This document shows, piece after piece, positions 1 to 64,000 of a stretch of 64,000 nucleotides of DNA. Both the position numbers and the translations under genes were made by a program. Within the stretch, counting starts at the first letter, position 1. Each line of letters begins with the position of its first letter. The notes under the pieces were generated by a model. It was not told the DNA's origin and searched no databases. It saw nothing but the letters and a program-made list of their open reading frames with translations. Origin of the DNA: Collimonas arenae (GTDB lineage: Bacteria > Pseudomonadota > Gammaproteobacteria > Burkholderiales > Burkholderiaceae_D); the NCBI RefSeq assembly GCF_001584165.1, contig NZ_CP013233.1, positions 4,534,620-4,598,619 on the forward strand. Reading direction: 5' to 3'.

Positions 1-1304
1 TTCGCCATGACCCCCAGCGGCGCGCGCAGCGTTGACAGATTCTCCAGTGGATTTTTTTCCGAAAGAAGCAAATCGGCGCGACTGCCAATCTTGATCGTCC
101 CGAACGGCTCCCCGTCCGGCACCGAACGCTGGATGAATTCACCCGCCGTCCGGGTGGCAGCGGAGAGCACCTGATAGCGGCTGAGGCCGGCTTCTTCAAG
201 AGCTTGCAAGTCATCATGCAATGAAAAGCCAGGCACCAGACCTGGGATGGTCGGCGCATCGGTGCCGACAATCAGGGAAACTTTGGCGTCCGACATCTTT
301 TTGATAAAGCGCTTCAGGAACTCAACCCTGCCGTCCAGATCGCCCTGGCGCAGGCTATAACCTTCGTCGCGCCATGCCAGGCGCCGGCTGGGCGCGAGGT
401 AACGCGTTTCCGGCATATGCATATAACGCTCGAGCACCGCCGGCTTGCCCCACTGGCGGGCAATGGTTGCATAAGTGTTCAGATCAGCGGTGACGAAAGC
501 GTGGTTGCGTTTGACGAAGGCGATCGCAGCCGGAATTTCATCCAGGTTTGGCGCGCTATCCATCTGTCCTGAACCGCCCGGATTTTGATCGTCGGGATGA
601 GAGAAGGTTGTATAAAAAAATTCTTCAGAATGGGCCACCATGAGCTGGCCGGCATCAAGCTGTCGCTCCAGGCCAACTCGGGTAACGCCGTGGCCGATGA
701 CAGCCATATGCTGGCTGCGCGCCTCCTCCATGAGTGCCTCGAAACTGGCCGGCGACAGATTGTTGTAGACCTTGATGAAATCGTAGCCGTTGGTCTTGGC
801 CAGGCCGACAATGGCGCGCGCCTGTTCTGGCGTCGCCACGACAAAGTGACCATACTGCGGCGAGCCGTCAATCAGGAAGCCGGCATACACATGCGGCCCC
901 GCAATCTTGCCACGGTTGATCGCGGGCCTCAGTTGGGCATTGAAGGCATTCGAGGCTTCTCCCATATTCAGCACGCTGGTGACACCGTTGGCCAGGTAAA
1001 CCTTCATGTCGCCGGTGGTGTCTGAATGCACATGCATATCGGCCAATCCAGGTGAAAGGAAGTTGACGCCGTGGCCGTCGACGATATGCGCTCCCGCCGG
1101 AATCGCCACGGTGGACCCAATCGCGACAATTTTGCCGTGCTCCACCACCACGCTCTGGTTACGCACGATTCGATCAGTGTCCATTGGCAGCAGGTTAACC
1201 CTGGTGAAGACGGTAGCCGCATCGGCGTCCCATTGCGACGGCTGGGCACTAGCGACAGCACAGCAGAACGACACAACGGCCGTGATCAAGGCAAGTATTT
1301 TCAA
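1..1304 (-). CDS. Secreted amidohydrolase family protein (C-terminus outside window)
   Basis: Metal-dependent hydrolase of the amidohydrolase superfamily, probably exported; the substrate cannot be read from the sequence. I start it at a TTG at 1304 because GGAGA lies seven bases upstream and the first 21 residues form a signal peptide (MKILALITAVVSF, cut near ASA-QP). The frame is open to base 1, giving about 434 visible residues; the terminal LGVMA suggests only a short tail is missing. Metal-site motifs appear in the usual order: ADMHVHSD near residue 90, GHGVTR near 205, VAHSEE near 224 and VGTDAP near 345. It diverges from the AlaX gene across an intergenic segment that shares a 67-bp block with the dadA promoter region, so co-regulation with D-alanine catabolism is possible. 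Confidence 0.8.
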   Translation of the reverse strand, partial: MKILALITAVVSFCCAVASAQPSQWDADAATVFTRVNLLPMDTDRIVRNQSVVVEHGKIVAIGSTVAIPAGAHIVDGHGVNFLSPGLADMHVHSDTTGDMKVYLANGVTSVLNMGEASNAFNAQLRPAINRGKIAGPHVYAGFLIDGSPQYGHFVVATPEQARAIVGLAKTNGYDFIKVYNNLSPASFEALMEEARSQHMAVIGHGVTRVGLERQLDAGQLMVAHSEEFFYTTFSHPDDQNPGGSGQMDSAPNLDEIPAAIAFVKRNHAFVTADLNTYATIARQWGKPAVLERYMHMPETRYLAPSRRLAWRDEGYSLRQGDLDGRVEFLKRFIKKMSDAKVSLIVGTDAPTIPGLVPGFSLHDDLQALEEAGLSRYQVLSAATRTAGEFIQRSVPDGEPFGTIKIGSRADLLLSEKNPLENLSTLRAPLGVMA

Positions 1305-1343
1305 TTACGGTCTCCATTGAGATTATTATTTGCATGCCTGCGA

Positions 1344-1410
1344 CAAATGCCACCTGATCGCCAATGGCATAGCGCGTGTTAATGTAAATCAAAAACAATG
1401 CATTTGCCGG
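1344..1410. promoter_or_regulatory. 67-bp conserved intergenic block, copy A
   Basis: This block matches 3294-3360 at 56 of 67 positions with no gap. It is bounded by a perfect inverted repeat, CAAATGC at 1344-1350 and GCATTTG at 1400-1406. It lies in the divergent promoter region between the amidohydrolase and the AlaX gene; its twin lies between the Lrp-type regulator and dadA. I infer an operator, possibly for that Lrp-family regulator. A short dispersed repeat is the alternative. Confidence 0.5.
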
Positions 1411-1524
1411 AGCGATGCGTCCAGGACCGGGCTAATCTTCAGCAATAAATTAGAACTAAATTGTCCAAGCCTGATTCGGCAAAGCGATTTATCCTTAACG
1501 CATCTTCGATGATCCAAAACAGCC

Positions 1525-2166
1525 ATGACCAGCAAGCTTTTCTGGCAAGACCCTTACCGCACCACACTCACAACCCGCGTGACGGCCGTCGATAACCGGC
1601 GCGTCCACCTGGCGGAAACCATTTTCTTCGCCTTCTCCGGCGGCCAGGAAAGCGATGCCGGCACGATTGGCGGGCAGCCGGTGCTGGCGGCGGAAAAAGA
1701 TGGCCTGGAGATTGTCTATACGCTGGCGGACGGACATGGATTGCAGGTCGGCAGTGAAGTAGAAATCCACATCGACTGGGAGCGCCGCTATCGCCTGATG
1801 CGGCTGCATTTCGCCGCCGAAATGGTGCTGCAGATGGTGTACCGGCTGTGTCCCGGGATCGAACGCATCGGCGCCCACATCTCGGCCGACAAGGCACGTG
1901 TGGATTTTGCCCATGAGGGCAGCATCGCCGCGCTGTTCCCACAGATCGAACAGGAAGCAGCGGCGCTGTCGCAGGCAGACCTGCCGATCGTGACAGCCTT
2001 TACTGACGAAGCCGCGCAGCGACGCTATTGGGAAGTCGCCGGTTTCGCCCGCATGGCGTGCGGCGGCACCCACCCACGCTCGACCGCGGAAATCGGTTTG
2101 CTCAAATTGAAGCGAAAAAATACTGGTAAGGGCAAGGAACGCATCGAGATCAGCCTGGTTGAATAA
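1525..2166 (+). CDS. AlaX-type alanyl-tRNA editing protein
   Basis: Free-standing editing domain related to the AlaRS editing module and expected to deacylate mischarged tRNA(Ala), such as Ser-tRNA(Ala). The 213-residue protein has the family segment GGQESDAGTIGG (residues 39-50), the second metal half-site CGGTH (C179, H183) and an IGAHIS segment near 115-120. The first metal half-site is atypical: the usual HxxxH reads HFAAE (H95, E99), so one histidine is replaced by glutamate. Length and domain order suggest a type I/II AlaX without the AlaRS C-terminal domain. No strong ribosome-binding site precedes the ATG. Deacylase activity is inferred from family membership only. Confidence 0.8.
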   Translation: MTSKLFWQDPYRTTLTTRVTAVDNRRVHLAETIFFAFSGGQESDAGTIGGQPVLAAEKDGLEIVYTLADGHGLQVGSEVEIHIDWERRYRLMRLHFAAEMVLQMVYRLCPGIERIGAHISADKARVDFAHEGSIAALFPQIEQEAAALSQADLPIVTAFTDEAAQRRYWEVAGFARMACGGTHPRSTAEIGLLKLKRKNTGKGKERIEISLVE

Positions 2167-2174
2167 AGCCTGGC

Positions 2175-2530
2175 GAATGCAAAGGCATGTGCTCCGTGGT
2201 CCGTTAAAAGGGGTCAGAGTAATTTTCGCACAGAACCGCGAAAAAAAACTCCGACCCCATTTAACTGCGTGGGGTTGGTTTTGACGTTGCTGTTGGTTTT
2301 GACGTTGCCGCTGCTTTTGACTTTTCGCATGCTGACGTTGCCAAATGGGACGGGGGACAGTCGGGAATGATGGGACACATGTTTGAGCGCAGCGAGTTTG
2401 TGTCCCATCCGACTGGCGCACGGCTCATTTGGGGACCCGCCAACGGCGGGCAACGACTGTGCGATCGCCTTCTTTTGGTTACTTTTTTTGCGCCCGGCTA
2501 GTGTCCACGAAGTGGTAACCATTTTAAGTA
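2175..2530. repeat. Composite dispersed repeat, copy 1 (hairpin + 18-bp tandem units + structured core)
   Basis: This non-coding element matches 55312-55735 in the same order and orientation. Part 1 is a long hairpin at 2203-2265 with arms GTTAAAAGGGGTCAGAGT and ACTCCGACCCCATTTAAC and inner stem TTTTCGC/GCGAAAA. Part 2 is a short tract of 18-bp units around TTTTGACGTTGC at about 2274-2340. Part 3 is a core with an 11-bp perfect stem (GATGGGACACA 2369-2379, TGTGTCCCATC 2399-2409) and a CCCGCC/GGCGGG stem (2436-2450). Minus-strand ORFs across it look similar in both copies, but several frames are open at once, so I do not call a gene. Confidence 0.75.
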
Positions 2531-2550
2531 GCACCGGACGAACACCACTG

Positions 2551-2705
2551 ATGCACCGCAGCACTTACTCCGTGGCCCGTTAAAAGGGGTCAGAGTAATT
2601 TTCGGCAAAACCCCGCCGAAAAAAAACTCCGACCCCATTTAACTACGCTGGGTTGGTTTTGATGTTGCCGTTGCTTTTGACTTTTCGCATGTTGACGTTC
2701 CCGCC
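2551..2705. repeat. Truncated copy of the composite repeat
   Basis: A second, shorter copy begins about 20 bp after the first. The hairpin at 2579-2643 has the same outer arms, but its inner stem is TTTTCGGC (2599-2606) with GCCGAAAA (2615-2622) instead of TTTTCGC/GCGAAAA. It is followed by one or two 18-bp units (about 2652-2690) and stops before the structured core. The rest of 2167-2720 holds no gene that I can support. Confidence 0.7.
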
Positions 2706-2720
2706 AGTCGTCAACCGCAA

Positions 2721-3211
2721 CTACTTGACCTCCATCGACAACGCCAGCGTCTCCTTGATCTCCTCCATCACCACATAACTCTTCGATTGCGCCGCCCCGG
2801 CAACTGCAGCAACATGTCCCCCAACAGCTTGCGATACTCCGCCATCTCCCGGATACGCGCCTTGATCAGGTAATCGAAATCACCCGACACCAGATGACAT
2901 TCCAGCACTTCCGGAATACGCAGCACTTCACGCCGAAACTGTTCGAAAGCATTCGCCGATTTCTGGTTCAGCGTAATTTCAACAAACACCAGCAGCTTGG
3001 CGCCGACCGCCGCCGGATTGATGCGCGCGTAATAGCCATCAATGACGCCGTCGCGCTCCATCCGTTTGACGCGCTCGATACAGGGCGTGATCGACAAGCC
3101 GACCTGCTCGCCCAGGTCCTTCATCGACATGCGGCCATCCTGCTGCAACAAACGCAGGATGTGGCGGTCCAGCTTGTCCAGCGCGCGGCTCGATTCCTTG
3201 TAAATTCTCAT
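2721..3211 (-). CDS. Lrp/AsnC-family regulator, DadR-like (frameshift near C-terminus)
   Basis: Leucine-responsive-type DNA-binding regulator. Residues 10-65 form the winged helix-turn-helix (LDRHILRLLQQDGRMSMKDL) and the rest the RAM ligand-sensing domain. It is divergent from dadA, and in other proteobacteria a DadR of this family controls dadA-dadX, so regulation of D-alanine catabolism is the likely role. As written, the frame ends early in RRNRRVMW. One extra G in the run opposite 2795-2798 restores the typical ending with YVVMEEIKETLALS and a stop at 2721. I therefore give the restored span and treat the break as a probable sequence error. Corrected length is about 163 residues. Confidence 0.85.
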
Positions 3212-3293
3212 GATGGGATACGGGCAGGTTTTTGATCAAATTTTCAGGCACATTTTCAGCATTAATTCCTGAATTAGTGAATTTATACAGTAA

Positions 3294-3360
3294 CAAATGC
3301 TACCGAATAGCTAATAGCATAGCGCTTATTACTGTAAATCAAAAACAATTCATTTGCTGG
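3294..3360. promoter_or_regulatory. 67-bp conserved intergenic block, copy B (dadA promoter region)
   Basis: Twin of 1344-1410 (56/67 identical, ungapped). It starts with CAAATGC and ends with the near-inverse TCATTTG. It lies 83 bp from the regulator start and 76 bp from dadA, as expected for a shared operator between divergent genes. Binding by the Lrp-type regulator is inference. Confidence 0.5.
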
Positions 3361-3436
3361 CGTTCGGCATCCTGGAACAAGCGAATCTTGAACGTGCAGT
3401 AGCATATCAACCAAGCAGGTGTGACGGAGATTCCAG

Positions 3437-4723
3437 ATGCGAGTTCTTATCCTTGGCAGTGGCGTAGTTGGGGTCACCAGCGCCTATTATCTGGCGCGCG
3501 CCGGTCATGAAGTGACCGTCATCGACCGCCTGCCCGGACCAGCGCAGGAAACCAGTTTCGCCAACGCCGGCCAGATTTCTCCTGGCTATGCCTCGCCTTG
3601 GGCCGCGCCCGGCATCCCGCTGAAGGCGATGAAATGGATGCTGCAGGAACACGCACCACTCTCCATCACCCCCGATGGCACGCTGTTCCAGCTGCGTTGG
3701 ATGTGGCAAATGCTGCGCAATTGCAGCTCGGCGCGCTACGCAGTCAACAAGGAACGTATGGTGCGCCTGGCAGAATACAGCCGCGACTGCTTCAAGGTCT
3801 TGCGCGCCGATACCGGCATCGCCTATGAAGGCCGCCAGCTCGGCACCATGCAGGTGTTCCGCAGCCAGCAGCAACTCGACGATGCAGCCAAGGATATCGA
3901 CGTATTGAAAGAAACCGGCGTGCCGTTCGAACTGCTGACGCCGGATCAGCTGGCGCAAGCCGAGCCGGCACTGGAAGCGGTCAAGCACAAGCTCAGCGGC
4001 GCCCTCCGCCTGCCGAACGATGAAACTGGCGATTGCCAAATGTTCACGACCAAACTGGCGAAGATGGCAGAAGATCTGGGGGTGCGCTTCCGCTACAACG
4101 TGCAGATCGATGCCCTGACCTTGTCCAACGGCGAAATCGCCGGCGTCCAATGCGGTTCCGAGCATCTGCAGGCCGACAACTATGTGGTGGCGCTGGGCGC
4201 CTACTCCACCGGCTTCCTCGGTTCGTTGCTGGATATTCCGGTATATCCGCTGAAGGGCTATTCGATCACGGTGCCGATTGTCGATGCGGAAGCAGCGCCG
4301 GTCTCCACCATCCTCGACGAAACCTACAAGATCGCCATCACCCGTTTCGACGACCGCATCCGCGTCGGCGGCATGGCCGAGATCGTCGGTTTCAACAAGA
4401 CGCTCAAGCCGAAACGCCGCGCCACGCTGGAAATGGTGGTCAACGACCTGTTCCCCGGTGCCGGCAACACTGCCGCAGCCAGCTTCTGGACCGGCTTGCG
4501 GCCGATGACGCCGGACGGCACGCCGATCGTCGGCGCTACCCATATCCGCAACCTGTTCCTCAACACCGGCCACGGCACGCTCGGCTGGACCATGTCTTGC
4601 GGCTCGGCGCAATTGCTGTCGGACCTGATTTCCGGCAGGCGGCCGGCGATTGCTTCGGACGATTTGTCTGTTAGCCGCTACAGCAAGGATTTCGGGCAAA
4701 CGGCGCATCCTGCCTACGCCTGA
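3437..4723 (+). CDS. dadA: D-amino acid dehydrogenase, small subunit-type flavoprotein
   Basis: FAD-dependent, membrane-associated dehydrogenase that oxidises D-alanine and other D-amino acids to 2-oxo acids and ammonia, passing electrons to the respiratory chain. The 428-residue protein opens with the dinucleotide-binding motif [20 protein letters not shown] (residues 5-24) and carries the DadA segment [21 protein letters not shown]. The C-terminus has the DAO-family FAD contact region [16 protein letters not shown]. Length fits DadA (about 430). The next gene, 74 bp downstream, is an alanine racemase. The pair converts L-alanine through D-alanine to pyruvate, and the divergent Lrp-type gene is the expected regulator. 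Confidence 0.95.
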
Positions 4724-4797
4724 AACGCCGTCGACCGGCGCGCAGCAAGTGTGAAATGTGATCCACCCGTTTTTGAGCGATATTTGAGCGACCCAAG

Positions 4798-5904
4798 ATG
4801 AACCCACAAGCAGCGCACGCCGGCGCAATCCTCACGATCGATCTGGATGCCATCCGCAGCAACTATCGCCTGCTCAGGCAGCAGGCTGGCAAGGCCAGCG
4901 TTGCCGCCGCCGTCAAGGCCAATGCCTACGGCCTCGGCGCCGACCAGGTCGGACCGGCGCTGGCGGCGGAAGGTTGCCGTCACTTTTTCGTGGCGCATCT
5001 GGATGAAGGCATCGCACTACGTCCGCACCTGCCGGCCACCGCCGAGATTTTCGTGCTGCATGGCGCGCCACCCGGCACCGAGCGCGAACTGATTGCCCAT
5101 GGCCTGACCCCGGTACTTAACAGCCTGCAGCAGATCGAAGCCTGGCATGCGCTGTCGCAAACCCTTGAACGTCCGTTGCCAGCGATCTTCCAGGTCGATA
5201 CCGGCATGTCGCGCATGGGCTTGCCTGCGGCCGAAGCAGAAGCATGGCTGGCCAATCCGGCTTTCATGAAAAGCATTCCGCCGCTGTTCCTGATGAGCCA
5301 TCTGGCCTGCGCCGAGCACCAGGGCCATCCGATGAACGCCAGCCAGCTGGCGCGTTTCCAAAGCTGGCGTCAGCGCTTGCCGCATATCCCTGCCAGCCTG
5401 GCCAATTCCTCCGGCATCTTTCTCGGTCCCGATTTCCAGTTCGATCTGGTGCGTCCCGGCGCGGCGCTGTACGGCATCGCACCGGTGGCCGGCGCCGCCA
5501 ACCCCTTGCGGCCAGTGGTGGCGCTGCACGGCCGCATCATTCAGTGCCGCACCATCCAGCGCGGCGACCATGTCGGCTACGGCATCAGCTATAGCGCCAC
5601 CGAAGAGCGACGCATTGCCACTGTCGGCGTCGGCTATGCCGATGGCTGGCTGCGCAGCATGAGCAACCGCGGCGTCGCCTTCATCGACGGCCGGCCGACG
5701 CCGATGGTTGGCACGGTGTCGATGGATTCGATCACGCTCGATGTCACCGGCATCGCCACCGAGCGCCTGCAGGCCGGCGCGACGGTAGAACTGATCGGTC
5801 CGCATCGTCCGCTTGACGACGTGGCGCGGCTGGCCGGCAGCATCGGCTATGAAATCCTGACCGACCTTGGACGCCGCTACCACCGCGAATATATCGGCGG
5901 CTAG
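4798..5904 (+). CDS. alr: Alanine racemase, catabolic (DadX-type) by context
   Basis: PLP-dependent interconversion of L- and D-alanine in the cytoplasm. The Schiff-base lysine is K40 in AAVKANAYGLG; the second catalytic base is the tyrosine in the VGYGISYSATEE segment near residue 260. N-terminal TIM barrel and C-terminal beta domain are both complete (368 residues). It directly follows dadA in the same direction, which favours a catabolic DadX role over a purely cell-wall role. The window holds no second alr, so it could serve both functions. Confidence 0.93.
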   Translation: MNPQAAHAGAILTIDLDAIRSNYRLLRQQAGKASVAAAVKANAYGLGADQVGPALAAEGCRHFFVAHLDEGIALRPHLPATAEIFVLHGAPPGTERELIAHGLTPVLNSLQQIEAWHALSQTLERPLPAIFQVDTGMSRMGLPAAEAEAWLANPAFMKSIPPLFLMSHLACAEHQGHPMNASQLARFQSWRQRLPHIPASLANSSGIFLGPDFQFDLVRPGAALYGIAPVAGAANPLRPVVALHGRIIQCRTIQRGDHVGYGISYSATEERRIATVGVGYADGWLRSMSNRGVAFIDGRPTPMVGTVSMDSITLDVTGIATERLQAGATVELIGPHRPLDDVARLAGSIGYEILTDLGRRYHREYIGG

Positions 5905-5909
5905 CAACC

Positions 5910-5928
5910 GTGGGCAGAATCTGCCCAC
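5910..5928. repeat. Short GTGGGCA hairpin repeat, copy 1
   Basis: GTGGGCAGAATCTGCCCAC is a 19-base palindromic unit right after the alr stop codon. Equivalent units occur at 55241-55259 and 55771-55789, with the stem kept and the loop changed. It could help end transcription, but no T-run follows. Confidence 0.6.
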
Positions 5929-5998
5929 CCTGCGTTCTACCTCTTGCGGCGCCAAAGTCGTAGAATCAAACACTTCTGTCACTCTTTTCTTCGCCGCC

Positions 5999-7237
5999 AT
6001 GACCAACACTGCGTTATCCGCACAGCTCGCCAACTGGATCGACAGTCACTTTGACGAAGAAGTCGAGTTCCTGCAACAGATCGTCCGTATTCCAACCGAT
6101 ACCCCGCCCGGCAACAACGCGCCGCATGCCGATGCGGTTGCCGCACTAATGAGCGCCTGGGGATGGCAAGCCGAGAAGCACCCGGTGCCGGCCGCCATGG
6201 TCAAGGATTACGGCATGGAGAGCATCACCAATCTGATCGTCCGCCGCAAATATGCCGGTGCGGGGCCAACCCTCGCGCTGAATGCGCATGGCGACGTGGT
6301 GCCGCCGGGCGAAGGCTGGAGCAAGCAACCGTATGGCGGCGAAATTGAAAACGGCCGCATCTACGGCCGCGCCACCACCGTCTCCAAAGGCGATTTCGCT
6401 ACCTATATTTTTGCAGTGCGCGCGCTGGAAGCGCTGGGCGTGCCGCTCAAGGGCGCACTCGAATTGCACTTCACCTACGATGAAGAATTCGGTGGCTTGC
6501 TGGGACCGGCCTGGCTACTGGAAAATCAGTTGACCAAGCCGGACCTGGTAATCGGCCCCGGCTTCAGCTACAACGTCGTCACTGCACATAACGCTTGCCT
6601 GCAGTTTGAAGTTACTGTGCATGGCAAGGCCACCCACGGCTCGATGCCGGAAACCGGCCATGACGCCTTGCAAGCAGCTACCAAGGTGTTGCAAGCGATC
6701 TACGCCAAACTGCCGGATCTGAAAAAAATCAGTTCGGCGATTCCCGGCATTACCCATCCGACCATGATCGTCGGCCGCATCGACGGCGGCACCAACACCA
6801 ATGTGGTGCCTGGCAAGGTCGTGCTGAAAATGGATCGCCGCATGATTCCGGAAGAAGATCCGGTCGCGGTCGAAGCAGAAGTGCGGGCCATGATCGAAAC
6901 TGCTGTCGATGGCTTGCCCGGCATTCGCGTCGAAATCAAACGCCTGCTGCTGGCGCGCGCGTTGCGTCCGTTGCCAGGTCACGAAAAACTGCTGGCCAGT
7001 GTGCAGGCAAATGCGCTGGCGGTTCTCGGCGAAGCGATTCCGGCTAATGGCTCGGCGCTCTACACCGATGCCCGCTTGTACGGTGAACACGGGATTCCGG
7101 TGGTGCTGTACGGCGCCGGTCCGCGTACGCTGATGGAATCCAACGCCAAGCAAGCAGATGAAAACCTGACGCTGGACGATCTGCGCAAGGCGACCAAGGT
7201 CATCGCAATGACCTTGCTGGATTTTCTGGCAGCCTAA
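5999..7237 (+). CDS. M20-family metallo-hydrolase (peptidase/deacylase)
   Basis: Di-zinc hydrolase of the M20/ArgE/DapE/carboxypeptidase G2 type; the exact substrate is unknown. I choose the ATG at 5999 because the longer frame would begin inside alr. The 412-residue protein has the first metal motif NAHGDVV (H97, D99), the catalytic/metal pair YDEEFGG near residue 162, and the lid-domain segment GKATHGSMPETGHDA near 215-230. There is no signal peptide, so it is cytoplasmic. It sits after the D-alanine genes with a hairpin repeat between, so an amino-acid-related substrate is plausible but not shown. Confidence 0.85.
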   Translation: MTNTALSAQLANWIDSHFDEEVEFLQQIVRIPTDTPPGNNAPHADAVAALMSAWGWQAEKHPVPAAMVKDYGMESITNLIVRRKYAGAGPTLALNAHGDVVPPGEGWSKQPYGGEIENGRIYGRATTVSKGDFATYIFAVRALEALGVPLKGALELHFTYDEEFGGLLGPAWLLENQLTKPDLVIGPGFSYNVVTAHNACLQFEVTVHGKATHGSMPETGHDALQAATKVLQAIYAKLPDLKKISSAIPGITHPTMIVGRIDGGTNTNVVPGKVVLKMDRRMIPEEDPVAVEAEVRAMIETAVDGLPGIRVEIKRLLLARALRPLPGHEKLLASVQANALAVLGEAIPANGSALYTDARLYGEHGIPVVLYGAGPRTLMESNAKQADENLTLDDLRKATKVIAMTLLDFLAA

Positions 7238-7674
7238 GATCTGCGCGGGAATCGCCCCGCGCTAGTCGCATATGGCCGTGACGGCAAAACCACCGTAACG
7301 GCCAGTCCCCTCTCATCTCCCCTGCCTTTCCCTGCACTGCTGCGCCACCCGCTGAAACGTTGCAGCCATCGCCCTTCCACGCAATAAATTTGCTTCGACT
7401 AGGTCGTTGTCTGATAGACATGTATTTAAACGTTTGATAACTTCCGATTCCTCTACTTTTAAGAGGAATCCATTTCCCGGGGACTGCGTCACTTCCCCCT
7501 GTCAAACGCTCATGCCAGGCCCACATCCTGCAAATTGTTCCCCAACTGACGATTCCACCGGATTTGTCTGGCGCCATGAGAACGATCGAGCTGCGGCTAT
7601 CCGAGCATTGTCCCGAATCTTTTTCGGACATCGAACAAGCCCGCTCCCACATCCTTTTACCCAACTAGAAAACT
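7238..7674. other. Gene-free 437-bp interval with three hairpins
   Basis: No frame here has coding character that I trust. I see a stem after the M20 gene (GGCCGT..ACGG with CCGT..ACGGCC, about 7274-7305), a perfect 9-bp hairpin GATTCCTCT (7446-7454) with AGAGGAATC (7462-7470), and TGTCC..GAA with TTCGGACA around 7611-7631, just before the hydroxylase gene. The first may end the upstream transcript. The others could lie in a leader RNA. Confidence 0.4.
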
Positions 7675-8226
7675 ATGGCTTTATCCAAACGATGGCAGCT
7701 GTCGGCTTTTGAATACCATGTCGATTTTATTACCGTGCCTGCACTGTTCGCTCTCGCGATCTGGCTCGGTCCGATTTCAATCTGGCAGATTGTTGCCGGC
7801 GCACTGTTATGGTCGCTGATGGAATACGGCATACACCGCTTTTTATTCCACAAATATTTCCGCCGCGATCATTGGGCCCACCACGTCAATCCGAGCGAAT
7901 ACATCGGCATTTCAGGACTTCAGGTTGCACTCGCCTACCTGGTCGCGCTGCTGCCGGCATACTGGCTCGGACTGACTTCGTTGTATGCCGGCGTCTTGAT
8001 TGGTTACATGGCTTACATCACGATCCACTATGTGATGCATCGCCCGCAATCATGGCTGTATCGTTGCATCGGCATGCTGATCAAAAACCACGACATGCAC
8101 CACCAAAAAGGCATCGAGAAAAATTTCGGTGTCACCTCGCCGCTGTGGGACTGGATATTTTTCAGCTATGCGGCGCCTTCAAGCGCAAGCGCCGGCAAGA
8201 ATCCGGCCGACGACAAACAGAAATGA
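7675..8226 (+). CDS. Fatty-acid hydroxylase / sterol desaturase superfamily protein
   Basis: Integral membrane di-iron oxygenase of the FA_hydroxylase superfamily, expected to act on a lipid or fatty acyl chain. The 183-residue protein has about four membrane segments and the histidine clusters that bind the two irons: HRFLFH (H54, H59), HWAHH (H66, H69, H70), HYVMH near 123 and HDMHH near 141. All clusters are intact. It stands alone after a hairpin-rich gap and is followed by an efflux pump gene, so context does not identify the substrate. Sphingolipid, carotenoid and hopanoid modification are all possible for this superfamily. Confidence 0.85.
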   Translation: MALSKRWQLSAFEYHVDFITVPALFALAIWLGPISIWQIVAGALLWSLMEYGIHRFLFHKYFRRDHWAHHVNPSEYIGISGLQVALAYLVALLPAYWLGLTSLYAGVLIGYMAYITIHYVMHRPQSWLYRCIGMLIKNHDMHHQKGIEKNFGVTSPLWDWIFFSYAAPSSASAGKNPADDKQK

Positions 8227-8520
8227 GATGCGGGCCGCGTGGTTCAATCCGCTAACACCCGACACACGACGCGACCCGGCCTGCACCAATTCCACTACCC
8301 TGCATTGGGGCGGCGACTCCCTTTCCCGTCCCCGCATCCTTCCCGCTCCCGGCAAGCTCGGCGATGTTCGTGTAACATGACCGCTTGTTGCCATACGCAA
8401 AATACGCAAGCAAACCCTGCGTTTGCAGCGCGTCCAGCTATTCCTGCCAGCGCACTCCTCGTCGTGCATATTTAACCAAGATTTAATCACGCACAGCCCT
8501 CTGTGCAACCTGAGTACCCA

Positions 8521-9759
8521 ATGACAAACACACCCGCAACTTCAGCACCGGAGAAATTGCTCCCGGGCTGGCTCCTATTGCTTGGCGCACTGACCGCCAT
8601 CGGCTCGCTGTCGATCGACATGTATTTGCCGAGCTTCCCCACCATCGCCCAGCAGTTCGGCGTCGGCAGCAATCTGGTGCAGCTGACGCTGGCCAGCTTC
8701 CTGGTCGGGCTGGCGGTGGGCCAGATGTTCTACGGTCCGCTGAGCGATCGCTTCGGCCGCAAGCCGCCGTTGTATGTCGGCATGACGCTGTATGTGCTGG
8801 GTTCGCTGGCTTGCATGTTGTCGCATGATGTGACGGCGCTGATCGTATTTCGCTTTCTGCAGGGCTTGGGCGGTTGCGCCGGCATGGTGATCGCCCGTGC
8901 GGTGATCCGCGACCGCCTTGGCACCACCGGCGCCGCCAGGGCGTTTTCATTGATGATGCTGGTAATGGGACTGGCGCCGATCCTGGCGCCGCTGATCGGC
9001 GGCGCGGTGCTCAAGCTGTGGGGCTGGCGCGTAATTTTCGGCGGCCTGACCGGCTTCGGTTTGTTCTGCCTGATCGCGATCCATTACACGATGCAGGAAA
9101 CACTCGATCGCCACAAAGCCGAACCGCTGCATCTGGGCCGCACCATCAAACAATACGGCCGGCTGCTGCTGGACCGCCAGTTCGTCGCCTATAGCCTGGT
9201 TGGGGGCCTGATTCAGGGCGGCATGTTCGCCTACATTACCGGCTCTTCGTTCGTGTTGATCGAACTGCATGGCATCAAGCCGGAAAATTTCGGCTTCGTA
9301 TTCGGCACCAATGCAATCGGCCTGATCGCCGCCTCGCAGATCAATGCACGCCTGGTCGGCAAATTTACACTCGACACCATTCTCGGCCGCGCGCTGTGGA
9401 TACCTGCGATGCTGAGCCTGTTGGTGGCGCTGCTGGTCGCCTGCGGCGTCAACAACCTGCCGATCCTGTTGATCGGCTTCTTCGGCTTCCTCGCCAGCTA
9501 CGGTTTCATCAGCCCGAATGCGTCGGCGATTGCCTTGTCGCAGCAGGGCAAGCAAGCCGGCACCGCATCGGCCTTGATGGGCACCTTGCAATTCGGTATC
9601 GGCATCACTTCCGGCGTGGCGATGAGCCTGTGGCATGACGGCACGGCGCTGCCGCTGATGGTGGTGATGGCAACTTGCGGCCTGGCCGGGTTGCTGTTGC
9701 ACCACTTCGTTGCGCGGCCGGAACATCGGCGCCTGTTGCGATTGACGATGCAGGCATGA
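8521..9759 (+). CDS. Bcr/CflA-family MFS drug efflux transporter
   Basis: Proton-driven inner-membrane exporter with 12 predicted membrane helices in 412 residues. The Bcr/CflA signature SIDMYLPSFPTIAQQF follows helix 1, and the MFS loop motif GPLSDRFGRKPP lies between helices 2 and 3. A GTG six codons upstream (8503) is also in frame; I prefer the ATG at 8521. The family exports bicyclomycin, chloramphenicol or sulfonamides, but the substrate here is unknown. No regulator is adjacent. Confidence 0.88.
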   Translation: MTNTPATSAPEKLLPGWLLLLGALTAIGSLSIDMYLPSFPTIAQQFGVGSNLVQLTLASFLVGLAVGQMFYGPLSDRFGRKPPLYVGMTLYVLGSLACMLSHDVTALIVFRFLQGLGGCAGMVIARAVIRDRLGTTGAARAFSLMMLVMGLAPILAPLIGGAVLKLWGWRVIFGGLTGFGLFCLIAIHYTMQETLDRHKAEPLHLGRTIKQYGRLLLDRQFVAYSLVGGLIQGGMFAYITGSSFVLIELHGIKPENFGFVFGTNAIGLIAASQINARLVGKFTLDTILGRALWIPAMLSLLVALLVACGVNNLPILLIGFFGFLASYGFISPNASAIALSQQGKQAGTASALMGTLQFGIGITSGVAMSLWHDGTALPLMVVMATCGLAGLLLHHFVARPEHRRLLRLTMQA

Positions 9760-9797
9760 GCGGCTGAGTCGAAGTCAACAATCCACACCTCCTGCAG

Positions 9798-9863
9798 CGT
9801 CGTTCCCGCGTGCGCGGGAATGACGGGGCGCCGAGCTGGGGCGCCGAGCCGGGGGTGCCGAGT
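9798..9863. repeat. Palindrome followed by three 13-bp tandem units
   Basis: A palindrome at 9798-9825 (arms TTCCCGCG and CGCGGGAA inside CGTCGTTC/GAATGACG) resembles REP elements common in proteobacterial intergenic DNA. Three 13-bp units follow directly: 9825-9837, 9838-9850 and 9851-9863, consensus GGGGCGCCGAGCY, the last one diverged. This lies between the MFS gene and rarD and may help terminate the MFS transcript. Confidence 0.6.
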
Positions 9864-10037
9864 CAGGCCACCTGAACCGCGATTTCAAAATCTTGCTTTA
9901 TTCGTTCCTGCTTGAGGCACGAACGCCGCTTATGCGTAAAATGCAGAATGTTGCTCTGGAATACGCCATTAAAAACATAATGACCAATTGACGCCGTTCC
10001 CTCGCCCGCCGTTTTTTCACTTATTTAGATCGTTACC

Positions 10038-10928
10038 ATGCAAGCAGGAATGCTCTACGCCATCGCCTCCTACGTCCTGTGGGGCCTGTTCCCGATTTAC
10101 TTCAAGGCGCTTGAGGCAGAGGTTCCACCGGTCGATATCGTCGCCCACCGGATCGTCTGGTCCTTCCTGTTCCTGCTGATCGTGCTGACAGTGCGCAAGC
10201 AATGGGCCTGGGTCGGGCCGATGCTGCGCCAGCCGCGCGTGATCGGCGGCTTCGTCGCCAGCGCCCTGCTGCTGACCGCCAACTGGACCACTTATATCTG
10301 GGCGGTCAACAATAATCACATCGTCGAAGCCAGCCTTGGCTACTTCATTAACCCGATGGTCAGCGTCGCGCTCGGCCTGGTGTTTCTGCACGAGCGGCCA
10401 CGGCCGCTGCAATGGGTAGCAATCACCATCGCCGCCAGCGCCGTACTGTGGCTAACCTGGCAAGCGGGTCATCCGCCCTGGATTGCCCTGACCCTGGCTG
10501 TCACCTTCGGCGGCTACGGTTTGCTGCGCAAGACCGCCAGCCTCGGTGCGCTGCCCGGCCTGGCACTGGAAACCGCGCTGGTGCTGCCATTGGCGCTAGC
10601 ATTCCTGGCGTACACTTCGCTGCAGGGTCACAACACCTTCAGCAGCGCCTCGACCTCCACCAAATGGCTGCTCGTTGCGGCCGGGCCGATCACGTCGATC
10701 CCCTTGCTGATGTTTGCCGCCGGCGCTCGGCGCATTCCGCTGTCGCTGGTCGGCGTGCTGCAATACATCACGCCATCGCTGCAACTGCTGTTCGGCGTCT
10801 GGTTGTACGGAGAAGAACTGGATGGCGACCGCCTCAACGGTTTTATCCTCATCTGGTGCGCTTTGGCGCTGTATTCAGCCGAAGGACTGTGGCGAACGTT
10901 TAAAATACGCCCAGGCGCGTCGGCCTGA
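10038..10928 (+). CDS. rarD: RarD-type EamA permease
   Basis: Ten-helix inner-membrane transporter of the drug/metabolite superfamily, RarD subfamily. The 296-residue protein opens with the family segment YAIASYVLWGLFPIYFKAL and the conserved VDIVAHRIVWSFLFLL, and later has the EamA repeat WTTYIWAVNNNHIVEASLGY. E. coli RarD is linked to chloramphenicol sensitivity, but the physiological substrate is unknown. It is an isolated gene between the MFS pump and ettA. Confidence 0.88.
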   Translation: MQAGMLYAIASYVLWGLFPIYFKALEAEVPPVDIVAHRIVWSFLFLLIVLTVRKQWAWVGPMLRQPRVIGGFVASALLLTANWTTYIWAVNNNHIVEASLGYFINPMVSVALGLVFLHERPRPLQWVAITIAASAVLWLTWQAGHPPWIALTLAVTFGGYGLLRKTASLGALPGLALETALVLPLALAFLAYTSLQGHNTFSSASTSTKWLLVAAGPITSIPLLMFAAGARRIPLSLVGVLQYITPSLQLLFGVWLYGEELDGDRLNGFILIWCALALYSAEGLWRTFKIRPGASA

Positions 10929-11041
10929 AGGATCGCACTTAACAATTCGCCAACCCCGCGCGCATAGGTTATTCTTGGCAGTTACGGGCCGCTGGTGGTC
11001 CGCTCTATTCAACGCATTACTTTTTATTATCACGGCTCCTC

Positions 11042-12709
11042 ATGGCTCAATACGTCTACACAATGAACAAGGTCGGCAAGATCGTGCCGCCCAAACGCCA
11101 GATCCTGAAAGATATTTCGCTGTCGTTCTTCCCCGGCGCCAAGATTGGCGTGCTGGGCCTGAACGGCTCCGGCAAATCGACCCTGCTGAAAATCATGGCC
11201 GGCATCGACAAGGATATCCAGGGTGAAGCAGTGCCCATGCCGGGCCTGAACATCGGCTACCTGCCGCAGGAACCGCAGCTCGATCCGGAACAGACCGTGC
11301 GCCAGGCCGTCGAAGGCGGATTGGGCGAGGCGTTTGAAGCGCAAGCCAAGCTCGACGCGGTATATGCCGCCTATGCTGAGGAAGGCGCCGATTTCGACGC
11401 GCTGGCGGCAGAACAGGCACGCCTGGAAGATATCCTGGCTACCGCCGGCGACGGCAATCTGGACCTGCAACTGGAAATGGCCGCCGACGCCCTGCGCCTG
11501 CCGCCATGGGACGCCAAGATCGGTGTCCTGTCCGGCGGTGAAAAGCGGCGCGTGGCGCTGTGCCGCCTGCTGCTGTCGAAGCCGGACATGCTGCTGCTGG
11601 ACGAGCCGACCAACCATCTGGACGCCGAATCGGTCGACTGGCTGGAACAGTTCCTGCAACGCTTCCCGGGCACCGTGGTCGGCATCACCCATGACCGCTA
11701 CTTCCTCGACAACGCCGCCGAATGGATCCTGGAACTGGACCGCGGCCACGGCATTCCATGGAAAGGCAACTACAGCTCGTGGCTGGAGCAAAAGGGCAAT
11801 CGCCTGAAGCAGGAAGAAGCCACCGAATCGTCGCGCCAGAAAACCATTGCCAAGGAACTGGAATGGGTACGGCAGAACCCGAAGGGCCGCCAGGCCAAGA
11901 GCAAGGCCCGTTTGGCGCGCTTCAATGAATTGAGCGAACACGAATACCAAAAGCGCAACGAAACCCAGGAAATCTTCATCCCGGTCGCCGAGCGACTGGG
12001 CAATGAAGTGATCGAATTCAAGAACGTCTCGAAGTCATTCGGTGACCGCATGCTGATCGATAACCTGAGCTTCCGCATCCCGGCCGGCGCCATCGTCGGT
12101 ATCATCGGCCCTAACGGCGCCGGTAAATCGACGCTGTTCAAGATGATCACCGGCAAGGAACAACCGGACAGCGGCGAAGTGGTGATCGGCACCACCGCCA
12201 AGGTCTCGATCGTCGACCAGTCGCGCGATACGCTGTCGGACCAGAAGACCGTGTTCGAAGACGTTTCAGGCGGTGCCGACATCCTCACGGTGGGTCGCTT
12301 CGAAATGCCGTCGCGCGCCTACCTGGGGCGCTTCAACTTCAAGGGCGGCGACCAGCAAAAAATCGTCGGCAATCTGTCCGGCGGTGAACGCGGCCGCCTG
12401 CATCTGGCCAAGACGCTGCTGCAGGGCGGCAACGTCTTGCTGTTGGATGAACCATCCAATGACCTCGACGTCGAAACCCTGCGCGCGCTGGAAGACGCCT
12501 TGCTGGAATTCGCCGGCAGCGTGATGGTGATCAGCCATGATCGCTGGTTCCTGGACCGTATCGCGACGCACATCCTGGCCTTCGAAGGCGAATCGCAAGT
12601 CTCCTTCTTCGATGGCAACTACCAGGAATATGAAGCCGACAAGCGCAAGCGTTTGGGAGAAGAAGGCGCCAAGCCTAAGCGTATCCGCTACAAGCCTGTG
12701 ACACGTTAA
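11042..12709 (+). CDS. ettA: Energy-dependent translational throttle protein EttA (ABC-F)
   Basis: Soluble twin-ATPase ABC-F protein that binds the ribosomal E site and gates entry into elongation according to the ATP/ADP ratio. The 555-residue protein has two ATP-binding cassettes: Walker [10 protein letters not shown] (about residue 39) and GPNGAGKST (about 355), signatures LSGGEKRR and LSGGERGR, and Walker [12 protein letters not shown] and [11 protein letters not shown]. Between them lie the EttA arm and the linker with its KSKARLARF segment. Length matches E. coli EttA (555). It appears monocistronic, with a strong intrinsic terminator just downstream. Confidence 0.96.
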
Positions 12710-12721
12710 TTGGTATAAAAC

Positions 12722-12756
12722 AAAAAGGGGAAGCACGGTGTGCTTCCCCTTTTTTT
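12722..12756. terminator. Bidirectional intrinsic terminator between ettA and the DUF4337 gene
   Basis: A 15-bp stem (AAAAAGGGGAAGCAC with GTGCTTCCCCTTTTT) surrounds a 3-base loop and runs into T7 on the plus strand, with an A-run on the other side. It lies between two convergent genes and can serve both. Confidence 0.9.
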
Positions 12757-12772
12757 ATCTCCTGTGGTTAAG

Positions 12773-13351
12773 TCAAATATGTTGCCAAGCCAGGATACCC
12801 AGCACCACGCTGACTCCCGCCGCACCATAGGCCACCTTCTTCAGCCACTCCTTGCGCGTCAGCAGCGTGATCGCCGCCAGCGAAATCGCGATCTGAATCG
12901 CCGTCATCGCTTGCGCCCAGCGATGATGCTGGTGCAACACCTGCTCTGACTTCTCATCCCAGGCGCTGGCTTCTTCTTCCAGTGCCTGTGCCTTCTTCTG
13001 CACGACTTCCTTTTCGCTCTTGTAGCGCTGCGCTTCCGCCGCATAATGCGCTGCATCGACGCCTGGAATATGAGTTGCCAGCTCGGCCAGGTTCTGCCGG
13101 CTGGATTTGGCCTGGTAGTAGTTCCACTGGTTCGACGCTTCCGTTTTCTTGATGGCGGCGTTGTTCTTGTTCATCGCCGCTTCACTTTCGGTGGAACCGG
13201 CCTGGTAGCTGAACAGGGCGCCGATGGTGGCCATGATAGCGGTCATCACGGCGATCTTGCCGGCGAAATTGTCGCCGCTGGCATGCGCGTGTTCGGTCAC
13301 GTGTTCCAGGTGATGTTCGTGCGGGCTGGGAACTTCGAATTCTTCTGACAT
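12773..13351 (-). CDS. DUF4337 family membrane protein
   Basis: A 192-residue protein of unknown function matching the DUF4337 family by pattern. It has a histidine-rich N-terminus (SPHEHHLEHVTEHAHASG), one membrane helix at about residues 32-50, a long charged helical region with likely coiled coil (KSEKEVVQKKAQALEEEASAW) and two further hydrophobic helices at the C-terminus. The helical domain is probably held on one side of the inner membrane. It converges with ettA at the shared terminator, and its promoter must lie between 13351 and the DUF6311 gene. Confidence 0.75.
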   Translation of the reverse strand: MSEEFEVPSPHEHHLEHVTEHAHASGDNFAGKIAVMTAIMATIGALFSYQAGSTESEAAMNKNNAAIKKTEASNQWNYYQAKSSRQNLAELATHIPGVDAAHYAAEAQRYKSEKEVVQKKAQALEEEASAWDEKSEQVLHQHHRWAQAMTAIQIAISLAAITLLTRKEWLKKVAYGAAGVSVVLGILAWQHI

Positions 13352-13390
13352 GGAAATACTCTAATAGTGAAGTGAATGAAATCGTTGCGA

Positions 13391-15534
13391 TCAATGAATG
13401 ACCATCGAGACGGCACCCAATCCGAGCCCTCTGCTATCCCTTCTGATCATCAACTGCATCGGCGACACCGGGTCTGCAATTGTCATCAGAATATACAGAT
13501 TGCCATGGCTGTTCGCCACCACGTCGGCCGGAATGTGGAAGCTGCTGATGCCTTCGTGGTTCTGTTCGGTAAAACGCAGTTCTCCCAATGCCCGTCCGTT
13601 CACGGATACCGGAATGACTTGCAACGGGTGTTGCGCCGTCACCAGCGCATGTCCGGATATCTCCAGCGTCAGGTCGCCACGGGTCTGATCAGGCACAGAC
13701 AACCACACGGCGGCAGCATTGCCATCGGTCCAACGCCCCCAGGTTTCGGGGACTGACCAGTTGCCGATACGGTACAGGTCAGCGTTACCAGTGCTGCGGA
13801 AATCGATCGACGTACCGAGCGCGTATGCCGGCGCCGGTTTAGCGGCGGCCTGGCTTGACGCGAATTGCAATTGACTGCACTCGCCACAACGACGCCAGCC
13901 TGGCGCCAGCACTTGATAGCCGTCTACTTCACCCATGAAATCATCCGGACCGGCATTCAGCTTCGCCTGTTCCCAGAGGGCGCTGGAAAGCGGATCATGG
14001 AAGAAAACATACAAGGTCTGCGGATCGTAGCGGCCTGTGAAAACGGTTTCCGCAGTTTGCCGTTGCACCGCACCGAGTTTGTCCAGATCCACGCGGCAAA
14101 GTAGCCGTTATTGATCGACATCCCGTTGTTCGATGCAAAAAGCGACAACGCGAAATATTCCCAGGGATAAGTGAGCGGCAACGCAACGGCAATTCGGCGA
14201 TAATTTTTTGCTACATGCTGCCAGAAAATCGATTGCACCGGGGAAGTCCAATGATGCTCGCGCATTTCCTTGCGCACCATCTGCGTAGCGCCATTGCTGT
14301 CGATCAGCTGCAAAACCAGCAACCCAGCCAGCAGATACGTCAACCCCTTTTTCCCTATGAGTTTGAAGGCGGTATAGAACACAGCGACATAAATCAGATA
14401 GAACACCGGCCAGAACATGCGGCCCGATGCCCGGAAAACTGCACTTGGCCATTGCAGCCAGCGCGGAAGTTGGTAGGTAAACAAGTCATAGTCGCCCCAT
14501 CCGACATAATTGGTCAGCGCAATCGCGGTCAGGGCCAACGCGATCGCAAGCAACGGCAGCAGCGTGCTCCAACGCCACTCAAGTGTGGCCCGACGCTTCC
14601 CCGCAACCAGCATCTGGAGCGCCGCGAGAACCAGCAATGCCAGCACGCCGATCCCCAAAAAACTGAACCCGTCGTACTGGCCGCCGCTCCTGGGTTGCTC
14701 CGGCAGGATGCTGGACCATCCAGCCAGCGGATCGAACAGCGCCAGCAGGCTCATGCGGTAATAGCCCAATCCAACCGGGGTGCTCAATCCGCCGTGCAGC
14801 ATGAAATAGCCGGTAACCCACATGACCAGTGCCAGGCAAGCGGCCGCTGACAATCCGTTGAGAAGTGCCGCCTGCAACGATATCTGTTTTTTCAGCCAGC
14901 GCTGCAACACGTCCGCACACCAGATGGCCAGCACCATGGCGAGCAGGTAAGCATGCGTCAATGTCGCCACGCATAGCAATCCGATCCAGTCGCGCTGGCG
15001 GAAATTTTCCCTGAAATACAGATACAGGCCGGCCAGTATCAGCCAATGCGAGGCCAGCGCGTCGCATTCGATATTGATACGCCACCACAACGGGGGGGCG
15101 ATGACGAAGAATGCCGTGGCCAGCAATACGGCGCCACGATCGGTTGAAAAAAGCGACAGCAGCTTGTAGGCGAAAATCCCTTGCAACATCGCGGTCAAAG
15201 CCAGCCACAGGCCGATGTATTGAAACGGCTCCGGCAGGAGCGACGCAAAGGGTTTGAAAAGGAATGCGAATAACGGCGTCGAATCGGTAAACACAATCGA
15301 ACTACCCAGCACCTCGCCATAGGCCCAGTTGGCGCCCAACGGAAATTGCAGCAGTGGCGTGTGCCGGAAAAAACTCCAGCCCAGATAATGCTGTGCGAAA
15401 TCTCCTCGCATCAGCCATTCGGTGTAGGTGGGCCAGACAATAGCGCCACCGGTATAAAACACAAACGCAACAAGGCCGATCAGAGCAGCCCAGAATACCG
15501 GGGAAATTTTTCTTATCATGGTGTCGGGAATCAT
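13391..15534 (-). CDS. DUF6311 polytopic membrane protein, glycosyltransferase-like (frameshift)
   Basis: Large inner-membrane protein with about 10-11 helices followed by a C-terminal soluble domain of about 230 residues. The segment GEVLGSSIVFTDSTPLFAFL and the overall layout match DUF6311 proteins, which resemble GT-C glycosyltransferases; no activity is known. As written the frame breaks at 14092: GYFAA continues in another frame as VDLDKLGAVQRQ. One added G restores a protein of about 714 residues. The start is uncertain; the ATG at 15534 or 15519 fits better than the upstream one, which has a very basic N-terminus. It is a lone gene with no polysaccharide cluster nearby. Confidence 0.7.
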
Positions 15535-15681
15535 GGGTACGGCGTCTTTGCGCAATGAACGTCTCGATCGGAACGTCCAGAGTGGATTCCCAAAACGAGC
15601 CCGCATGAGCGCCGCTGTGCGGCCTCATCTTAGCATTATTGTCGACGGGAAATTAGAGGAAAACCGCGACCACAAATGCAA

Positions 15682-15717
15682 AAGCCGGCTGGATCAAAGA
15701 CTTGATCCAGCCGGCTT
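15682..15717 (-). terminator. Intrinsic terminator of the asparaginase gene
   Basis: Perfect 16-bp stem, AAGCCGGCTGGATCAA with TTGATCCAGCCGGCTT, around a 4-base loop. On the minus strand it is followed by a short T-run. It lies 60 bp after the asparaginase stop codon. Confidence 0.75.
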
Positions 15718-15777
15718 CGGTTGTTGCCTGCATTCGTTCGCGGGCGCCGCCTGCCGCCCTACGTCATGCACACACCA

Positions 15778-16878
15778 TTAATAGGTGTAGAACATGCGCT
15801 GGATTTCCTTGGTGTTGTTGGTCTTGGTCAAGGCCAGCATCAGCAGGATGCGGGCTTTTTGCGCGTTCAGCGTATCGGAAACCACGAAGTCCAGTTCGTC
15901 ATCGTTGGCTTCGCCGTTACGGGCAACGATGCCTTGGCCGACGCGGCTGGCGCGGACAATGATCACGCCCTTCTTGCGCGCTTCAACCAATGGCGTTTTC
16001 ATCTGCGCGGCAATGCTGCCGTCGCCGACGCCGGCCTGGATGATGCCCTTGGCGCCGGAAGCGACTTGCGCGTCAAGTGCGGCGCGGGTCATGTTGGCGT
16101 AGCCATAGATGATGTCGACTTGCGGCAGCACATCCAGCTTGCTGATGTCGAACTCGGTATCGACCGTATTCTTGCGGGTCGACTGACGGTAGAAGTAAGC
16201 CTTGTTGCCCTGGATGTAGCCCAGCATGCCCAGCTCGGTCGACTTGAAGGTGTCGGTGGTCGAGGTGTTGGTCTTGGTGACTTCACGCGCCGCGTTGATC
16301 TGGTCATTCAGCGACACCAGCACGCCCTTGCCGATCGCATCCTTGCTGCCGGCCAGCAGGACCGCGTTGTACAGGTTGATCGGGCCATCGGCTGAAATCG
16401 CGGTCGAAGGCCGCATCGCGCCGACGATCACCACCGGCTTGCGGCTCTTGACGGTAAGATCCAGGAAGTAAGCAGTTTCCTCAATGGTGTCGGTACCGTG
16501 GGTGATGACGATGCCGTCGACATCAGGTTGCGCCAACAACGTATTGACGCGCTTGGCCAGTTTCAGCCAATGGTCGTTGGTCATGCTTTCGCTGGCGATC
16601 TGGAATACTTGCTCGCCCTTGACGTTGGCGATTTTCTTCAGCTCTGGGACCGCAGCGATCAGCTTCTCTACGCCGACTGTAGCTGAGGTATAGCCGACGG
16701 TGGTGGTGCTGTCAGCGCCGGTGCCGGCAATCGTGCCGCCGGTGGCCAGGATCATCACGTTAGGCAGTTTGGCTTGGGTATCTTGCGCGTGCGCCACGGA
16801 AGTCGACAGCAACAACGCGCCGAACATCATCAGCGCATAGGAATTGAGGTTGCGCAGTGTAAGTTTGCGGGTAAACAT
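15778..16878 (-). CDS. ansB: Periplasmic L-asparaginase / glutaminase-asparaginase (type II)
   Basis: Hydrolyses L-asparagine (and probably glutamine) to the acid and ammonia in the periplasm. The signal peptide has a long basic start and ends VAHA-QD near residue 31. The nucleophile is T49 in ATGGTIAG; the second catalytic threonine/aspartate pair is in ITHGTDT near residue 125, with the distal lysine in VGAMRPS-flanked sequence as in the family. Length (366) fits type II precursors. AGGAGA stands just ahead of the ATG. The AT-rich upstream region has no FNR-type box that I can find, unlike E. coli ansB. Confidence 0.92.
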   Translation of the reverse strand: MFTRKLTLRNLNSYALMMFGALLLSTSVAHAQDTQAKLPNVMILATGGTIAGTGADSTTTVGYTSATVGVEKLIAAVPELKKIANVKGEQVFQIASESMTNDHWLKLAKRVNTLLAQPDVDGIVITHGTDTIEETAYFLDLTVKSRKPVVIVGAMRPSTAISADGPINLYNAVLLAGSKDAIGKGVLVSLNDQINAAREVTKTNTSTTDTFKSTELGMLGYIQGNKAYFYRQSTRKNTVDTEFDISKLDVLPQVDIIYGYANMTRAALDAQVASGAKGIIQAGVGDGSIAAQMKTPLVEARKKGVIIVRASRVGQGIVARNGEANDDELDFVVSDTLNAQKARILLMLALTKTNNTKEIQRMFYTY

Positions 16879-17113
16879 AAATCTCCTGGTCTGTTAGTAA
16901 TTTGCAATAACCGGTTCCGGTTACGCGATGCCGACATTCTTCGATGCGTCTTCGCGCAGCGGAACTGTAACGGAAAGTCCACAACTCATCGATGCCATCT
17001 ATGCATAGGTTTATGCATAACTGTTATATCTCTTGGCAAAATTAATGTTATATAAGCACCATTTACGCAGCGTCGAATGTAATTTTGTTATTAAAATTGC
17101 ATTTTTAAATAGA

Positions 17114-17156
17114 AACGGCGGTTTCAACCGTATTGCTTCTAGTTGAAACCACCGTT
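17114..17156 (-). terminator. Likely terminator of mscS
   Basis: A 15-bp stem with one mismatch, AACGGCGGTTTCAAC (17114-17128) with GTTGAAACCACCGTT (17142-17156), lies 54 bp after the mscS stop codon. On the minus strand it is followed by TTTCTATTT. The rest of 16879-17209 is AT-rich leader of the asparaginase gene with no gene in it. Confidence 0.65.
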
Positions 17157-17209
17157 ATCAAGTATGCAAATATCGCGCCACCCATTTACCGGGATTGCTC
17201 GCCGTTGCT

Positions 17210-18069
17210 TCAGGCCTGGCCGACGACACTCTTGGCGCCAACTTCGTGCGTGATATGCACTTCACGCACCGGATAGGGGATCGAGCAGTTGACCGCCGCC
17301 AGCGTCGATTTCAACTGCTGCGCCAGCGACCAACGCACCGCCCAGTAGTCGGAAGTGCTGGCCCAGGCGCGGATATTCAGCATGACCGCACTTTCGGCAT
17401 GATCGGTAACCACCACGAACGGCGCCGGCGTCGACAAGATGCGGCTATCGGCCAGCAACAGCTTTTGCAATGCATTGATCGCCACCACCGGATCATCGTG
17501 GTAGCTGATGCCGACCGGGATATCCATGCGGCGCGAGGCGTGACGGCTATAGTTGGTCAGTGCGCTGTTCCACAGCTGGTTGTTCGGCACGAACAGGCAG
17601 ATGCCGTCGGCCTTGGTCAGCTTGGTAACGAACAGGCCGATTTCATCGACGGTGCCTTCGACCGTGCCGTTACCAACGTATTCGCCAACCTGGAACGGCC
17701 GCAGGAACAGCAACATCATGCCCGCTGCGATGTTCTGCAATGTGCCCTGCAATGCCAGGCCGATGGCCAGGCCGCGGCGCCGAGGATGGCGACGATACTG
17801 GCGGTCTGCACGCCGAACTGGCCAAGCACCGCAACCAGCGTGATCAGCCGCACCAGCCACAGCAGCACACTGCGCAGCACCGGACGCAAGGTAGCATCAA
17901 GATCGGCACGAATCATTACCCGGTCGAGCGCATTAGCAAAGCGCGACGACAGCCACCAGCCGACCAGCAACGTGAAAATCGCCAGCACGGCATTGAGACC
18001 ATAGTGCAGCGAAGATTCGAGCAGGAAATTCCAGATCGAGGAGAGTTGATTAACGGCGAGTATATTCAA
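17210..18069 (-). CDS. mscS: Small-conductance mechanosensitive channel MscS (frameshift)
   Basis: Homo-heptameric inner-membrane channel that opens under membrane tension to release solutes on hypo-osmotic shock. The N-terminal part has three membrane helices; the pore helix and beta domain follow (GLALQGTLQNIAAGMMLLFL, then FQVGEYVGNGTVEGTV). The frame breaks at 17772-17773: ASIVAILGAA should continue GLAIGLALQG, and one added G in the GG run does this. The repaired protein is 286 residues, the usual MscS length. The break is within the most conserved part, so a consensus error is more likely than decay. Flanked by hairpin terminators on both sides. Confidence 0.88.
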
Positions 18070-18146
18070 GAGCTGGCTCCTTTTGCTTGTGTGAAATTAT
18101 GCAGACCTGGTCCGCATACAGAACCCTCTATGTTACCAGCCACTTC

Positions 18147-18182
18147 AAAAAAAACGCGCCGGACAGTTTTCTGTCCGGCGCG
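18147..18182 (-). terminator. Strong minus-strand terminator upstream of mscS
   Basis: Perfect 12-bp stem CGCGCCGGACAG/CTGTCCGGCGCG with a 4-base loop, followed on the minus strand by eight T. It would stop transcripts running from ompW through the small repeat element before they enter mscS. Confidence 0.85.
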
Positions 18183-18197
18183 CAACAGTCATGACTA

Positions 18198-18395
18198 GGG
18201 CCTGTTAACATTGAATTTAGGAGCGCAACACCTGCAACCGTTCCCGAAGGGTTCAGGTAAAAACGTGCACTGGCTGCGTTGCATGAGGGTATCGTTACGC
18301 AGGCGTGCGGCAGTGTTGCGCGAATTCCCTGCTACACCCTTGCCATCACACGTTTTGACTTGAACACATCTCCCACATTAATTGTTAACAGCCCC
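18198..18395. mobile_element. MITE-like element, 198 bp, with terminal inverted repeats and TA flanks
   Basis: Left end GGGCCTGTTAACA (18198-18210) and right end TGTTAACAGCCCC (18383-18395) are inverted repeats with one mismatch in 13 bases. TA stands directly outside each end (18196-18197 and 18396-18397), as expected for a TA target duplication of the IS630/Tc1 type. There is no ORF inside. An internal hairpin around AACC..GGGTT lies at 18235-18260. I found no related transposase in the window. Confidence 0.6.
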
Positions 18396-18446
18396 TAAGA
18401 CTGCGGGGAAAAATCATTGACATCGCAAGCGATGCTTGCATCGGCG

Positions 18447-19058
18447 TCAGAACCGATAACCGACACCCACACCAATCAGCCACGGATCAATCTTCACTCG
18501 GCTGATTTGTTCGCCGCCGGCGTAGACATCGCTGCGAATTTGCACCTTCTTCACATCCAGATTGAGTGACCAGTTCTTGTCCAGCTTGTAATCGACACCT
18601 GCCTGCAGCGCCAGACCCCAGCTGCTGTTATCCAGACGGCCCGCGCCATTCAACAGATCAACGCTCGAAATGCGGGTGTAATTCACGCCAGCGCCGACAT
18701 AGGGGCTAAACAGCGCATCAGGCAGGAAGTGATATTGCAACGTCAGCGTCGGTGGCAGATGCTTGAACGTGCCGATCTTCTGGCCATCGAGCGTGACATC
18801 CTGCTTTTGCGGATAAGTCAGCACCAGCTCCGCCGCCCAGTTCGGCGTGAAGAAATAGGAAATATCAACTTCCGGAATGGTCTTGTCGTTGACTTGCAAA
18901 CGATCCGATGCGCCGATGCCGCCAACAGCATCCGACTTGTTCGCAGGTTTCAGGTAGTCGGCGCGCACCCGCACCTGCCACGGGCTTTCCTGCGCCGTAG
19001 CGTTACCTGCCGCAAAACCCAATGCCAATACCATCATTGCCAGTACAGTCTTTTTCAT
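18447..19058 (-). CDS. ompW: OmpW-family outer membrane protein
   Basis: Small eight-stranded outer-membrane beta-barrel that forms a hydrophobic channel. The 203-residue precursor has a clear signal peptide (MKKTVLAMMVLALGFAAG, cut after ATA-QE), alternating barrel strands, the conserved LPPTLTLQYHFLP segment and a C-terminal GVGVGYRF ending in phenylalanine, as required for BAM-dependent assembly. AGGAGCG precedes the ATG. A perfect FNR-type box lies 62 bp upstream of the start, so oxygen-responsive control is likely; E. coli ompW is also FNR-regulated. Confidence 0.93.
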   Translation of the reverse strand: MKKTVLAMMVLALGFAAGNATAQESPWQVRVRADYLKPANKSDAVGGIGASDRLQVNDKTIPEVDISYFFTPNWAAELVLTYPQKQDVTLDGQKIGTFKHLPPTLTLQYHFLPDALFSPYVGAGVNYTRISSVDLLNGAGRLDNSSWGLALQAGVDYKLDKNWSLNLDVKKVQIRSDVYAGGEQISRVKIDPWLIGVGVGYRF

Positions 19059-19119
19059 TTTTCGCTCCTGTGTATATCCGTGTCGACCTGCACTTTAGCG
19101 GCTCGCGCAATAAATTAAT

Positions 19120-19133
19120 TTGATATAAATCAA
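19120..19133. promoter_or_regulatory. FNR/Anr-type box upstream of ompW
   Basis: TTGATATAAATCAA matches the FNR consensus TTGAT-N4-ATCAA at every defined position. It is centred about 68 bp upstream of the ompW start codon, a distance suited to activation near -41.5 if the leader is short. hisC starts 148 bp on the other side and is a less likely target. Confidence 0.75.
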
Positions 19134-19280
19134 ACGATTCTCAGAGCCTCATCGCCGCAACAACAACAGCACCGGCAGCCAGACCGCGCCGGGTTTGCTA
19201 CCATATGGCTGATTCGCCTGTCGCTCCGGCCGTTCCGGCGACGCAACCAGCCTTCACTTACCTTCTTTAGCGACATTCCC

Positions 19281-20369
19281 ATGAGCAAATTCTGGAGCCC
19301 GATCGTCAGCCGCCTGACGCCCTACACCCCCGGCGAGCAGCCCAAGCTGAGCAACCTGGTCAAGCTCAACACCAACGAGAACCCATACGGTCCATCGCCG
19401 CTGGCGATTGCCGCCATTGCGGCCGAAGTGGGCGACAACCTGCGCCTGTATCCGAATCCCGATGCCGAGCCGCTCAAGCTGGCGATTGCCGAACAGAACG
19501 CCGCGCATGGCATTACTCCTGCCCATGTCTTTGTCGGCAACGGTTCCGACGAAGTGCTGGCGCATGCGTTCCAGGCCCTTCTGCAACATGACGAGCCGAT
19601 CCTGTTCCCGGACATCACCTACAGTTTCTATCCGACTTACTGCGGCCTGTATCAAGTCGCGCATCGCACGATTCCGCTGGCGGACGACTTCAGCATCCGC
19701 GTCGACGATTATCTCGGCACCGCCAACGGCGGCATCATCTTCCCGAATCCGAACGCGCCGACCGGTTGCCTGTTGCCGCTGGCCGAAGTCGAAAGACTGG
19801 TGGCCGGCAATCCCGACAGCGTGGTGATCGTCGACGAAGCCTATGTCGATTTCGGTGGCGACAGCGCGATCCCGCTGGTGTCGCGTTACCCGAACCTGCT
19901 GGTGGTGCATACCTTGTCCAAATCGCGTTCGCTGGCCGGTTTGCGGGTCGGCTTCGCGGTCGGCCATCCGGACCTGATCACGGCACTGGAACGGGTCAAG
20001 AACAGCTTCAACTCGTATCCGCTGGACCGTCTGGCAATCGTCGGCGCCACTGCCTCGATCAAGGACCAGCAGCATTTTGAGAAAACCCGCCAGGCGGTGA
20101 TTTCCAGCCGCCGGCAACTGGTGGCCGGCCTCGCGGTGCAGGGCTTCGACGTGCTGCCTTCGGCCGCCAACTTCGTCTTCGCACGCCATCCGAACTACGA
20201 TGCCGCCAAGCTGGCAGCGCGCCTGCGCGGCGACGGCATCATCGTGCGTCATTTCACCAGCGCGCGGATTGCCCAGTTCCTGCGCATCACGATCGGCACC
20301 GACGATGCCTGCAAGACCTTGCTGGATGCCTTGCAGCGCCATCTGCAGGAAATGCCGGCGGATTTCTAA
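19281..20369 (+). CDS. hisC: Histidinol-phosphate aminotransferase
   Basis: PLP enzyme that converts imidazole-acetol phosphate to histidinol phosphate in histidine synthesis; close paralogues also act on aromatic amino acids. The 362-residue protein has [12 protein letters not shown] at the N-terminus, the NPNAPTG motif near residue 156, the DEAYVDF motif near 185 and the Schiff-base lysine K214 in [15 protein letters not shown]. It stands alone, away from other his genes, so it may be a second copy with an aromatic or other role. A same-length open frame on the opposite strand is a shadow. Confidence 0.92.
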
Positions 20370-20468
20370 GCGCCGTCTCTGTAGATACTGCCGCGAAGGG
20401 CGGCGCCGTCGCGTTGCCCTTCGTATTTTTGCTGTTCCTTGTCCCGTCCGCCCTCACCTCTCCAGGCC

Positions 20469-21620
20469 ATGTCCGAATCCATCGCGTTACCCGTATCCGC
20501 CGGCACTCGCATGCAGCGGGCGGCACTGCCAGTGCTGTTCCTATTGCTCGGGGTGATGTACGCCAGTTGGGCTTCGCGTATCCCGGCGATCCGCGATCTG
20601 TTGCAACTGGAACCGGCCAGCCTCAGCCTGGTGCTGCTGGGCGGCGGCATCGGCGCGGTCGGCTCGTTTCCGATTGCAGCGTGGCTGATCGGCCATTACG
20701 GCGCGCGCCGCAGCAGCTGGTATGCCGGCGTCGCGTTGCTGCTCACCATGCCTTGCCTGGCGCTGGCGCCGAACCTGCCGGTGCTGATGCTGGTGATGGT
20801 CAGCCTGGGCGCCTGTTCCAGCTGCTTCAATGTCGCCATCAACGCCCTCGGCGCCGCCGTCGAAAAAGCTGCCGGACGTTCGATCATGTCGCTGCTGCAT
20901 TCATGGTTTTGCGTCGGCACCTTGTCAGGTGCGTTGCTTGGTAGTGCGGTGGCCGGGCTCGGCATCGGACCGCTGCTGCATTTCAGCGTGGCCGCCATCG
21001 TGTTCGCGATTCCACTACGACTCTGCTATCGGGCGCTACCGAATGACCGGCCGCAATACATCGCCGGACAAAAACATTTCGCGCTGCCGCACGGTCCGCT
21101 GATCGCACTCGGTGTGGTGGCCTTTGGCGGTGCCATCGTCGAAGGTTCGGTCGCCGATTGGAGCGGCGTCTACATGAAAGACCTGCTGTTCGCCAGCGAT
21201 GGCGTGGCGCCGCTGGCCTTTGCATTTTTTGCCGGCATGATGCTGTTGACCCGCATCGTCGGCGATCGACTCAAGGAATCCTTCGGCGCGCGCCGCGTGG
21301 TCGCCGGCGGCGCAATACTGGCCGGCGTCGGCATGGCGCTGGCGCTGGTGGTGAACGATATTCCATTGGCTATTGCCGGTTTCGCGCTGACCGGCGTCGG
21401 TGTCGCCACCGTTTTCCCGTTCATCTTCAGCGCCGCCGGCCGTCACGGTCCAACAGCCTTGGCAGGCGTCACTACGATGGGATATACCGGCGGCCTGGTC
21501 GGGCCGCCGATGATCGGTTTCCTGGCCCATGGCTTCGGCCTGCATGCCGCCTTGTCGGTGGTCGGCGTGCTATGCATCGCGGTAGCGATTGCCGCCGCTC
21601 GCGCAAAATGGTTGGAATAA
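20469..21620 (+). CDS. MFS transporter (YbjJ-like)
   Basis: Twelve-helix major-facilitator permease of about 383 residues. It has the short loop GHYGARRSSW between helices 2 and 3 and the family pattern LLLGVMYASWASRIPAIRD in helix 1, which resembles YbjJ-type and related sugar/unknown-substrate MFS proteins. I use the ATG at 20469; an in-frame TTG ten codons upstream is weaker. It follows hisC in the same direction with about 100 bp between. The substrate is unknown. Confidence 0.82.
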   Translation: MSESIALPVSAGTRMQRAALPVLFLLLGVMYASWASRIPAIRDLLQLEPASLSLVLLGGGIGAVGSFPIAAWLIGHYGARRSSWYAGVALLLTMPCLALAPNLPVLMLVMVSLGACSSCFNVAINALGAAVEKAAGRSIMSLLHSWFCVGTLSGALLGSAVAGLGIGPLLHFSVAAIVFAIPLRLCYRALPNDRPQYIAGQKHFALPHGPLIALGVVAFGGAIVEGSVADWSGVYMKDLLFASDGVAPLAFAFFAGMMLLTRIVGDRLKESFGARRVVAGGAILAGVGMALALVVNDIPLAIAGFALTGVGVATVFPFIFSAAGRHGPTALAGVTTMGYTGGLVGPPMIGFLAHGFGLHAALSVVGVLCIAVAIAAARAKWLE

Positions 21621-21679
21621 AGTTCGCTAAGTTAAAATACAGCGTTGCGTTTGTACGCCCACCTTACTACGGAGTCCAT

Positions 21680-22426
21680 ATGACGCTTGCTAGATTTTCT
21701 TCTTCGCTGCTGCGCAACCTGACCATCGGCGCTGCTGTCGGCGTCGCTCTGGCGGCCTGCGCCGGCACACCACCGCAACCGGCTGCAAGCAATGATCCTG
21801 CGCTGTCGACATCCCGCTGGGAACTCACTTCCTGGAGCGGCCACACCGTGCCGCATGGCGACAATGGCGAACCGGTGATTCTGAATTTCAACGTCGAGAA
21901 TGGCCAGGGACGCGTCAGCGGCCGCGCCGGCTGCAATCAGTTTACGGCGCCATTTTCAATACGTGGACCGGGCCAGCTGACCATCGTCGAAGCGGCGACG
22001 ACGCGCATGGCTTGCCCGGAGCCGGCCATGCAGTTTGAAGCGGATTTCCTCGACAAGCTGCAAGCCGTCAACCACTATCAGATCAGCGGCCCGGTGCTGG
22101 AAATGAAAACCATCGACGGCCAGACGCTGAAGTTCTACGCGCGTGAAAAACCGAGCGCCGCCGCGAAAATCAAATTCGTCTACGTCGCCCCGCAAAAAGT
22201 GGCATGCAGCGCCGGTGTGATGCGCACTACCTGTTTCCAGATCCGCGAGCGCAAGGAAGATCCGTGGCAACTCTGGTATGGCAATATTGAAGGCTTCAAA
22301 TTCGAACCGGGCGTAGCGTATCGCCTGCGTATCCTGGAAGAGAAAGTGCCTAATCCGCCGGCCGATGCCAGCGCGCTCAAGTGGACGCTCGATCTGGTCG
22401 TGGAACAGGAACTGATTTCGAAATAA
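21680..22426 (+). CDS. META-domain lipoprotein with C-terminal DUF4377 domain
   Basis: Exported 248-residue lipoprotein. The signal peptide ends in the lipobox LAAC, with the lipidated cysteine near residue 28. Residues 45-155 form a META/HslJ-type domain (SRWELTSWSG, the central AGCNQF segment, ATTRMACPEPAMQFE). Residues 160-248 match DUF4377 (VYVAPQKVACSAGVMRTTCF, then LRILEEKVPNPPADAS). META domains are linked to heat and novobiocin resistance in E. coli HslJ; the role here is unknown. GGAG precedes the ATG. The stop codon overlaps the next start (TAATG), so the two genes are translationally coupled. Confidence 0.85.
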   Translation: MTLARFSSSLLRNLTIGAAVGVALAACAGTPPQPAASNDPALSTSRWELTSWSGHTVPHGDNGEPVILNFNVENGQGRVSGRAGCNQFTAPFSIRGPGQLTIVEAATTRMACPEPAMQFEADFLDKLQAVNHYQISGPVLEMKTIDGQTLKFYAREKPSAAAKIKFVYVAPQKVACSAGVMRTTCFQIRERKEDPWQLWYGNIEGFKFEPGVAYRLRILEEKVPNPPADASALKWTLDLVVEQELISK

Positions 22427-23157
22427 TGACGATGGACGCTCACACCAATTTGCCTGATCTATTGCTGCTGCCCGGCTTCATGCTGGACCAGGCGCTGTGG
22501 GACGACATGCGCGATGGCCTGCAGCACTTGGGCCGGCTGCATTTCGGCGATCTCGGCCAGGACGATACGATCAGCGCGATGGCCGCGCGGGTGCTGCAAC
22601 ACGCCCCCGAGCGTTTCGTCCTGATCGGCTTCTCGATGGGCGGCTATGTCGCCCAGGCGATCATGCAGCAAGCGCCGGAGCGGGTCATCGCGCTGGGCTT
22701 GCTGAATACTTCGGCGCGCCAGCAGGACGCACGAGAAATCGCCGGCAACCGAATGCAGCTGGAACTTGCCAGGCAGGTGCCATTCAAAGGCCTGACCAGC
22801 CGTGCGCTGGCATCTTCACTCCATCCCGATCGCGCTAATGACCGCGCGCTGCTGGACCGCCTGCAGGCAATGGCGCTACACAACGGCAAGGAAGTTTTCA
22901 TCCGCCAATTGTCAGCCCTGCGTAGCGATGGCTACGCCGAACTACAGAAGATTCACTGCCCAACGCTGATCGTCGCCAGCCGCAACGATCAGTTGAGCAG
23001 CATCGCCGAAGCACTGCAGATGCAGGCCCAGATTCCAGCAGCGCAAATGGTGTTGATCGAGGATTGCGGGCACATGACGCCGCTGGAAAAACCAGATGAA
23101 TTGCTGCAGATCTTGTCGGATTGGCTGACCGTTTCCAGCATCAGAAAATCGGCCTAG
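22426..23157 (+). CDS. Alpha/beta-hydrolase fold protein
   Basis: Cytoplasmic serine hydrolase or esterase, substrate unknown, 243 residues. The nucleophile elbow is GFSMGGY near residue 70. The acid is probably the aspartate in VASRNDQL near residue 187, and the catalytic histidine is in EDCGHMTPLE near 216. Its ATG overlaps the stop of the lipoprotein gene, so the pair form an operon. The fold is shared with BioH-type esterases, but the elbow and context give no specific reason to assign it to biotin synthesis. Confidence 0.82.
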   Translation: MTMDAHTNLPDLLLLPGFMLDQALWDDMRDGLQHLGRLHFGDLGQDDTISAMAARVLQHAPERFVLIGFSMGGYVAQAIMQQAPERVIALGLLNTSARQQDAREIAGNRMQLELARQVPFKGLTSRALASSLHPDRANDRALLDRLQAMALHNGKEVFIRQLSALRSDGYAELQKIHCPTLIVASRNDQLSSIAEALQMQAQIPAAQMVLIEDCGHMTPLEKPDELLQILSDWLTVSSIRKSA

Positions 23158-23210
23158 GCGGCGCAATGCTCATCCTGCCGTAATTGATTTGCACACTGCC
23201 GGCCCAATGA

Positions 23211-23237
23211 AAAAGGGCCGCGCTATCAACGCGGCCC
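23211..23237 (-). terminator. Terminator of the nitronate monooxygenase gene
   Basis: Perfect 8-bp GC stem GGGCCGCG/CGCGGCCC with a 7-base loop. On the minus strand it is followed by five T. It lies between convergent genes. Confidence 0.8.
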
Positions 23238-23258
23238 CATGCAACGGCGAGCGACTTG

Positions 23259-24218
23259 TTACAACGCCAAACGCTTGCGCGCTGCCTGGTATTCCGTCTG
23301 CAGGCGATCGACCATCTGCGCCACGCTCGGCACATCGTCCATCAATCCTACACCTTGACCGGCGCCCCAGATATCGCGCCAGGCCTTGGCGCCGGTGCCG
23401 CCGGAGCCGAAATTCATCTTCGACTTGTCGGCTTCCGGCAGGTTGTCCGGATCGAGGCCGGCATTGACAATGGATTTTTTCAGGTAGTTGCCATGCACGC
23501 CGGTGAACAGGTTGGTGTAGACCACATCGGCTGCGGTTGATTCGATAATTGCCTGGCGGTAGGCGTCGTCGACATGCGCTTCCTTGGTCGCCAGCCAGCG
23601 CGAACCGATGTAGGCAAAATCAGCACCCATCGCCTGTGCCGCCAGGATTGCATCGCCGGTGGCAATCGCTCCCGACAACGCAATCGGCCCCTTGAAGAAT
23701 TTGCGCACTTCGCCGACCAGTGCAAACGGCGACAACGGACCCGCGTGGCCGCCAGCGCCAGCCGCCACCAAAATCAGCCCGTCGACTCCGGCTTCCAGCG
23801 CCTTCTGGGCATGGCGGATTGAGATCACGTCATGCAGTACGATACCGCCGTAGCTGTGGATCGCATCCATCATTTCCGGCGGCGGCGCGCGCAGGCTGGA
23901 GATGATGATCGGCACCTGGTGTTTGACGCAGACGGCGACATCGTGCGCCAGGCGGTCGTTCGACTGATGGACGATCTGGTTGACCGCGATCGGTCCTATC
24001 TTGGCATCAGGATGTTCGGCCTTGTAGGCAGCCAGTTCTGCCTGCAGGTCGGTCAGCCAGACATCCAGCAATTCGGCCGGACGGGCATTCAGCGCGGGGA
24101 ACGAACCGACGATGCCGGCCTTGCACTGCGCAGCCACTAGCGCCGGACCGCTGGCGATGAACATCGGCGAGCCGATCACGGGAAGGCTCAGGTTTTGCAA
24201 CGCGGCTGGCAGTGCCAT
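23259..24218 (-). CDS. Nitronate monooxygenase (2-nitropropane dioxygenase family)
   Basis: FMN-dependent TIM-barrel enzyme that oxidises alkyl nitronates (for example from 3-nitropropionate) to carbonyl compounds and nitrite. The 319-residue protein has the N-terminal segment LPVIGSPMFIASGPALVAA, the flavin-binding GAGGHAGP loop near residue 165 and the phosphate-binding GAIATGDAILAAQAMGADFA near 187-206. It is a complete, monocistronic gene ending at a hairpin terminator. Some members act as enoyl-type oxidoreductases, so the native substrate is uncertain. Confidence 0.85.
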   Translation of the reverse strand: MALPAALQNLSLPVIGSPMFIASGPALVAAQCKAGIVGSFPALNARPAELLDVWLTDLQAELAAYKAEHPDAKIGPIAVNQIVHQSNDRLAHDVAVCVKHQVPIIISSLRAPPPEMMDAIHSYGGIVLHDVISIRHAQKALEAGVDGLILVAAGAGGHAGPLSPFALVGEVRKFFKGPIALSGAIATGDAILAAQAMGADFAYIGSRWLATKEAHVDDAYRQAIIESTAADVVYTNLFTGVHGNYLKKSIVNAGLDPDNLPEADKSKMNFGSGGTGAKAWRDIWGAGQGVGLMDDVPSVAQMVDRLQTEYQAARKRLAL

Positions 24219-24378
24219 AACGACCTCTTGAATTGGGATTGGAGAAAACGATTATAGGACGAAGGCGGGAATAAAAAGTACGGTCGTGCTAGATTTTGTC
24301 CTCTAAAACACGCAAGGAGAGGCTTGCTTTCCAAGCAATAAAACAGCGTCGCATTAATGTTGCTTCGCGACCTATCCA

Positions 24379-25302
24379 TTACCGGTTTAACAAGAAGCCG
24401 TCACGTATCTCTGCCGCACCGGCGCGCACCAGCTGCGCCGCCGTCCATTCGGCCAGCGCGGCCTCGCTTAACTGCAGGAAACGCCGGTTGGCGGCAACCA
24501 CCAGCGGCAGCGCCGACAACATCTGTGGCAGTTCATCCAGCTTCAACTGTTGCCGTTCCAGCAGCAGGAATTTCAGCAGCACCTTGATTGCATTATGAGC
24601 GTTGCGCAACGGATCTGCGGCCAGGTAATCAAGCCGCGCAAAGGCCCTCTCCAGCGCCGCGTCCGCCCCACTGAACGGACTGCCGTGGCCGGGGATCACC
24701 AATCGCACGTCAAGACCGGCAATCAGTTCCAGCGTGGCGCGCGCCTCGGCAAAACCGGAGCCGCCGTCCAGTTCCGGAAAAATCACGCCGAAACCGTTTT
24801 CCCACAAGGCGTCGGCCGAGATCAGGATACGCTCCTCGGCGCAGTAGAAAACCAGTGAATGCGGATCGTGGCCGGCGGCCGCCAACACTTGCCACTCCAA
24901 ATCGCCGAGCATGACCAGGTCGCCATGCTGCAAGGTATCGTCGAAACTGAAACGCGCGCATTGCTGGCCGGTGCCGCTAAAGGTCAGTGCATCCTGGTCC
25001 CAGCTGCGCACCGCCTCGGCTTCCGAAGCCGGAATCGACGTACGGCAGCGATAGGCATGCTGCAAGGCGGCGTTGCCGCCGCAGTGATCGGAATGCAGAT
25101 GGGTGTTCAGCAAGCGGTCCAGCGGCCGCCCCTGCAAGCCGTGCGCCACCAACGCCACGGTCTGTGCCGCATGTGTCAGATAACCGCTGTCGACCAGCGC
25201 AGTCTGCTCACGGCCAAGAAAAAGAACATTATTGGACGACAGCCAACCGCGTTCCAGTACGCGCATCGTCGGCGGCAACGATGGCAATGGCAGCGCGCTC
25301 AT
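24379..25302 (-). CDS. MBL-fold metallo-hydrolase
   Basis: Metallo-beta-lactamase-fold hydrolase of 307 residues. Its first metal motif is THLHSDHCGG (H68, H70, D72, H73). The next metal histidine is in AAGHDPHSLVFY near 162 and the last in IPGHGSPFSG near 210. The C-terminal helical tail is DUF-like. Substrate unknown; glyoxalase II or quorum-lactonase activity cannot be separated by sequence alone. Its start overlaps the stop of the upstream DUF1289 gene by four bases (ATGA), so the two are translationally coupled. Confidence 0.82.
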   Translation of the reverse strand: MSALPLPSLPPTMRVLERGWLSSNNVLFLGREQTALVDSGYLTHAAQTVALVAHGLQGRPLDRLLNTHLHSDHCGGNAALQHAYRCRTSIPASEAEAVRSWDQDALTFSGTGQQCARFSFDDTLQHGDLVMLGDLEWQVLAAAGHDPHSLVFYCAEERILISADALWENGFGVIFPELDGGSGFAEARATLELIAGLDVRLVIPGHGSPFSGADAALERAFARLDYLAADPLRNAHNAIKVLLKFLLLERQQLKLDELPQMLSALPLVVAANRRFLQLSEAALAEWTAAQLVRAGAAEIRDGFLLNR

Positions 25303-25538
25303 CGCGCCGCCCGGCGTTGCCGGATCAGTTGCCAGATACGGCGCTTCTGCTCAAGGCTGGCACTACCCCATGCCGCGATTTCATCGATGGTACGCTGACA
25401 GCCGTCACACAAGCCGCTCGCGGCGTTCATCACGCACACGTTGATACAGGGCGAGGCGCTGTCGTTGTGGGCGGCTCGGTCAACGCTGGCGCCCAGCGGC
25501 GATACTGGACTGGCTGGCTTGATCTGTGTGATTTTCAC
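25299..25538 (-). CDS. DUF1289 small cysteine-rich protein
   Basis: A 79-residue cytoplasmic protein with the DUF1289 cysteine pattern SPCINVCVMNAASGLCDGC (residues 29-47) followed by RTIDEIAAW and a basic helical end. The four cysteines could bind zinc or an Fe-S cluster; no function is established. It is coupled to the MBL gene by an ATGA overlap and diverges from creB across 117 bp. Confidence 0.82.
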   Translation of the reverse strand: MKITQIKPASPVSPLGASVDRAAHNDSASPCINVCVMNAASGLCDGCQRTIDEIAAWGSASLEQKRRIWQLIRQRRAAR

Positions 25539-25655
25539 TCGGTCTCTGTCGGTTCGGTCGGCAGCGATGCTGCTCTTATGGCAACGTGCCCGGTATTTAT
25601 CTCGTATTTGTTCATATAATACGCGACACCACAGCCCTCCAGAGCGACACCCCGC

Positions 25656-26369
25656 ATGCCTAATATTTTACTGGCTGAAGACGAAAGCGCCATCGCCGAT
25701 ACCGTGATCTATGCGCTTGGCAGCGAAGGATTCCAAGTGCGTCATTGCCTGCTCGGCAGAGACGTGCTGCAACAGGCGCGCTCAGGTCAGTTCGATTTGC
25801 TGGTGCTGGATGTCGGCCTGCCAGACATGAGCGGTTTCGATGTCTGCCGCGAGCTGCGCCGTTTTTCTTCGCTACCGGTGATTTTCCTGACCGCCCGCGG
25901 CGGCGAAATCGATCGCCTGATCGGCCTTGAAATCGGTGCTGACGATTACATGGTCAAGCCGTTTTCACCACGTGAGCTGGCGGCCCGCATCCGCGTCGTG
26001 CTGAGGCGTCTGGGTCATGCGGAGGCTACGCCAGAAGCCGCGCCAACGGCCACGCTCGGCGCCTTTGAGCAAGACCAGATCGGCATGCGTATCCGCTATG
26101 CCGGCCAGATGCTGCAACTGACCCGCTACGAGTATTTGCTGTTGAACATGCTATTGAGCCGGCCAGGCGGAATTTTCACCCGCAACCAGCTGATGGACTC
26201 AATCTGGCGCGACGCTCCGGACACCACCGACCGCACCGTCGATACCCATATCAAGACACTGCGCATCAAGCTCAAGGCGGTAGCCCCGATGCTCGACCTG
26301 ATCCATACCCATCGCGGCCTTGGCTATTCGGTCGAACCCGGCGTCAACGACAAATCGGCTACGCCATGA
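25656..26369 (+). CDS. creB: CreB-type response regulator (OmpR/PhoB family)
   Basis: DNA-binding response regulator of 237 residues. The phospho-acceptor is D52 in LVLDVGLPDMSG, with the switch lysine in YMVKPFS near 103 and a winged-helix output domain from about residue 130 (DRTVDTHIKTLRIKL). It is named CreB because creC- and creD-type genes follow and a perfect cre-tag stands before creD. In E. coli, CreBC responds to carbon source and growth conditions and, in other genera, to beta-lactam stress. The stop overlaps the creC start as ATGA. Confidence 0.9.
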   Translation: MPNILLAEDESAIADTVIYALGSEGFQVRHCLLGRDVLQQARSGQFDLLVLDVGLPDMSGFDVCRELRRFSSLPVIFLTARGGEIDRLIGLEIGADDYMVKPFSPRELAARIRVVLRRLGHAEATPEAAPTATLGAFEQDQIGMRIRYAGQMLQLTRYEYLLLNMLLSRPGGIFTRNQLMDSIWRDAPDTTDRTVDTHIKTLRIKLKAVAPMLDLIHTHRGLGYSVEPGVNDKSATP

Positions 26370-27804
26370 AACTTGGCATCCGCGTCCTGCTCGGTTATTT
26401 CCTGATTGTCGGCCTGGCTGGCGTCTTCATCCAGCGCGTGTTCCTGGCCGAGGTCAAACCGGCGGTGCGGCAGGCAATGGAAGACACGCTGGTCGATACC
26501 GCCAATATCCTGGCCGAACTGGCCGCCGACGACATGAAGCAGAATCGCATCGCCGATGGCAACTTCGCCAATCGCGTGCGCGAATACGGCCATCGCGACA
26601 TCAATGCAAAGATCTGGGGTTTTCGCAAAACCACGCTGGATTACCGCATCTACGTCACCGATCTGAAGGGCATCGTACTGTTCGATTCCACCGGCCGCGC
26701 GGTCGGCCAAGACTACTCGCGCCGTAACGATGTCTACCTGACGCTGCAAGGCAATTACGGCGTGCGTTCCACGCGCGATGTCGACAATGACGAGCGCACT
26801 ACCGTCATGCATGTCGCCGCACCGATCATCGACAACGGCAAGATGATCGGCGTGCTGACCGTGGCCAAGCCCAACAATACCTTGCAGCCGGCGATCTCCC
26901 AAAGCGAAAGGACCATTCTGCGCTGGGGCGGCCTGCTGCTGGTGCTGTCGCTGGCGGTCGGGTTGGTGGTCACCTTGTGGATCAGCCGCTCGCTGGGCGC
27001 GCTGCAACGCTATGCCCGCGCCGTCAGCGTCGGCGAACGGGCGCAACCGCCGACCAAGGCGCCAGCGAAATCGTCGAACTCGGCCGGGCGCTAGAAACGA
27101 TGCGCCAAAAGCTGGAAGGCAAGCAATATGTCGAACAATACATCCATAGCCTGACGCACGAAATGAAAAGCCCGCTGGCGGCGATCCAGGGCGCCGCCGA
27201 ACTGCTTGACGAGGATTTGCCGGAAGCGCAGCGTCGCCGCTTCGCCCACAACATCCGCAACCAATCGCAACGACTGGCGGAACTGATCGAAAAGATGCTG
27301 GCGTTGGCCGCCATCGAACATCGGCAGACGCTGGAAAATATCGTCACGATCGATACCGGAAAATTGCTTGAAGATCTGGTTACGTTGCTGGAGCCACGCC
27401 TGCGGCAGGCACAAGTGACGCTGCAGATCGACAACGCGTCACAGCTGCCGGCATTGCGCGGCGAACTGTTCCTGCTGCGCCAGGCACTACTCAACCTGCT
27501 GGAAAATGCCATCGATTTCGCGCCGCCGGCGAGTGTCGTCACGGTCCGCGCCGAATCCGATGCCGCCGGCATGGTGACGCTGGTCGTTACGGACAATGGT
27601 CCCGGCATTCCTGACTATGCGCTGGCGCGCGTGTTCGAGCGGTTTTATTCGCTACCGCGGCCGCATAGCAATGAAAAAAGCACCGGCCTCGGTCTGTGCT
27701 TCGTGCAACAGGTGGCGCAGCTGCATCACGGTACGATCACTCTGTCCAACCGTAGCAACGGCGGCGCCGAGGCGCGCTTGAGCCTTCCTGTAGCACAAGC
27801 ATGA
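26366..27804 (+). CDS. creC: CreC-type sensor histidine kinase (frameshift)
   Basis: Inner-membrane sensor kinase partner of CreB. A membrane helix at residues 7-25, a periplasmic sensor region of about 160 residues with TVMHVAAPIIDNGKMIGVL, and a second helix near 190-207 come first. HAMP, the H-box HSLTHEMKSPL, the N-box LLENAIDFAP, and G-boxes DNGPGIPD and STGLGLCFV follow. The frame breaks near 27058: TKAPAKS should read TKGASEIVELG, and one more G in the GG run gives this. The repaired protein is 479 residues, close to E. coli CreC (474). All catalytic motifs survive, so I treat the break as a probable sequence error. Confidence 0.9.
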
Positions 27805-27815
27805 TTTAGCGCCGC

Positions 27816-27831
27816 TTCACACTGGCTTCAC
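27816..27831 (+). promoter_or_regulatory. cre-tag (CreB-binding site) upstream of creD
   Basis: TTCAC, six bases, TTCAC: a perfect direct repeat matching the published CreB recognition sequence. It lies about 108 bp upstream of the creD start, between creC and creD, the position expected for CreB-dependent creD induction. A weaker TTCAC..TTCTTAC pair lies further downstream near 27872. Confidence 0.85.
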
Positions 27832-27938
27832 ATTCCCTTCCCGGCGGCGCCATATAGCCGCCGTCATCGATTCACACGCTCTTCTTACACTGATGCCGAC
27901 CGTGACGCTGTGTCACTTTGATCAGATCGAGAGAGACC

Positions 27939-29270
27939 ATGAACCGACCCCTGCTACTCAAAACCCTGGCAATTGTTGTCCTGACTTTGCTGATCCTGAT
28001 CCCACTGGGGCTGATCCGCGACACCGTCCAGGATCGCCAACAGCATCGGCAGGAAGCGGTGGCGTCGATCGCTGCCAGCTATGCCGGGAGCCAGACCGTC
28101 ACCGGACCGATCCTGGTGGTGCCGTACAAGATCCGGATCGACGAATTGACGGGGCAGGATGCCGGCGGCAAGAAAACCTACAGCAGCCGCACCGAAGACC
28201 GGCAATATCTGTTCTTCCCGAAAGACCTGCAGATGCAGGGCAAGCTGCTGCCGGCCGAACGCTATCGCGGCCTGCACAAGGTGCATGTGTATGAGTTGCA
28301 AAGCCTAGCCAGCGGCAGCATCGAATTTGATTTGCCTTCCCCGGCAAAGCTGGAGGCCGACCGGATCAGCCTGCAACAGCCTTACCTGTCGATCGGCATC
28401 AGCGATGTGCGCGGCCTGGTCGGTTCACCGACGTTCAAGATCGATGCCAAGCCACTGCCGGTGGAACAAGGCGCCGGCAGCTTCGGCTCAGGCATGCATG
28501 TCAATCTGCCGGCCGCCACGCTGAACAACGGCGGCAAGTTCGATTTCTCGCTTGACCTGACCCTGGCCGGTACCGAGAACCTGGCGATCACGCCGCTGGC
28601 CGACAACAACCGCATCGAACTGGCGTCAAGCTGGCCGCATCCGCAATTCGGCGGCAGCTTCCTGCCACGGACGCGCGAGATTTCGGATAAAGGTTTCCAC
28701 GCAGTGTGGGAAGTGTCGTCGCTGGCTTCCGGTGCACAACGGGCGTTGCTCACCGGTAGTGGCAGCAGGAGTAGCGTGGAGAATCTGGAAATCCAGCTGG
28801 CAGAACCAGTGAACATTTATTCACAAGCCGATCGCGCCACCAAGTACGGCCTGCTGTTCGTGTTGCTGACCTTCGTCGGTTTCTTCATCTTTGAAACCAT
28901 CAAGCAACTGCCGATCCATCCGATCCAGTATCTGCTGGTCGGCCTCGGACTGGCGATCTTCTTCCTGCTACTGGTCAGCCTGTCCGAACACATTGAATTC
29001 TGGATCGCCTACCTGATCGCCAGCGTCGCCTGTATCGGCCTCCTCGGCTTCTATCTGTCGCAAGTGCTGCGCAGCGTCGCCCGCGCGCTCGGCTTCAGCG
29101 CCATGCTGACGCTACTGTATGGCACACTGTATGGCTTGCTGGTTTCGGAAGATAACGCGCTGCTGCTGGGTAGTCTGATGCTGTTCGTGATCCTGGCGAT
29201 CATCATGACCGTCACCCGCAAGATCGACTGGTATCAAACCGCAACCCTGAAAATCGCCACGGACGAGTAA
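27939..29270 (+). CDS. creD: CreD-type inner membrane protein
   Basis: CreB-regulated inner-membrane protein of unknown biochemical role, linked in other bacteria to colicin tolerance and envelope or beta-lactam stress. It has one N-terminal helix (LLLKTLAIVVLTLLILIPLG), a large periplasmic domain of about 270 residues including TGPILVVPYK and ELASSWPHPQFGGSFLP, and about five C-terminal helices with FVLLTFVGFFIFE and the HPIQYLLVGL motif typical of CreD. I take the ATG at 27939 (443 residues), preceded by GAGAGA, over an upstream in-frame start. It follows a perfect cre-tag. Confidence 0.92.
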   Translation: MNRPLLLKTLAIVVLTLLILIPLGLIRDTVQDRQQHRQEAVASIAASYAGSQTVTGPILVVPYKIRIDELTGQDAGGKKTYSSRTEDRQYLFFPKDLQMQGKLLPAERYRGLHKVHVYELQSLASGSIEFDLPSPAKLEADRISLQQPYLSIGISDVRGLVGSPTFKIDAKPLPVEQGAGSFGSGMHVNLPAATLNNGGKFDFSLDLTLAGTENLAITPLADNNRIELASSWPHPQFGGSFLPRTREISDKGFHAVWEVSSLASGAQRALLTGSGSRSSVENLEIQLAEPVNIYSQADRATKYGLLFVLLTFVGFFIFETIKQLPIHPIQYLLVGLGLAIFFLLLVSLSEHIEFWIAYLIASVACIGLLGFYLSQVLRSVARALGFSAMLTLLYGTLYGLLVSEDNALLLGSLMLFVILAIIMTVTRKIDWYQTATLKIATDE

Positions 29271-29296
29271 ACGCTGCAGTGGCCTGCTTGCAGCGT
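29271..29296. terminator. Hairpin between convergent creD and YbaK-type genes
   Basis: Stem ACGCTGCA (29271-29278) with TGCAGCGT (29289-29296) fills the 29-bp gap between the two stop codons. There is no T-run on either side, so efficiency is uncertain. Confidence 0.4.
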
Positions 29297-29299
29297 CAA

Positions 29300-29787
29300 T
29301 CAGGCCCGTAACGCAACGTCCGCCACCGGCGCCGCAGTCATCGACACCAGTTGCTGCGGCGTCAGGTTGAATACCGCATGGGGATGTCCAGCTGCGGCCC
29401 AGACACTGTCAAGCCCCAGCAGATCCTCATCGATCAACATCACCGTCTTGCCAACATGACCGATTGGACAGACGCCGCCTATCGCGTAACCGATGCGCTC
29501 CTTGACGAAGCGTGCATCGGCTTTTCCTAACGGCCCCACAATTGCCGCCACCTTGGCTTCATCGACACGATTGCTGCCGCTCGCCACCACCATCACCGCG
29601 GCATCGTCGGCCAGGCGCCGAAACACAATCGACTTGGCAATCTCGGCCACACTGCAACCCAGTCCGGCGGCTGCCTCGGCTGAGGTCTTGCCGGTTTCCG
29701 AGAGCATGACGACTTGCTTGTCGTGGCCGATTTCGGCCAGCAGATCGGCGACGCGTTGTGCGGTGTCGGGAGTTTTTGATTTTCCAT
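29300..29787 (-). CDS. YbaK/EbsC-type aminoacyl-tRNA deacylase (frameshift)
   Basis: Single-domain editing deacylase of the YbaK/ProX fold, which removes mischarged amino acids such as alanine or cysteine from tRNA(Pro). Conserved segments are EIAKSIVFRRLADDAAVMVV, with the lysine that contacts substrate, and YAIGGVCPIGH in the C-terminal half. The frame breaks in the run opposite 29773-29777: one more A turns KLPTPHN into KTPDTAQRVADLLAEIG. The repaired protein is 162 residues from the ATG at 29787, the normal family length. It lies after the HMG-CoA lyase gene and converges with creD. Confidence 0.85.
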
Positions 29788-29834
29788 ATTTACGCTATCC
29801 ACATTGCATGAAACAGATGATCATTATGCCTGCA

Positions 29835-30746
29835 TCAGCCGGCCATCCGCTTCGCCGCAATCGCATTGCCGGCCCGGCTGACGGCCTTGCGTCCCAAGTG
29901 CTTCGAAATGAACTGGCCGGCATCCACCACCGCATCAAGATCGATGCCGGTTTCGATACCCAATCCCTGCATCATGTACAACACATCTTCCGACGACACG
30001 TTGCCGGTTGCGCCCTTGGCATACGGGCAGCCACCTAAACCGGCGACTGAAGAGTGATAAATGGAAATACCGACTTCCAGGCTGGCGTAGATGTTGGCCA
30101 ATGCCTGGCCGTAGGTGTCGTGGAAATGGCCGGACAGGCGCTCAATCGGGAATTCCTGCACCAACCTTTGCATCACTGTGTGGACTTTGTTCGGCGTGGC
30201 GACGCCGATGGTGTCGGCGATATCGATTTCATCGCAGCCGAGGTCGCGCAGGCGATGCAGCACGTCAACCACCGAGTCGATGCCGACTTCGCCCTGATAA
30301 GGACAACCAAATACGCAGCTGATGCTGCCACGCAGGCGTTTGCCTTCCTGCTTGGCGACCCGCGCGACTTCGCGGAAGCGCTCGATCGATTCGGCGATTG
30401 AGCAGTTGATGTTCTTTTGCGAGAACGCCTCGGATGCGGCGCCGAAAATCACCATCTCGTCAGCACCGGCGGCCAGTGCAGCTTCCAGGCCTTTCATGTT
30501 CGGCACCAGCGCGGAATAAATCACGCCAGGCTTGCGCTGGATGGCCGCCATCACTTCCGCCGAGGTGGCCATTTGCGGCACCCATTTTGGCGACACAAAT
30601 GAGGCCGCTTCAATGTTGACGAAACCGGCTTTGGTGAGCTGATCCACAAGCGCGATTTTCACGTCCGCCGGGATGGTTTCCTTTTCGTTTTGCAGGCCGT
30701 CACGCGGTCCGACTTCAACGATTTTCACTTTGCTGGGGAATGTCAT
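29835..30746 (-). CDS. liuE: Hydroxymethylglutaryl-CoA lyase
   Basis: Last step of leucine degradation: cleaves HMG-CoA to acetyl-CoA and acetoacetate. The 303-residue TIM-barrel protein has VEVGPRDGLQNE at the start (metal-binding aspartate), the GHFHDTYGQALAN segment with metal histidines, and the catalytic loop GLGGCPYAKGATGNVSSED with its cysteine. The gene is also called mvaB or hmgL elsewhere. It starts 19 bp after the ghrA-type gene and is in the same direction as the carboxylase, dehydrogenase and hydratase genes of the pathway. Confidence 0.94.
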   Translation of the reverse strand: MTFPSKVKIVEVGPRDGLQNEKETIPADVKIALVDQLTKAGFVNIEAASFVSPKWVPQMATSAEVMAAIQRKPGVIYSALVPNMKGLEAALAAGADEMVIFGAASEAFSQKNINCSIAESIERFREVARVAKQEGKRLRGSISCVFGCPYQGEVGIDSVVDVLHRLRDLGCDEIDIADTIGVATPNKVHTVMQRLVQEFPIERLSGHFHDTYGQALANIYASLEVGISIYHSSVAGLGGCPYAKGATGNVSSEDVLYMMQGLGIETGIDLDAVVDAGQFISKHLGRKAVSRAGNAIAAKRMAG

Positions 30747-30765
30747 GGCTTGCCTCGTAATTGTT

Positions 30766-31706
30766 CTAGTATCCGTTGCTGCGATCGATGATGCCGCTCA
30801 CCGTCTTGCCTTGTTCCAGCAACTGTATCTTGGCGCAAATCTGCTGCACCGAATCTTCATCCACCGTAATGGCGGAGATATGCGGCGTAATGCTGATGCG
30901 CGGCTCCTCCCAGAACGGATGTCCTGGCGGCAGCGGTTCCTGCTCGAACACATCCAGCGTCGCCGCGGCGATCTGGCCTTCGTGGATCAGCGCCAGCAAA
31001 TCGGCCTCGACCACATGGCCGCCGCGCGCAACGTTGATCAGATAGGCGCCTTCTGCGCCCTTCTGCAATTTTTCCATATTTTTCCGATTGACGATGCCGC
31101 GCGTGGCGTCGGTCAACGGCAAGATGCAAACCAGCACTCGCGACGCCCGCAGGAATTCGTCGAGCGCATCGTCGCCAACAAAATTGCGTACGCCCGGCAA
31201 CTCCTTGGGAGTGCGGCTCCAGCCGTTCAACGGAAATTCGAAATGCGCCAATGCCGCGGCAATACGCGAACCGAGTACGCCCAGGCCGAGGATGCCGATG
31301 CTGAAATCGCGCTTGCTCGGCTCCGGCAACGGCCGCCATTCGCGGCGTGCAGCCTGTTGCCGATAGATATCGTAACGGCCGAAATAGCCTAGTACCGCAT
31401 GCGTGACATAACTGGCCATCTGGATCGCCATTCCCCCGTCTTCGATACGGATCAGCGGTACGCCGGCGGGCAGTGCGTCACCCAGTTTCAGGATTGCATC
31501 GACACCGGCACCGAGGTTGAAGATGGCTTTGAGATCGCTGCGTCCTTGCAGCATGGCCGGCGGTGGGCGCCACACCAGTGCGTAGTCAGCGGGGGCGTTG
31601 TCGCCTTCCCGCCAGAAACGAACTTCGGCTTGCGGCAATGCCTTGCCGAAATCGGCGATCCAGCGCTCGAAATCGCTGCCTGGGGTACGTAACACAGGAT
31701 TTTCAC
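30766..31706 (-). CDS. ghrA: Glyoxylate/hydroxypyruvate reductase A (frameshift at N-terminus)
   Basis: NAD(P)H-dependent 2-hydroxyacid dehydrogenase that reduces glyoxylate and hydroxypyruvate. The Rossmann motif is GILGLGVLGSRIA near residue 143. The catalytic arginine is in LINVARGGHVVEADL, the glutamate in DVFEQEPLP and the histidine in ITPHISA. A GTG at 31706 starts MKILCYVP, which must switch frame at 31679-31680 (one more C on the plus strand) to continue GSDFERWIADFGKALP. The repaired length is 313 residues (E. coli GhrA 312). It stands between MCC alpha and HMG-CoA lyase, an unusual partner for leucine genes. Confidence 0.88.
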
Positions 31707-31761
31707 TGTTGGGCCTCTTGCTTTTTACAACGCGAATGCGATGGCGTTTACTCTATGGGCC

Positions 31762-31827
31762 GTTAACTGGGGTCAGAGTAATTTACGACGATGAAACTGT
31801 CGTAAAAAAACTCTGACCCCACTTAAC
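31762..31827. repeat. GGGGTCAGAGT hairpin repeat inside the liu/bio gene run
   Basis: Arms GTTAACTGGGGTCAGAGT (31762-31779) and ACTCTGACCCCACTTAAC (31810-31827) pair with one mismatch. The inner stem is TTTACGAC/GTCGTAAA, a different sequence from the other three copies but still paired. Only the hairpin part of the composite element is present. It lies in the 141-bp gap between MCC alpha and ghrA and may act as an RNA processing or attenuation point. Confidence 0.7.
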
Positions 31828-31847
31828 TCTTGATCCCGCTTAACTCT

Positions 31848-33866
31848 CTATGCCGGCTTAAATACCAGCAACTGCGCCGATTCGCTGACCTGGTCGCCGA
31901 CCGCATACAGCAGTTCTTCGACCAAGCCATCGGCCGGAGCGGCGATGGTGTGTTCCATCTTCATCGCTTCCATGATCAGCAATGGTGCGCCTTTTTTTAC
32001 TTGCTCGCCTTGCGTCACCAATAGCGCCACGATCTTGCCTGGCATCGGCGCTGTCAGACGGCCGCCTTCGGCTTCGGCGTCGCCGGCATGCAGCATCGGA
32101 TCGACATAGCCGAGCACATAATGGCTACCGCCATGGAACACGTGGAACTGCTCACCCTGGCGCACCACGGTGCCGCTCACGGTTCTGTCGCCAAGGCTGA
32201 TTTCGATGGCGTTGCCATTCTGCTGCAATACGGTCATCTGGTTGAATTGTTGTCCTTGATGCTGCGCGTGATGCAGCAGCCAACGCCCGGCTTCGTACAT
32301 GACATCCACCGGGCTGGCGGTGCCGTCATCGACAAACGCCAGCCGCCGTTGCAGGCTGCCGTTCAAGCGCCAGCCGTCGGTATTGGTCCACGGATCGCTG
32401 CCGGCATTGTTGACGGCGTTGCGTTCCGACAGCAGCAACGATGCAGAAGCCAGCGCCAGCACTTCAATCGCAACCGGAGCCGCAGCCGGAAACAACGCAT
32501 CGTGATGCCGTTCGATCAAACCGGTATCCAGGTCGGCTTCGGAAAACGCCTTGCTGCCGATCAGGCGCTGCAGGAATTTGACATTGCTGGCCAGGCCGAC
32601 GATCTGATATTCAGCCAAGGCCTTCGCCATGGCCGCCAGCGCCTGTTCCCGGTCCTGGCCCCAGACGATCAGTTTGGCGATCATCGGATCGTAGAAAGGT
32701 GAGATCGCATCGCCCTCGCGCACGCCGGAATCGATACGCACAATGCTGGCGCTGGATTGGCTGACGATGAATTCGTTAGCCGCAGGCGTGCGCAAATGAC
32801 GCAGGGTACCGATCGACGGCAGGAATCCTTTATCCGGATTTTCTGCATAGATCCGCGCTTCCAGCGCATGGCCGCTCAGCTTCAGTTGCTCTTGCTTGAG
32901 CGGCAGCGGTTGGCCCGCGGCGACGCGCAATTGCCACTCGACCAGATCGAGGCCGGTAATCATTTCAGTGACTGGATGTTCAACCTGCAAGCGGGTATTC
33001 ATTTCCATGAAATAAAAAGAACCATCCTGGTTGGCGATGAATTCGACCGTGCCGGCGCCGACATAGCCGACCGCCTTGGCCGCGGCTACCGCCGCTTCGC
33101 CCATCGCACGTCGGCGTTCTGCCGTCATGCCCGGCGCCGGCGCTTCTTCCAGGACTTTCTGGTGACGCCGCTGTACTGAACAATCGCGTTCGAACAGGTA
33201 GACGCAATCGCCCTGGGTATCGGCGAAGACCTGGATTTCGATGTGACGCGGCCGGGTCAGGTATCTTTCCACCAGCACCTTGTCGTCGCCAAAACTGTTG
33301 ATCGCCTCGCGTTTGCAGGATGCCAGCGCGGCCTTGAAATCGGCGCTCTGCTCGACGATACGCATGCCCTTGCCGCCACCGCCGGCACTGGCCTTGAGCA
33401 GCACCGGATAGGTGATCTTGTCGGCTTCGGTCTGCAGGAACTCGGCATCCTGATTGTCGCCATGATAGCCAGGCACTAGCGGCACCTTAGCCTTTTCCAT
33501 CAAGGCCTTGGCCGCCGATTTCGACCCCATCGCAGAGATCGCGCTGGCTGGCGGGCCAATGAACACCAGGCCGGCCTTGGCGCAGGCATCGGCGAACTGC
33601 GCATTCTCCGACAGGAAGCCATAACCGGGGTGGATGGCCTGAGCGCCGGTGGCGAGCGCCACTTCGATGATCTTGTCGGCGCGCAGATAGCTTTCCTTGG
33701 CCGCAGGCGGGCCGATCAGGACCGCTTCGTCGCATACCGCAACGTGCTTGGCGCCAGCATCGGCTTCCGAATACACGGCTACGGTCTTGATGCCCATGCG
33801 TCGTGCGGTGGCAGCCACGCGGCAGGCGATCTCGCCGCGGTTGGCAATCAGGATTTTAGTGAACAT
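31848..33866 (-). CDS. liuD: Methylcrotonyl-CoA carboxylase alpha (biotin-containing) subunit
   Basis: Biotin carboxylase and carrier subunit of 3-methylcrotonyl-CoA carboxylase, which makes 3-methylglutaconyl-CoA in leucine degradation. Residues 1-450 are the biotin carboxylase (FTKILIANRGEIACRVAATA; ATP-grasp loop GGGGKGM; VEHPVTEMITGLDLVEWQL). Residues 450-600 are the BT region and 600-672 the biotin carrier domain, with the biotinylated lysine K636 in EAMKMEH. Length 672 fits MccA. It begins 19 bp after bioB and is separated from its beta subunit gene by about 9.5 kb that contains the biotin genes, so cofactor and enzyme genes are interleaved. Confidence 0.93.
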   Translation of the reverse strand: MFTKILIANRGEIACRVAATARRMGIKTVAVYSEADAGAKHVAVCDEAVLIGPPAAKESYLRADKIIEVALATGAQAIHPGYGFLSENAQFADACAKAGLVFIGPPASAISAMGSKSAAKALMEKAKVPLVPGYHGDNQDAEFLQTEADKITYPVLLKASAGGGGKGMRIVEQSADFKAALASCKREAINSFGDDKVLVERYLTRPRHIEIQVFADTQGDCVYLFERDCSVQRRHQKVLEEAPAPGMTAERRRAMGEAAVAAAKAVGYVGAGTVEFIANQDGSFYFMEMNTRLQVEHPVTEMITGLDLVEWQLRVAAGQPLPLKQEQLKLSGHALEARIYAENPDKGFLPSIGTLRHLRTPAANEFIVSQSSASIVRIDSGVREGDAISPFYDPMIAKLIVWGQDREQALAAMAKALAEYQIVGLASNVKFLQRLIGSKAFSEADLDTGLIERHHDALFPAAAPVAIEVLALASASLLLSERNAVNNAGSDPWTNTDGWRLNGSLQRRLAFVDDGTASPVDVMYEAGRWLLHHAQHQGQQFNQMTVLQQNGNAIEISLGDRTVSGTVVRQGEQFHVFHGGSHYVLGYVDPMLHAGDAEAEGGRLTAPMPGKIVALLVTQGEQVKKGAPLLIMEAMKMEHTIAAPADGLVEELLYAVGDQVSESAQLLVFKPA

Positions 33867-33885
33867 GCTGTCTCCTCCTCTTTTT

Positions 33886-34929
33886 TTATTGTTTTGCCGT
33901 GCTGTCGGCGGTTACTTCGCAGCGCGCGTCAAAGACCGACGAACGTGAATGCATGCCAAGCCGCTCCAGCAATGCGCGGTCTTCCTCAACTTCCGGATTG
34001 CCGGTGGTGAGCAGCTTGTCGCCGTAGAAAATCGAGTTGGCGCCGGCCAGGAAACACAGGGCCTGGATGCCGTCACCCATTTGCCGGCGGCCAGCCGACA
34101 GACGCACGCGCGCCTTCGGCATGGTGATGCGCGCGACCGCCACGGTGCGGACGAATTCGAACAGGTCGATCGGTGCGATACCGTGCAGCGGCGTGCCTTC
34201 AACCTGCACCAGATTGTTGACCGGCACCGATTCAGGATATGGCTCCAGGTTGGCCAATTGCGCTACCAGGCCGGCGCGCTGCAGGCGCGATTCACCCATG
34301 CCGACGATGCCGCCGCAGCACACCTTGATGCCGGCGCCGCGCACGCTGTCGAGCGTGTCGAGGCGATTCTGGTAATCGCGGGTGGTGATGATGTCGCCGT
34401 AGATTTCCGGAGCGGTGTCGAGATTGTGGTTGTAATAGTCGAGGCCGGCATTCTTCAGGCGTTCAGCGTGGCCTTCGCCCAGCATGCCCAAAGTGGCGCA
34501 GGTTTCCAGGCCGAGCGCCTTGACTTCGCGCACCATTTCCTCAACCTTTTCCAGATCGCGGTTTTTCGGCTCGCGCCAAGCTGCGCCCATGCAGAACCGG
34601 GTGGCGCCATGCGCCTTGGCCTGGCGCGCCGCATCCAGCACGGTATCCAGCGGCAGCATCTTTTGTGCGGTGACGCCGGTGTCGTAGCGTGCCGCTTGCG
34701 GGCAGTAGCCGCAATCTTCGGGACAGCCGCCGGTCTTGATCGACAGCAGCGTCGCCAGTTCGACTTCGTTCGGATCGAAATTCTCGCGATGCACCTGCTG
34801 CGCCTTGAACAGCAATTCATTGAACGGCATGTTGAACAGGTCCAGCACGGCTTGCACAGGCCACTTGGCATCGGCAGGCAGCACCAGCGGCTTGGCGGCT
34901 GGTTGGAATGTAATTGGTTGCGATGACAT
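33886..34929 (-). CDS. bioB: Biotin synthase
   Basis: Radical-SAM enzyme that inserts sulfur into dethiobiotin to make biotin. The 347-residue protein has the [4Fe-4S] motif CPEDCGYC (C69, C73, C76), the SAM-binding segment [11 protein letters not shown], the NHNLDT motif near residue 168 and the C-terminal [15 protein letters not shown] region. It is complete. The gene begins 32 bp after bioD and is followed 19 bp later by the MCC alpha gene, so biotin made here can serve a carboxylase from the same transcript. Confidence 0.96.
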
Positions 34930-34961
34930 GATCTAACTTCCTTTGTGTTGAGGGAATAGGG

Positions 34962-35705
34962 TTAAGAGTGAATGCCGGATGGCAGCGGCCAACCCGGCAG
35001 ACATGAAAAATCGAGATGGTCGGCGGCGGCCTTGACCAGCGCCCTGGCAGGCAATTTGGGTATGCGCGGCACGTGGCCCAGAAATGGTGCCTGAATGCGG
35101 CTCTTCAGTGCTGCGATATTGGCATCGCCGTTGAGCATTGCCGTGTCGACCGTATTGGCGACCCAGCCGGCAAGCTGCAAGCCGCGCGCGGCGATGGCCT
35201 CAACGGTCAGCATGGCATGGTTGATGCAGCCGAGCCGCAATCCCACCACCAGTACCACAGGCAAACCGAGCTGCTGGGCCAGATCGGCGGTATCGTGTTT
35301 GTCGTTGAGCGGCACGCGGAAGCCGCCAACGCCTTCCACCACCACGGCATCGGCCAAGCTGGTGAGCTGCCGGTAACAAACCAGGATATGTTCCAGTTCA
35401 ATCGTCCGTTGTTCCTGCGCTGCGGCGATATGTGGCGCAGTCGGTTGGCGCAGCAGAAACGGCGTCGTCAATTCCTGCGGCAACGTCACGCTGGCTTCCG
35501 CCGCCAAGATATCAGCATCGTCATTGTGCCAGACGCCGTCGCGCAGTTCGGCGCCAGCGGCCACAGGCTTCATGCCAGCACTGCGGACACCGGTCTTGGT
35601 CAGTGCGTGCAACAGTGCGCCGGCAATCAGTGTCTTGCCGATTTCGGTGTCGGTGCCGGCGATGAACCAGGCGGCCTTCGAAAGGTTTGCAATCGGATTA
35701 ATCAT
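34962..35705 (-). CDS. bioD: Dethiobiotin synthetase
   Basis: ATP-dependent enzyme that closes the ureido ring of 7,8-diaminopelargonate with CO2. It is a P-loop protein with GTDTEIGKT at about residues 18-26, the substrate loop VEGVGGFRVPLND near 122 and VLVVGLRLGCINHAMLT. The 247-residue length is usual. Its ATG overlaps the end of bioA by eight bases (ATGATTAA), the same arrangement as at two other junctions in this operon. Confidence 0.95.
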   Translation of the reverse strand: MINPIANLSKAAWFIAGTDTEIGKTLIAGALLHALTKTGVRSAGMKPVAAGAELRDGVWHNDDADILAAEASVTLPQELTTPFLLRQPTAPHIAAAQEQRTIELEHILVCYRQLTSLADAVVVEGVGGFRVPLNDKHDTADLAQQLGLPVVLVVGLRLGCINHAMLTVEAIAARGLQLAGWVANTVDTAMLNGDANIAALKSRIQAPFLGHVPRIPKLPARALVKAAADHLDFSCLPGWPLPSGIHS

Positions 35706-37077
35706 GGCCGATCACGCTCTCAAAAACCGCTGCGGTGCGCGCCGCCAGCAAATCGATTTCCTCATCATCAAGGATGTACGGCGGCATCAGATAGACTGTC
35801 TTGCCGATCGGCCGCAGCAGCAATTCCTGCTCGACTGCATTGGCGAAAAAGCGCCGTGAAAAAGTCGCCGCCTGCGCCTTGTTGTCGATCGCTGCGTCGA
35901 ATGCCCAGATCATCCCGCGCTGGCGGAAGTGTCGCACTTTCGGATGCTGCGCCAACGGCTGCAGTGCGGCTGTAATGCGATGCGCGCGCTGGCGATTGGT
36001 GTTGATCACGTCGTCTTCGTCGAAGATCGCCAGCGTCGCAAGGGCGGCACGGCAAGCCAGCGGGTTGCCGGTGTAGGAGTGCGAGTGCAGGAAGCCGCGC
36101 GCCAGATCGTTATCGTAGAACGCCTGGTAGATTTCATCGCGCGTCATTACCAGCGACAACGGCAGGTAACCGCCGCTGATGCCTTTCGACAGGCACAGGA
36201 AATCCGGCCAGATCGGCGCCTCGCCGGACGCAGTGGCTTGTTCGGACGCAAAGAAAGTGCCGGTGCGGCCGCAGCCGACGGCGATTTCGTCAAAAATCAA
36301 ATGAACCTTGTAGCGATCGCACAATGCGCGCAGTTCGCGTAAATAAACCGGATCGTGCATCGCCATGCCGGTGGCGCATTGCACCAGCGGTTCGATGATG
36401 ATCGCAGCGATATGGCTGGAGCGCTGCTGCAGCAACTTCTCCAGCGTCGCGGCGGCGCGGCGCGCCACATCGGCGGCAGTCTCGCCGTCGCGCGCGGCAC
36501 GGGCATCGGGCGACGCCACCACGTGCGCCTGGCGCAACAGCGGACCGTAGGCATCGCGAAACAGCGGTACATCGGTCACTGCCAGCGCGCCGATGGTTTC
36601 ACCGTGATAGCTGCCCTTGAGGCAAACGAATTCCTGCTTGTCGGCATAGCCGGCGTTGCGCCACGCATGAAAACTCATCTTCAGTGCGATCTCGACCGCC
36701 GAAGCGCCATCAGACGCGTAGAAGCAGTGTCCCAATACATTGCCGGTGCGCGCCGCCAGTTGTTCCGACAATTGCACCACCGGTTCGTGCGTGAAGCCGG
36801 CCAGCATCGCATGCTCAAGTTGATCGAGTTGATCCTTCAACGCAGCATTGATGCGCGGATTGGCATGGCCGAACAGATTCACCCACCAGGAGCTGATCCC
36901 GTCCAGATAACGCTTGCCGTCGGTGTCATACAGCCAGGCGCCGCGGCCGCGGCTGACCGCGATCAGAGGCACCGTTTCATGGTGCTGCATCTGGGTGCAC
37001 GGATGCCAGACACTGGCCAGGCTACGCCGGACCAGCTCCGATTGCGGTGCAGGGAGATTTTTTTCAGATTTATTCAA
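35698..37077 (-). CDS. bioA: Adenosylmethionine-8-amino-7-oxononanoate aminotransferase
   Basis: PLP enzyme that converts KAPA to 7,8-diaminopelargonate using S-adenosylmethionine as amino donor. The 459-residue class III aminotransferase has WHPCTQMQ near the N-terminus, the YASDGASAVEIALKM cofactor segment, DEIAVGCGRTGTFFA near residue 255 and the lysine in LCLSKGISGGYLPLSLV. The start codon is TTG at 37077: the preceding ATG is followed at once by a stop. The TTG overlaps the bioF stop by eight bases (TTGAATAA). Confidence 0.94.
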   Translation of the reverse strand: MNKSEKNLPAPQSELVRRSLASVWHPCTQMQHHETVPLIAVSRGRGAWLYDTDGKRYLDGISSWWVNLFGHANPRINAALKDQLDQLEHAMLAGFTHEPVVQLSEQLAARTGNVLGHCFYASDGASAVEIALKMSFHAWRNAGYADKQEFVCLKGSYHGETIGALAVTDVPLFRDAYGPLLRQAHVVASPDARAARDGETAADVARRAAATLEKLLQQRSSHIAAIIIEPLVQCATGMAMHDPVYLRELRALCDRYKVHLIFDEIAVGCGRTGTFFASEQATASGEAPIWPDFLCLSKGISGGYLPLSLVMTRDEIYQAFYDNDLARGFLHSHSYTGNPLACRAALATLAIFDEDDVINTNRQRAHRITAALQPLAQHPKVRHFRQRGMIWAFDAAIDNKAQAATFSRRFFANAVEQELLLRPIGKTVYLMPPYILDDEEIDLLAARTAAVFESVIGHD

Positions 37078-38277
37078 TTACATTCCTTGTCATGCCTCGC
37101 GCTGACGCGTCGGCATTATTCGCAGCCAACGCATGCAACGCGCTCGCCAGCTGGTCTACTTGTTCGATACTGTGTGCCGCCGACAACGAAATGCGCAAAC
37201 GCGCAGTACCCTTCGGCACCGTCGGCGGACGGATTGCCGGCACCGAGATGCCTTGCTCGCGCAAGCCTTCCATCAGGTCCAGCGCCAGTTGGTTATCTTC
37301 GACGATCAAAGCCTGCACCGCGGTCTCGGATGGCAGCAGCGGCCACGGCAAACCGGCCAGGCCGCTGCGCAAACGTGCAATCAGTTCACGCAAATGCTGA
37401 TGCCGCCAATCTTCGTCCTGCATCACCTTGACGGCCGCCAGCAAGGCGCTCGCCAGCAACGGTGGGCTGGCAGTAGTGAACACGTAGGTCCGCGCGCGTT
37501 GCAGCAGCCATTCAATCAGCAGCGCATCGCCGGCAACGAAAGCACCGGCGACGCCGGCGGCCTTGCCCAAGGTCCCCATGTACAGGATGCGTTGCGACTG
37601 GATGCCGAAATGCGCCAGGCTGCCGCGTCCTTGCGGCCCAGCACGCCGAAACCGTGGGCATCGTCGACCAGCATCCAGGCATCGTATTTTTCGCACAGGG
37701 CCAGCAGTTCCGGCAGCGGTGCGATATCGCCATCCATGCTGAAAATCGCATCGGTGACAATCAGTTTGCGCGGGCTGCTGCTCTTGGCCAGCAGCTCCTC
37801 CAGCCGCGCCACATCAGCATGCGGATAAATGCGGAACTGCGCGCCGGACAAGCGTGCGCCGTCGATCAGGCAGGCATGGTTCAGACGGTCCGAGAACACC
37901 ACATCGCCAGGGCCAACCAGTGCCGGGATGGTCCCCATATTGGCCATGTAGCCGGTCGAAAAATGCAAGGCGCGTGGCATGCCGACGAAAGCAGCCAAAG
38001 CCTGCTCCAACTCCTCGACCACGCTGGTGTGGCCACTGATCAGCGCCGATGCGCTGGCGCCGACGCCGTATTTTTCCAGTCCGGCTGCGGCTGCCGCATG
38101 CAATGCGGGATGATTGGCCAGGCCGAGATAATCGTTGCTGCAAAACGCCAGGTACTGGCGGCCGTCAACATCCAGCAACGGCCCTTGCGGACCATCGACA
38201 ATGCGGCGCTTGCGCAGCAGTTTCTGCTCTTGCAACGCAGCCAGTTGTTCGCGGATCTGGTTCAGTAACTCAGGCAT
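37070..38277 (-). CDS. bioF: 8-amino-7-oxononanoate synthase (frameshift)
   Basis: PLP enzyme that condenses pimeloyl-ACP or pimeloyl-CoA with alanine, the first committed step of the biotin ring pathway. N-terminal part has [13 protein letters not shown] and [14 protein letters not shown]; the central part has [10 protein letters not shown]; the Schiff-base lysine is in [14 protein letters not shown]. The frame breaks at 37635-37636: GVLGRKD should be [15 protein letters not shown], and one more G on the plus strand restores it. The repaired protein is about 402 residues. The ATG lies inside the last codons of the P450 gene, with an eight-base overlap (ATGCCTGA). Confidence 0.92.
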
Positions 38278-39546
38278 AGTGGACTTCCGCCGTTTGTACA
38301 TGCGCCGCCGGCGATGGCCGCGCAAATTGCAACGGCAAGCGGTTCAGGCTGCGATATACCGCGTTCTCGCCCCAGGATTGCGTGTCGCCGACCAATCCCA
38401 GTTGCGGCAGCCGCTGCATTACGCTGCGCATCGCAATTTCCGCTTCCAGATAAGTCAGCGTGGCGCCGATACAGACATGCGGGCCGTAACCGAAAGACAG
38501 ATGCGCACCTTCATTGCGGCGAATATCGAGCCGGTCCGGATCGCTGAATTTGGCCGGATCGCGATTGGCGGCGCCGATCAGCGGAATCACCAGGTCGCCC
38601 TTCTTCATGATCTGGCCATGCATCTCGACATCGACCTTGAGGCGGCGGCCGGTATATTGCACCGGGCTGTCGAAACGCAACAATTCCTTCAACGCGGATG
38701 GCAGCAAGGATGGCTCGGCTTGCAGCGCCTGCCATTGCTGCGGATGCTGTAACAGCGCCAGCATGCCGTTGCCCAGCAGGTTGCGTGTTGTTTCATGACC
38801 GGCGAACAGCAGCGTGCAGCATTGCGCCAGCAATTCCTTGGTAGTGATGATGCCGCCGCCGGCTTCGGCGCGAATCAGCTGGCTCATCAAGTCGTCGCCA
38901 AGCGCGGCACGGCGCAGTGGCAACAATTGGCGGAAATATTCGTTCATCGCGATCAGGCTGACCTGGGCGCGCCGGGCAATCTCCAGCGTCGGCGTCGGGC
39001 TGCCAATGAAAGCGGCGATATCGTCGGACCAGGCGACAAATTCGCTGCGGTCTTCGGCGGCGATGCCGAGCATGCCGGCAATCACCAGCGCCGGCAGCGG
39101 GCGGGCGAAGTCGCGCATGAAGTCAAACTGAGCAAATTCAGCAAACTGTCCTGTGCCGACAGCGGCCTTCGCCAACACGTCGTCCAGCAGACGAGTTACG
39201 ATCGTCTGGATCTGCGGCGCCAATTCCTGCAACGCTGCCGGTTTGAAGCCGGCGTTCATCACCTGGCGCAGGCGCGTGTGCTGTGGTGCATCGACGAACA
39301 GCAGCGAGCGCGAAAAAATGCGTTTGAATTCACGCAGCTCGGTCAATGCCCCGGCCCGCTGCTATTCGCCCAGCCGCCAGCGCGCCGTACCGAAAAACGC
39401 GGATCGCGCAGCACGGCGGCGACATCGGCATGTCCGGTCAGCAGCCAGGCTCCGCCGCAGAACTCCGGGCTCCAATGCAACGGCCCCTCGGCACGCAACG
39501 CGTGGTAGGCGGGGTAAGGATCGTTCAAAAATGCTTCGTTAATCAT
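38270..39546 (-). CDS. Cytochrome P450 at the head of the biotin operon, BioI-like candidate (frameshift)
   Basis: Soluble bacterial cytochrome P450. The I-helix motif [10 protein letters not shown] lies near residue 250, the K-helix ELLRF with its ExxR further on, and the heme loop [12 protein letters not shown] places the ligand at about C359. The frame breaks at 39349-39352, where one more C (plus strand) joins [15 protein letters not shown] to [14 protein letters not shown]; repaired length is 425. Its stop overlaps the bioF start by eight bases, so the genes are translationally coupled. Bacillus BioI, a P450 in a bio operon, cleaves acyl-ACP to pimeloyl-ACP. By context this protein may do the same, but sequence alone does not prove it. 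It could also be an unrelated P450 captured by the operon. Confidence 0.85.
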
Positions 39547-39620
39547 TTAATATCGTTTCCGGCACTTACGTTGGCAAAATCGCCTCTGCAAGGACGAGAT
39601 TGTATGTGATCGCGACGCAA

Positions 39621-40406
39621 TCACTGCAGCCAAGACGGTTTACGCTTCTCCAGGAAAGCGCGTACCCCCTCCCGCCCTTCGGTGGAAGCCCGGATTTTGG
39701 CGATATCTTCCACGGTATCGGCGATCAGCGTCTCCGTCAGCGGCTGGCCGGCAATCGCTCGCACTAGTCGTTTGGCTTCTGTGACAGCGTTGGGACTGGC
39801 CGCCAATAACGCCTTGAGCAGCTGATTCACGCATTCATCGAGTTTTTCCGCTGCGGCAACTTCATGCACCAAGCCATGTCGCTGTGCGGTTTCTGCCGAA
39901 AAACGCTCGGCGGTGATGAAATAGCGGCGCGCAGCTGATTCTCCGATCGACTTGATGACATAGGGAGAGATGGTGGCCGGGATCAAGCCGATTTTCACTT
40001 CCGACAGGCAGAACTGGGCGGTATCCACTGCAGCCACGATATCGCAGGCCGACACCAGTCCTAGGCCGCCTGCATAGCAATCGCCCTGTACTTTGGCGAT
40101 CACTGGCTTCGGACATTGGTAGATGGTGCGCAGCATGGTCGCCAGCTGGGCGGCATCGGCGCGATTCTGCTCCGGCGTGTAGTCAGCCATCGCTTTCATC
40201 CAATTGAGATCGCCACCAGCGCAGAACGCTGCGCCATTCGCCGCCAGCACGATAGCGCGTACTTCGGCGGCGCTGCCCAGTTCAAGGAAAGCATGCGTGA
40301 TTTCGGCAATCATCGTTTCATTGAAGGCATTGCGCACTTCGGGCCGGTTGAGGACGATGGTGGCGACCTGGGGTGCGCGTTGTATCGTCAAAGTCTGATA
40401 AGTCAT
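39621..40406 (-). CDS. liuC: Methylglutaconyl-CoA hydratase (enoyl-CoA hydratase family)
   Basis: Crotonase-fold enzyme that hydrates 3-methylglutaconyl-CoA to HMG-CoA in leucine degradation. I take the ATG at 40406, with GGAGA upstream, giving 261 residues; a longer upstream frame overlaps the DinB gene. The oxyanion-hole segments are AAFCAGGDLNWM near residue 68 and GDCYAGGLGLVSACD near 115; the NRPEVRNAF motif is at the N-terminus. The start overlaps the DinB stop as ATGA. Family membership is firm; the exact substrate is inferred from the MCC and HMG-CoA lyase genes nearby. Confidence 0.9.
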   Translation of the reverse strand: MTYQTLTIQRAPQVATIVLNRPEVRNAFNETMIAEITHAFLELGSAAEVRAIVLAANGAAFCAGGDLNWMKAMADYTPEQNRADAAQLATMLRTIYQCPKPVIAKVQGDCYAGGLGLVSACDIVAAVDTAQFCLSEVKIGLIPATISPYVIKSIGESAARRYFITAERFSAETAQRHGLVHEVAAAEKLDECVNQLLKALLAASPNAVTEAKRLVRAIAGQPLTETLIADTVEDIAKIRASTEGREGVRAFLEKRKPSWLQ

Positions 40407-40917
40407 TTGTTCATCTCCGCTTGCTGCTTTGCCACCGCCCAATAAATAAAGTCCAGTTCCGGACACGCATAGCCCATGGCGGTCAGCGCCGCAGTGATCT
40501 GGCCGCGATGGTGGGTGGCGTGGTTGAAAACGTGGCCGAGCACTGCCGTGAGTGGCGCCTCTGCCGGGGCGCCTGTTGCCCGGGTGTAATGTAGATTGCC
40601 GGAATAATCCCGTTGTGGATTGCTCGACAGCCATTGGTCCCAGCGCCGCGACGCATCAGTCAAGGCACTCGCCAGGACGTCGCGTCGGCTTTCCAATTCG
40701 GTATCCAGCGCCATTTTCAGCGAAATGCCTTCGGCAATGCGGGAATGCCAATGACGCTCACCGACCAACATGTGGTTCAACGTGCCATGTATCGAATGAA
40801 AAACAGCCTGCAATCGCGACGATAATCTTCCTCGCTGATGGCAGCGATCTGTTCGAGCAGTTTCGCAGTGGCCCACACATGGTAGCGGGCCAGCGATTCA
40901 AAATAAGCTTGCATCAT
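40403..40917 (-). CDS. DinB-family protein (frameshift)
   Basis: Four-helix-bundle protein of the DinB/YfiT metalloenzyme fold; the role is unknown. The metal ligands are typically three histidines, here in LNHMLVGERHWH (near residue 49) and VFNHATHHRGQI (near 133). The frame breaks in the A-run at 40799-40803: one more base joins DYRRDCRLFF to HSIHGTLNHML. Repaired length is about 171. The start overlaps the hydrolase stop and its own stop overlaps liuC, both as ATGA, so it is co-translated with leucine genes although no link to that pathway is known. Confidence 0.8.
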
Positions 40918-41836
40918 TTCGTCAATGGCTCCGCAGGAAAACCGTTGCGCCCCAGGAAATCGGCGACGACCGGCTCCCAAATACTGAGTCCGGAGGCGAA
41001 CAGCATATGTCCGTTCTTGGCAAATGGCGGCAGCAATTTGTATTCGGCCTGACCGCCTGCCTTGTTGAAAGCGGCCTGCCAGGCCTGGCTGTACTTCGGT
41101 CCAAAAAACAGGTCGTTCTCGGTGTACACCCAGAGCATCGGCACCTTGGTCGTCTTGCCGAATTGCGCGTACATGCTTTCCAGTTTGTCGCCCTGGCAAG
41201 GCACGCCAGGATGGGCGACCGGATCACCGCCGGCGCCGCCGGCAAAATTGATCGCCGCCACCAGCCCCGCCGGATTCCTGGCCGCAGTCGCGGTGGTCGT
41301 ATAGCCGCCGACCGATTGGCCGACCAGCAATACGCGCTGCGGATTCACGTAAGACTGCTGCTTGGCGTAATCGAGGACTGCCAACACTTCGGTTGCCGCA
41401 GCTTCGGCCATCGGTCCGTACTCTTTCTGGTTGCAACTACCGCTGTCCTCAGGATCAGGATCGACGCCGGCCTCGCCGTAGCCAAGACGGGTCGGCACGA
41501 ACACGGCAAACCCGCGGTCTATAAAAAAGCGCGCCTGTTGCGTATAGCGGAAACGCAGCGGTGTGGCGCGATTGTCGCCGCTACGGCCGTGGCTGATGAC
41601 GACGATCGGAAACGGCCGGCGCCGGCCGGCTTGAACTGTGTCACCGTGACATTGCCGGTAACGCTACGGCCATACAGGTTCTTGACCGTCACCGGCAGCT
41701 TGATGACCGACTCGTTCAAATCCTGCGCCAAGCCCTGTGCGGCGGCGTGGCCGGACCATGCGCCGAGCGAGATACATAAGCATCCCAGCGCATGACGCGC
41801 TGTCCAACTGGCTGATGACGGCTTCATTTTTTTCAT
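40914..41836 (-). CDS. Secreted alpha/beta hydrolase, dienelactone-hydrolase-like (frameshift)
   Basis: Exported hydrolase with a signal peptide (residues 1-33, cut near AAA-QG). The nucleophile elbow is LLVGQSVGGYT, the acid probably the aspartate in YTENDLFFGP and the histidine in FAKNGHMLFA. The frame breaks at 41608-41609: one more G on the plus strand changes RFRSSSSAT to RFPIVVISHGRSGDN, which carries the family oxyanion segment. Repaired length is about 307 residues. It lies in the leucine cluster between a secreted YbjQ-like protein and DinB; substrate unknown. Confidence 0.82.
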
Positions 41837-41856
41837 GATGATTGCTTAGGCTACGA

Positions 41857-42728
41857 TCATTCACCTGCCAGCGCTGCGGCAGTTCCCGCCGGCGATTGCC
41901 GTGTCGGCTGGGCGGCAGTGCTGGCCCGATACACCACGGTGCTGTCGATGGCATACAGCTGGCAGTTCCTGCCGCTCAGGTTGTAGCAAACCTGCAAGGC
42001 GCGCACCGCGGGATCCCTTGGCAAATTCTGGTCGGGCGGATTGCCCCAGGTTTGCGCCCAATGACCGTCTTCGGCAATGACAAAAGCCTTGGGACCAACC
42101 CTGGTCAGCCACAGTTGATAGGCTTCGCGGCCCTGCTGATCCAGAAACGGTATATGCCGGGAATCACTGATATCGGCAAAACCGGATGCTGGCGGAAACA
42201 AGCGTGCTCCTGGCGGCGCCTGCGCGGCGACACTGGCAGAGGTGCCGACACTATGGTCGATCTTGCCCAACCTGGCTTTGAGGTCGACGATTGCGCGCGT
42301 GGTGCCGGCATGACACTCATATTGGGTCGGGCTATTCATCACCGCCAAGCGGTCGTAGTAACTGACAATGCCGACCAGCACGTTGGCATTTCTCGCGCGT
42401 GCCTGCTGCACCAGGTCAAGCAAGGCATTTTGCAATGCAAGTTTGCAACATCCGAGTCTTCGGTTCCACGGCCGCGATAATTGGGTCTAGCCTCGCCCCT
42501 GATGTAAATTTCATCCGACAGCAAGCTCGTGCCGTCCGGTATCGCTGCACCGAAGATGATCGACATGTCGCTGCCGACAGCCTGCTGGACCGCCCTCTGC
42601 GCAAATACCGGCTCAACCGGCAACAGCAGCTTGGTATTGCGCGCTTGCGCCGCCGTCGGCCAGAACCCGTTCGCCAACACGCAGGCAAACGCCAGTCCGA
42701 GGCAGGTTTTTCTAGAAAAATCGATCAT
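41857..42728 (-). CDS. Secreted tandem-paralogue protein B with extra C-terminal domain (frameshift)
   Basis: Exported protein of unknown function, paralogous to the next gene upstream. A signal peptide ends near AQA-RN. Residues 30-150 share ARNTKLLLPV, the SDEIYIRGEA region, ANVLVGIVSYYD and SPTQYECHAGTTRA with the paralogue; this domain is often misannotated as an excinuclease subunit. About 110 further residues (KAFVIAEDGHWAQTWG, CYNLSGRNCQLYAID) are absent from the paralogue. The frame breaks near 42447: one more A (plus strand) gives EDSDVCKLALQNALLDL, aligning with the paralogue. Repaired length is 290. Confidence 0.72.
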
Positions 42729-42786
42729 TCCCGCTTTCCCTTCGCTAGTGAGTTTCGCTGTTCCCGGTTTGTCGATGCGCGTCGCA

Positions 42787-43338
42787 TCAATTTGCCTTCG
42801 GCGCCGGTGCATCGGACAAGCCGTCGATCTTGGCCAGCTTCGCTTTCAGGTCAACCACCGCGCGGGTTGTCCCGGCGTGGCACTCATACTGGGTCGGGCT
42901 GTCCATGACTGTGGCATGGTTGTAGTTGCTGACGATGCCAACCACTGCATTAGCGCCCTGCGCGCGTGCCTGACCTATCAGTTTGACCATCGCCTTGCGG
43001 AAAGCCTGTTGGCAAATCGCCTCATCCTCGTAACCATGCCTGAAACTCGGCTGGACCTCGCCCCTGGCCTGGATGTCCTGCGACACGAACTTCAACCCTT
43101 GCGGCACTGCCGCCTCACCGAAGATGATGACCATATCGTCATCGTCGCCCTTGTGCGCCGCTACCTGGCCCGCTGGCTGCGACTGTGCTTGCGCCTGCGT
43201 CGCTTTCGATGGCACGACTGTACCGATCGGCAGCAGCAACCTGGTGTTGCGCGCCTGCGCGGTTCCTTGCCAGCAGATAGCCGCCAACGCGCAGGTCAAC
43301 ACCAATGTCAATGGCGATTTATTCGTGAGTTTATGCAT
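42787..43338 (-). CDS. Secreted tandem-paralogue protein A
   Basis: Exported 183-residue protein of unknown function. The signal peptide is about 30 residues, ending GTAQA-RN; GGGAGA lies upstream of the ATG. The mature domain begins ARNTRLLLPIGTVV and includes YEDEAICQQAFRKAMVKLI, GANAVVGIVSNYN and SPTQYECHAGTTRA with two conserved cysteines. The pattern resembles the short periplasmic proteins often mislabelled excinuclease subunit A in Burkholderiales. It is followed by a diverged tandem copy and lies 34 bp after MCC beta. Confidence 0.75.
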   Translation of the reverse strand: MHKLTNKSPLTLVLTCALAAICWQGTAQARNTRLLLPIGTVVPSKATQAQAQSQPAGQVAAHKGDDDDMVIIFGEAAVPQGLKFVSQDIQARGEVQPSFRHGYEDEAICQQAFRKAMVKLIGQARAQGANAVVGIVSNYNHATVMDSPTQYECHAGTTRAVVDLKAKLAKIDGLSDAPAPKAN

Positions 43339-43372
43339 TTTATTTTTCTCCCTGTTGATGCGCATTGTTGAG

Positions 43373-44995
43373 TTACATGCGGAATACACCGAACTTCGTT
43401 TCAGCGATCGGCGCATTCAGCGCCGCGCTCAACCCCAGCCCCAGCACCCTGCGGGTATCGGCCGGATCGATTACGCCGTCGTCCCACAAACGCGCTGACG
43501 CATAATAGGGATGTCCCTGATGCTCGTATTGGTCACGGATCGGTTTCTTGAACGCCTCTTCCTCATCGGCGCTCCAACTGCCGCCCTTGGCTTCAATACC
43601 ATCGCGCTTGACGGTCGCCAGGACGCCGGCGGCCTGTTCGCCACCCATCACCGAAATCCGTGCGTTCGGCCACATCCACAGGAAGCGCGGCGAATAGGCG
43701 CGGCCGCACATGCCGTAATTACCGGCGCCGAAACTACCGCCAATGATCACCGTCAGCTTCGGCACCGAGGTGGTTGCCACCGCAGTCACCATCTTGGCGC
43801 CATTACGCGCAATGCCCTCGTTCTCGTAACGACGGCCAACCATGAAGCCGGTGATGTTTTGCAGGAACACCAGCGGGATCTTGCGTTGCGAGCACAGTTC
43901 GATGAAGTGCGTCCCTTTCAACGCCGCTTCCGAAAACAGGATGCCGTTGTTGGCGATGATGCCGACCGGCATGCCGTAGATATGTGCGAAACCACAAATC
44001 AGCGTGGTGCCGTAGCGCGCCTTGAATTCGTCAAATTCACTGCCGTCGACCACGCGTGCGATTACTTCGCGCACATCGAACGGCTTGCGGGTATCGAGCG
44101 GAATCACGCCATACAATTCCTGCGCCGGATATTTTGGTTCGACTACCGGACGCAATAGCGGACCTTGCGGTTTCTGGCGGTTCAGATTGGAAACGATAGT
44201 GCGCGCCAGCGACAGCGCGTGCATGTCATTCTGCGCCAGGTGGTCGGCCACACCGGAAAGACGGGTGTGGACATCACCGCCGCCGAGATCCTCGGCACTG
44301 ACCACCTCGCCAGTGGCAGCCTTCACCAGCGGCGGACCGGCCAGAAAAATCGTGCCCTGATTCTTGACGATGATCGATTCATCGCTCATCGCTGGCACGT
44401 AGGCGCCGCCGGCAGTGCACGACCCCATCACCACGGCAATTTGCGGGATGCCCTTGGCCGACAGGTTGGCCTGGTTGAAAAAGATGCGGCCGAAGTGATC
44501 GCGATCCGGGAACACTTCATCCTGGTTCGGCAGGTTGGCGCCGCCGCTGTCGACCAGATAAATGCATGGCAAGTTATTCTGCTCGGCGATTTCCTGCGCC
44601 CGCAAATGCTTCTTCACGCTCAACGGATAGTAGGTGCCGCCCTTGACGGTGGCATCGTTGCAGACGATCACGCATTCTTGACCGGCGATGCGGCCGATGC
44701 CGGTAATGACGCCGGCGGCAGGCGCGGCATCGCTGCCGTCCTTGTCCTTGTAGACGTGATACGCCGCCAGCTGGGAAAATTCGAGGAACGGCGTGCCCGG
44801 GTCGAGCAGCATTTGCACCCGTTCGCGCGGCAGCAACTTGCCGCGCGCAACATGCTTGTTACGCGCGGCTTCGCCGCCGCCTTCAGCGATCTGCGCAACT
44901 TTCTGACGCAAATCGTCGACCAGCAGATTGAGGGCGTTGGCATTTTGCTGGAATTCTTCGCTGCGCGGATTCAGCTTGCTTTCTAACTGAGGCAT
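43373..44995 (-). CDS. liuB: Methylcrotonyl-CoA carboxylase beta (carboxyltransferase) subunit
   Basis: Carboxyltransferase subunit that passes CO2 from biotin to 3-methylcrotonyl-CoA. The 540-residue protein has both crotonase-like halves: N-terminal [20 protein letters not shown] and [19 protein letters not shown], and C-terminal [30 protein letters not shown] and [17 protein letters not shown]. These segments are typical of MCC rather than propionyl-CoA carboxylase beta. It starts 33 bp after the acyl-CoA ligase gene. Its alpha partner is 9.5 kb further along the same strand. Confidence 0.94.
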
Positions 44996-45028
44996 TGCAA
45001 TGTCCTTTGTGTCTTGTATTTTGAATTG

Positions 45029-46721
45029 TTATGCGGTGCGGATATCGTTGAGCTTCAGCTCGTCCTTCATCGCTTCGCGAATCTTGAATTTCTGTATCTT
45101 GCCGGTCACCGTCATCGGGAAAGCGTCGACAAAACGGATGTAGCGCGGCACCTTGTAGTGCGCGATCTGGCCCTGGCAAAAATCGCGCACGCTCTGCTCG
45201 TCCAGCGCCTGGCCTGGCCGCAGGATGATCCATGCGCACAATTCCTCGCCGTATTTCTGGTCCGGCAGGCCGACTACCTGCACATCCTGGATGGCTGGAT
45301 GGCGATACAAAATTCTTCTATCTCGCGCGGATAAATATTCTCGCCGCCGCGGATCACCATGTCTTTCATGCGGCCGACGATATTGACGTAGCCTTCGGCA
45401 TCCATCGTCGCCAAGTCGCCAGTGTGCATCCAGCCTTCGCTGTCGATCGCTTCGCGTGTCTTTTCCTCGTCGCCCCAGTAACCGTGCATCACCGAGTAGC
45501 CGTGGGTGCACAACTCGCCGGAACTACCGATCGGCATGATCTCGCCCGACTCCGGATCAATAATCTTGACCTGCAAGTGGGGTTGCACGCAGCCCACCGT
45601 CGACACCCGCTTTTCCAGCGGCGTGTCAGTCATGCTTTGACAGCTGACCGGGCTGGTTTCCGTCATGCCGTAGGCAATGGTGATCTGCTCAAGATGCATG
45701 TCACGCACCACGCGCTTCATCACCTCGATCGGGCACGGCGAGCCGGCCATGATGCCGGTGCGTAGCGTCGATAAATCGAACTCGGCAAAGCGCGGATGAT
45801 CAAGTTCGGCAATAAACATGGTGGGTACGCCGTGCAGACCGGTGCAGCGCTCCTCCTGTACCGCCTGCAGCACCGACAGCGGCTCAAAACCGTCATTTGG
45901 ATAAACGATCGTGGCGCCGTGCGTCAGGCAGGCCAGGTTGCCAAGCACCATGCCGAAGCAATGGTACAAAGGCACCGGGATGCAGAGCCGGTCCTGCTCG
46001 GTCAGCTTCATCGCTTCGCCGATGAAAAAACCGTTGTTCAGGATATTGCGATGGGTCAGCGTCGCTCCTTTTGGAAACCGGTGGTGCCGCTGGTGAACTG
46101 GATATTGATCGGATCGCTGGCTTGCAGGGTTTTTCCAAGCTGCACCAGCTGAGAATCGGACGCATCGCCGCCAGCGATGAAATCCCTGAAACGCAGCATG
46201 CCCGGCACCTCGCCGCTGCCAAGCTGAATCACGGTTTTCAAGGTCGGCAGGCGCGCGGCCTGCAATGCGCCCGGCGTAGCGTGTTGCAATTCAGGCGCCA
46301 GTGTGCGGATCATCTCCAGATAATCGCTGGTCTTGAAACTAGTCATCGAAATTAACGCCTTGCAACCGACGTTGTTGAGTGCGTACTCCAGCTCGCTGAC
46401 CCGATAGGCCGGATTGATATTGACCAGAATGATGCCGGCATAAGCAGTGGCCAATTGCGTCAGCACCCACTCGGCGTTGTTGTGCGACCAGATGCCGATG
46501 CGGTCGCCCGGTTGCAGGCCAAGCTTGAGCATGGCACTGGCCAGGCGTCGGGCTTCGGTCTGCAGTTGCCGATAGCTCAGGCGTACCTGCTGATGGCGCG
46601 ATACCAGCGCGTCGTTGTCGGCAACCCGCTCCACCATGTCGTCAAAAAAACGACCGATGGTTTGTTCGATCAGCGGCGTTTCCTGGCTACCGCGGTCAAT
46701 ACTTGAATGCAATTGCGTCAT
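45029..46721 (-). CDS. AMP-forming acyl-CoA synthetase (two frameshifts)
   Basis: ANL-superfamily ligase that activates a carboxylic acid to its CoA thioester through an acyl-AMP. Motifs in order: the P-loop TSGTTG near residue 210, [22 protein letters not shown] and the C-terminal VTGKIQKFK with the catalytic lysine. Breaks lie at 46073-46074 (GFQKERR should be [12 protein letters not shown]) and in the A-run at 45309-45312 (EEFCIAIQ should be [11 protein letters not shown]). With both repaired it is 564 residues from the ATG at 46721, preceded by AGGAGA. Such ligases accompany liu genes in related bacteria; the substrate, perhaps a branched or medium-chain acid, is not proved. Confidence 0.88.
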
Positions 46722-46760
46722 GGTCTTGTCTCCTGTTGGATCTTCTAATGCTTTGCGCAA

Positions 46761-47174
46761 TTATTTTTCTTTGTTTGGAAAACTGCCGTCAACGTAGAAC
46801 CAGCGCTGTCGGTTTCCTGTTCCCGGTTCACACTCGCGCAGGAAGCTGCTGATTTCATGCAAACGCTCAGCGCGGCCGCCGATCTTGTAGCGCGCCACAA
46901 ATTCCACCGTAGCGCTGTCGCCTGTAGCCTCATGTTTGCGCACTTCCAGGCCCAGCCATTTGAGGCCGGCTTCAGCAGTGATCGGCTCAAGCGGGCGCGT
47001 CGTGCGATGCCAGGTTGCCTGCAGATAGGCGCCAAGATTCATCACATAGGCGCTGTAGCGCGAACGCATCAGCGCTTCGGCGCTCGGCGCCACTTCGTCA
47101 CCGCTGTGATAACGCCCGCAACACTGGGCATACTTGCCGCCGCCGCACGGGCAATCGATGTTCTTTTCTTTCAA
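46761..47174 (-). CDS. YchJ-family SEC-C motif protein
   Basis: Small cytoplasmic protein of unknown function with the zinc-binding SEC-C motif DCPCGGGKYAQCCGRYH at the N-terminus and the YchJ core (ALMRSRYSAYVMN, YLQATWHRTTRP, VEFVARYK). I start it at TTG 47174, which overlaps the stop of the upstream isomerase gene (TTTGA) and gives 137 residues. The longer frame would run inside that gene. The C-terminal WFYVDGSFP ends normally. Confidence 0.82.
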   Translation of the reverse strand: MKEKNIDCPCGGGKYAQCCGRYHSGDEVAPSAEALMRSRYSAYVMNLGAYLQATWHRTTRPLEPITAEAGLKWLGLEVRKHEATGDSATVEFVARYKIGGRAERLHEISSFLRECEPGTGNRQRWFYVDGSFPNKEK

Positions 47175-47776
47175 ATCTTGCCGTCCCGCAGAAATGCTTC
47201 GAGCTGGTCGAAACGGTCGAAACCCCAAAACGATTCGCCGTCGGCAATCACGAAGGGCGAACCGAACACGCCGCGCGCCATCGCCAAATCAACCTCTGCC
47301 TTCAACTGGTTCTTGATCGGCAGGCTGTTGATGCCGTCGGTCAGGCCAGCAGTGTCGATGCCGGCATGATGGCCGATCTCCAGCAGGTGCATCGGCTCGC
47401 CGATGTTGATGCCATCGACAAAATACGCCTTGTAGATCTGCCTGGCGAACTTGATCGCCTTGTCCTCGCCTTGCTTGCCGCGCACCCACAGCACGGCACG
47501 CGCCGCAGCCTGGGTAGATATCGGAAAGGCGCCGGGACGTTTGTACGGAATGCCGTGAAAACGCGCGGTACGCTCGAAATCATGAAACGCGTAGTCGCCC
47601 TTGATTGGCACCTGTACCAACGGCATCGAGCCGGTGGTCTTGAATACCGGGCCGAGCAGGATCGGATGCCATTCGACATCGCGCTCGTACTTGGTCGCCA
47701 GTTCGTCGATACGGGTGGCCGCGAAATAGCCGTACGGAGAGGAAAAATCAAAGTAGAAGTCGATTGCTGCGGCCAT
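47171..47776 (-). CDS. 2-hydroxychromene-2-carboxylate isomerase-like, DsbA-fold protein
   Basis: Kappa-class GST/DsbA-fold isomerase of 201 residues, usually glutathione-dependent. The active-site region is FYFDFSSPYGYFAATRID, with the catalytic serine at S12 or S13 and no CxxC. GVFGSPFVIADGESFWGFDR near the C-terminus holds the cis-proline and the substrate loop. The family acts in naphthalene-type catabolism but is widespread with unknown substrates. It is coupled to the YchJ gene by overlap. A perfect palindrome (47814-47828) lies 38 bp upstream. Confidence 0.85.
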   Translation of the reverse strand: MAAAIDFYFDFSSPYGYFAATRIDELATKYERDVEWHPILLGPVFKTTGSMPLVQVPIKGDYAFHDFERTARFHGIPYKRPGAFPISTQAAARAVLWVRGKQGEDKAIKFARQIYKAYFVDGINIGEPMHLLEIGHHAGIDTAGLTDGINSLPIKNQLKAEVDLAMARGVFGSPFVIADGESFWGFDRFDQLEAFLRDGKI

Positions 47777-47813
47777 CTTTTTTACCTTGTATGAATGAAA
47801 GCCAATTGTTTAA

Positions 47814-47895
47814 TTCGCAACTTGCGAAATCAAATAGCAAAGATCAGCGGGAATCCGCGGAAACTCCGCGAAGTTTCCACCGACTCACGCTGATC
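47814..47895. promoter_or_regulatory. Palindrome and large hairpin between thiolase and isomerase genes
   Basis: TTCGCAACTTGCGAA (47814-47828) is a 7+1+7 palindrome just ahead of the isomerase start and may be an operator. Next to it, GATCAGCG (47842-47849) pairs with CGCTGATC (47888-47895) around an inner stem GGAAACT/AGTTTCC (47859-47878). On the minus strand this hairpin comes 62 bp after the thiolase stop and is followed by TTTGCT, so it may be a weak terminator. Confidence 0.45.
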
Positions 47896-47957
47896 CTTTT
47901 GATGCGTGCTGCTGCTTTGCTACGTAAGGCTAGCGGCCTGTGACAGCCAAATCAATA

Positions 47958-49154
47958 TCAAACCAGTTCGACGGCGATCGCAGTGCCTTCGCCACCACCG
48001 ATACACAGCGATGCCACACCGCGCTTGCCACCCTTGGCCTTCAACGCGCCGAGCAGAGTCACGATGATGCGGGCGCCGGAAGCGCCGATCGGGTGGCCGA
48101 GGGCGCAGGCGCCGCCATGGACGTTGATCTTGTCGTGCGGGATGTTGTGTTCCTTCATCGCTGCCATCGGCACTACCGCAAACGCTTCGTTGATTTCGAA
48201 CAGGTCGACGTCGCCGCTGGTCCAGCCGGTTTTCTTGTAGAGCTTTTCGATGGCGCCGACAGGTGCAGTCGTGAACCAGTCAGGTTCCTGCGAATGGCTG
48301 GCATGCGCGACGATGCGGGCAATCGGCGTGCAGCCGAGTTTCTTGGCGGTCGATTCACGCATCAACACCAGGGCGGCAGCGCCGTCGTTGATCGACGACG
48401 ACGAAGCGGCGGTAATGGTGCCGTCTTTCTTGAACGCCGCACGCAGCGACGGAATCTTGTCGATCTTGGCCTTTTGCGGGCCTTCGTCCTTGTCGATGAC
48501 GACCTCGCCGGCGCGGCTGGTGACTGTCACCGGGGCGATTTCCCATTTGAAGGAACCGTCAGCGGTAGCGGCTTGCGCGCGCTGTACCGAAGCAATCGCA
48601 AATGCATCCTGGTCGGCACGGCTGAAATGGTACTTGGCGGCGCAATCTTCACCGAAAGTACCCATCGAACGGCCGCCGCCGTTATCACCCTTGGAGTAGG
48701 CATCTTCCAGGCCGTCCAGCATCATGTGGTCGAGGATCGTACCGTGGCCGATGCGATAGCCGCCGCGCGCTTTCGGAATCAGGTAAGGCGCATTGGTCAT
48801 CGATTCCATGCCGCCCGCAACCACGACTTCATGGGTGCCTGCCAACAGACCGTCGAACGCAAACATGGTGGCCTGCATGGCCGAGCCGCATACCTTGGAA
48901 ATGGTTGCCGCATTGGTGCCGACCGGCAAACCAGCCTTGATCGTTGCCTGGCGCGCCGGAGCCTGGCCCTGACCGGCTTGCAGCACATTGCCGAACAACA
49001 CTGCGTCCACCTGCTCCGGTTTCAGGCCGGCGCGCTCGACCGCAGCCTTGATCGCCACTGCGCCCAGATCACTGGCATTCAGCGCCGAAAAATCACCTTG
49101 AAACGCCCCCATTGGAGTACGGGCTGCACCGACGATAACGATTGGGTCATTCAT
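47958..49154 (-). CDS. Acetyl-CoA acetyltransferase (thiolase)
   Basis: Thiolase II that splits acetoacetyl-CoA to two acetyl-CoA or runs in reverse. The nucleophilic cysteine is C89 in ISKVCGSAMQA. The second active-site cysteine is in SLCIGGGEGTA and the histidines are in NEAFAVVPM-flanked and HGGACALGHPIGASGARI segments. The 398-residue length is standard. In this setting it would process acetoacetate-derived acetoacetyl-CoA from leucine, but PHB synthesis (phaA-like) is an alternative. Confidence 0.9.
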   Translation of the reverse strand: MNDPIVIVGAARTPMGAFQGDFSALNASDLGAVAIKAAVERAGLKPEQVDAVLFGNVLQAGQGQAPARQATIKAGLPVGTNAATISKVCGSAMQATMFAFDGLLAGTHEVVVAGGMESMTNAPYLIPKARGGYRIGHGTILDHMMLDGLEDAYSKGDNGGGRSMGTFGEDCAAKYHFSRADQDAFAIASVQRAQAATADGSFKWEIAPVTVTSRAGEVVIDKDEGPQKAKIDKIPSLRAAFKKDGTITAASSSSINDGAAALVLMRESTAKKLGCTPIARIVAHASHSQEPDWFTTAPVGAIEKLYKKTGWTSGDVDLFEINEAFAVVPMAAMKEHNIPHDKINVHGGACALGHPIGASGARIIVTLLGALKAKGGKRGVASLCIGGGEGTAIAVELV

Positions 49155-49390
49155 GTTGCTTCTCCAGATTACGACAACTTGTAAGCTGCCCGGGAATTGC
49201 TCACGGCTGGCGACTATGTCGCATGTGACGGTTCTCGGAGCGTCTTTGCTGCCTGGTTGGTTAAAAATAAAACTGCTGCGCTAAATGATGAATTCAGTTG
49301 CTGCCAATGCTTATTTACTGCGATTGTCCTGCTTGTGTTTCACATTTCCGGATTACATGCATTACCTGGGGTCATCCGGAAAAATAGCAA

Positions 49391-51174
49391 TCAGCCGGTT
49401 TTGCCGGTTTCCATGTAGGTAAAACGACATTCTTGCGGGTAAGGAAAAACGTCGTCGAAGTGCCCCTCCAGGATGTGTTGCTTGCGTTGCTGCCAATATT
49501 GCTGGGTTAACAAGTCTGCGTGATGCTTGATAAAGTATTTCTTTACGTTCTGGTTGCCGAGCAAAAACACGCCGAACTGTTCCGGAAAAACATCGTTCCT
49601 GGCAACCGGATACCAAGGCTCGGCGGCCATTTCATCTTCCTCGTTGCGCGGCTGCGGGATCGTGCGGAAATTGCAGTCTGTGATGTATTCAATCTCATCA
49701 TAGTCGTAAAACACGACCCGATTGTGACGCGTGACCCCAAAATTTTTGTACAACATGTCGCCAGGAAAGATATTCGCCGCGACCAATTCCTTGATAGCGT
49801 TACCGTACTCGGCCACCCCATGTTCCAGCGCCGCCTGGTCGTTGTTCTTCTCGGCGTTGCCCAGGTAGATATTCAACGGCACCATGCGGCGCTCGATGTA
49901 CAGGTGCTTGATGATGACTTCGTCGCCCTCTTCTTCAACCACCGACGGCGCCACCTGCTTTAGTTCGGCCAGCAGCTCATCGGCAAAACGGGCGCGCGGG
50001 AAGGCGACGCTCGAATATTCGAGCGTATCGGCCATGCGGCCGACGCGGTCGTGGTGCTTGACCAACAGGTACTTTTCCTTGACCAGCGCCTTGGTGGTTT
50101 CCTTCGGCGCCGGGAAATAATCCTTGATGACCTTGAACACATACGGGAACGACGGCAGCGCAAACACCACCATCACCAACCCGCGGATCCCGGCGCGATT
50201 TCAAAACGGTCTGATGAATGCCGCAAATGGCGCAGGAAATCGCGATAGAACAATGCCTTGCCGAGCTTCTGCAAACCCAGGATCGTATAGATTTCACTGC
50301 GCGGCTTGTTCGGCAGCAGGGTGCGCAGGAACTGCACATAGGCCGACGGCACTTCCATGTCGACCATGAAATAGGCGCGCGTGAAAGAAAACAGGATGGC
50401 CAATATCTTGTTGTCGAACAGCACGGCGTCCAGCACCAACTTGCCGTCGCGGTCATGCAGGATCGGCACTACGAACGGATATTCGCGCGAACCGTTGATC
50501 ATCTTGCCGACGACATAGGCGCCTTTGTTGCGGTAAAACAGGTTCGACAGCACCTGGATCTGGTGATTCGGCTCCGGCGGGATGTCGCCGAACGATGCCC
50601 TGATACGCTCCTCGGCCAGCCCGATATCGCGATCCAGATCGGCAAACGGCCGCTGCAGCTGGAAATTGGTAATCAGCCGCTTCAGCGTGTAATGCATGCC
50701 ATCCTTCTGCGGGTAGTAGACCCGGTAGGTCGGCAGCGCTTCATCGGTGTCGATGTATTCGGTCGACACTGCCGGCCGCACGAAGATGAAATCGTTATGA
50801 AAATAGGTGCGGTGCAGGATATTGCAGCAGACTGAGTTGAAGAACGTTTCGGCCAGTTCCGGCTGTTTGTGATCGGTTAACATGCCGATGTAATGCAGCT
50901 TTACTTCGCGCCATACCTCGTCGGTCAGGTCGTTCTGGTCGTATTCGTCTTCCAGTGCGTTCACGCATTCGTGTACCCGTGCGTCGTAAAAATCGATCCG
51001 TTCGCGCGCGGCAAGCTGCGCGGTCTTCCAGTCGGCCTCCTCAAAATGCTGCTTGGCGAGTCGGCTGGCTTCGCGGAACAGGCGGTAATGCTTGTCGAAG
51101 CCGTCCAAGATCATGCGCGCAGTATCGAAAGCGATCTGCGACGACAATAATTTTGGAAAGCTTGCAGACGTCAT
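49391..51174 (-). CDS. aceK: Isocitrate dehydrogenase kinase/phosphatase (frameshift)
   Basis: Bifunctional enzyme that phosphorylates or dephosphorylates isocitrate dehydrogenase to direct isocitrate into the glyoxylate shunt during growth on acetate-yielding substrates. N-terminal regulatory and C-terminal kinase domains are present: [51 protein letters not shown] with catalytic residues, and FPYPQECRF. The frame breaks at 50189-50191: IAPGSAGW should be [21 protein letters not shown], restored by one more C (plus strand). The repaired protein is 594 residues. Its start overlaps the stop of the dehydratase gene (TGATG). Proximity to leucine genes fits, since leucine yields acetyl-CoA. Confidence 0.92.
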
Positions 51175-52115
51175 CACAGCGAAAAGCGCTCCTTCCAGCC
51201 AGCCAAGGCAGCAAGGCTGACGCCGATGCCGCCGCACACCACGATCAACGGCCGCTTGTAAGGCATCAGTTCGGGCAGCCGTTGATAAGCGACGGCCAGT
51301 GCGGCGCCGCAAGCCGGTTCAACCAGGATCCGCATCTGATCGGCAAACGCCAGGCAAGCACTGACCGCCTGGGCATCGCTGACGGTAACGTTGTGGACCT
51401 TGTGCTGTTTGGTCCAGGCAAAAGATTGCGCAGAAACCCGCTTGGCCGCCAGGCTGTTGGCTATCGTATTGATCGCCGACAGCGTCACCAGTTCGTCAGC
51501 ACTCACTGCGGCAGATAGCGAGGCTGCACCTTCTGTCTCCACTGCAATCAAGGGAATGTGCGCCAGATTGTTGCGATGCAGGCCAGTCAATACGCCGTTC
51601 ATCAGGCCACCGCCGCCGACCGCACAGATGACAACATCGAAATCGATCCCGAGTTGCTTTGCTTGCAATACCGCTTCATCGATCAGGGTGGCGTTGCCGT
51701 CCCAGATATCATGGTGATCGAATGGTGGAATGTAGATGCTGCCGGGCTGTTCACACAGGCGCAAAGCATACTGGTTGGCTTCATCCCACAAGGCGCCGTG
51801 GACGATCACCTCGGCGCCGATGTCACGGATGCGCTGGCACACTTCGGCGGAGGTAGTTTCCGGCACCACGATGGTGGTTTTGGTGCCTAGCGCCGCGCCG
51901 GCAACCGCCGCCGCAAAGCCGGCGTTGCCGCCCGACGGACACACCAGATGGCTGGCGCCGCCGGCCACTGCGCGCTGGCATAACAGACCAATCCCGCGCA
52001 GCTTGAAGGAGCCGGACGGCTGGGTGTTTTCCATCTTCAGCAAAACTTGCTTGTCGAGAGCGACCGAAAGTTGCGGATGCTGCAGTAATGCGGTGTGGAT
52101 GTGCAGTGAAGTCAT
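51174..52115 (-). CDS. PLP-dependent serine/threonine dehydratase
   Basis: Fold-type II PLP enzyme resembling eukaryotic-type L-serine/L-threonine ammonia-lyases. The Schiff-base lysine is in [13 protein letters not shown] near residue 38, the cofactor asparagine loop is [14 protein letters not shown], the phosphate cup [12 protein letters not shown] near 170 and the C-terminal serine region [13 protein letters not shown]. Length 313 fits the catalytic domain without a regulatory ACT domain. It is coupled to aceK by a TGATG overlap; why these two are paired is unclear. Confidence 0.85.
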
Positions 52116-52256
52116 GTTCTTGCCGCTGTTGTCTGTTTTTCAATTATGCCAAAAATTCACTGCGGCCAGCGAACCGGCCAGGCAATTATTTCCTGGCCGG
52201 CTGGCGGCCACGCATTTTGGCGGGTCGCCCCGATGCTTTGCGCTGACCGTTGGCGC

Positions 52257-53439
52257 TTAGCGCGTTTCCGCGAACAGTTCGCGGCCGATCAACATGCGGC
52301 GAATTTCGCTGGTGCCAGCGCCGATTTCATACAACTTGGCGTCGCGCCACAAACGTCCCACCGGATATTCATTGATGTAACCGTTGCCGCCCAACGCCTG
52401 GATCGCTTCGCCCGCCATCCAGGTGGCTTTTCTGCCGAATACAGAATCGCGCTGGCAGCATCCTTGCGCAAGGCCCGTGCGGCTTCCGGCGTCTTGGCGC
52501 GGTCGCAGGCCTGGCCGACGGCATAGACATAGGCCTTGCAAGCCATCATGGTCGAATACATATCGGCCAATTTGCCCTGCATCAGCTGGAATTCGCCGAT
52601 CGGCTGGCCGAACTGCTTGCGGTCATGCACATACGGCACCACCACATCCATGCACGCCTGCATGATGCCAAGCGGACCGCCGGACAGCACGCTGCGCTCA
52701 TAATCAAGGCCGGACATCAGCACGTTGACGCCCTGGCCCAGTCCGCCCAGCACGTTTTCGGCCGGTACTTCGCAATCCTGGAATACCAGTTCGCCGGTGT
52801 GCGAACCGCGCATGCCGAGCTTGTCCAGCTTTTGTGCAACGCTGAAACCCTTGAAATTCTTTTCGATCAGGAACGCGGTCATGCCACGCGCGCCGGCTTC
52901 GATGTCGTTCTTGGCGTAGACCACCAGCACATCGGCGTCCGGGCCGTTGGTGATCCACATTTTTGTGCCGTTGAGCACCCAACGGTCGCCCTTCCATTCG
53001 GCGCGCAGCTTCATGCTGACCACATCGGAACCGGCATTCGGCTCGGACATCGCCAACGCGCCGATGTGGTCGCCGGAAATCAGTTTCGGCAGGTACTTGG
53101 CTTTTTGCTCGGCAGTGCCGTTGCGTTTGATTTGGTTGACGCACAGGTTGGAATGGGCGCCGTACGACAAACCGACCGAAGCCGAGGCGCGCGAGATTTC
53201 TTCCATCGCGACAATGTGCGCCAGATAACCCATGCCGCTGCCGCCATATTGTTCTTCTGCGGTGATGCCGAGCAGGCCGAGGTCGCCCATTTTTTCCACA
53301 AATCCATCGGAAACTGGTCATTGCGGTCAATTTCGGCTGCCCGTGGTGTGATTTCTGCAGCCGCAAACTCCTGGATCGCGCTACGCAGGGCCTCGATATC
53401 CTCGCCGTGGTCGAAGGTCAGGCCTGGTAAGTGAATCAT
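52257..53439 (-). CDS. liuA: Isovaleryl-CoA dehydrogenase (two frameshifts)
   Basis: FAD enzyme that oxidises isovaleryl-CoA to 3-methylcrotonyl-CoA, the first dedicated step of leucine degradation, passing electrons to ETF. Typical segments are [71 protein letters not shown] and [20 protein letters not shown]. Breaks lie in the T-runs at 53290-53295 (DLWKKW should be [13 protein letters not shown]) and 52428-52431 (AEKPPGW should be [10 protein letters not shown]). Repaired length is 394. It follows liuR on the same strand. Confidence 0.93.
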
Positions 53440-53555
53440 GTTGTCTCCTCTTTTTTATCTATATTGCGGGACAGGGCCTTGCCTTGTCGCCAACTGATTG
53501 AATCAAATAAAACGATTAATTATCAAGAAACTATTGAATGCCCCGACGCAGCCCT

Positions 53556-53975
53556 TCAGTCCTTTTGTCCGGCAACCGCAGCGTGATCACTCAACTGCCC
53601 GCTGCTCAACAGACGCCGGCATTCTTCCTCGTGCGCGCTGATCTCAGCCAGGGTCACCTCGATATCTTCGCGCTGCTGTTCCAGATGCTCGCGATGACGT
53701 GCCAGCACTTCCAGGAACAGCTCCAGCTGCGGCGCCGAATCCTTGGGCGTGTCATACATGTCGACCAGGCTCTTGATCTCCGACAGCGTCAGCCCCAGCC
53801 GCTTGCCGCGCAAGGTCAGCTTCAGGCGGGTGCGCTCGCGCGCCGCATACACCCGGTTGCGGCCGCCGGCGCCATCGCGTTTCGGACTCAGCAAACCCTG
53901 GTCCTCATAGAAGCGGATCGCCCTCGGGGTAATGTCAAATTCACGCGATAGTTCGGTGATGGTGTAGGTCGGCAT
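53556..53975 (-). CDS. liuR: LiuR-type MerR-family regulator
   Basis: MerR-family transcription factor expected to control leucine and isovalerate degradation genes. The N-terminal helix-turn-helix is TYTITELSREFDITPRAIRF, with the wing LSPKRDGAGGRNRVYAARER; a long C-terminal coiled coil carries LEVLARHREHLEQQREDIEV. I use the ATG at 53975 (139 residues) rather than 54020. A LiuR-like palindrome lies 52 bp upstream, and liuA follows on the same strand, so autoregulation of a liuR-liuA transcript is likely. Confidence 0.9.
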   Translation of the reverse strand: MPTYTITELSREFDITPRAIRFYEDQGLLSPKRDGAGGRNRVYAARERTRLKLTLRGKRLGLTLSEIKSLVDMYDTPKDSAPQLELFLEVLARHREHLEQQREDIEVTLAEISAHEEECRRLLSSGQLSDHAAVAGQKD

Positions 53976-54026
53976 GGTCAAGTTGGCATCAGGGAACAGG
54001 AAATTCTGGTTTAGGTACAATGGCAG

Positions 54027-54041
54027 TTAACGTTAACGTAA
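54027..54041. promoter_or_regulatory. Probable LiuR operator
   Basis: TTAACGTTAACGTAA contains the 10-bp perfect palindrome ACGTTAACGT (54030-54039), consistent with ACGT-type inverted repeats described for LiuR. It lies between liuR (minus) and the divergent MBL gene (plus), in likely promoter DNA. I found no equally good site upstream of liuA, MCC beta or the P450 gene. Confidence 0.55.
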
Positions 54042-54161
54042 AGCACATTGTAGGCGCGCCGGCCGAAAATGAAAACACCGAAAAACTACTAGCCTACGGT
54101 TTAGCGGCGACAATACGCAGTGCCAGTCCGCAAGTCATTGATAACAAAAAGGAAATCCCAG

Positions 54162-55228
54162 ATGAATGCTCTCGAAGCCCAACTCAGCTATGCGTTTGGC
54201 GATACCCTTCCGGCCGCCGGCGCCACGCTCGAAGTCGCGCCCGGTGTGTACTGGCTGCGCATGGGCTTGCCGTTTGCGCTTGATCACATCAACCTGTGGC
54301 TACTGGAGGACAGTATCGAAACCGCAGCCGGCGTCCAGCACGGCTGGACCATCGTCGATTGCGGCATTGCCAACGATGCGACACGCGCGGCCTGGGAGAG
54401 CATTTTCGACACTCAGCTGCGCGGCTTGCCGATATTGCGGGTGCTGGTCACGCATTGCCACCCGGATCACGTCGGCTTGGCCGATTGGCTGTGCACGCGC
54501 TGGCAGGCACCATTGTGGATGAGCGCCGGTGATTATCTGTCGGCGCGCATCATGTCGGCCGCACTGCCCGGCGCTGACGGCAGCGCAGCGTTGCCGCATT
54601 TCCAGCGGCACGGCATGCACGATCCGGAGGTCGTCGCCAAAGTTGCCCAACGCAAGTCTTACTATCCGTCGATGGTGCCGGCGGTGCCGCTGGCCTACCA
54701 TCGCCTGGCCGATCGGCAGGACGTTCGCATCGGCAGCCACCAATGGCGCGTAATCACCGGCTTCGGTCATGCGCCGGAGCATGTGGCGCTGTATTGCGAC
54801 GACCTGCATCTTTTGATTTCGGGCGATATGGTGTTGCCGCGGATTTCCACCAATGTCTCGGTGTTCGCGATCGAGCCGGAATCCAATCCGGTCCAGCAGT
54901 ATATGGATTCATTGGAAAAATATCGCGAGCTGCCGACCGATACGCTGGTGCTGCCGTCGCACGGCAAGCCATTCCGCGGTTTGCAGATACGCATCGATCA
55001 GTTGCAGCAGCATCACCGCGAACGGCTGGCAGAAGTAATGAAAGCCTGCGCGGAGGCGCCGCAATCGGCCAGCGACATCGTACCGATCATGTTCCGCCGC
55101 CCGCTCGATGCGCATCAAATGACGTTCGCGCTGGGCGAGGCGTTGGCGCATTTGCACAAGCTATGGTTTGACGGCACCCTAACCGCCGCCTGGATGCCGA
55201 TCAGGTCTACCGTTTCAGCGCAACCTGA
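54162..55228 (+). CDS. MBL-fold metallo-hydrolase (frameshift at C-terminus)
   Basis: Metallo-beta-lactamase-fold hydrolase with metal motif VTHCHPDHVGL near residue 100, TGFGHAPEHVALY near 205, SGDMVLPRIS near 225 and LPSHGKPF near 267. The extended C-terminal helical domain (VPIMFRRPLDAHQMTFALGE) is typical of a family found beside fatty-acid or branched-chain catabolic genes. The frame breaks at 55183-55184: one more C turns LTAAWMPIRS into LTRRLDADQVYRF and ends at 55228, giving about 355 residues. Otherwise the frame runs into the adjacent repeat. It is divergent from liuR across the operator. Confidence 0.83.
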
Positions 55229-55240
55229 TACGAACGTAGG

Positions 55241-55259
55241 GTGGGCACATCGTGCCCAC
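55241..55259. repeat. Short GTGGGCA hairpin repeat, copy 2
   Basis: GTGGGCACATCGTGCCCAC, an 8-bp stem with a 3-base loop, lies 12 bp after the repaired stop codon of the MBL gene. It is related to 5910-5928 and 55771-55789. Confidence 0.6.
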
Positions 55260-55311
55260 GCGGCATCGCGATCGTGGGATCAAATGTTCGTAGCGCTTCC
55301 TCAAAACCGAC

Positions 55312-55760
55312 GAATGCAACGGCATGCACTCCGTAGTCCGTTAAATGGGGTCAGAGCTGCGCGGGAAGTGTAATTTTCGCAAAAAGCCGCGAAAAAAACT
55401 CCGACCCCATTTAACTGCGATGGGTTGGTTTTGACGTTGCTGTTGGTCTTGACGCTGCTTTTGAATTGGCTGTTGCCGTTGCTTTTGACTTTTCGCATGC
55501 TGACGTTGCCAAATGGGGCGGGTGACAGTCGGGAATGATGGGACACATGTTTGAGCGCAGCGAGTTTGTGTCCCATCCGACTGGCGCACGGCTCATTTGG
55601 GAACCCGCCGTAGGCGGGCAACGGCTGTGCGATCGCCTTCTTTTGGTTACTTTTTTTGCGCCCGGCTAGGGGGCGAAGCAAGAAAAGTGACTAGCTGCCG
55701 GGCTACCCCCGGCTAGCTTCCACGGAGTAGTAACCGCATTAGGTAACGACGAAACGACCT
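55312..55760. repeat. Composite dispersed repeat, copy at 55 kb
   Basis: Same order as 2175-2530. The hairpin is at 55340-55415, with an extra 12 bases (CTGCGCGGGAAG) in its left arm. The 18-bp tandem tract at 55424-55505 is longer than in copy 1. The core has GATGGGACACA (55537-55547) with TGTGTCCCATC (55567-55577), and CCCGCC/GGCGGG (55604-55618) with loop GTA instead of AAC. A further stretch of about 46 bp lies between two copies of CCCGGCTAG, where copy 1 keeps only one. GTGGGCA hairpins flank the element on both sides. No gene is supported in 55229-55796. Confidence 0.75.
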
Positions 55761-55770
55761 AAACTACGCG

Positions 55771-55789
55771 GTGGGCACGAACTGCCCAC
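55771..55789. repeat. Short GTGGGCA hairpin repeat, copy 3
   Basis: GTGGGCACGAACTGCCCAC, with a 7-bp stem, ends 8 bp before the stop of the LysE-type gene. Confidence 0.55.
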
Positions 55790-55796
55790 TCTAAAA

Positions 55797-56420
55797 CTAC
55801 TTCTGTATCGCCGCCACAATCATAGCCACTCCCAACATCAAACTCCCAGCAACCCGATCCGTAATCCTGGCAAAACTCGGACGCGTCGCTACTGTTTGCA
55901 TTTTCCCCGCCAGCACCGCATAACCAAGCAGGATAAAAAATTCCGGAATGATCGAACCAGCCGCCAGCCAGACCATTTGCAACGACACATTGCCGGCCGG
56001 GTTGACGAATTGCGGCAAGATCGCGATGAAGAAAATCAGGGCCTTGGGATTGGCCAGTTGCAGAGTCAGGCCGCTCAGCCAGATTTTCCAGCCGGAAGCG
56101 TTCTTGTTGTTTAGCTGCGACGCCGTAATCGGCGAGGGACGGCCGAATATCGCCGACAAGCCGAGATACGCCAGGTAAGCCACGCCCAGCCACTTCACCA
56201 CCGTGAACAAGGTATGAGAAGCGACGATCAACGCCCCCAGGCCAGTCGCCGAGATGGCGAAATAGATGGCATTCGCGGCAAGGATGCCGAGAATTGCGAA
56301 TAGCGATTTTTTCCAGCCGCGTGTAATCCCGTAGGCGACTACCAGCATCACCGCCGGACCAGGCGATAACGAGAGCGCGAATTCGGTGAGCACGAACAAA
56401 AAGAAAGAATGAAAATCCAT
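55797..56420 (-). CDS. LysE/RhtB-family amino-acid exporter
   Basis: Inner-membrane exporter with about six helices in 207 residues. The N-terminal motif FALSLSPGPAVMLVVAYGITRG is the LysE/RhtB signature, followed by ILGILAANAIYFAISATGLG and the conserved LQLANPKALIFFIAILPQF. The family exports lysine, homoserine, threonine or related compounds; the substrate is unknown here. The SDR gene upstream ends only 3 bp before this ATG, so the two are co-transcribed. Confidence 0.9.
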   Translation of the reverse strand: MDFHSFFLFVLTEFALSLSPGPAVMLVVAYGITRGWKKSLFAILGILAANAIYFAISATGLGALIVASHTLFTVVKWLGVAYLAYLGLSAIFGRPSPITASQLNNKNASGWKIWLSGLTLQLANPKALIFFIAILPQFVNPAGNVSLQMVWLAAGSIIPEFFILLGYAVLAGKMQTVATRPSFARITDRVAGSLMLGVAMIVAAIQK

Positions 56421-56423
56421 AGA

Positions 56424-57209
56424 TCAGCTCTCGCTCTTGCGCGCCTTGTGCGGCGCTTTGGAAAAGGCAAAATCATACAGCCAGTTCGGCAGCAGCCGTA
56501 ACAACTTGGCGACCACGCCCATCTGCCACGGAATCACCTGATAACTGCTGCCGCGCGCGACCGCAGCGCCGGTCTTTGCGGCGAACTGCGACACCGGCAT
56601 CAGGAACGGCATCTTGTAGTGGTTAACCTGTGTCATCGGCGTGTCGATATAACCTGGCACGATGGTGACCACCTTGATACCGCTGTCGCGCAATTCAACC
56701 CGCAACGATTCGCAATAGCTGATCACCGCCGCTTTCGAACCGCTGTAGGCGCCGGCGCCCGGCAGGCCGCGGATACCGGCCACGCTGCCGATGCCAACCA
56801 GCCGCAAGTCGCGCCGGCCCGACTGCGCCTGCCGCTTCATGGTCACAATGAACGGCGTGAAGGTAGCGACCGTCGCCAGCACATTGGTAGCAAACACTTG
56901 TTCGAACACTTGCTGATCTTCCGCGTATTCGGTCAGCGTGCCCTGGGAAATCCCGGCGCTGGCGATCACCACATCGACACCGTTGCCGGCAGCGATGAAA
57001 TCTTCAGCGGCGGCGGTCAGCGCCGCATGATCGTTGACGTCCAGCGCATACAGACGGTGCCGCTCAGGATGCGGCAAACCCGCCAACAGTTGCTCCAGCA
57101 CCGGTTGCCGCCTGGCCACCAGTCCCAGGGCCGCGCCTTGCTCAGCATAATATTGCGCCAGCGCGGCGCCGATGCCGCTGGAAGCGCCTGTGATAAATAC
57201 TCGTTTCAT
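56424..57209 (-). CDS. Short-chain dehydrogenase/reductase
   Basis: NAD(P)-dependent classical SDR of 261 residues from the ATG at 57209. The cofactor motif is TGASSGIGAALA at residues 7-18, the NAG-type motif reads IASAGIS near 90, the catalytic serine is in GSVAGIRG and the YxxxK pair is YSGSKAA near 155. The C-terminus is hydrophobic (MGVVAKLLRLLPNWLYDFAF), suggesting membrane association. In related genomes an SDR often follows argS-SPOR-dsbA as here. Substrate unknown. Confidence 0.88.
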   Translation of the reverse strand: MKRVFITGASSGIGAALAQYYAEQGAALGLVARRQPVLEQLLAGLPHPERHRLYALDVNDHAALTAAAEDFIAAGNGVDVVIASAGISQGTLTEYAEDQQVFEQVFATNVLATVATFTPFIVTMKRQAQSGRRDLRLVGIGSVAGIRGLPGAGAYSGSKAAVISYCESLRVELRDSGIKVVTIVPGYIDTPMTQVNHYKMPFLMPVSQFAAKTGAAVARGSSYQVIPWQMGVVAKLLRLLPNWLYDFAFSKAPHKARKSES

Positions 57210-57254
57210 GATTGCGCCTAATCTTGAGTGGCAATGCCTATCGACCGCAGCCGA

Positions 57255-57286
57255 TAAAAAAGCCCGCCCTCTTGCGAGTGGCGGAC
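57255..57286 (-). terminator. Terminator of dsbA
   Basis: On the minus strand GTCCGCCACTC pairs with GAGGGCGGGC (some mismatch) around a 4-base loop and is followed by six T. It lies 40 bp after the dsbA stop codon. Confidence 0.75.
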
Positions 57287-57324
57287 TTTTCAATATCCAT
57301 CAGCCGACCATGTCGGCGGATGGC

Positions 57325-58038
57325 TTATTTTTTTCCTGCAGCGACTTTGGCTACCAGGCCATCCATGACCTGCAATGTCGATTTGAACAGTTCCGGCTCG
57401 GTCTTGCCTGCATTCGGATTGACGCCGACAATCGACGGCGACGTGACGTAACGGCCATCGACTACCAGCATCGGCACGCCGTCGACCTTATAGGCGTTCT
57501 GCAACTGGGTAGCACGGGTAACCTTGGTTTGCACGCTGAAGGAATTGTAAATCTCCAGGAACTTGGCTTTGTCGAGACCTTGCTTGGCGGCGAAATCGGC
57601 AACGCCGGCATCGCTGTTCAGGTTTTGACGTTGCACGTGAATGGCGTTAAAGACCTTCTTGTGCATCTCTGGAATCTTGCCCATTGCTTCCAGCGTGTAG
57701 TACAGCTTCTTCTGCGCTACATACGGCGATTTCTTCGGATCGGCGCTCGGATCGCCAAAGTCAACCGGTACGCGCTTGAAGGAAATCTTGTCGCCCTGCT
57801 TGGCGATCCACTCTTCCAGCGTCGGCTCCAGCGCATTGCAATGCGGACAGAAATAACCGAAGAATTCCGTCACTTCCACTTTCTTTCCCAGGCCGCTATC
57901 GGTTGGTTGTGGATTATCGAGCACCTTGTAGTCGGTTCCTGCCACCGGATTGGCCGGCGATGCGCCGGCGCTGGCGGCAACCAGGCCAAGGCTCAGGCTA
58001 AGACCGGCAACAGCAAATACTTTTTGAAAAAAACGCAT
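57325..58038 (-). CDS. dsbA: Periplasmic thiol:disulfide oxidoreductase DsbA
   Basis: Introduces disulfide bonds into exported proteins; reoxidised by DsbB. A signal peptide of about 27 residues (VAGLSLSLGLVAASAGA) is followed by a thioredoxin fold with active site CPHC (C64, C67) and the cis-proline loop DGVPMLVV near residue 185. The 237-residue precursor is normal for the group. It follows the SPOR gene by 51 bp and ends at a clear terminator. Confidence 0.93.
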   Translation of the reverse strand: MRFFQKVFAVAGLSLSLGLVAASAGASPANPVAGTDYKVLDNPQPTDSGLGKKVEVTEFFGYFCPHCNALEPTLEEWIAKQGDKISFKRVPVDFGDPSADPKKSPYVAQKKLYYTLEAMGKIPEMHKKVFNAIHVQRQNLNSDAGVADFAAKQGLDKAKFLEIYNSFSVQTKVTRATQLQNAYKVDGVPMLVVDGRYVTSPSIVGVNPNAGKTEPELFKSTLQVMDGLVAKVAAGKK

Positions 58039-58089
58039 GATTATCCTTTTTCTAGATTTCGAAGAAAATATGTACTTACATCCGCCTCA

Positions 58090-58788
58090 TTATTTAGCAG
58101 CGCGCACCACGGCTGCATTAACGCCGTTATCTGACAACTTCCCGCGAATCCGGTTCATTGTTTCGAGCTGATTAAATGGGCCTACCCGTACCCGGTACAA
58201 GGAGCCGGTATCGGCCTGGCGTTCGCTGATCTTGGCTTCGAATCCCATCAGGGCCAGACGCGCCTTGGCGCTTTCAGCTTCGCTCTGCTCGCGGAACGCG
58301 CCGACCTGCAGGAAATAGATCCAGTTGTCGTCAGCGCCAGCCTTGGTCTTGGCTTCGGCGATATCGCCTGCGGCCTTCTTGGTCTTGTCGGCAGTGGATT
58401 TATCGACGATCGGAGCGGTCTTGTCCTGCGCCTTGGCGACCAGCGCATCCAGCTTCTTCTCGGCAGAAACCGGCGGCACGACTGCCGGCGGGTTGGCATC
58501 CGGCGCAGGTGGAGCAAACGCTTTGGCAGCTTCCTTCGATGGCTCCTTGTTGCCGTACAGGGATTTGTTCGGGTCCGGCAACTGATCGCCGCCAGCAGCC
58601 GGCGTCGACGCCACCGGCGCGGTGATGGCTTCCGGCGCCTTGTCGGCTTTCGTGGTCTTGTTGGTGAACGGCGTTGGCGTCTTGGTGATCATGATCGCCA
58701 CCACTACCGCTATCGCCAAACCGATGATCAGGCCGAAAATCAGGCCCAGTAAAGTACCGCCAGCCTGCTTAGTATTAAGTTTGCTCAT
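58090..58788 (-). CDS. SPOR-domain membrane protein
   Basis: Bitopic inner-membrane protein of 232 residues: a short cytoplasmic start, one glycine-rich helix (GGTLLGLIFGLIIGLAIAVV), a proline- and alanine-rich linker and a C-terminal SPOR domain (IYFLQVGAFREQSEAESAKA to the end) that binds denuded septal peptidoglycan. It may take part in cell division, like FtsN or DedD. It lies downstream of argS, from which it is separated by a small dispersed repeat. Confidence 0.88.
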   Translation of the reverse strand: MSKLNTKQAGGTLLGLIFGLIIGLAIAVVVAIMITKTPTPFTNKTTKADKAPEAITAPVASTPAAGGDQLPDPNKSLYGNKEPSKEAAKAFAPPAPDANPPAVVPPVSAEKKLDALVAKAQDKTAPIVDKSTADKTKKAAGDIAEAKTKAGADDNWIYFLQVGAFREQSEAESAKARLALMGFEAKISERQADTGSLYRVRVGPFNQLETMNRIRGKLSDNGVNAAVVRAAK

Positions 58789-58813
58789 ACTTCCCCAATG
58801 ACATCCTGGTTAC

Positions 58814-58928
58814 GAGGCCTCTAAAAACTTACTGCGCAACCCAATCTCCGGCCTGCGATGCTCGCTGTACCCGAAATACAGCTGCGCTTCTCGACCAGAC
58901 CTTGAGCCGCTACGGTTTTTAAGGCCCC
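58814..58928. repeat. Small inverted-repeat element between argS and the SPOR gene
   Basis: GAGGCCTCTAAAAAC (58814-58828) and GTTTTTAAGGCCCC (58915-58928) form imperfect terminal inverted repeats around about 86 bp. Inside, GCTGTA (58864-58869) pairs with TACAGC (58877-58882). The composition resembles short intergenic repeats that I have seen in other Burkholderiales, but I cannot confirm copies elsewhere. No target duplication is evident. Confidence 0.5.
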
Positions 58929-58998
58929 CTCTATAGACCGTCTCTCAAGACTGCCGCACTATCCAACAAATTTCAGAGCCACCTGCTTTACTTGTAAA

Positions 58999-60743
58999 TT
59001 ACATCCGGGTCGGTGTCGATACGCCCAGCAGCGCCAGGCCGTTGCGCAATACCTGACGGGTTGCATACATCAGCGCCAGACGCGCCATCTTGAGCGCCTC
59101 GTCGTCGACCAATACCCGCTCAGCATTGTAGTAGCTATGCAGCTCCCCGCCAAATCACGCAGATAGAACGCTACCTGGTGCGGGCCCAGCTCTTCCAGTG
59201 CATGTTGCAGCATGTCCGGATATTCGGCCAGCTTGGCCAACAGGCTGGCTTCGCGCGGCGCGACCAACGGGCTCAGATCGACATTGGCCAGGCTGGCCTC
59301 GTCGCCGGTCCATTGCGCCAGCACCGAGCAAATGCGCGCATGCGCGTATTGCACATAGTAGACCGGGTTTTCGTCGGATTTGGCCAGGGCCAGATCAACA
59401 TCGAACACGAATTCGGTATCTGCCTTACGTGAAATCAGGAAAAAACGCACCGCGTCACGGCCGCGTGTCAGATCGCGCGGGCTATCCGCAACACCTTCTG
59501 CGGCGGTATCTTCGCCGGCCGACCATTCGATCAGGTCACGCAGCGTCACATAAGAACCGGCGCGCTTGGAAATCTTCACTTCCTCGCCATTCTTCATGAC
59601 GGTCACCATCTTGTGCAGCACGTAATCCGGGTAGCCTTGTGGAATCCCGATATTCAGCGCCTGCAGGCCGGCGCGCACGCGGGCGATGGTGCCGTGATGG
59701 TCGCTGCCCTGGATGTTGATGACCTTGCCGAAGCCGCGCTGCCATTTCACCACGTGATAGGCGACATCCGGCACGAAGTAAGTGTATGTGCCATCAGTCT
59801 TCTTCATCACGCGGTCTTTGTCGTCGCCATAGTCGGTGGTGCGCAGCCACAGCGCGCCATCCAATTCATAGGTGACGCCGGCAGCGATCAAGGCCTCGAC
59901 CGCGCCGTTGACCTTGCCATCCTTGTACAGCGAGGATTCCAGGTAATAGTTATCGAACTTGACGCCGAAAGCCTGCAAATCCAGATCCTGCTCGCGGCGC
60001 AGATAGGCCACGGCAAACTTGCGGATTGATTCGATATCTTCGATGTCGCCACTGGCGGTAGCCGGTTCGCCATCGCTGGCCGAAACCGTCTTCTTGGCAA
60101 GGAAATCCTGGGCGATGTCGGCAATATAATCGCCGTTATAGGCATTTTCCGGCCAGCCGGCCTCGCCCGGCTTGAAACCTTTGGCGCGCGCCTGCACCGA
60201 TGTCGCCAGGGTGGCGATCTGGACGCCGGCGTCGTTGTAATAAAACTCGCGGGTGACATCAAAACCTTGCACTTCGAACAATGCCGACAATGCATCGCCG
60301 AGCGCGCCTTGACGGCCGTGGCCGACGTGCAGCGGGCCGGTCGGATTGGCCGAAACGAACTCGACCAGCACTTTCTTGCCGGCGCCGAGCTGGCTCTTGC
60401 CGTATGCGGCAGCTTCCTGCAGCACCGTCTTGACCACTTGCTGCTTGGCCGCGGCGGTCAGGCGCAGGTTAATGAAGCCCGGCCCGGCAATTTCCACAGC
60501 CTCGATCAGATTGCCCTGTTTGCTGGCGGCCAGCACTGCCGCCACCAGGGTTTGCGCCAGTTCGCGCGGATTCTTTTTCAGCGGCTTGGCCAGCTGCATC
60601 GCGATATTGCAGGCGACATCGCCATGCGACGGATCGCGCGGACGCTCCAGCGTCACTGTCGGCTGCAGCTCGGTGCCGGCAACGATAGGTTGCAATGCGG
60701 CGTTGAAAAGGTCGATGATCTGTTGTTTTTGTGGTGCAAGCAT
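58999..60743 (-). CDS. argS: Arginyl-tRNA synthetase (frameshift)
   Basis: Class I synthetase that charges tRNA(Arg); essential. The HIGH-type motif is [12 protein letters not shown] near residue 130, and the KMSKS-equivalent is [13 protein letters not shown] near 370, as in other betaproteobacterial ArgS. The N-terminal Add-1 domain and C-terminal DALR anticodon domain are present. The frame breaks at 59145-59148: [10 protein letters not shown] should be [20 protein letters not shown], restored by one more base in the C-run (plus strand). It then ends VSTPTRM at 58999, for 581 residues. Since the gene cannot be dispensable, this break is strong evidence for sequence errors in the window. Confidence 0.95.
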
Positions 60744-61015
60744 AGGATAGGTAGTCAGTGGTACGGCAAACGCACCGGATTATGCAAAAAATCTAAGAGG
60801 GTTGCTCAATTTCTTGAAGAACTCCCAGGCAATCTTGATTATACCGGCTTGGCGCAGCAATCTTCACCTGGCTTGCCCATGGCGGTAATACACGATGCCG
60901 AAATCCACGCTACCCTGCAAGCATGAAAAACTGCTGCTAAGATGCCAAGCCTTGCCTGCTTGTATTCGGGCAACGATATTTTGCCGTCCTTCTGTACCAT
61001 TCAACAGGAATTCAC

Positions 61016-61612
61016 ATGACCCAAACCACGCCACGCGTTGCCGATCATCCGGCCCACCCGCAATTCCTCAACCGCTGGTCGCCACGCGCCTATGCCAATG
61101 ACGAGATCTCCGAACAAGAATTGCTGACTATCCTGGAAGCAGCGCGCTGGGCGCCTTCGTCCTACAACTCGCAGCCTTGGCGCTTCGTCTTCGCCCGCCG
61201 CGGCACACCGCACTGGAACAGCCTGCTGGGCCTGCTCAATGATTTCAACCGCAGTTGGGCTGAAAACGCCTCAGCGCTGGTGATCGTGTTGTCGAAAACT
61301 ACTTTTGCGCCACCGGGCAGCAGCGAAGAATTGCCGGCGCCAACCCATTCGTTTGACACCGGTGCCGCCTGGGGCTACCTGGCGCTGCAAGCCAGCCTGT
61401 CCGGCTGGCACGCGCACGGCATGGCCGGTTTCGACAAGGAAAAGACCCGTTCAGTGCTAGGCGTGCCAGCCAATTTCGCGATTGAAGCGGCAGTAGCCAT
61501 CGGCAAGATCGGCGACAAGGCGATGCTGCCGGAAGGCCTGCGCGCCAAGGAAGAGCCAAGCCCGCGCCTGCCATTGCAAGCGCTGGTCTCGGAAGGCACT
61601 TTCAAGGCTTAA
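61016..61612 (+). CDS. Nitroreductase-family protein
   Basis: FMN-dependent NAD(P)H oxidoreductase of 198 residues. FMN-binding segments are RWSPRAYANDEIS at 20-32, ARWAPSSYNSQPWRFVFARR at about 44-63 and the C-terminal IGKIGDKAMLPE. The substrate may be a nitroaromatic or quinone, or the protein may be a housekeeping reductase. It is divergent from argS across 272 bp with no clear operator, and its stop is followed within 30 bp by the convergent MFS gene. Confidence 0.87.
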   Translation: MTQTTPRVADHPAHPQFLNRWSPRAYANDEISEQELLTILEAARWAPSSYNSQPWRFVFARRGTPHWNSLLGLLNDFNRSWAENASALVIVLSKTTFAPPGSSEELPAPTHSFDTGAAWGYLALQASLSGWHAHGMAGFDKEKTRSVLGVPANFAIEAAVAIGKIGDKAMLPEGLRAKEEPSPRLPLQALVSEGTFKA

Positions 61613-61638
61613 GCCAAGAGTGCGATGCGGATTGCCGG

Positions 61639-63089
61639 TCAAGCCGGCACCGCATCGGCCACGGTTTTGGTACGTAACAGCAAGGCGCCAAGCACCGCGC
61701 CTAAAGCCGCAAAACACGCTCCTACCAGGAAAGCCGTCTGATAACCGCTGTTGAGCGCATCGATTTGCGCATAGCCGGCAGCCAGCAAACCCTCGCTGCG
61801 GGACGCTGCCAAACTGGCAAGCACCGCCAGTCCCAACGCTCCTCCCATCATGAACGACGTATTGACCACCCCGAAGCCAGCCCGGACTCGGACGGCGCAA
61901 CATCGCTCATCGCCGCCAACAGCACCGGATTGAAGGCAATCCCGGCGCCCAGGCCAAGCACGATCATGCCTGGCAGCACGTCAGCAATGAAATGGCCATC
62001 GACCGGCGCCCGTGCAAACAGCAACAGGCCACAGGCGGCCATCAGCAAGCCGATCGCCAGTGGCCGCCGGATGCCGAAACGCATGACTAATTTGGCCGAG
62101 ATGCCCAGTGAAAATACCGCCATGATCAGATTGGCCGGCAGGAATGCCAAGCCGACCTGCAACGGGTTGTAACCAAGCACCAGCTGCAGGTACAGCGCCG
62201 ACAGGAAAAACCAGGCGAACATCGCCGCCGCCCACAACACACCCACCGCATTGGCCACCGCGACGTTACGCAACTGGAACAGGCGCAATGGCATCAGCGG
62301 CGTGTGCACCCGCGTTTCGATCACCAGGAATGCCGCCAGCAATGCCACAGCCAGCGCCAGCTGGCCCAACGTGCGATACGAGGTCCAGCCGGCCTGGTTG
62401 CCGTTGACGATCGCGTACACGGCGAGCATCAGCGCTGCCGTAACAGTGATGGCGCCAAACACGTCCAGATGCCGCGACAGCACCTGGCCGAGCGCAGCAG
62501 GCAGCAAACGTCGCGACAGTATGATGACGACAATGCCGATCGGCAGGTTGACCAGGAAAATCCAGTGCCAGCTCAGGCTGGCGGTCAGCACGCCACCCAG
62601 CATCGCGCCCAGGCTGCCGCCGCCGGCGCAGACGAAGCCATAGACTCCCATCGCCTTGGCGCGGTCGCCGTCCTCGGTAAACAAATCCATGATCAGCGAC
62701 AAAGCCACCGCCGTCACCACCGCGCCGGCCAATCCCTGTACCGCGCGCGCTGCCAGCAAAAAGCCTTGTGTGCCGGACAAGCCGCAGGCCAGCGATGCCA
62801 GTGTAAAAAGTGCAATCCCGATCAGGAACAAGCGCCGGTGCCCATACAGATCGCCGAGGCGGCCGCCCAGCAGCAGGAAGCCGCCAAAGGTCAGCATATA
62901 GGCGTTCACCACCCAGGCCAGCGAAGTATCTGAGAAACGCAGGTCGGTCTTGATCGATGGCAGCGCGACGTTGACGATCGTGGTGTCGAGCACAATCATC
63001 AGCACGCCAAGACACAGCACGATCAGCGCCAGCCAGCGGCGGTCGTGATGCACGCCTGCACCGGCGTGATGAATGGAAGGGTTACTCAT
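61639..63089 (-). CDS. DHA2-family MFS drug efflux transporter (frameshift)
   Basis: Proton-driven pump of the EmrB/QacA (14-helix) type. Signatures are IVLDTTIVNVALPSI in helix 1, GGRLGDLYGHRR in the helix 2-3 loop and RAVQGLAGAVVTAVALSLI in helix 4 (motif C region). The frame breaks at 61869-61872: LASGWSIRRS should be LASGVVNTSFMMGGALG, restored by one more C (plus strand). With the ATG at 63089 the repaired protein is 483 residues. It converges with the nitroreductase gene. No partner membrane-fusion gene is adjacent, so it may act alone. Confidence 0.87.
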
Positions 63090-63213
63090 GGCCAGTCTCT
63101 CCAAAGATGGCGGGCTCTGTTCTGCAAGAGGCAACGAGCCACGGATTCAGGGGCCTCGCTAGCTAATCGAACAGCCACTGCCAAAATCGACATGCAGACT
63201 GCACAATGATTAC

Positions 63214-64000
63214 TCAGCCACGCTGCCAATTCACCAACACGATGCCGCTCAAGACCAGCAGCGCGCCGAACACAAACGGCATGCCGATCGGATCGTCCAG
63301 CAGCAGCACGCCGAAACTGACGCCGAACAATGGCGTCAGGAATGAAAACACGGTCAGCCGCGACGCCAGGTAGCGGCGCAGCATCCAGAACCAGGTCAGG
63401 AAGCTACCAAAGGCCACGATCAGCGACTGGAACACCAGGCTGGCCCACATGAGGCTGCTCAGCGGCGCCACGTCAGCCTGGCCCGTGAGCAGCGCCAGCA
63501 GCGGCAACGTCACCGCCGCGACGGTCAGTTGATACCACAGGGTCATGCTAGGCGCGGCATTGGACAGCACGCTACGCTTGATCATGATGGTGGTCGCCGC
63601 CCAGAACACAGCCGCCAGCACGCCGAGCGCATCGCCGATCAAGGTGTGACTGAAACCGGCGCCGGCTTCGAAGCCACCGGCAAACGCCACGGTGATGCCG
63701 GCAAAAGCCGCAAGCACGCCCAGCCACTGGGTCAGGCCGAAACGTTCGCCCGGCACCAGCCAGTGTAAGCCGAGCACGGTGAAAATCGGCGCGGTGTAGA
63801 CGAACACCGACATGTGCGAAGCGGTGGTGTAATTCAAGCCGATCGACACGCACAGGAATTCGCCGGCGAACAGCAGGCCGGTAACCAATCCCGGCCAGAA
63901 ACTGCCATCGGTCAGCGAGAATTTGCTGCCGCGCCACCACATCAGGCCGCTCACCAGCAACGCCGCCACCGCCGAACGCAAACCGTTCTGCAAGATCGGC
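63214..64000 (-). CDS. EamA-family drug/metabolite transporter (N-terminus outside window)
   Basis: Inner-membrane permease of the EamA family. About 262 residues are visible and the frame is still open at base 64000, so perhaps one helix is missing at the start. Two EamA repeats are seen: LLFAGEFLCVSIGLNYTTAS and LTPLFGVSFGVLLLDDPIG mark equivalent positions. About nine helices are in view. Substrate unknown. The MFS gene follows on the same strand after 124 bp with no clear terminator between. Confidence 0.85.
   Translation of the reverse strand, partial: PILQNGLRSAVAALLVSGLMWWRGSKFSLTDGSFWPGLVTGLLFAGEFLCVSIGLNYTTASHMSVFVYTAPIFTVLGLHWLVPGERFGLTQWLGVLAAFAGITVAFAGGFEAGAGFSHTLIGDALGVLAAVFWAATTIMIKRSVLSNAAPSMTLWYQLTVAAVTLPLLALLTGQADVAPLSSLMWASLVFQSLIVAFGSFLTWFWMLRRYLASRLTVFSFLTPLFGVSFGVLLLDDPIGMPFVFGALLVLSGIVLVNWQRG

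What the first reader, a model, noticed from the sequence alone, without database searches (positions are those of the whole stretch)
38270..39546. Cytochrome P450 leading the biotin operon: a possible BioI-type pimeloyl route in a betaproteobacterium
The P450 is not merely adjacent: its stop overlaps the bioF start by eight bases, so it is translated with bioF-bioA-bioD-bioB. BioI of Bacillus is the known P450 of a bio operon; it cleaves long acyl-ACP to pimeloyl-ACP, the substrate of BioF. Proteobacteria normally use BioC plus BioH or a replacement esterase. No bioC, bioW or bioZ is in this window. The P450 keeps the AGHETT, ExxR and heme-cysteine motifs.
Basis: partly seen in the sequence, partly recalled or inferred. 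Interest (0 to 1): 0.75.

Follow-up and report, generated by a model that had tools for sequence, protein, structure and literature searches.

The report
Biotin-operon P450 paired with its BioF
Collimonas and related bacteria carry a cytochrome P450 gene inside their biotin (vitamin B7) genes, and where it stands right before bioF it goes with a separate type of that enzyme, which suggests an oxygen-dependent way to make the vitamin's carbon chain like the one known from Bacillus.

Summary
The P450 is there, first in the order P450-bioF-bioA-bioD-bioB, its stop overlapping the bioF start by 8 nt. In this assembly both P450 and bioF carry a one-base frameshift; all four Collimonas relatives checked lack them and the region is rich in such deletions, so sequencing error is likely. 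The linkage is conserved: of the best 80 related P450 loci in named genomes, 65 hold a bio gene within about 6 kb, in at least four gene orders. New here is a partner effect: where this P450 stands directly before bioF, BioF forms one separate clade, about 53% identical to BioF of P450-free relatives even where BioA is 75-85% identical and 67-71% would be expected. P450 and BioF thus behave as a cassette. BioI-like cleavage of acyl-ACP to pimeloyl-ACP is the best explanation, but by sequence the enzyme is no closer to BioI (34-37%) than to PikC. Against necessity: the genome has a BioC-like gene elsewhere, and 91 of 101 P450-free family genomes still have bioB. For autonomy: a reduced Collimonas genome and four of 28 named P450-bearing genomes show no BioC. 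New variant of a known kind; no biochemistry done.

The parts
38270..39546 (-). cytochrome P450 gene of the biotin operon; frame broken by a missing base at about 39349 (67 codons from ATG 39546, then 358 open codons 39346-38270)
   Evidence: relatives open; Pfam p450 95.9 bits on the open part
38270..38277 (-). 8-nt overlap of the P450 stop (TGA) and the bioF start (ATG): ATGCCTGA
   Evidence: same in four Collimonas relatives
37070..38277 (-). [quoted passage not shown] frame broken by a missing base at about 37637
   Evidence: (TIGR00858 278.9 bits on the first part, 190.6 on the second)
35698..37077 (-). bioA; overlaps the end of bioF by 8 nt if the TTG at 37077 is the start (start not tested)
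   Evidence: TIGR00508 524.1 bits, cut-off 405
34962..35705 (-). bioD; overlaps the end of bioA by 8 nt
   Evidence: TIGR00347 165.7 bits, cut-off 83.3
33886..34929 (-). bioB, the only bioB match in the genome at E<=1e-30
   Evidence: (TIGR00433 402.4 bits, cut-off 225)

Best explanation
The P450 is a biotin-synthesis enzyme that works with the BioF encoded right after it. Most likely it does what BioI of Bacillus does: with O2 and electrons from a ferredoxin or flavodoxin it oxidises an acyl chain carried on ACP in successive rounds and cleaves it to pimeloyl-ACP, which the adjacent BioF condenses with alanine; BioA, BioD and BioB finish biotin. Shown here: gene order and overlap, conservation of the linkage, purifying selection, and the coupling of the P450 to a distinct BioF lineage. 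Inferred: that the substrate is acyl-ACP, that the product is pimeloyl-ACP, and that this BioF prefers it. How much biotin it makes when the BioC-like protein is also present is unknown.
Against: Identity to BioI (34-37%) is not above PikC (38-39%) or PksS (35-37%); by BLAST score BioI is slightly best of these three for full-length Collimonas and Herbaspirillum P450s, but also for a non-biotin sister P450. BioI tops the profile search of the Collimonas-type group (313.5, next 297 bits) but is third for the sister group without bio genes and sixth for the second biotin-linked group. Tree placement unresolved. The fold ranking has no control (control model pLDDT 53.9). A BioC-like gene is in the window's genome and in 112 of 116 family genomes. 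Of the 101 family genomes without P450 at E<=1e-80, 91 have bioB, and in 40 of their bio loci (38 genomes) I noticed no recurrent extra gene in the P450's place. The BioF gap is seen only where BioA identity is 70% or more; below that P450-free pairs are near 55% themselves. Two Thauera carry bioH, bioC and P450 in one operon. No redox partner gene was identified. In the assembly as held, P450 and bioF are both frameshifted.
Confidence: 0.55

Rival explanations
1. The BioC-like methyltransferase starts the chain as in E. [quoted passage not shown]
For: BioC-like gene in the window's genome and in 26 of 30 further P450-bearing genomes at E<=1e-20; no BioH over the cut-off in 33 of 33 P450-bearing genomes nor in the window's own.
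Against: No detectable BioC in Collimonas G102, Devosia, Mesorhizobium, one Variovorax and one Piscinibacter, and only weak, partial BioC matches (78-102 bits) in six further Comamonadaceae: another Variovorax, Limnohabitans, Brachymonas, Macromonas, Tepidicella, Rhodoferax. Two Thauera have a BioH-like gene (131.6 and 111.4 bits), bioC and P450 in one operon. P450-free relatives lack BioH too.
Confidence: 0.1
2. The P450 is an auxiliary supply: pimeloyl normally comes from the BioC-like protein and an unrecognised esterase, and the P450 salvages long acyl chains when oxygen is plentiful, so deleting it has little effect (as reported for BioI in B. subtilis).
For: 112 of 116 family genomes have the BioC-like gene; 106 of 116 have bioB although P450 was found in 15 and a BioH match of at least 130 bits in 11. 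G304 (1.2 Mb) has both P450 and a BioC-like match of 167 bits.
Against: Retention in reduced genomes (G102, 1.7 Mb; G304, 1.2 Mb); dN/dS like that of bioF; a BioF lineage tied to the P450. The BioC-like gene is also kept in four of the five bioB-less genomes of at least 90% completeness, so its own role in biotin is unproven.
Confidence: 0.2
3. P450 and its BioF make a different vitamer or an antimetabolite (such as the alpha-methyl-KAPA line of Streptomyces), not the normal precursor.
For: A P450 homologous to BioI plus a BioF-like enzyme do this in Streptomyces (PMC13336041, passages); the BioF here is an unusual lineage.
Against: In 14 of the 15 P450-bearing family genomes there is one bioB match and it lies beside the P450, so this looks like the main biotin operon; I recognised no export or resistance gene recurring among its neighbours (which names no genes).
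Confidence: 0.07
4. The P450 has no biotin role and is a passenger in the operon.
For: 15 of the best 80 loci hold no bio gene nearby, and seven more distant P450 regions of the order hold none.
Against: At least four gene orders with bio genes, and the BioF lineage that goes with it.
Confidence: 0.06

Closest known systems
BioI (CYP107H1) of Bacillus subtilis
   Same: P450 in a biotin operon; best solved-structure match of the Collimonas-type profile and of the predicted fold; AGHETT and heme motifs alike
   Different: 34-37% identity, not above PikC or PksS; not its sister in the tree; here next to a BioF of a matching lineage, whereas B. subtilis BioF cannot use the BioI product (PMC7645780, PMC11089781, passages)
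MkpG plus MkpD of Streptomyces (alpha-methyl-KAPA)
   Same: a P450 homologous to BioI working before a BioF-like enzyme (PMC13336041, passages)
   Different: secondary metabolism; sequences not compared here
BioE diiron oxygenase route
   Same: oxygen-dependent cleavage of long acyl-ACP to a pimeloyl thioester (PMC12915131, passages)
   Different: non-heme diiron enzyme, another family; not searched for in this genome
BioC-BioH route of E. coli
   Same: delivers pimeloyl-ACP to BioF; a BioC-like gene is in the genome
   Different: no BioH over the cut-off in the window's genome; the P450 has no counterpart in it

Membership tests
cytochrome P450 superfamily | Pfam p450 domain with I-helix, ExxR and heme-cysteine motifs | tested here: met
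   PF00067 95.9 bits, cut-off 22.8; AGHETT and [10 protein letters not shown], ELLR
BioI (CYP107H1) | encoded in a biotin operon | tested here: met
   (co-transcription itself not tested)
BioI (CYP107H1) | at least about 40% identity (usual P450 family rule, recalled) | tested here: not met
   34-37%
BioI (CYP107H1) | common branch with BioI to the exclusion of other CYP107 enzymes | tested here: inconclusive
   support 74, long branches; profile ranks 1, 3 and 6
BioI (CYP107H1) | structure like the acyl-ACP-bound BioI | tested here: inconclusive
   best three entries, but the control model failed
BioI (CYP107H1) | binds acyl-ACP and cleaves it to pimeloyl-ACP | not testable with these tools
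   needs protein
BioI (CYP107H1) | flavodoxin or ferredoxin partner | not tested
   none recognised near the operon by eye; genome not searched for one
BioC-BioH pathway | BioC over the TIGR02072 cut-off | tested here: inconclusive
   168.3 bits against 185
BioC-BioH pathway | BioH over the TIGR01738 cut-off | tested here: not met
   best 78.1 bits against 207; other esterases (BioG, BioJ, BioK, BioV, BtsA) not searched
BioF | TIGR00858 match over the whole protein | tested here: met
   two pieces, 278.9 and 190.6 bits, covering 2-198 and 196-365 of 365; each piece alone is below the cut-off of 426

The most novel reading that the evidence does not exclude
P450 plus its own BioF is a mobile, oxygen-dependent pimeloyl module: a BioI-type route that needs neither BioC nor BioH, is the main route in Collimonas, Glaciimonas and Herbaspirillum, replaced the resident bioF, and moved as a working operon into alphaproteobacteria such as Devosia. 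It would be the first setting known to me in which BioI-type chemistry is the physiological source of biotin.
Probability: 0.42. Interest if true: 0.82.

Novelty: new variant of a known kind. Interest (0 to 1): 0.66.

Why it matters
BioI of B. [quoted passage not shown] a 2025 paper calls BioI unique to B. subtilis (PMC12915131, passage) and a 2024 review says it is present in only a limited number of microorganisms (PMC11089781, passage). A group of betaproteobacteria, many of them cultured, with a P450 tied to its own BioF lineage would give that chemistry a natural host and make its use, its partner and its oxygen need directly testable. It would also help to explain how part of the Burkholderiaceae make biotin without a recognisable BioH.

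Tried and rejected
Rejected or weakened: (1) 'P450 is needed because BioH is missing': no family genome of 116 has BioH over the cut-off and 11 have a match of at least 130 bits, none of them P450-bearing, so absence of BioH says little. (2) Anticorrelation of P450 and BioH in the order: 0 of 11 genomes with a P450 hit are among the 189 of 379 with BioH at E<=1e-33, but seven of the 11 hits (37-48% identity, no bio genes in the 14-20 kb fetched) are probably other P450s, and at most the top four P450 and top seven BioH candidates per genome were scored, so I do not use it. (3) Tree conflict: the P450-before-bioF rows need three changes in the quick BioA tree and four in the BioB tree, one in the BioF tree, but AU tests on reduced sets (LG without mixture; 22 long-branch or near-duplicate loci and all loci with P450 elsewhere in the cluster left out) do not reject one clade (p 0.59 for BioA, where the tree with the clade held together was even better; p 0.17 for BioB). 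The first AU run did not finish. I rely on the identity comparison instead. (4) A replacement gene in P450-free operons: none noticed in 40 loci from 38 genomes (12 of the 40 show no bioF; only the 25 largest neighbour groups were looked at). (5) BirA-type operator (consensus recalled): no exact match in the window. (6) Promoter and terminator scans of 38200-40700: at chance level. (7) No Rfam match at gathering threshold and no tRNA in the window. (8) The control fold failed. Papers: no paper holds Collimonas, biotin and cytochrome P450 together; searches listed none whose title or abstract start told of a biotin-operon P450 in Burkholderiales; the library holds open-licence papers only. An earlier count said each BioH of the family sample stands next to a second bioC; the calls show this for 9 of 11.

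Full report
What was checked first. The window lies in a single-contig genome of 4,723,987 bases, 99.99% complete. On the minus strand the order is P450, bioF, bioA, bioD, bioB, and the P450 stop and bioF start share ATGCCTGA.

Are the breaks real? Four same-genus genomes (G028, G061, G083, G102; loci L035, L036, L034, L033) have one more base at both places, and their P450 and bioF are open. In window 30001-50000 nine isolated one-base deletions and one insertion are seen against at least two of the four relatives, most at short homopolymers. dN/dS against G028 is 0.082 for the P450 part and 0.080 and 0.103 for the two bioF parts. Sequencing error is the likelier reading; true decay in this one strain is not excluded.

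How widespread is the linkage? In 116 genomes of the family, 15 carry a P450 at E<=1e-80. The 15 regions fetched from the 14 genomes other than the window's own all hold bio genes. A scan of named genomes with two conserved peptide patterns of the 15-row profile A1 gave 110 relatives, of which the best 80 were kept. In 23 of the 80 the P450 is directly before bioF, in 42 another bio gene lies within about 6 kb, in 15 none was found at E<=1e-20 (eight Massilia or Pseudoduganella loci, three Cupriavidus, two Pyrinomonadaceae bins, one Burkholderiaceae, and Mesorhizobium, which keeps a short bioF remnant). Gene orders include P450-F-A-D-B (Collimonas, Glaciimonas, Devosia), B-P450-F-A-D (Herbaspirillum, Candidimonas, Paralcaligenes), A-F-D-B-P450 (Variovorax, Limnohabitans, Thauera) and A-F-D-P450 (Thiomonas, Rhodoferax).

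The BioF that goes with it. I compared BioF, BioA, BioB and BioD between loci with P450 before bioF, loci with P450 elsewhere in the bio cluster, and 40 bio loci of 38 P450-free family genomes, 28 of which include bioF. Identity to a Collimonas BioF is 61-100% in 32 distinct loci of the first group, 49-56% in 34 of the second and 37-58% in 28 of the third. In a quick tree of 85 BioF the 26 of the first group form one clade, SH-aLRT 100, stem length 0.64. In the quick BioA and BioB trees the same organisms lie among P450-free ones, but AU tests on reduced sets do not reject a single clade there, so tree conflict is not shown. The stronger argument is the identity comparison over 63 loci with BioF, BioA and BioB (21, 17 and 25 of the three groups in the order above): for pairs whose BioA are 75-80% identical, BioF is 67.3% identical [55-77] among P450-free genomes (149 pairs), 72.2% among P450-before-bioF genomes (13 pairs), and 53.1% [48-57] across (222 pairs); at BioA 80-85% the values are 70.8, 75.4 and 53.0. 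Across the groups the value stays at 51-54% for BioA from 60 to 85%. Where BioA is under 70% identical, P450-free pairs are near 55% themselves, so the gap shows only above that. BioD shows no such gap at BioA 75-80% (60.4, 66.1 and 59.8). Six BioF positions are fixed differently in at least 90% of each group (P450-free row L209 left out) and none in BioA, BioB or BioD (L079, L197 and L209 left out); at five of the six the group with P450 elsewhere shares the P450-free state. So where the P450 sits before bioF, the bioF is of another line; the two behave as one unit. The group with P450 elsewhere in the cluster does not show this.

What else makes pimeloyl in these genomes? The window's genome has a BioC-like protein, 168.3 bits against a cut-off of 185, beside genes that I read as comF and trmL (not searched), and no BioH match above 78.1 bits. 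This BioC-like gene is in 112 of 116 family genomes. It may not be a plain BioC: nine of the 11 genomes with a BioH match of at least 130 bits have a weaker second BioC-like match beside that BioH, and all nine keep the stronger match elsewhere, in five of them (genus g7) covering mainly the second half of the query. Four of the five bioB-less genomes of at least 90% completeness keep it (G008, G020, G034, G090; not G074). P450 without detectable BioC: in G102 (1.7 Mb, 99% complete; its P450 contig has the same length, 17,172, as that of Collimonas sp. UBA1456) neither the protein search nor TIGR02072 finds BioC (best 42.5 bits), and the contig that carries the flanking genes goes on with other genes. 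At E<=1e-20 there is none in four of 28 named genomes (Devosia, Mesorhizobium, Variovorax J22R193, Piscinibacter; completeness not told). Three of the 30 genomes of that call have BioC over the cut-off: two Thauera and Pandoraea. A second reduced genome, G304 (1.2 Mb, 100% complete), keeps P450-bioF-bioA-bioD and has a BioC-like match of 167 bits. No BioH over the cut-off is found in 33 P450-bearing genomes (five of these, G326, G486 and G497-G499, have a P450 without intact bio genes beside it); the two Thauera have a BioH-like gene (131.6 and 111.4 bits) in the operon A-F-H-C-D-B-P450, Pandoraea one of 107.5 bits elsewhere, all others 92 bits or less, or none.

Verdict. A biotin function tied to BioF is likely. 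Acyl-ACP cleavage to pimeloyl-ACP is the best guess (0.55) and is not shown. In print, BioI is described as dispensable in Bacillus with a product that its BioF cannot use (PMC7645780, PMC11089781, PMC12915131: passages only); a P450 with a matched BioF in betaproteobacteria would be the place to test what that chemistry is for.

Noticed in passing
window 30001-50000: Nine isolated one-base deletions and one insertion against at least two Collimonas relatives; several genes are broken, and the assembly seems prone to homopolymer deletions.
   Followed up: partly
window 39621-46760: An enoyl-CoA hydratase-like gene, an acyl-CoA carboxyltransferase-like gene (540 aa) and what I read as a broken AMP-binding enzyme stand upstream on the same strand; a similar hydratase and carboxyltransferase recur beside bio clusters of P450-free relatives.
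   Followed up: no
window 41857-43416: Similar small proteins (RNTRLLLPIG... and RNTKLLLPVE...) in tandem, the second copy apparently frame-broken.
   Followed up: no
L042 and L077 (Glaciimonas soli, second locus): A second bioB-P450 pair whose bioB matches in two overlapping pieces, so probably broken, and a P450 65% identical to the window's.
   Followed up: no
L075 (Mesorhizobium norvegicum): P450 (74% to Collimonas) followed by only a short bioF remnant: a transferred cassette that seems to have decayed.
   Followed up: no
L001 (genome 4182950-4183909): BioC-like methyltransferase, nearly universal in the family, also in genomes with a bioC-bioH pair and in some bioB-less ones; its role in biotin is open.
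   Followed up: partly
L110 and L114 (Paraburkholderia, Caballeronia): A P450 of the same clade stands divergent from bioA, about 600 bases away.
   Followed up: no
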